A program made the translations under genes and the position numbers. The notes below the pieces were generated by a model. The model was not told the DNA's origin. It ran no database searches and worked only from the letters and a program-made list of their open reading frames with translations. From Synergistaceae bacterium (GTDB lineage Bacteria; Synergistota; Synergistia; Synergistales; Synergistaceae), in contig JAISRP010000159.1 in assembly GCA_031273585.1 (NCBI GenBank), positions 1 through 15,640 on the forward strand: a stretch of 15,640 bases of DNA, given 5' to 3'. This document shows positions 1-15,640 of this stretch, piece by piece; the stretch's first letter is position 1; each line of letters opens with the position of its first letter.

Positions 1-533
1 ACCCCTATCTCGTACAGGTTGTTGCCCTTTGAGTCTATTACGACGGTGGCGGGGAAGTCGCGCACCGTCAGTTTGCGAATGGCCTCGGAGCCCAGGTCCT
101 CGTAGCACACCATCTCGCACGCGGTAATCGTCTTGGCTATCAGGGCGGCCGCTCCACCTATCGCTCCGAAGTACACGGCCCCGTGGGTCTTCATGCTGTC
201 TATCACGTCCTGGGACCTCTTGCCCTTGCCTATCATCCCGCGCAGCCCGAGCCCTATGAGGCGGGGCGCGTAGGCGTCCATGCGGTAGCTCGTCGTCGGG
301 CCGGCGGAGCCTATCACCTGGCCCGGCTTGGCGGGGGTGGGGCCGACGTAGTATATTATGGCGTCCTTTATGTCTATCGGCAGCTCCTTGCCCTGGTCCA
401 GAAGCTCGACCAGGCGGGCGTGGGCCGCGTCCCGCGCCGTGTAGACGACCCCGTTCAGAAGGACGGTATCCCCGGCTCGCAGCGACTCTGCCACTTCCTT
501 GCTCATCGGTGTTGTTATAACTTTATCGGGCAT
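1..533 (-). CDS. Fumarate hydratase class I, beta subunit (C-terminal end beyond the window)
   Basis: Small subunit of the two-subunit, oxygen-sensitive [4Fe-4S] fumarase that interconverts malate and fumarate in the cytoplasm. The visible 177 residues carry the family motifs YTARDAAH (about 31-38), the substrate-site segment SAGPTTSYRMD (76-86), the GAVYFGAIGGAAAL strand-turn (118-131) and a late DFPATVVIDSKGN segment (159-171). The usual length is about 185 residues, so only a few C-terminal residues are missing. The ATG at 533 has an AGGAGGG ribosome site about 8 nt upstream. The gene starts 14 nt after the alpha-subunit stop, which indicates co-translation. L(+)-tartrate dehydratase beta is a close relative and cannot be fully excluded, but the fumarate reductase upstream in the same train favours fumarase. 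Confidence 0.93.
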   Translation of the reverse strand, partial: MPDKVITTPMSKEVAESLRAGDTVLLNGVVYTARDAAHARLVELLDQGKELPIDIKDAIIYYVGPTPAKPGQVIGSAGPTTSYRMDAYAPRLIGLGLRGMIGKGKRSQDVIDSMKTHGAVYFGAIGGAAALIAKTITACEMVCYEDLGSEAIRKLTVRDFPATVVIDSKGNNLYEIG

Positions 534-547
534 TCTCGGTCCCTCCT

Positions 548-1390
548 CTACAGCGACGCCTTCACGTGGCGCGTGATATGACAGTTTATGTTGACGGCTA
601 CAGGCAGCCCCGCTATATGGGTCGGGTGCGTCTCTATATTGAGCCCGAGCGCGGTGGTCCTGCCTCCGAAGCCCTGAGGACCAATGCCCAGCGCGTTGAC
701 CCTCTCCAGCAGCTCCGTCTCCATGTCGCTGTAGTACTTGTCCGGGTGGCGGCGGTTCACCGGGCGCATCAGGGCCTTCTTGGCCAGAAGCGCCACGCGG
801 TCGAACGTGCCGCCTATTCCCACCCCTATCACTATCGGGGGACAGGGATTGGGGCCAGCCAGCCGCACCGTCTCGACCACGAAGTCCTTCACGCCCTTCT
901 CGCCCGCAGCGGGCGGGAACATATTGAGACGGCTCATGTTCTCCGAGCCGAAGCCCTTGGGCGCGAGCGTTATGACGAGGGCGTCCCCGGGGACTATGTC
1001 CACCGTTATGACGGCCGGCGTGTTATCGCCTGTGTTCTTGCGCCGAAGCGGGTCCGCCACTACTGACTTCCGCAGAAATCCCTCGCTGTACCCGCGCCTG
1101 ACTCCCTCGTGAACCGCCTCGTTCAAATCTCCCCCGGTGATGTGCGCGTCCTGCCCGAGCTCCAGAAAGACGCACGTCAGCCCCGTGTCCTGGCAGAGAG
1201 GCATCTTCTCGTTACGGGCTATGTCCATGTTCTCTATAAGCCTGCCAAGGGTGTCGCGCGCCGGCGCCCACGGCTCCGTCTTATGGCAGGAGCGGATGCA
1301 ATCCGACACGTCCTCCGGCAGGAGGTAGTTCGCCTCGGCGCACATGTCGCGTATCTTCTCTGTAATGCTGGCGGCGGTTATCTCCCTCAA
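548..1390 (-). CDS. Fumarate hydratase class I, alpha subunit
   Basis: Large subunit of the iron-sulfur fumarase, 280 residues, the normal size for the family. It supplies the three cysteines that hold the [4Fe-4S] cluster: C66 in PLCQDTG, C183 in PNPCPPIVIG and C270 in NINCH. The glycine-rich GVGIGGTFD segment (189-197) is also present. I chose the TTG at 1390 because a perfect AAGGAGG lies 8 nt upstream and the protein then begins with the expected N-terminus (REITAASITEKI). The frame stays open to 1477, but that extension is translated repeat DNA (R1) and is not credible. It probably feeds fumarate to the reductase encoded upstream. It is separated from that gene by 215 nt containing a terminator-like hairpin, so it may be expressed at a lower level or from its own promoter. 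Confidence 0.93.
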   Translation of the reverse strand: MREITAASITEKIRDMCAEANYLLPEDVSDCIRSCHKTEPWAPARDTLGRLIENMDIARNEKMPLCQDTGLTCVFLELGQDAHITGGDLNEAVHEGVRRGYSEGFLRKSVVADPLRRKNTGDNTPAVITVDIVPGDALVITLAPKGFGSENMSRLNMFPPAAGEKGVKDFVVETVRLAGPNPCPPIVIGVGIGGTFDRVALLAKKALMRPVNRRHPDKYYSDMETELLERVNALGIGPQGFGGRTTALGLNIETHPTHIAGLPVAVNINCHITRHVKASL

Positions 1391-1426
1391 AACTAAGTCC
1401 TCCTTAAAAAAAACAGGTTCAAGACC

Positions 1427-1576
1427 GCGGGCTCCGCCCGCACCCGCCAGGGAGCAAGCTCTCTGGACCCTTTTCACTTTTTTTGATTTTCGCCCTACGG
1501 GCGAAAATCAAAAAAAGAAAATGGGGGTCCGGGGGACAGGTCCCCCGGCGGGGTTTGGGGCGGAGCCCCAAGGTCC
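1427..1576. repeat. Structured intergenic repeat R1 (five-hairpin palindromic element)
   Basis: About 150 bp made of two similar half-modules in inverted orientation around a central T-tract/A-tract hairpin. Each half reads GGGTCC, then a hairpin arm pair, then GGCGGG, then a GGGCGGAGCCC-type hairpin. The same architecture occurs at 10620-10768 (R2). The outermost right hairpin, TTGGGGCGGAGCCCCAA, is identical in the two copies. Other arms differ in sequence but keep pairing. It lies between the fumarate reductase and fumarase genes. Confidence 0.85.
1478..1516. terminator. Bidirectional rho-independent-type terminator in R1
   Basis: An 18-bp perfect stem (1478-1495 with 1499-1516) with a 3-nt loop. 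Its arms begin with seven T and end with seven A, so either strand gives a GC-topped hairpin followed by a U-run. On the minus strand it lies 90 nt after the fumarate reductase stop and 88 nt before the fumarase start. It could therefore end or attenuate the hdr-flx-frd transcript before fumarase. Confidence 0.7.
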
Positions 1577-1605
1577 AGCTCTTGCTCTTTGTTCTCTTGT
1601 GGCCG

Positions 1606-3210
1606 TTACCTGCCCTTGCGGGCGTACTCGGGCAGCAGCTTTGGGGAGTATATGTCGCTCTTTATGCCGGCAGCCTCCCTCTCCTTGTCGTACTTCTCGA
1701 CGTGCTTAAAGTTCAGCCTGCCTGGCGTCGGGACGTGCTTGCTCGCCTCGGAGGCGTTTCTGCCGGCGTTGCGGCCGAACACTATTATGTCGAGAAGGGA
1801 GTTCCCCATGAGGCGGTTTCTGCCGTGGATCCCTCCGACTGCCTCGCCCGCAACGTACAGGTTGTTGATGTTAGTCGTGCGGCCGTCGGCCCTTATCTGA
1901 AGGCCGCCGTTCTGGTAGTGCAGCGTCGGGTAGATGAGCATGGGCACTTCCCTTATGTCGATGTCGTACTTTCCGTACATGCGGAGCATGGCCGGTATGC
2001 GCTTCTCGATGGCGCCCTTGCCGAGGATGACCTCTATCATCGGCGAGTCGAGCCACACGCCCCAGCCCTCGGGCGTCTTTATGCCCTTGCCGCGGGTGCT
2101 GCACTCGCGGATTACCGAGGAGGCCGACACGTCGCGGGTCTCGAGCGGGTTCATGAAGGCTATGCCGTCCACGTTGACGAGCTGAGCCCCGAGCGAGCGG
2201 ACCTTCTCGGTCACGAGCGCGCCGAATATCTGGGCCGGGTACGCGACCCCGGTCGGGTGATACTGAAGCGTGTCCTGATACAGCAGTTTGGCGCCTGCCC
2301 GATAGCCGAGTATCAGTCCGTCCGCGGTGGCCCCGTAGTGATTGGAGGTCGGGAATCCCTGGTAGTGCATACGGCCCGCGCCGCCGGTCGCTATGACGAC
2401 GGTCTTGGCGCGCGCCACGAAGTGCTCGCCAGTCTCCATGTTCTGGAGGAGAGCACCGGCGGCGTTGCCCTGGTCGTCCAGGAGCAGCTCTATGGCTGCG
2501 GTAAAGTCGACGACGGGAATTTTGCGGTTGAACACCTCGTCGCGAAGAGTCCTCATGATGTCGGCCCCGGAGTAGTCGGCCGCGGCGTGCATACGCTTGC
2601 GGGACGTGCCGCCCCCGTGGGTCGTTATCATGGTCCCGTCCTTCTCCTTGTCGAACAGGACGCCCAGTTCGTTCAGCCACTTGACGGCGCCGGGGCCGTC
2701 CATGACGAGCTTGCGGAGAAGGTCCGGCTGGGCGGCGAAGTGCCCGCCTCCGAACGCGTCGAGGTAGTGGATCAGGGGCGAGTCGTTGGGCTTGTCCGCC
2801 GCCTGAATGCCGCCCTCGGCCATCATGGTGTTGGCGTCGCCTATGCGGAGCTTCGTCACCATCATGACGTTCACACCGTTCTCGTGGGCCATGATAGCGG
2901 TGGAGGAGCCGGAGCCGCCGCCGCCTATGACGAGGACGTCCGCGTCGTAGTCGATCTGGTTTAAGTCGATGTCCAGGTCCTTCACGCGGCTGTTGGCCTC
3001 CAGAAGGGCCGCAAGCTCCACCGGGGCCTTCTCGCCCTTGTTGGGGCCGATCTTGAGCGTCGTGAATCCGGCGGCTCTGTAATCGGGGTGATACTCGTTG
3101 AGCAGGTTCGTCTTCTCCTCTGCCGTCATCCTGCGCAGATCGGCGCCTATGCGTGACTCTCTCGTCGCCTCGACCTTCCTGATCGACTCGAACATTTCGG
3201 GTGTATACAT
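1606..3210 (-). CDS. Soluble fumarate reductase, flavoprotein subunit (FrdA/TfrA-like)
   Basis: FAD enzyme of the succinate dehydrogenase/fumarate reductase/L-aspartate oxidase superfamily, 534 residues, predicted to reduce fumarate to succinate in the cytoplasm. A Rossmann FAD motif GGGGSG lies at 96-101. Active-site elements are visible: HPTG at 318-321, a TEKVR segment with R338, PTLHY with H431, and RNRLMGNSLL with R466. The C-terminal FAD loop LYVAGEAVGG is at 451-460. At the position where membrane-bound FrdA has the FAD-linking His (SHT), this protein has N127 in ANTMMAEGG, so FAD should be non-covalent, as in soluble relatives. An N-terminal extension of about 90 residues precedes the FAD fold. 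The start at 3210 has AAGGAGG 8 nt upstream, 13 nt after the FrdB stop. No membrane anchor gene is present. L-aspartate oxidase is an alternative, but the FrdB partner argues against it. Confidence 0.88.
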   Translation of the reverse strand: MYTPEMFESIRKVEATRESRIGADLRRMTAEEKTNLLNEYHPDYRAAGFTTLKIGPNKGEKAPVELAALLEANSRVKDLDIDLNQIDYDADVLVIGGGGSGSSTAIMAHENGVNVMMVTKLRIGDANTMMAEGGIQAADKPNDSPLIHYLDAFGGGHFAAQPDLLRKLVMDGPGAVKWLNELGVLFDKEKDGTMITTHGGGTSRKRMHAAADYSGADIMRTLRDEVFNRKIPVVDFTAAIELLLDDQGNAAGALLQNMETGEHFVARAKTVVIATGGAGRMHYQGFPTSNHYGATADGLILGYRAGAKLLYQDTLQYHPTGVAYPAQIFGALVTEKVRSLGAQLVNVDGIAFMNPLETRDVSASSVIRECSTRGKGIKTPEGWGVWLDSPMIEVILGKGAIEKRIPAMLRMYGKYDIDIREVPMLIYPTLHYQNGGLQIRADGRTTNINNLYVAGEAVGGIHGRNRLMGNSLLDIIVFGRNAGRNASEASKHVPTPGRLNFKHVEKYDKEREAAGIKSDIYSPKLLPEYARKGR

Positions 3211-3223
3211 CACAGCCGCCTCC

Positions 3224-3898
3224 TTACGCCTCAATTTCCCTGTGGTTGTAAAGGTCCTTCAATTCCTCCACCGGTTTTTGCATGAACTCGTCTATTGGCC
3301 CGTCGTACTCCCCGTTCTCTATCTCCCTCACCCGGTTTATCAGGTGGTCGGCGGGGGAGACGAGGTACTTGCCCGTCAGCCTGCGGGCCAGCACTCCGAC
3401 CTGCGGGTGCGATATGCCGGCGGGACAGCGCGAGGAACAGACGCCGCACATGATGCAGTCGAACGACTCAGCGGCGCACTTCTCGTACTCGGCGCGCTGA
3501 GCGTAAGCTATGTACTGCATGACGCGGAGCTCCTGAGTGCAGGCCTTCGTGCAGGCGTTGCAGCCCACGCACTTGTATATCTCGGGGTAGAGCTGCATCA
3601 TGATCTGCTCCGTCGGCTTTATCTCCTCTATGTCGTAGATCTCCTTGATCAGGGGGAAAAACGGCAGGGTCGCCACGTACATCCTGTCGGCCACGGTCGT
3701 CTGACACGCAAGGCAGGCCTTGAGCTCGCGGTCGCCCTCGATGCGGTATATCGTGGCGCAGGCGCCGCAAAATCCGTTGCGGCAGCCGCACCCGCGTACA
3801 AGCTTGTATCCGGCGTACTCAAGGGCCTCCATGATCGTGAGGCCGGCCGGCACCTCGTACTTCTTGCCATACAAAAATACTCTCACCATTTCTTTCAT
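3224..3898 (-). CDS. Fumarate reductase iron-sulfur subunit (FrdB/TfrB-like, HdrC-type C-terminus)
   Basis: Electron-transfer subunit of 224 residues. The N-terminal half is a [2Fe-2S] plant-ferredoxin-type domain with C39, C44, C47 and C62/C65 (C37 also nearby). The second half carries C110-x2-C113-x2-C116-x3-C120 and C148-x2-C151-x2-C154-x3-C158-Pro. The last group is a full four-cysteine site, so it predicts a second [4Fe-4S] rather than the [3Fe-4S] of quinone-linked FrdB. This fits a soluble protein that does not meet quinone and resembles HdrC or the front part of methanogen TfrB. The CCG (HdrB-like) region that follows in TfrB is missing here, but a separate HdrB is encoded in the same train. 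The start at 3898 has a GAGAGGG site about 11 nt upstream; the next in-frame ATG, three codons in, is possible. Confidence 0.88.
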   Translation of the reverse strand: MKEMVRVFLYGKKYEVPAGLTIMEALEYAGYKLVRGCGCRNGFCGACATIYRIEGDRELKACLACQTTVADRMYVATLPFFPLIKEIYDIEEIKPTEQIMMQLYPEIYKCVGCNACTKACTQELRVMQYIAYAQRAEYEKCAAESFDCIMCGVCSSRCPAGISHPQVGVLARRLTGKYLVSPADHLINRVREIENGEYDGPIDEFMQKPVEELKDLYNHREIEA

Positions 3899-3920
3899 TT
3901 TTCTTGCGCCCTCTCTTCCG

Positions 3921-4766
3921 TCAATACTCGTCAGGCATTTCTTCCATCTTGTCGCAGCGGAACACCGGGCCGTCCCTGCACACGTACTTGGCGCCGACGT
4001 TGCACCTTCCGCACTTGCCGATTCCGCACTTCATGCGCAGCTCCAGAGTGGTGTACACCTGACTCTTATCGAAGCCCAGCTCCTGCAGCGCCTTCAGCAC
4101 GAACTTGATCATGATGGGAGGACCGCAGATGAGCGCCGTCTTCGTAGTCGGGAAATTGAGGGATTTTACATAGTCCGGCACGAATGCGACGTTCCCGTCC
4201 CAACCCTCCTGCGGGCGGTCTATCGTCAGGTGGACGTTCACGTCGTCCCCACGGCCGATCCATTCGTTCCTGATCTCGTCGATGTCCACAAGATCGTCCA
4301 TGGAGCGCGCGCCATAGACGATATCGACGGAGGCGTAATTATCCCGGTAATACCGGACATAATTGATTACGGAGCGCAGCGGCGCCAACCCGATCCCTCC
4401 AGCGATAAAGAGCAGGTCCTTACCCTTGAGCTCCGCCTCCACTGGGAAGGCGTTGCCGTACGGGCCGCGAATGGCGACCTGCTGGCCTACTTCCATATCG
4501 TGCAGCCACTCCGTCAGGGAGCCGCACTTCTTGATGCTGAATTCCATGTACTCCTTGTTGGTGGGGGACGACGTTATCGAGAACATCGCCTCGCCTACAC
4601 CAGGAATGGAGAGCATCGCGCACTGACCCGGCATGTGGGAGAAGCAGACGCCGCCGCTTGGTCCGTTGACGCGGAACGTCTTGACGTCGGGCGTGTCCCT
4701 CCTGATGTCGGTCACAACTCCGAGGCGGGGAATCAGCAGGTCGCTCCTGATCTCACTGTCACACAT
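3921..4766 (-). CDS. flxA: FlxA-like FAD/NAD(P)H-binding oxidoreductase subunit
   Basis: NAD(P)H-oxidising flavoprotein of 281 residues in the ferredoxin-NADP reductase/PyrK/hydrogenase-gamma family. FAD site MFSITSSP is at 61-68, the nucleotide-binding GGIGLAPLRS at 123-132 and CGPP at 214-217. A C-terminal [2Fe-2S] site is formed by C247-x4-C252-x2-C255-x7-C263, within the family-typical ELRMKCGIGKCGRC segment. Its ATG overlaps the end of flxB by 8 nt. In the Desulfovibrio FlxABCD-HdrABC complex, FlxA is the entry point for NADH electrons, and the complete gene set here supports the same role. Sulfhydrogenase gamma or AsrB are paralogues of this fold, but no hydrogenase or sulfite reductase catalytic subunit is nearby. 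Whether it prefers NADH or NADPH cannot be read from the sequence. Confidence 0.87.
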   Translation of the reverse strand: MCDSEIRSDLLIPRLGVVTDIRRDTPDVKTFRVNGPSGGVCFSHMPGQCAMLSIPGVGEAMFSITSSPTNKEYMEFSIKKCGSLTEWLHDMEVGQQVAIRGPYGNAFPVEAELKGKDLLFIAGGIGLAPLRSVINYVRYYRDNYASVDIVYGARSMDDLVDIDEIRNEWIGRGDDVNVHLTIDRPQEGWDGNVAFVPDYVKSLNFPTTKTALICGPPIMIKFVLKALQELGFDKSQVYTTLELRMKCGIGKCGRCNVGAKYVCRDGPVFRCDKMEEMPDEY

Positions 4767-5796
4767 TCACTTCCACCCCCAGCGCCTTGATGACCTTCGT
4801 TATATTCATGGAGATAGGGCATTTCGCGACGCACCTCCCGCAGCCAACGCACGAGTACATCCCGTCGTTGTTCGCGGGGAAGTATATGAGCTTGTGCATG
4901 AACCTCTGCCTGAATCGCTCCACCTGGCTCTTGCGGGGATTCCCGTGAGCCATGAGCGTGAAGTCGGAGTACATGCAGGAGTCCCAGCAGCGAAAACGCC
5001 TTATGCCGTGACCGGTGTCGAAATCCTGTATGTCGTAGCACTGACACGTCGGACAGACGTAGGTGCAGGTGCCGCAGCCGACGCAGGCCTGGCTCAGCTC
5101 GCTCCACAGGGGCGAACCGAACTTCTCCTTCAGCGCGCTGCCGTCGAAGCCCTCGAGGCTGAGCGAGCAGAGCGGCAGTCGGGAGACTATGTCCCTTATC
5201 TCCCCCCTGCTCCGCTCGACAAGAGAACTGTCGCCGGAGGCATCGGAGAAGAGGGATTTTACGGTTTCGGTAAGCGCCCTGCCCTTGTCCGTGCGCTCAT
5301 CCCAGTACAGGAAGTCCCCTATGATATAGGTCACGACGTCGCCCTGGGGATCGGCCGCGTCGATGCCGAAGATGCTGCAGAAGCACGTCTCCTCCGGCTC
5401 GGAGCACGCCATCGAGACGACGACTCCGTTCTCCCTGCGGGCCTTGTAGAACGAGTCCACCGGATCGCAGAGAAAAACCCTGTCCAGCACGTCGAGGCTG
5501 CGGGCGTCGCACCCCCGTACCCCGAAGACGACGAACGGCTCCTCCGCGTCGCGGTTCTCGATTATGGAGATGTCCTTCCCCTGCCTCTTGAAGGAGACTA
5601 TGTTCTCAGTCTGGGGGAAGAAAAAATCCTTGGCGGATTTTATCGTCTTCAGCCGGTCCAGGCGTACTTTGGCCTCGGGGGTCCAGGGACCGAAATCCAC
5701 CTGGCCGCCGCGGTCCAGCGGCAGGTAGAGCTTCCTGCCCTCCGCTAACCTCTGAAACAGCTCCCCCATCTTTTCAATGGAAAGTTTCAGCATCAT
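4759..5796 (-). CDS. flxB: FlxB-like iron-sulfur protein (sulfhydrogenase-beta/AsrA-like)
   Basis: A 345-residue electron-transfer protein. The N-terminal two thirds resemble the beta subunit of sulfhydrogenase/AsrA, with GVRGCDA (93-99) and the cysteine group CSEPEETCFC (131-140). The C-terminal third holds two [4Fe-4S] sites: C238-x2-C241-x2-C244-x3-C248-Pro and C316-x2-C319-x2-C322-x3-C326-Pro. Extra cysteines occur at 251, 253, 270 and 274. The ATG at 5796 shares one base with the flxC stop and has AGGAGG 6 nt upstream. A GTG one codon earlier is too close to that site. It probably wires FlxA flavin to the rest of the complex. AsrA-like proteins usually travel with an AsrB-like partner, as flxB and flxA do here. 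Confidence 0.82.
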   Translation of the reverse strand: MMLKLSIEKMGELFQRLAEGRKLYLPLDRGGQVDFGPWTPEAKVRLDRLKTIKSAKDFFFPQTENIVSFKRQGKDISIIENRDAEEPFVVFGVRGCDARSLDVLDRVFLCDPVDSFYKARRENGVVVSMACSEPEETCFCSIFGIDAADPQGDVVTYIIGDFLYWDERTDKGRALTETVKSLFSDASGDSSLVERSRGEIRDIVSRLPLCSLSLEGFDGSALKEKFGSPLWSELSQACVGCGTCTYVCPTCQCYDIQDFDTGHGIRRFRCWDSCMYSDFTLMAHGNPRKSQVERFRQRFMHKLIYFPANNDGMYSCVGCGRCVAKCPISMNITKVIKALGVEVNV

Positions 5797-6779
5797 CACG
5801 CGCCTCCTCTCTCGTGCACGATGCCGGGCTCGACGTCTCCGGTCCTGAACTCCGTCAGAGGAGACTTGCCGTCGACGCTCTCGCCGGACTGATATTCACC
5901 GTAGAAGGCGTTGATATCCTTTATGAACTTGCGGTTCAGCAGGTGCAGCGGGATGTTCTGAGGGCAGACCCTGCTGCACTCACCGCAGTCCGTGCAGCGC
6001 CCGGCGACGTGAAACGCCCTGATTATGTGGAACATGTTCTCCTCGAACGTGTCGGCGTTCGCCTTGGCTATCACCCCGGACCTCGGGTTGTCGAACACGC
6101 ACTTGTTGCACGAGCAGACGGGGCACGCGTTGCGGCAGGCGTTGCAGCGGATGCACCGCGACAGTTCGCCCCTCCAGAACGCAAACCGCTCGCCGGAGGT
6201 CATGCCCTCGAGCTCGCTGACGCGGGCGAATCGGTCGGAGGTCTCCCACTCCCACAGCTCGTCCGGAACGGCGAGCTCGTCGGAGGCCTTGTGCTCCAGC
6301 CCCTTGCACGTGGCGCACTTCTCCAGCAGGACGTCCCCTCTTGCGAATTTTTTATCCCCGTAGAGGGTGTGGATCACGAGATTTTCGCCGAGCTCCTCCA
6401 TCGACTCGATGCCCTTCACGCCGAGAGCCCGGAGTTTTTCTATGTCGAGCATCCCTCCGCAGCCCACTCCTATGACGTACGTCTTCTCCCTGTCGACCTT
6501 GTGCTCCTTCAGAAGATGGTTGAAGCTGTACGTGTCGCAGGGCTTGAGGAAGACCAGAACCCGGCCCTCCTTCTTCGTCGCCTCTATGAGGTACTTGCTC
6601 AGCATGGCTGCGGAGAAACCGTTGTACACGAGCTCGTCCAGGGACTCCTCCGTGTCGAAGAACGACGGGGTTGGATCGTAGTAAAACTCGCCGCTCTTCC
6701 AGCCCAGCACCCGCGTCACGGCGCCGTCCTTCAGCAGCTCGCCCGCTCTGCTACGCATCATATCTCTGACTCTACGCAT
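5796..6779 (-). CDS. flxC: FlxC-like iron-sulfur protein (FdhB/FrhB-related)
   Basis: A 327-residue iron-sulfur protein resembling formate dehydrogenase/F420 hydrogenase beta-type proteins. Cysteines in the first half (C81 in KPCDTY, C107 in GVGCGG, C155 and C158 in CATCKG) precede two canonical [4Fe-4S] sites: C209-x2-C212-x2-C215-x3-C219-Pro and C262-x2-C265-x2-C268-x3-C272-Pro. Additional cysteines lie at 222, 224 and 227. The frame is open far upstream, but that part is a shadow of flxD. The ATG at 6779 has GGAGG 7 nt upstream, overlaps flxD by 22 nt and gives the expected N-terminus. The C-terminal tail of about 50 residues after the last cluster lacks motifs. Assignment as FlxC rests on order (hdrA-flxD-flxC-flxB-flxA) plus the twin-ferredoxin end. 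Confidence 0.78.
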   Translation of the reverse strand: MRRVRDMMRSRAGELLKDGAVTRVLGWKSGEFYYDPTPSFFDTEESLDELVYNGFSAAMLSKYLIEATKKEGRVLVFLKPCDTYSFNHLLKEHKVDREKTYVIGVGCGGMLDIEKLRALGVKGIESMEELGENLVIHTLYGDKKFARGDVLLEKCATCKGLEHKASDELAVPDELWEWETSDRFARVSELEGMTSGERFAFWRGELSRCIRCNACRNACPVCSCNKCVFDNPRSGVIAKANADTFEENMFHIIRAFHVAGRCTDCGECSRVCPQNIPLHLLNRKFIKDINAFYGEYQSGESVDGKSPLTEFRTGDVEPGIVHERGGA

Positions 6780-7213
6780 CGGATATCCTCCAGCCTCCTG
6801 CACTCGCCCAGCGCGCTGATAGTCTCCGCAAACTGGTTCATAGTGTTGGCGAACTTCGCGCCCTCCGCTGCGGAAACCCACTCCACCCTCGTGCGGCCCC
6901 TCTCTATGCCCAGATAGTCGAGCATGCTGAAGAGAAGCGCCATCCTCCTGCGGGCGAAATAGTTGCCCGAGGTGTAGTGGCAGTCGCCGGGGTGGCAGCC
7001 GCACATGATAACCCCGTCAGCCCCCCTCTGGAATGCCCTGAGGATGAAGAGCGGGTTGACGCGGCATGAGCACGGCACGCGGATGACCTTGACGTTGACC
7101 GGGTAGTTCAGCCTGCTCGACCCCGCGAGGTCGGCGCCGGCATAGCTGCACCAGTTGCAGCAGAAGGCCACGATCAAGGGCTTGAAGGCCGCGCCTTCCT
7201 CGTTTATCGGCAT
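6758..7213 (-). CDS. flxD: FlxD / MvhD-type [2Fe-2S] subunit
   Basis: Small 151-residue MvhD-family protein that links an electron-input module to HdrA. The family cysteine pattern is complete: FCCNWCSYAGAD (C18, C19, C22), PCSCR (C48, C50) and CGCHPGDCHY (C71, C73, C78). The ATG at 7213 has GGAGGT 9 nt upstream and overlaps the hdrA stop by 10 nt, so translation is coupled. In methanogens MvhD connects hydrogenase to HdrA. Here it is followed by flxC, flxB and flxA instead of hydrogenase genes, so NAD(P)H rather than hydrogen is the likely donor. MvhD-type proteins also serve formate dehydrogenase and MetFV complexes, but neither set is present in the window. Confidence 0.92.
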   Translation of the reverse strand: MPINEEGAAFKPLIVAFCCNWCSYAGADLAGSSRLNYPVNVKVIRVPCSCRVNPLFILRAFQRGADGVIMCGCHPGDCHYTSGNYFARRRMALLFSMLDYLGIERGRTRVEWVSAAEGAKFANTMNQFAETISALGECRRLEDIRCVESEI

Positions 7214-9189
7214 ATCGCGTCCACCTCCGCCATGATTTGCAGGTTCGTGAAGCCCTTCAGGTCCATGGCCCCGGACGGACAGGTCACAGTGCAGGCGCCG
7301 CAGCCCTGGCAGATCGCCTCGTTGACGCACGACACCCTGCGGGTCTCCCTGACTCCGTGATCCACCACGAGATGCTCCTCATAGGTGATGGCGCCGTAGG
7401 GGCAGACGAGCTCGCAGGTGGAGCACCCGTTGCAGAGGGGCTCGTTGCAGGCGGCGACGCAAGGGTTGCCGACCAGCTTGTCCTTCGACAGAAGCCCTAT
7501 CACCTTCGACGCGGCGGCGCCCGCCTGAGCCACGGTGTCGGGGATATCCTTCGGCCCCTGGCAGAGGCCGGAGAGGTATATGCCGGCAGTCGGGCTCTCC
7601 ACGGGACGCAGCTTGGGGTGCGCCTCGGTGAAAAAGTCGTTCGTGTCCATGCTCGCGGTGAACATCGTGCCGAGGCTCCGGGCCGTCGGGTCGGGCTCGA
7701 TAGCCGCGGCCAGCACGACCATGTCCGCTTCGATTATGACCTGCTTGTCGGCTATGAGGTCGGAACCCTGCACTATCAGGCGGCCGTCCTCCTCCGCCAC
7801 CTTGCCGACCATGCCCTTTATGTAGTGGACCCCGTACTCCTCGACCGCCCTGCGGTAAAATTCGTCGAAGCTCTTGCCCGGCGTGCGGACGTCGATATAG
7901 AACACGTACACCTCCGTGTCGGGATACTTCTCCCGCAGCAGCATCGCGTGCTTGGCCGTGTACATGCAGCATATCTTGGAGCAGTACGTCTTGCCGCACT
8001 CGACCGTGGCCCTCGACCCTACGCACTGGACGAAGACGACGGTCTTAGGGGGCTCGTGGTCGGACGGACGCAGGACCTTGCCCTTCGTCGGGCCGGCGGC
8101 GTTGCATATCCGCTCGAACTCGAGCGACGTTATGACGTCGGGGCACTGGTTATACTGGAACTCGTCGTAACTCTCCAGGGAGATGGGCTTGAATCCGGTG
8201 GCGAGCACTATCGCCCCGTACTGCCTCGTTATTATCTCGTCCTCCTGGGCGTAGTCGATTGCCTTGGCGGTGCACACCTTCTCGCATACTCCGCACTTGC
8301 CGGTCTGGAACTTGATGCACGACTCCCTGTCTATGACTGGGACGTTGGGAATGGCCTGGGCGAACGGGATGTAGATCGCGCTGCGGTTGCAGAGACCCTG
8401 GTTGAACTCGCTCTTCGCCTTCTTGGAAGGGCACTTCTCGATGCACACTCCGCAGCCGGTACACAGATCCGAGTTGACCCCGCGGGCCTTCTTCCTGATG
8501 TTGACCGTGAAGTTGCCGACGAAGCCGGAGACGCTCTCCACCTCGCTGTACGTGAAGAGGCTTATCTTCTCGTGAGCCGAGGCGTCAACCATCTTAGGCG
8601 TCAGGATGCAGGCCGCGCAGTCGAGCGTCGGGAAGGTCTTGTCGAGCATGGCCATCTTCCCGCCTATCGTCGGGGTCTTCTCCACTATGTCGACCTCGTA
8701 GCCGGCATCCGCCACGTCAAGTGCCGTCTGTATTCCGGCTATCCCCCCGCCTATCACGAGGGCGCGCTTTATCACCTGGCTCTCGCCGGCGATTAAGGGC
8801 ACGTTGCGGTTCAGCTTCGCGACCGCGGCGCGGGCCAGTATTATGGCCTTCTTCGTACCCTCCTCCTTGTCCCTGTGTATCCACGAACACTGCTCGCGAA
8901 TGTTGGCTATCTCGACCATGTACGGGTTGAGGCCGGCTACCGCCGCCGTCTTGCGGAAGGTAGCCTCGTGCATCCTGGGGGAGCACGCGCAGACCACTAT
9001 CCCAGTCAGTCCGTGTTCGGCTATCGCGTTTCGGATCGCCGACTGTCCTCCCTCGGAGCACATGTACTGGTAGTTGGTCGAGAACACCACGCCGGGTTCC
9101 GACAACGACGCCTGCGCCACGGCCTCCACGTCCACGGTCGCCGCTATGTTGCTACCGCACCAGCAGACAAACACACCAATCTTTTGCAA
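7204..9189 (-). CDS. hdrA: HdrA, FAD-containing electron-bifurcating subunit
   Basis: Core flavoprotein of heterodisulfide-reductase-type complexes, about 661 residues, where flavin-based bifurcation takes place. It shows the N-terminal IGVFVCWCGSNIA segment, a central FAD Rossmann motif VIGGGIAG near 145-152, the conserved FPTLDCAACILTPKM stretch, and the CVGSR...CSKICCMYTAKHA segment near 390-415. [4Fe-4S] sites lie near 243-253 (C-x2-C-x2-C-x3-C-Pro), 299-306, and twice at the C-terminus near 586-596 and 627-637. The TTG at 9189 is preferred because GAGGAA lies about 9 nt upstream. An in-frame GTG at 9198 directly abuts that site and would be poorly placed; the difference is three residues. 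It is flanked by hdrC and flxD, the standard partners. Confidence 0.95.
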   Translation of the reverse strand: MQKIGVFVCWCGSNIAATVDVEAVAQASLSEPGVVFSTNYQYMCSEGGQSAIRNAIAEHGLTGIVVCACSPRMHEATFRKTAAVAGLNPYMVEIANIREQCSWIHRDKEEGTKKAIILARAAVAKLNRNVPLIAGESQVIKRALVIGGGIAGIQTALDVADAGYEVDIVEKTPTIGGKMAMLDKTFPTLDCAACILTPKMVDASAHEKISLFTYSEVESVSGFVGNFTVNIRKKARGVNSDLCTGCGVCIEKCPSKKAKSEFNQGLCNRSAIYIPFAQAIPNVPVIDRESCIKFQTGKCGVCEKVCTAKAIDYAQEDEIITRQYGAIVLATGFKPISLESYDEFQYNQCPDVITSLEFERICNAAGPTKGKVLRPSDHEPPKTVVFVQCVGSRATVECGKTYCSKICCMYTAKHAMLLREKYPDTEVYVFYIDVRTPGKSFDEFYRRAVEEYGVHYIKGMVGKVAEEDGRLIVQGSDLIADKQVIIEADMVVLAAAIEPDPTARSLGTMFTASMDTNDFFTEAHPKLRPVESPTAGIYLSGLCQGPKDIPDTVAQAGAAASKVIGLLSKDKLVGNPCVAACNEPLCNGCSTCELVCPYGAITYEEHLVVDHGVRETRRVSCVNEAICQGCGACTVTCPSGAMDLKGFTNLQIMAEVDAICR

Positions 9190-9244
9190 TAAACTCACTT
9201 CCTCATATCGGTTTGTTTCGTTCCCCCGAATCTACTGCGATTCC

Positions 9245-9637
9245 TCACTTGCTGTACTTCCTGAAGGCGCTCACTATCAACTGCTGCGGTATCTTCTCAT
9301 CCAGAAGGGCCGGGATGGCCTCGGGCCTCAGCCTGTTGCCGGCCAGCGGACGGATTACCTCGAGCCTCACCGCCTCGATGAGGTTAGCGGGCTCGACGCC
9401 GCGGGGACACCTCTCCACGCACGCGAAGCAGGACAGGCACCTCCAGAGGGACTTCGACTGCATCAGAGCGAATATATCCCCCTCCTCCACCATGGAGACG
9501 AACCTGTGGGGGTGTATGTCCATCTCGTCGAAGTTAGGGCAGGTCGCGGAGCACTTTCCGCACTTCATGCACTTCCTCACGTTCACCCCGCTCGCCCGGA
9601 TGATCGTCTCAGCCTCTTTTCTCTCGTCAGCGTGCAT
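9245..9637 (-). CDS. hdrC: HdrC, ferredoxin-like subunit
   Basis: A 130-residue electron relay between HdrA and HdrB. It has two [4Fe-4S] sites with the HdrC spacing: C23-x2-C26-x2-C29-x3-C33-Pro and C67-x2-C70-x2-C73-x3-C77-Pro. The region between them (PNFDEMDIHPHRFVSMVEEG) and the following PRGVEPANLIEAVR are typical of the family. Its ATG at 9637 overlaps the hdrB stop by 11 nt. It is somewhat shorter than methanogen HdrC (about 185-190 residues), as is common for bacterial versions. The C-terminal cluster half is similar in layout to the last half of the FrdB-like protein in this operon, so the two could compete for, or hand over at, the same docking face. Confidence 0.94.
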   Translation of the reverse strand: MHADERKEAETIIRASGVNVRKCMKCGKCSATCPNFDEMDIHPHRFVSMVEEGDIFALMQSKSLWRCLSCFACVERCPRGVEPANLIEAVRLEVIRPLAGNRLRPEAIPALLDEKIPQQLIVSAFRKYSK

Positions 9638-10436
9638 GAACCAGGCCTCCCTCCGGCTCCTTCACCCCGAGCGACTCGGCCAGCAGCTCCGTGAAGTAGA
9701 CCACTGGAACCTCGCCGGTCCCGTTCTCGTTCAGGTTGTAGAGGCACACGGGACACGCGGTTATGATCGTGTCCGCCCCGCGCTTCACCGCCGAGTTCAT
9801 TATCTTCCTCGACATCTCGCGGGCCACGTCGCGGGCCTCTATCGAGATATAGCCGCCGCAGCACTCGTTGCGGTACGGATACCTGATCGGTTCGGCCCCG
9901 AGAGCCGCGATAAAATCCTCCAGAATCGAGGGATTCTCCGGGTTGTCGAACCGCATCACCGTGCTCGGGCGAAGGAGCATACAGCCGTAATAGGCCGATA
10001 TCCTGCGCCCCTTCATGGGCTGAGTTACGCGCTCCCTGATCTTGTCGAACCCGATCTCGTCGCGCAGCATCTCGAGGTAGTGGACCACCTTCGTCTCGCC
10101 GGAGTACGGGTCGTCGAGATCCATATAACTGTTCACTTTCGCGCGCATGTCATCGTCGGTCTGCATGTCGTTGTTTACTCTCTTTATAACGTGGTGACAC
10201 GCAGAGCACAGAGTCAGAAGCGGATTTTTCAGCCGCTTCGCCCCGTCGAGCGCGCGAACCGCGGACAGCCTCGTCGCAAGCTCGTCGCGCGCTATGGGGT
10301 AGACGGCTCCGCAGCACTGCCATTCCGGCAGCTCCTCCATAATGACGCCAAGCGCCTCCGCCGCCTGCCTCGCTGCCACATCCAGCTCGGCGGCTCTCGT
10401 TTTAAGCGTGCATCCTGGATAGTAACTAAATTTCAT
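9627..10436 (-). CDS. hdrB: HdrB, non-cubane cluster (CCG-domain) subunit
   Basis: Terminal subunit of HdrABC, 269 residues with two complete CCG domains: C9, C41-C42-G, C77-x2-C80, then C152, C192-C193-G, C228-x2-C231. These are the ten cysteines that bind the two non-cubane [4Fe-4S] clusters in the methanogen enzyme, where the CoM-CoB heterodisulfide is reduced. The ATG at 10436 gives the usual MKFSYYPGC N-terminus. The frame extends to an ATG at 10490, but that adds 18 unfamiliar residues. It is the first gene of the operon, after a roughly 180-nt leader. The organism is not expected to make CoM/CoB, so its natural substrate is open: a bacterial thiol/disulfide, or simple electron transfer to the fumarate reductase. 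Confidence 0.95.
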   Translation of the reverse strand: MKFSYYPGCTLKTRAAELDVAARQAAEALGVIMEELPEWQCCGAVYPIARDELATRLSAVRALDGAKRLKNPLLTLCSACHHVIKRVNNDMQTDDDMRAKVNSYMDLDDPYSGETKVVHYLEMLRDEIGFDKIRERVTQPMKGRRISAYYGCMLLRPSTVMRFDNPENPSILEDFIAALGAEPIRYPYRNECCGGYISIEARDVAREMSRKIMNSAVKRGADTIITACPVCLYNLNENGTGEVPVVYFTELLAESLGVKEPEGGLVHAR

Positions 10437-10517
10437 AACCCCTTCTCCAATCATGAGTATTGGATGATACCTCCCTCTTTCGAGGAGCATTCTTCCTCTC
10501 TTGCTACCTCGCGTGTT

Positions 10518-10544
10518 CTAAGCTGCGCCGCGACACAAACTCAT
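10518..10544 (-). CDS. Possible 8-residue leader peptide upstream of hdrB
   Basis: A nine-codon ORF (MSLCRGAA then TAG) in the hdrB leader. It is preceded by a strong GAGGAGGT site 4 nt before its ATG, better than the site in front of hdrB itself. It ends 81 nt before the hdrB start. No product similarity can be judged at this length. It may be a translated leader that tunes the operon, or chance. Confidence 0.3.
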   Translation of the reverse strand: MSLCRGAA

Positions 10545-10619
10545 AAACACCTCCTCGTATGCCTCAGTCTCTGCTGCTATACCGCAGCCGCGGTAAGAGA
10601 GAGAAGATAGAAGAAAACC

Positions 10620-10768
10620 GTGGGCGCCGCCCACGCCCGCCGGGGGACCAGTCCCCCGGACCCCCATCTGTTTTTTTGTTTTCAGCCGTAGGCTGAAAAC
10701 AAAAAAACTTATTGGAGGTCCAGGAGGCAGTGCCTCCTGGCGAGGTTTGGGGCGGAGCCCCAAGGTCC
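10620..10768. repeat. Structured intergenic repeat R2 (second copy of R1 family)
   Basis: About 149 bp with the same five-hairpin plan as R1: GTGGGCGCCGCCCAC, CCGGGGGACCAGTCCCCCGG, a central T/A-tract hairpin, CCAGGAGGCAGTGCCTCCTGG-like arms, and TTGGGGCGGAGCCCCAA. Arms differ from R1 at many bases, but pairing is kept by compensatory change. It separates the dehydrogenase gene from the hdr operon. Translated frames across it are artefacts. Confidence 0.85.
10671..10707. terminator. Bidirectional rho-independent-type terminator in R2
   Basis: A 17-bp perfect stem (10671-10687 with 10691-10707), loop GTA, with seven T at one foot and seven A at the other. On the minus strand it lies about 100 nt after the dehydrogenase stop, so it probably ends that transcript and insulates the hdr operon, whose promoter would then lie between about 10450 and 10620. 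Confidence 0.75.
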
Positions 10769-10803
10769 TTCTCCCTTCCCATGCCTCGCCGCGGCTTCGT
10801 CTC

Positions 10804-11745
10804 TCAGATGCCGGCGAAGAAGGGTTTTATGGCCTCCGCGCTCTTGTGGAGCGCGGACTCCTCCTCGGGCGCGAGCTTGGGCAGAAGGCCGCTCGAGATG
10901 CCCTTCGCGCCCACCGCGAACGGGAGGCTCACGCAGACGCCGCTGACGCCGTACTGGCCGTTCAGGACCTGCCCCACCGGCAGAATCTTGTTCGTGTCGT
11001 TCAGGACGTTCTTGCATATCTCGCACACCGAGAGGGCTATGGCGAAGAACGTCGCGCCCTTGTTCTTTATTACCCTGCCTCCGGCCTCGCGGACATCCGT
11101 CAGGACGTCCTCCCTCCAGGTCGGGCTCTTCTCGTGCGCATGATGCTCTATGTACTCCGCCGCGTTCACGCCGAAGATGGAGGAGAGGGACCAGGGGATG
11201 AACGACGTGTCGCCGTGCTCGCCCAGTACGTATGCCTCGATGTTGGAGCAGCACACCCCTATGCGCTCGGACAGGATGGCGCGCAGGCGGGAGGTGTCAA
11301 GGAGCGTCCCGGAGCCTATGACGCGGCTCGTCGGGAAACCGGAGAGCTTCGTCACGGCATAGGTCAGGATGTCGACTGGGTTGCTCACGACGACGTAGAT
11401 GGCGTCCGGCGCGTTCTTGACTATGGGCGGAACGACGTCCTCCTTGAAGAGGGCCACGTTCGTGTTGACCAGGTCGATCCTGGTCATGCCGGGCTTGCGG
11501 GGCTTGCCGAGCGTGAAGACGACTATGTCAGACCCCGCGGCGTCGGCGTAGTCCCCGGAGTAAATCTTGAACGGGGAGAGAAACGGCGCTCCCTGGACGA
11601 TATCCGCCGCCTCGCCGATGGCCTTCTCCTTGAAGATGTCGATTAAGACTATCTCCGACGCTATCCCCTGAACCGCCAGCGCGTACGCCGTCGTAGCCCC
11701 TACGTTGCCCGCTCCCAGTATCGTGATCTTTCTGCCCTTTGACAT
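10804..11745 (-). CDS. LDH-family 2-hydroxyacid dehydrogenase, predicted malate dehydrogenase
   Basis: NAD-dependent L-2-hydroxyacid dehydrogenase of 313 residues. The NAD motif GAGNVG is at 11-16, with D36 at the end of the second strand favouring NAD over NADP. Catalytic residues are intact: R89 (LDH numbering 109), D150 (168), R153 (171) and H177 (195) in GEHGD. Segments such as VVSNPVDILTYAV and GSGTLLDTSRLR look like lactate dehydrogenase. However, the specificity position 102 is R83 in PRKPGMTR, where lactate dehydrogenases have Gln. Arg there is the classic determinant for oxaloacetate/malate. I therefore predict LDH-like malate dehydrogenase, although automatic annotation would probably say L-lactate dehydrogenase. 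The ATG at 11745 follows GGGAGG. The gene lies just upstream of the fumarate-respiration operon on the same strand, separated by R2. Confidence 0.87.
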   Translation of the reverse strand: MSKGRKITILGAGNVGATTAYALAVQGIASEIVLIDIFKEKAIGEAADIVQGAPFLSPFKIYSGDYADAAGSDIVVFTLGKPRKPGMTRIDLVNTNVALFKEDVVPPIVKNAPDAIYVVVSNPVDILTYAVTKLSGFPTSRVIGSGTLLDTSRLRAILSERIGVCCSNIEAYVLGEHGDTSFIPWSLSSIFGVNAAEYIEHHAHEKSPTWREDVLTDVREAGGRVIKNKGATFFAIALSVCEICKNVLNDTNKILPVGQVLNGQYGVSGVCVSLPFAVGAKGISSGLLPKLAPEEESALHKSAEAIKPFFAGI

Positions 11746-11825
11746 TCAAATTCCTCCCTTGATGTTTTTGATGCTGGTTTAAAACCACTGAAAGACATTA
11801 AAACACAATCCGCCCCAGTTCGCGC

Positions 11826-11933
11826 GGGCGGGTCTTGCCGAATATTACCGCCGCACATCGACAGACCCATCCGGAGACCCGCTTCATAGGCCTCTCCGGA
11901 CAGGGCTGAATGTTCGTCAGTCCTGGTTCGCCC
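11826..11933. other. Multi-hairpin segment, possible structured RNA of unknown class
   Basis: Three consecutive inverted repeats: GGGTCT/AGACCC (11830-11835, 11863-11868), TCCGGAGA/TCTCCGGA (11870-11877, 11893-11900) and CAGGGCTGA/TCAGTCCTG (11901-11909, 11917-11925). A short GGGC/GCCC pair (11826-11829, 11930-11933) could close them into a multi-branch junction. The third stem has a G-T pair that is a wobble only in plus-strand RNA. On the minus strand the segment would lie in the dehydrogenase 5' leader. I recognise no known riboswitch or ncRNA consensus. Confidence 0.4.
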
Positions 11934-12100
11934 TATATGAGAGAAATTTAACTAAGAATATTTTACTGCATTTTCTGACTTTCGGATATACGTTCGACAA
12001 AAAATTCTCAAGGAATTGAAGAAGATTTAGAATCGCCCTCCGGGGGAGGGCCGCTGCCAATGACTACAGATCGCAACGTCTGCCAATCGCATCGAGGGCG
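11934..12100. other. Intergenic, AT-rich then GC-rich, no gene seen
   Basis: Positions 11934-12030 are AT-rich and could hold a promoter on either strand, but I find no convincing -35/-10 pair. Positions 12030-12100 contain a small CCCTCCGGGGGAGGG palindrome (12036-12050). They are probably the decayed remainder of the gene fragment that starts at 12184. Confidence 0.3.
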
Positions 12101-12184
12101 TCAATCCACGGGCGATACGCGCCGGTTTGCCGTGGCAATTCCGCCGGTTCCGATGAATCCAACTTTTACATTTACATCCTTCAT
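12101..12184 (-). pseudogene. Relic 5' end of an NAD(P)-binding (Rossmann) gene
   Basis: An ATG at 12184 opens 27 codons reading KDVNVKVGFIGTGGIATAN, an unmistakable N-terminal beta-strand plus GxGGxA dinucleotide loop as in pyrroline-5-carboxylate reductase or Gfo/Idh-type enzymes, followed by an early stop. A neighbouring frame continues with protein-like sequence (GKPARIARGLTPSMRLADVAI), which suggests a frameshift. The body of the gene is absent. MITE A1 ends 6 bp before the start codon and would have displaced its ribosome site and promoter. Too little remains to name the enzyme. Confidence 0.45.
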
Positions 12185-12190
12185 TATATG

Positions 12191-12297
12191 TATAGCCGAT
12201 TGAATAAACCGCGTGGAATTTTGCCGATGGCGGTTGCGGTGACAACAAAGGGTTTCAATCTTTACCCTTTAGGCTTCTAATGTTAAATTGCTATATA
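12191..12297 (-). mobile_element. MITE-like element, copy A1 (107 bp)
   Basis: Near-identical inverted copy of 14454-14560: I count 2 differences over 107 bp. The ends are imperfect inverted repeats (TATAGCCGATTGAA and TATATAGCAATTTAA). The inner part shares ATTTAAC...GCCT.AAGGGTAAAGATT with the B copies, so A and B are subfamilies of one element. It has no coding capacity. No clear target duplication is visible. Confidence 0.75.
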
Positions 12298-12312
12298 CAC
12301 CCCCGATTCCAG

Positions 12313-12419
12313 GGAAGGGCTGATTTGACGTTGGGATCTGAAGGGCAAGAGGTTAGCCCCCACGTCGGCTACGCATCTTCAAACGGCAAGATGTCGTTTG
12401 GGCGATTAAATCAGCGTTT
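12313..12419 (+). mobile_element. MITE-like element, copy B1 (107 bp)
   Basis: Begins GGAAGGGCTGATTTGACG and ends GATTAAATCAGCGTTT, so the termini are inverted repeats around GCTGATT/AATCAGC. It is an inverted, diverged copy of 13907-14013. TTCCAG occurs immediately on both sides (12307-12312 and 12420-12425), a plausible 6-bp target duplication. Boundaries are uncertain by 2-4 bp. It sits 13 bp beyond the stop codon of the secreted-protein gene and 15 bp from A1. Confidence 0.7.
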
Positions 12420-12431
12420 TTCCAGACTTCC

Positions 12432-13310
12432 TCAACGGCTTTTATAAAAACTCCACCGCTGCCAGACATCGCTGCCCTCCGTTTGGGCTTCGTCCTTATA
12501 CCAGACGTCAACCAGACCGATGAAGCGTCCTTCCCTCGGCTTGTCGAGTTTCAGCTCGACTTCTACCGCGTCGCCGGGCTTGAACTTCCTGTCGATTTTT
12601 ATCTCCTGAAGATGTTCCCAGCTTGGAGAGAGGCCGAAGAGGCTGACCTTCCAAAATTCGCCGAAGCCGGAGCCGTCCTCCTTGACGATCGCGCTTTGCG
12701 GCTGATCGGGCTTGACCATCCGCAGCGTGATCCCCGTGACTTTGCCGTCGGCGAGGATATATTCGGCGTAAGGGACATAGCTTTCCATCTGCTCGCTCGT
12801 GGAACGGATTTTTGGCAGCGTGACCTCGCCCTGAGTTTTTCCTATGGACCAGGATATTGTTTTTTCGGACAGGCCGGTCTCCGCCGCGCCGTAAAAAATC
12901 GTCTCCTCGCCTTTGCCGAGGACGGGAGAATGAATCTTCCCGACAAGCCCGTTGACGAAGGCCATGTCGAATGCGCGGTCAGATCCGCTCTCGCTGACGC
13001 CTTTCTTGCCGCGCCAGTCATTCCACGTCCCGACTGTGTACCGGCCGCCCTTGATCTCGAGCGATCCCTTGCTCTTGGGGTCGCCCCCGGCGACGCCAAG
13101 ATACATCCATGCAAACTGAGTTTTTTTAATGCCCTCGAAGTATTCGGCCTTCCCGTCGACTATAGAGCTGTCAGTGCGGTAAGCCACGAAAACCCTGGGA
13201 GGCGCCGCGGCAAACGCGGTTTGAACCGGGACAAGGGCGAAGCAGACAACGGAAGCGACAAACGCAAAAATCAACATGAACCCGGACGATCTTCTCTTGT
13301 TCTCCTGCAT
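12432..13310 (-). CDS. Secreted protein of unknown function
   Basis: A 292-residue protein I do not recognise. It has a classical Sec signal peptide: basic KRR at 5-7, a hydrophobic stretch from about 11 to 30, and a TAFA-AA signal peptidase I site after residue 34. No lipobox is present, so the mature 258 residues should be released to the periplasm or outside. The mature part is rich in Trp, Tyr, Gly and Lys with alternating polar/hydrophobic segments (for example KTQFAWMYLGVAGG, RYTVGTWNDWRG and a terminal DVWQRWSFYKSR), which suggests a beta-sandwich. It contains no cysteine, so no disulfides. The ATG at 13310 has GGGGAG about 10 nt upstream. It appears monocistronic and is bracketed by MITE copies, so it may be accessory. 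Confidence 0.8.
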   Translation of the reverse strand: MQENKRRSSGFMLIFAFVASVVCFALVPVQTAFAAAPPRVFVAYRTDSSIVDGKAEYFEGIKKTQFAWMYLGVAGGDPKSKGSLEIKGGRYTVGTWNDWRGKKGVSESGSDRAFDMAFVNGLVGKIHSPVLGKGEETIFYGAAETGLSEKTISWSIGKTQGEVTLPKIRSTSEQMESYVPYAEYILADGKVTGITLRMVKPDQPQSAIVKEDGSGFGEFWKVSLFGLSPSWEHLQEIKIDRKFKPGDAVEVELKLDKPREGRFIGLVDVWYKDEAQTEGSDVWQRWSFYKSR

Positions 13311-13341
13311 AGGAAACCACTCCCCTTTAAGTTGTATAGCT

Positions 13342-13347
13342 ATTATA
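13342..13347 (-). promoter_or_regulatory. Candidate -10 box for the secreted-protein gene
   Basis: A perfect TATAAT on the minus strand, 32 nt before the start codon at 13310, inside a short AT-rich patch between GC-rich flanks. No good -35 hexamer is seen at 16-18 nt, so this is a weak assignment. Confidence 0.35.
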
Positions 13348-13400
13348 TAAGATAAATTGCGGAGCGGCCCTCGCCGACTGGCGAAGTCTCATGAAGCGGG

Positions 13401-13424
13401 CCCCGGTTCGGTCGTTCCCCGGGG
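13401..13424. repeat. 24-bp hairpin repeat, copy 1
   Basis: A self-complementary block (CCCCGG, a 12-nt spacer, CCGGGG) identical over 24 bp to 14395-14418 and in the same orientation. Adjacent GAAGC and GCTTC extend the stem imperfectly. There is no T-run here, so terminator activity is doubtful. Positions 13425-13477 show nothing else. Confidence 0.6.
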
Positions 13425-13477
13425 CTTCGCGCGTCCCCCCCGTTTACGGACTCTCTCAACGACTGTATTGCCGTCAA

Positions 13478-13780
13478 TCATACAGCCCGAGCCTGGTTTT
13501 CAAACGGATTGTGCAGTTCCAGCCCGAGAGCGTTCGATATTTTTGCGAGAGTGGCTGCTGTGAAATTTTCCTCGCCGTTCTCCCAGCGGGAGACCATAAC
13601 CTGTGACACGCCAAGTTTATCGGCCAAGACTTTTTGCGTAATTCCCAGCGCGTGCCGCCTGCGTTGGATGCTTACGGCGATGGAGGCGATAAATTCGGCG
13701 GCGGCGCGCTCCTCAGCGGAAAGTGAATCGGCGAGCCAGTGGTTTTCCTCGGCGCGAGCAATTTTTTCGCTTACGTCCAT
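13478..13780 (-). CDS. HigA-like antitoxin, XRE-family DNA-binding protein
   Basis: A 100-residue protein with a helix-turn-helix of the Cro/CI (XRE) type at about 38-90: IQRRRHALGITQKVLADKLG, then SQVMVSRWENGEENFTAATL. The N-terminal 35 residues are acidic and helical (SEKIARAEENHWLADSLSAEE), the likely toxin-binding part. I use the ATG at 13780, 2 nt after the restored toxin stop, with GGAGG 10 nt upstream; a GTG two codons earlier is possible. Toxin-before-antitoxin order with near-contact spacing is the HigBA arrangement. The antitoxin would normally repress its own promoter. Here it is intact while its toxin is disrupted, so it may survive as an orphan regulator. Confidence 0.85.
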   Translation of the reverse strand: MDVSEKIARAEENHWLADSLSAEERAAAEFIASIAVSIQRRRHALGITQKVLADKLGVSQVMVSRWENGEENFTAATLAKISNALGLELHNPFENQARAV

Positions 13781-13782
13781 AA

Positions 13783-14285
13783 TCACTCTTCCTCCAGTTC
13801 CGAATAAATTCTTGAAGCTCTCGCGATGGCAGCTTCATAATCACGGACATCATGCTCTTTAAACGCGGTCAACAAAATTGCGCTCTCGTTGTCTGCATAA
13901 ACAAAGGGAAGCGCTGATTAAATCGCCCGAACGGCATTTTGCCGCTTGAGGATGCAGGGCCGATCAAGGTTTTAATCTTTACCCTTCAGGCCCCTAACGT
14001 TAAATCAGCCCTTACAAAGATATACCGTTCGTTTATCTGACTGCGCGGATGACGAACTGCATACAGACGCGGTTCGATAGTATTCTTCAAATGCTCGAAT
14101 TGCTCGAGCGAGAGCGCCTCCATGCCATAGTTATCCAATATTGAGAGCCACGTATACAACCATCGCAAATAGCGTTTTTTCTCTCCGGTGTTTTTCCCAA
14201 ACATAGAATCTACTTCAATTGGAAAACATGCGGCTTGATAGATTCGATTGAATCCGCCCACTTTCTGTATTATCAGCAATCTCAC
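13783..14285 (-). pseudogene. RelE/HigB-like toxin gene split by a MITE
   Basis: Upstream part (14285 to about 14014) encodes 91 residues ending RSQINERYIFV. The downstream part (13906-13783) encodes YADNESAILLTAFKEHDVRD and on to ELEEE then TGA. The two halves are in the same family register: a basic RHPRSQ...YIF strand followed by the LLTAFKEH ending typical of Gp49/HigB-type toxins. Removing 113 nt (107-bp element plus one 6-bp duplication) leaves 390 nt, an uninterrupted 129-residue ORF. As it stands, translation runs into the MITE and stops after 99 residues, losing the catalytic C-terminal strand, so the toxin should be dead. The first usable codon is GTG at 14285 or TTG at 14279; the ribosome site (GAGGGG) favours the latter. 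The exact toxin family is inferred from short motifs. Confidence 0.8.
13907..14013 (-). mobile_element. MITE-like element, copy B2 (107 bp), inserted in the toxin gene
   Basis: Starts GGAAGCGCTGATTAAATC and ends TTAAATCAGCCCTT, giving terminal inverted repeats. It is flanked by an exact 6-bp direct duplication ACAAAG (13901-13906 and 14014-14019). It is homologous in inverted orientation to B1 and shares its inner AATCTTTACCC block with A1/A2. It has no ORF of its own. The exact repair of the toxin frame on excision shows the insertion is recent relative to decay of the host gene. Confidence 0.85.
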
Positions 14286-14294
14286 CCCTCAGTC

Positions 14295-14322
14295 ATTATA
14301 TAACCCTTAGATTATATTTCAA
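14295..14322 (-). promoter_or_regulatory. Sigma-70-type promoter of the toxin-antitoxin module
   Basis: On the minus strand TTGAAA (14317-14322), a 16-nt spacer and a perfect TATAAT (14295-14300). The predicted transcription start is about 14288, only a few bases before the first candidate start codons at 14285/14279, so the mRNA would have almost no leader. Confidence 0.65.
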
Positions 14323-14387
14323 TCCCCAGGGCCCGCGATGCCCGACTTGCAGCATACGAGTCAAGGATCCAGCGCGCAGAAACAATC

Positions 14388-14429
14388 AAGCAGTCCCCGG
14401 TTCGGTCGTTCCCCGGGGCCGCTTTTTTT
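14388..14429 (+). terminator. Terminator-like hairpin with copy 2 of the 24-bp repeat
   Basis: Positions 14395-14418 repeat 13401-13424 exactly. Outer AAGC (14388-14391) and GCTT (14421-14424) extend the stem, and seven T follow (14423-14429), so in the plus direction this is a good intrinsic terminator shape. No plus-strand gene precedes it in the window, so its role is unclear. Confidence 0.5.
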
Positions 14430-14453
14430 CGCTGACGGCTCAGTTCAATATGG

Positions 14454-14560
14454 TATATAGCAATTTAACATTAGAAGCCTAAAGGGTAAAGATTGAAAAC
14501 CTTTGCTGTCACCGCAACCGCCATCGGCAAAATTCCACGCGGTTTATTCAATCGGCTATA
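14454..14560 (+). mobile_element. MITE-like element, copy A2 (107 bp)
   Basis: Starts TATATAGCAATTTAACATTA and ends TTCAATCGGCTATA. It is the inverted twin of A1 with about 105 of 107 bases equal, and it shares the inner AAGGGTAAAGATT block with B2. It lies between the toxin-antitoxin promoter and the phosphorylase gene. No target duplication is recognised. Confidence 0.75.
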
Positions 14561-14848
14561 CAACCAAGGGGCGGGCGATATTTTAACGCCCGCCGTATAA
14601 AATTCGATGCACAGGGTGAAGCGGATTCCTTTTAAAGCCCGAGAATTTTGTTCTCGGGCAATCCTGTATATTTTTTAATCGTCTCAACGCTCAAGCCGCA
14701 AGGGGATAATGAACACTGATAGTATGCGCGCAGACACTGTGGCAGGATGTTGAGGCCAAACCTCCGGCGCACGGAAATGTACGCCGGAGGTTCGATCCCG
14801 AAGGAGAATATTTTCTCAGACGATTGACATGCATCATTTTAAAAATAT
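14561..14848. other. Intergenic region with three strong hairpins, no gene
   Basis: Stems: GGCGGGCG/CGCCCGCC (14570-14594), GCCCGAGAA/TTCTCGGGC (14637-14659) and AACCTCCGGCG/CGCCGGAGGTT (14759-14792). On the minus strand the last two follow the phosphorylase stop. The middle one is followed by CTTTAAAA, a weak U-run, so it may be that gene's terminator. No ORF with a ribosome site is seen. Confidence 0.4.
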
Positions 14849-15640
14849 TTATTCCCCCGCCGCCTGGCTCGCCAATATTTTCATCGCCTCGCAGGCGGCC
14901 CGGCAGGCCCTCTCCTCGCCGCCGTTGTCCCCCCAGCGGTCGAGGACGCGGTTTGCTATGACGGAGAGCACCGCGCCCATCCTCATGCCGTGCAGGTATC
15001 CCACCACGAACTGCGCGGACGTCTCCATCTCGATATTAGTCACCCTCGCCTGCTGAAGGTCGGGAATTATTTTCTCCGCGAAGCTGGGCCAGTAGCCGGA
15101 GCCGTCCTCGTTCAGGGGGCGGCCCTGGCCTATGTAGAACGAACCCGTCGTGTATCCCAGCCCCAGGCCGTACCTGTATCCCAGCTTTTCGCACGCCTGC
15201 ATCAGGGCCATCACGACGCGGGTGTCGGCGAAGGCGGGAAACTCCGGCTCCACGTAGGTTATGGACGTGCCGTCCTTGCGCACGCACGCAACGGGAATTA
15301 TGAGGTCGCCCAGGTCGAACTCCGGGACGATGCAGCCGGTGGTGCCCACCCTTATGCAGGTGTGAACGCCCAGGACGCCGAGCTCGTGGATGCATATCTC
15401 GGAGCTGGGCCCCCCTATCCCTGTAGACGTGGCGGCCAAGCGCATACCCTGGTACGTGCCGGTCACTGTCCTGTACTCGCGGTGGAAGGCGACCTCGCGG
15501 GAGTCGTCCCAATTTTTGGCTATTATGAGGGTGCGCTCCGGCGCGCCCGGCAGGATGACGTACCCCGGCACGTCGCCGGGCTTCAGTTGAAGGTGATATA
15601 CCCCCTCGTTGCCGGCCTTCGGCGCGGCGGCCCTGTTGAT
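14849..15640 (-). CDS. Nucleoside phosphorylase, uridine phosphorylase-like (start beyond the window)
   Basis: Cytoplasmic salvage enzyme splitting a nucleoside with phosphate into free base and ribose-1-phosphate. At least 263 residues are visible and the frame is open to the window edge, so the N-terminus is missing. PNP_UDP_1 family landmarks occur in order: YHLQLKPGDVPGYVILPGAP (the phosphate-binding start), a TSTGIGGPSSEICIHEL loop, RVGTTGCI, TSITYVEPEFPAFAD, the SFYIGQGRP loop, and NIEMETSAQF, the ribose-binding Glu-Met-Glu signature near the C-terminus. The IGQGR and EPEFPA segments favour uridine phosphorylase over purine nucleoside phosphorylase, but substrate choice is not certain. 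The start codon given by the open frame inside the window (GTG at 15571) is too late, since conserved family sequence lies upstream of it. Confidence 0.9.
   Translation of the reverse strand: MNRAAAPKAGNEGVYHLQLKPGDVPGYVILPGAPERTLIIAKNWDDSREVAFHREYRTVTGTYQGMRLAATSTGIGGPSSEICIHELGVLGVHTCIRVGTTGCIVPEFDLGDLIIPVACVRKDGTSITYVEPEFPAFADTRVVMALMQACEKLGYRYGLGLGYTTGSFYIGQGRPLNEDGSGYWPSFAEKIIPDLQQARVTNIEMETSAQFVVGYLHGMRMGAVLSVIANRVLDRWGDNGGEERACRAACEAMKILASQAAGE

What the first reader, a model, noticed from the sequence alone, without database searches (positions are those of the whole stretch)
548..10436. Candidate electron-bifurcating fumarate reductase: HdrABC-FlxABCD in one operon with soluble FrdAB and fumarase
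Seen: eleven same-strand genes with overlaps of 1-22 nt place a full Flx-Hdr set directly before a fumarate reductase pair with no membrane anchor, then fumarase. Known: FlxABCD-HdrABC oxidises NADH and bifurcates electrons to ferredoxin and a CCG-protein acceptor; methanogen TfrAB couples fumarate to the thiols that Hdr regenerates. Inference: the complex runs 2 NADH + oxidised ferredoxin + fumarate to reduced ferredoxin + succinate. The fumarate/succinate potential (about +30 mV) is ample to drive this. It would make cytoplasmic fumarate respiration energy-conserving through ferredoxin, without quinones.
Basis: partly seen in the sequence, partly recalled or inferred. Interest (0 to 1): 0.85.

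Follow-up and report, generated by a model that had tools for sequence, protein, structure and literature searches.

The report
Bifurcating NADH–fumarate reductase operon, gut anaerobes
A nine-gene block in gut-type bacteria very probably makes one soluble enzyme complex that uses NADH to turn fumarate into succinate and to charge ferredoxin at the same time; the idea was already in print for one bacterium, and this survey shows that the gene block is common and was rarely seen taken apart.

Summary
The minus strand carries hdrB-hdrC-hdrA-flxD-flxC-flxB-flxA-frdB-frdA, then class I fumarase, with malate dehydrogenase upstream, in a Synergistota MAG. Of the best 80 of 560 relatives in species genomes, 57 show the same nine-gene order; the other 23 are cut by a contig end, and none shows another order. 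FrdA and this HdrA occur in the same 7 of 149 Synergistota genomes and together in 39 of 291 Clostridia genomes (FrdA 40, HdrA 44). One distant genome has the blocks rearranged, all nine genes still adjacent. Fumarase is supplied by unrelated enzymes (FumAB or FumC, never both). In 77 operons the HdrA residues proposed to mark bifurcation, the FrdA active-site residues and the cluster cysteines of HdrB, HdrC and FrdB are invariant. FrdB lacks a CCG domain, so direct HdrBC-to-FrdB transfer is favoured over a TfrAB-like thiol cycle. The hypothesis is not new: the same operon type and proposal were published for Pseudoclostridium thermosuccinogenes (2019-2020). I found no biochemical proof. Verdict: new member of a known but unproven kind; the added value is breadth and strict linkage in cultured species.

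The parts
10804..11745 (-). probable malate dehydrogenase of the LDH-like family (313 aa), Arg in the substrate loop GKPRKPGMTR
   Evidence: Pfam Ldh_1_N/Ldh_1_C; NCBIfam names it L-LDH; the residue is Arg in 46 of 46 homologues lying within 1.5 kb upstream of hdrB on the same strand, out of 62 loci with both genes
9627..10436 (-). HdrB (269 aa), two CCG motifs for two non-cubane [4Fe-4S] clusters
   Evidence: Pfam CCG with 2 stretches; PDB matches 8rvv_B, 7bkb_B, 5odc_B; all ten Cys 77/77
9245..9637 (-). HdrC (130 aa), two [4Fe-4S] motifs
   Evidence: eight Cys 77/77
7204..9198 (-). HdrA (664 aa), candidate bifurcating FAD subunit; E362 and K416 align with E356 and K409 of Methanothermococcus HdrA
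   Evidence: 768.7 bits to NF040770, cut-off 1100 not reached; aligned to 5odc_A; both residues 77/77
6758..7213 (-). FlxD (MvhD-like, 151 aa)
   Evidence: Pfam FlpD, 3.6e-54; start set at 7213
5796..6779 (-). FlxC, FeS protein resembling the FdhB of methanogen Hdr complexes
   Evidence: 7bkb_E FdhB, E 4.3e-24; order conserved
4759..5799 (-). FlxB, FeS protein of the sulfhydrogenase beta/AsrA type
   Evidence: 9nez_B, E 9.4e-48; NF040829, NF040833 and TIGR02910 below cut-off
3921..4766 (-). FlxA, FAD/NAD-binding subunit, presumed NADH entry
   Evidence: Pfam NAD_binding_1, FAD_binding_6, DHODB_Fe-S_bind
3224..3898 (-). FrdB (224 aa): [2Fe-2S] plus two CxxCxxCxxxC [4Fe-4S] motifs, no CCG domain
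   Evidence: Cys 39,44,47,65,110,113,116,120,148,151,154,158 are 77/77
1606..3210 (-). FrdA (534 aa), catalytic flavoprotein with an extra N-terminal part (1-87) and Asn127 where E. coli FrdA has its FAD-linking His
   Evidence: AlphaFold mean pLDDT 78.1, pTM 0.83; Foldseek best hits E. coli FrdA, TM 0.59
548..1390 (-). fumarase class I alpha subunit, TTG start after AAGGAGG
   Evidence: NF004885, 405.5 bits over cut-off 276; Pfam Fumerase; sequence
3..533 (-). fumarase class I beta subunit (open at the window edge)
   Evidence: NF005310, 306.4 bits over cut-off 238; Pfam Fumerase_C

Best explanation
The nine genes hdrBCA-flxDCBA-frdBA encode one soluble NADH:fumarate/ferredoxin oxidoreductase. 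FlxA takes a hydride from NADH, FlxB/FlxC/FlxD carry electrons to the FAD of HdrA, and HdrA splits the pair: one electron goes to ferredoxin, the other through HdrC and HdrB into the clusters of FrdB and the FAD of FrdA, which reduces fumarate. Net: 2 NADH + Fd(ox) + fumarate -> 2 NAD+ + Fd(red) + succinate. Malate dehydrogenase and fumarase encoded nearby supply the fumarate; reduced ferredoxin is used by Rnf (where present) or other ferredoxin enzymes. Shown here: gene content, order, co-occurrence, conserved residues. Inferred: physical complex, direct HdrBC-FrdB transfer, bifurcation, direction, ferredoxin use.
For: Nine-gene order in 57 of 80 loci, the other 23 cut within 180 nt of a contig end, none in another order. 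FrdA and HdrA in the same 7 of 149 Synergistota genomes, 5 of 52 genera. In 291 Clostridia genomes FrdA in 40, HdrA in 44, both in 39; of the five with HdrA only, the one above 50% identity (G202) sits on a contig that ends inside flxA, before frdB would follow. G438 (FrdA 59% identical) has fum-frdBA-hdrBCA-flxDCBA: new block order, same nine genes. In 77 operons a fumarase lies within 4.5 kb in 60: FumA in 25 (FumB in 23), FumC in 35, never FumA and FumC together; MDH in 56. HdrA E362 and K416, FrdA active-site residues and the cluster Cys of HdrB, HdrC and FrdB 77/77. In 29 genomes with the operon: SdhA/FrdA model over cut-off 0, MenD over cut-off 0, MqnC over cut-off 0, DsrC no match; RnfC over cut-off in 23. 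Published: the P. thermosuccinogenes operon rises about 4-fold under CO2 limitation, not significant for every subunit (passages of PMC7282089).
Against: I found no measurement of a complex, its activity or its stoichiometry for this family. The evolutionary-rate test did not single out FrdB with HdrB or HdrC (partial correlations -0.16 and 0.08); FrdA had weak signals with FlxC (0.33) and HdrB (0.28), FrdA-FrdB 0.46. The FrdB model was poor (pLDDT 51.9), so no interface could be judged. RnfC was below cut-off in 6 of 29 genomes. 8 of 29 genomes have further SdhA/FrdA-like matches at E <= 1e-40 under the cut-off, some scoring above this FrdA (best 339.9 bits in G159), which I did not identify; G160 has a below-cut-off MenD match of 172.9 bits (cut-off 244.2). 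In the window, hairpins and repeats separate fumarase and MDH from the nine genes, and 17 of 77 operons show no fumarase within 4.5 kb, several with little contig room.
Confidence: 0.72

Rival explanations
1. Thiol-coupled pair: Flx-Hdr reduces a disulfide (protein or small molecule) and FrdAB is a thiol:fumarate reductase like methanogen TfrAB; no direct contact is needed.
For: HdrB keeps both CCG motifs, as in disulfide-reducing HdrB; TfrA is the best-scoring named family for FrdA, 313.7 bits; tfrAB is associated with flx-hdr in tubeworm symbionts (PMC6315080 passages).
Against: FrdB has no CCG domain, the thiol site of TfrB as recalled; TfrA cut-off 718 not reached; DsrC found in 0 of 29 genomes; coenzymes M and B are not expected in these bacteria (general knowledge).
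Confidence: 0.12
2. Complex without bifurcation: a plain soluble NADH:fumarate reductase, electrons passing Flx -> Hdr -> Frd, ferredoxin not involved.
For: A 2026 theoretical pathway of Blautia luti uses a NADH-dependent fumarate reductase without ferredoxin (PMC12773636 passages). A soluble NADH-dependent FRD of Hydrogenobacter thermophilus is known to me from recall only.
Against: HdrA keeps E362 and K416 in 77 of 77 operons, residues proposed to mark bifurcating HdrA (PMC12054007, section 6), though that paper finds them in most HdrA. A 353 mV drop would be wasted.
Confidence: 0.1
3. It runs in reverse: a confurcating succinate dehydrogenase that uses reduced ferredoxin to push electrons from succinate to NAD+.
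For: HdrA-type bifurcation is reversible in principle (general knowledge).
Against: Asn127 replaces the FAD-linking His of E. coli FrdA in 77 of 77, and loss of covalent FAD is recalled to abolish succinate oxidation in E. coli FRD; MDH and fumarase nearby fit the reductive branch; P. thermosuccinogenes makes succinate.
Confidence: 0.06

Closest known systems
'Succinate operon' of Pseudoclostridium thermosuccinogenes (PMC7282089, passages; it cites Koendjbiharie & van Kranenburg 2019 preprint, not held and not read)
   Same: fumarase, Flx-Hdr genes, two fumarate reductase genes, then a possible succinate transporter; same proposal of fumarate-linked ferredoxin reduction
   Different: Fumarase gene at the other end of the operon; the window has fumarase alpha/beta after frdA. 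Protein identity between the two was not tested here.
flxABCD-hdrABC-tfrAB-korABCD clusters of tubeworm symbionts and Thioflavicoccus (PMC6315080, passages)
   Same: Flx-Hdr interspersed with a soluble fumarate reductase, direct electron shuttling suggested
   Different: Includes 2-oxoglutarate:ferredoxin oxidoreductase, serves the reverse TCA cycle in sulfur oxidisers, and is called thiol:fumarate reductase
FlxABCD-HdrABC of Desulfovibrio vulgaris (Ramos et al. 2015, seen only as a reference)
   Same: Same seven subunits
   Different: Acceptor there is thought to be DsrC (recalled); DsrC was found in 0 of 29 genomes with this operon
Methanogen HdrABC-Mvh/Fdh complexes (5odc, 7bkb, 8rvu)
   Same: HdrA, HdrB, HdrC, MvhD-like FlxD, FdhB-like FlxC
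   Different: NADH input in place of H2/formate/F420; fumarate reductase in place of CoM-S-S-CoB
Methanogen thiol:fumarate reductase TfrAB
   Same: Soluble FrdA-like subunit with FeS partner
   Different: TfrB carries a CCG domain (recalled); FrdB here does not
8-methylmenaquinol:fumarate reductase (MFR) with HdrB-like SdhE
   Same: An HdrB-like CCG protein works with a FrdAB pair (recalled); window HdrB scores 148.0 bits on the SdhE model and 151.4 on HdrB
   Different: Membrane-associated and quinone-linked; the SdhE cut-off (500) is not reached

Membership tests
[quoted passage not shown]
[quoted passage not shown]
   E362 and K416 in 77 of 77; criterion from PMC12054007, which also says most HdrA have them
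[quoted passage not shown]
   all Cys of both proteins 77/77
[quoted passage not shown]
   needs purified enzyme
Fumarate reductase/succinate dehydrogenase (complex II) flavoprotein family | substrate-binding and catalytic residues (H318, T334, E335, R359, H431, R466 here) | tested here: met
   aligned to E. coli FrdA 1kf6, 77 of 77; residue roles recalled
Fumarate reductase/succinate dehydrogenase (complex II) flavoprotein family | membrane anchor subunit(s) | tested here: not met
   none among the genes of the block
Fumarate reductase/succinate dehydrogenase (complex II) flavoprotein family | covalent FAD histidine | tested here: not met
   Asn127 in 77 of 77; flavocytochrome and aspartate-oxidase relatives also lack it (recalled)
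Fumarate reductase/succinate dehydrogenase (complex II) flavoprotein family | over the cut-off of model TIGR01812 | tested here: not met
   259 bits against 567.3; 0 of 29 genomes with the operon have a match over it, though 29 of 29 match below it
Methanogen TfrAB thiol:fumarate reductase | TfrA over model cut-off | tested here: not met
   NF004900 313.7 bits, cut-off 718
Methanogen TfrAB thiol:fumarate reductase | CCG domain on the FeS subunit | tested here: not met
   FrdB 224 aa; no CCG in Pfam; TfrB model (488 positions) matched only at 18-174
MFR-type complex with SdhE | SdhE over model cut-off | tested here: not met
   NF042965 148 bits, cut-off 500
P. thermosuccinogenes succinate operon type | fumarase + Flx-Hdr genes + two Frd genes together | tested here: met
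   window; description of the published operon from passages
P. thermosuccinogenes succinate operon type | protein-level orthology with that operon | not tested

The most novel reading that the evidence does not exclude
HdrB, whose paired non-cubane clusters are known for cleaving disulfides, here works as a pure electron bridge into a fumarate reductase that has lost its anchor, its covalent FAD and any thiol site. This would be a dedicated, thiol-free and quinone-free, ferredoxin-generating class of fumarate reductase, and the main or only one in many gut Clostridia and some Synergistota.
Probability: 0.5. Interest if true: 0.72.

Novelty: new member of a known kind. Interest (0 to 1): 0.5.

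Why it matters
Succinate is a major product and cross-feeding metabolite in animal guts. If this complex bifurcates, each succinate made by Clostridia without menaquinone would also yield reduced ferredoxin, hence extra ion gradient where Rnf is present. ATP budgets that assume a plain NADH-dependent fumarate reductase, such as one of the 2026 Blautia luti schemes, would need revision for carriers of the block (I did not test B. luti itself). Named carriers in my survey include Blautia glucerasea (L022) and [Clostridium] asparagiforme (L008), so the question can be tested directly.

Tried and rejected
Tried without result. (1) AlphaFold of FrdB gave pLDDT 51.9; not used further. (2) Mirror-tree partial correlations over 77 operons did not point to a FrdB-HdrB or FrdB-HdrC contact. 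(3) PDB sequence search with FrdB found mostly general ferredoxin-like matches. (4) Rfam found nothing at gathering scores in the window. (5) The FrdA model is weak (pLDDT under 50) over several active-site loops.

Considered and rejected. TfrAB membership (no CCG domain, score under cut-off). Membrane-bound QFR (no anchor in the block; MenD and MqnC over cut-off in 0 of 29 genomes with the operon). L-lactate dehydrogenase as the upstream gene's function (Arg at the substrate position in 46 of 46). DsrC as the Hdr acceptor (0 of 29). Horizontal transfer into Synergistota is suggested by the patchy 5 of 52 genera, but no tree was made.

Limits. The 29 genomes are the seven Synergistota carriers plus 22 that I picked from the named loci; a thirtieth, L004, was asked for but not held. 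For the 77 operons, five duplicate loci (L001, L100, L128, L129, L136) and L119 were dropped first, L082-L118 were not used, 124 loci were examined, 81 had all nine genes at 80% coverage, and 4 with identical sequences were dropped; G438 (L165) did not pass the coverage filter. FumC identity rests on one representative plus BLAST. In some searches only the top 4-5 candidates per genome were scored, so distant HdrA copies may be missed. Fisher p-values ignore kinship. Most genomes are MAGs. 'Synergistota' and 'Clostridia' are inferred from named relatives. A first script used a wrong frame for FlxD; it was redone.
Full report
What is there. The window is contig C293 of a 1.77 Mb, 82.6% complete assembly. 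Its closest named relatives are Synergistaceae MAGs (FrdA 93% identical), which places it in Synergistota. From recall only, the isolate names of those MAGs look like termite-gut samples. All genes of interest are on the minus strand. In transcription order: malate dehydrogenase (11745-10804), a 367-nt gap with hairpins, HdrB, HdrC, HdrA, FlxD, FlxC, FlxB, FlxA, FrdB, FrdA, a gap of about 215 nt, fumarase alpha, fumarase beta. The count (ten genes inside the span, not eleven) and 'overlaps of 1-22 nt' are only partly right.

The proteins. HdrA scores 768.7 bits on an HdrA2 model (cut-off 1100) and aligns end to end with methanogen HdrA (5odc). The two residues that a 2025 survey reports as proposed marks of bifurcating HdrA, E356 and K409 of Methanothermococcus (PMC12054007, section 6 read), align with E362 and K416 here and are present in 77 of 77 operons. 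The same paper finds them in most HdrA, so this shows competence, not proof. FlxD is MvhD-like; the best solved match of FlxC is the FdhB of a methanogen Hdr-formate complex (7bkb_E); FlxB resembles sulfhydrogenase beta; FlxA has FAD and NAD domains. HdrB has both CCG motifs and HdrC two [4Fe-4S] motifs, every cysteine of both 77 of 77. A few cysteines of HdrA, FlxA and FlxD are not fully invariant.

FrdA keeps the substrate residues of complex II: H318, T334, E335, R359, H431, R466, aligned to E. coli FrdA, 77 of 77. The histidine that binds FAD covalently in E. coli (recalled) is Asn127 in 77 of 77. FrdA has a confidently modelled N-terminal extension (residues 1-87; whole model pLDDT 78.1, pTM 0.83, several active-site loops under 50), and its best structural matches are E. 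coli FrdA (TM 0.59). Pfam finds no C-terminal complex II domain. FrdB has one [2Fe-2S] motif and two four-cysteine [4Fe-4S] motifs and no CCG domain. That separates it from TfrB, where a CCG domain is the thiol site (recalled).

Conservation of the block. In 57 of the 80 the order HdrB-HdrC-HdrA-FlxD-FlxC-FlxB-FlxA-FrdB-FrdA is intact; the other 23 carry only its 3' part and begin within 180 nt of a contig end; none shows another order. MDH is directly upstream in 42 of the 57 and FumAB directly downstream in 22. In an even sample of 291 genomes of the class of Blautia, 40 have FrdA: 30 show the full order, 9 are cut by a contig end and one is rearranged. The rearranged one, G438, has fumarase-FrdB-FrdA-HdrB-HdrC-HdrA-FlxD-FlxC-FlxB-FlxA followed by an aldehyde:ferredoxin oxidoreductase, so the nine genes stay together through a rearrangement at 59% FrdA identity.

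Co-occurrence. In 149 genomes of the own phylum FrdA is in 7 and HdrA is in the same 7, spread over 5 of 52 genera; six of the 7 carry the block on one contig, and G142 shows pieces on two contigs, FlxD and FlxC not seen. In 291 Clostridia genomes FrdA is in 40, HdrA in 44, both in 39. G241 (FrdA only) has a contig that ends at flxC. Of the five with HdrA only, G202 (73%) ends inside flxA just before frdB would follow, G192 (47%) is an HdrA-FlxD set next to what reads as an iron hydrogenase, and G207, G235 and G325 carry 38-40% identical HdrA-Flx sets of another kind. So Flx-Hdr without Frd exists, but not in this subfamily as sampled. A termite-gut Deferribacterota paper assigns HdrABC-FlxABCD to sulfite reduction (PMC12887300 passages), another sign that Flx-Hdr has several partners.

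Neighbours. In 77 distinct operons a fumarase lies within 4.5 kb in 60: class I FumA in 25 (FumB in 23), class II FumC in 35, never FumA and FumC together (one FumC tested and over cut-off). Of the 17 without, several have little contig room. Malate dehydrogenase is near in 56 of 77, with Arg at the deciding position in 46 of 46 checked. A permease of the aspartate/alanine exchanger family lies downstream of frdA in 34 of 77, a candidate succinate exporter. Two unrelated fumarases filling the same role is strong evidence that the unit serves malate-fumarate-succinate.

Cellular setting. In 29 genomes with the operon, 0 have MenD over cut-off (22 match below it, best 172.9 bits in G160, cut-off 244.2), 0 have MqnC over cut-off (19 match below it), 0 have SdhA/FrdA over cut-off (all 29 match below it, 21 of them once at E <= 1e-40, 8 with further unidentified matches), 0 have any DsrC match, and 23 have RnfC over cut-off. 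The control genomes rang over the cut-off in 7, 2, 6, 1 and 4 of 14 respectively.

Mechanism. E0' of fumarate/succinate is +33 mV and of NADH -320 mV (PMC5861303 passages); ferredoxin is -400 to -500 mV (PMC12773636 passage). With ferredoxin at -500 mV, 2 NADH + Fd + fumarate gives a net of about 173 mV for two electrons, roughly -33 kJ/mol (my arithmetic). This is ample. The route NADH-FlxA-FlxB/C-FlxD-HdrA, then ferredoxin on one branch and HdrC-HdrB-FrdB-FrdA-fumarate on the other, uses the conserved cofactor sites. Direct transfer is preferred over a thiol step because FrdB lacks a CCG domain and DsrC was not found. Neither a structural model of FrdB nor rate correlations could show the contact.

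Relation to print. The same operon type (fumarase, Flx-Hdr genes, two Frd genes, possible succinate transporter), its roughly 4-fold induction under CO2 limitation (not significant for all subunits), and the assumption that fumarate reduction is linked to ferredoxin reduction are in PMC7282089 (passages), which credits a 2019 preprint by Koendjbiharie and van Kranenburg (not held, unread). A similar coupling was proposed for tubeworm symbionts (PMC6315080 passages). My searches (listings, of which I opened a few papers by passages) showed me no experimental proof and no survey of its breadth; subscription papers and preprints are not in that library. The Blautia luti study (passages) reports fumarate reductase activity with methyl viologen and one scheme with NADH as donor, and does not mention hdr or flx; Blautia glucerasea carries the full block (L022), B. 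luti was not tested.

Verdict. Real, widespread and already proposed. The added result is that this fumarate reductase subfamily is, in what I sampled, practically inseparable from its own Flx-Hdr subfamily across Clostridia and some Synergistota, which makes the bifurcation hypothesis more likely and testable in named cultures.

Noticed in passing
window 1555-1572 and 10747-10764; 97 places in G000: An 18-nt GC-rich, nearly palindromic motif, part of a multi-hairpin intergenic repeat, flanks the nine-gene block on both sides; the motif (up to 1 mismatch) is counted 37 forward and 60 reverse in the own genome, many near contig ends, 0 for the reversed control.
   Followed up: partly
window 12189-12298 and 14453-14562: A 110-nt inverted repeat, 98% complementary, encloses 2.15 kb with an unassigned 292-aa protein, an HTH regulator (13478-13786) and a 99-aa protein without family match; possible mobile unit.
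   Followed up: no
L165:4415-6121: Aldehyde:ferredoxin oxidoreductase directly after flxA in the rearranged G438 cluster: a ferredoxin-linked partner beside the operon.
   Followed up: no
L072:11612-12934 and 33 other operons: Asp-Al_Ex permease downstream of frdA in 34 of 77 operons, a candidate succinate exporter; family checked for two of them.
   Followed up: partly
window 10804-11745: NCBIfam would name this L-lactate dehydrogenase although the substrate loop has Arg, as in malate dehydrogenase; possibly a common misannotation in these operons.
   Followed up: yes
G133 contig C142 (L088): A second FrdA copy (86% identical) on a 3.4-kb contig of the same assembly, with FrdB and fumarase: a real second operon or a strain mixture.
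   Followed up: no
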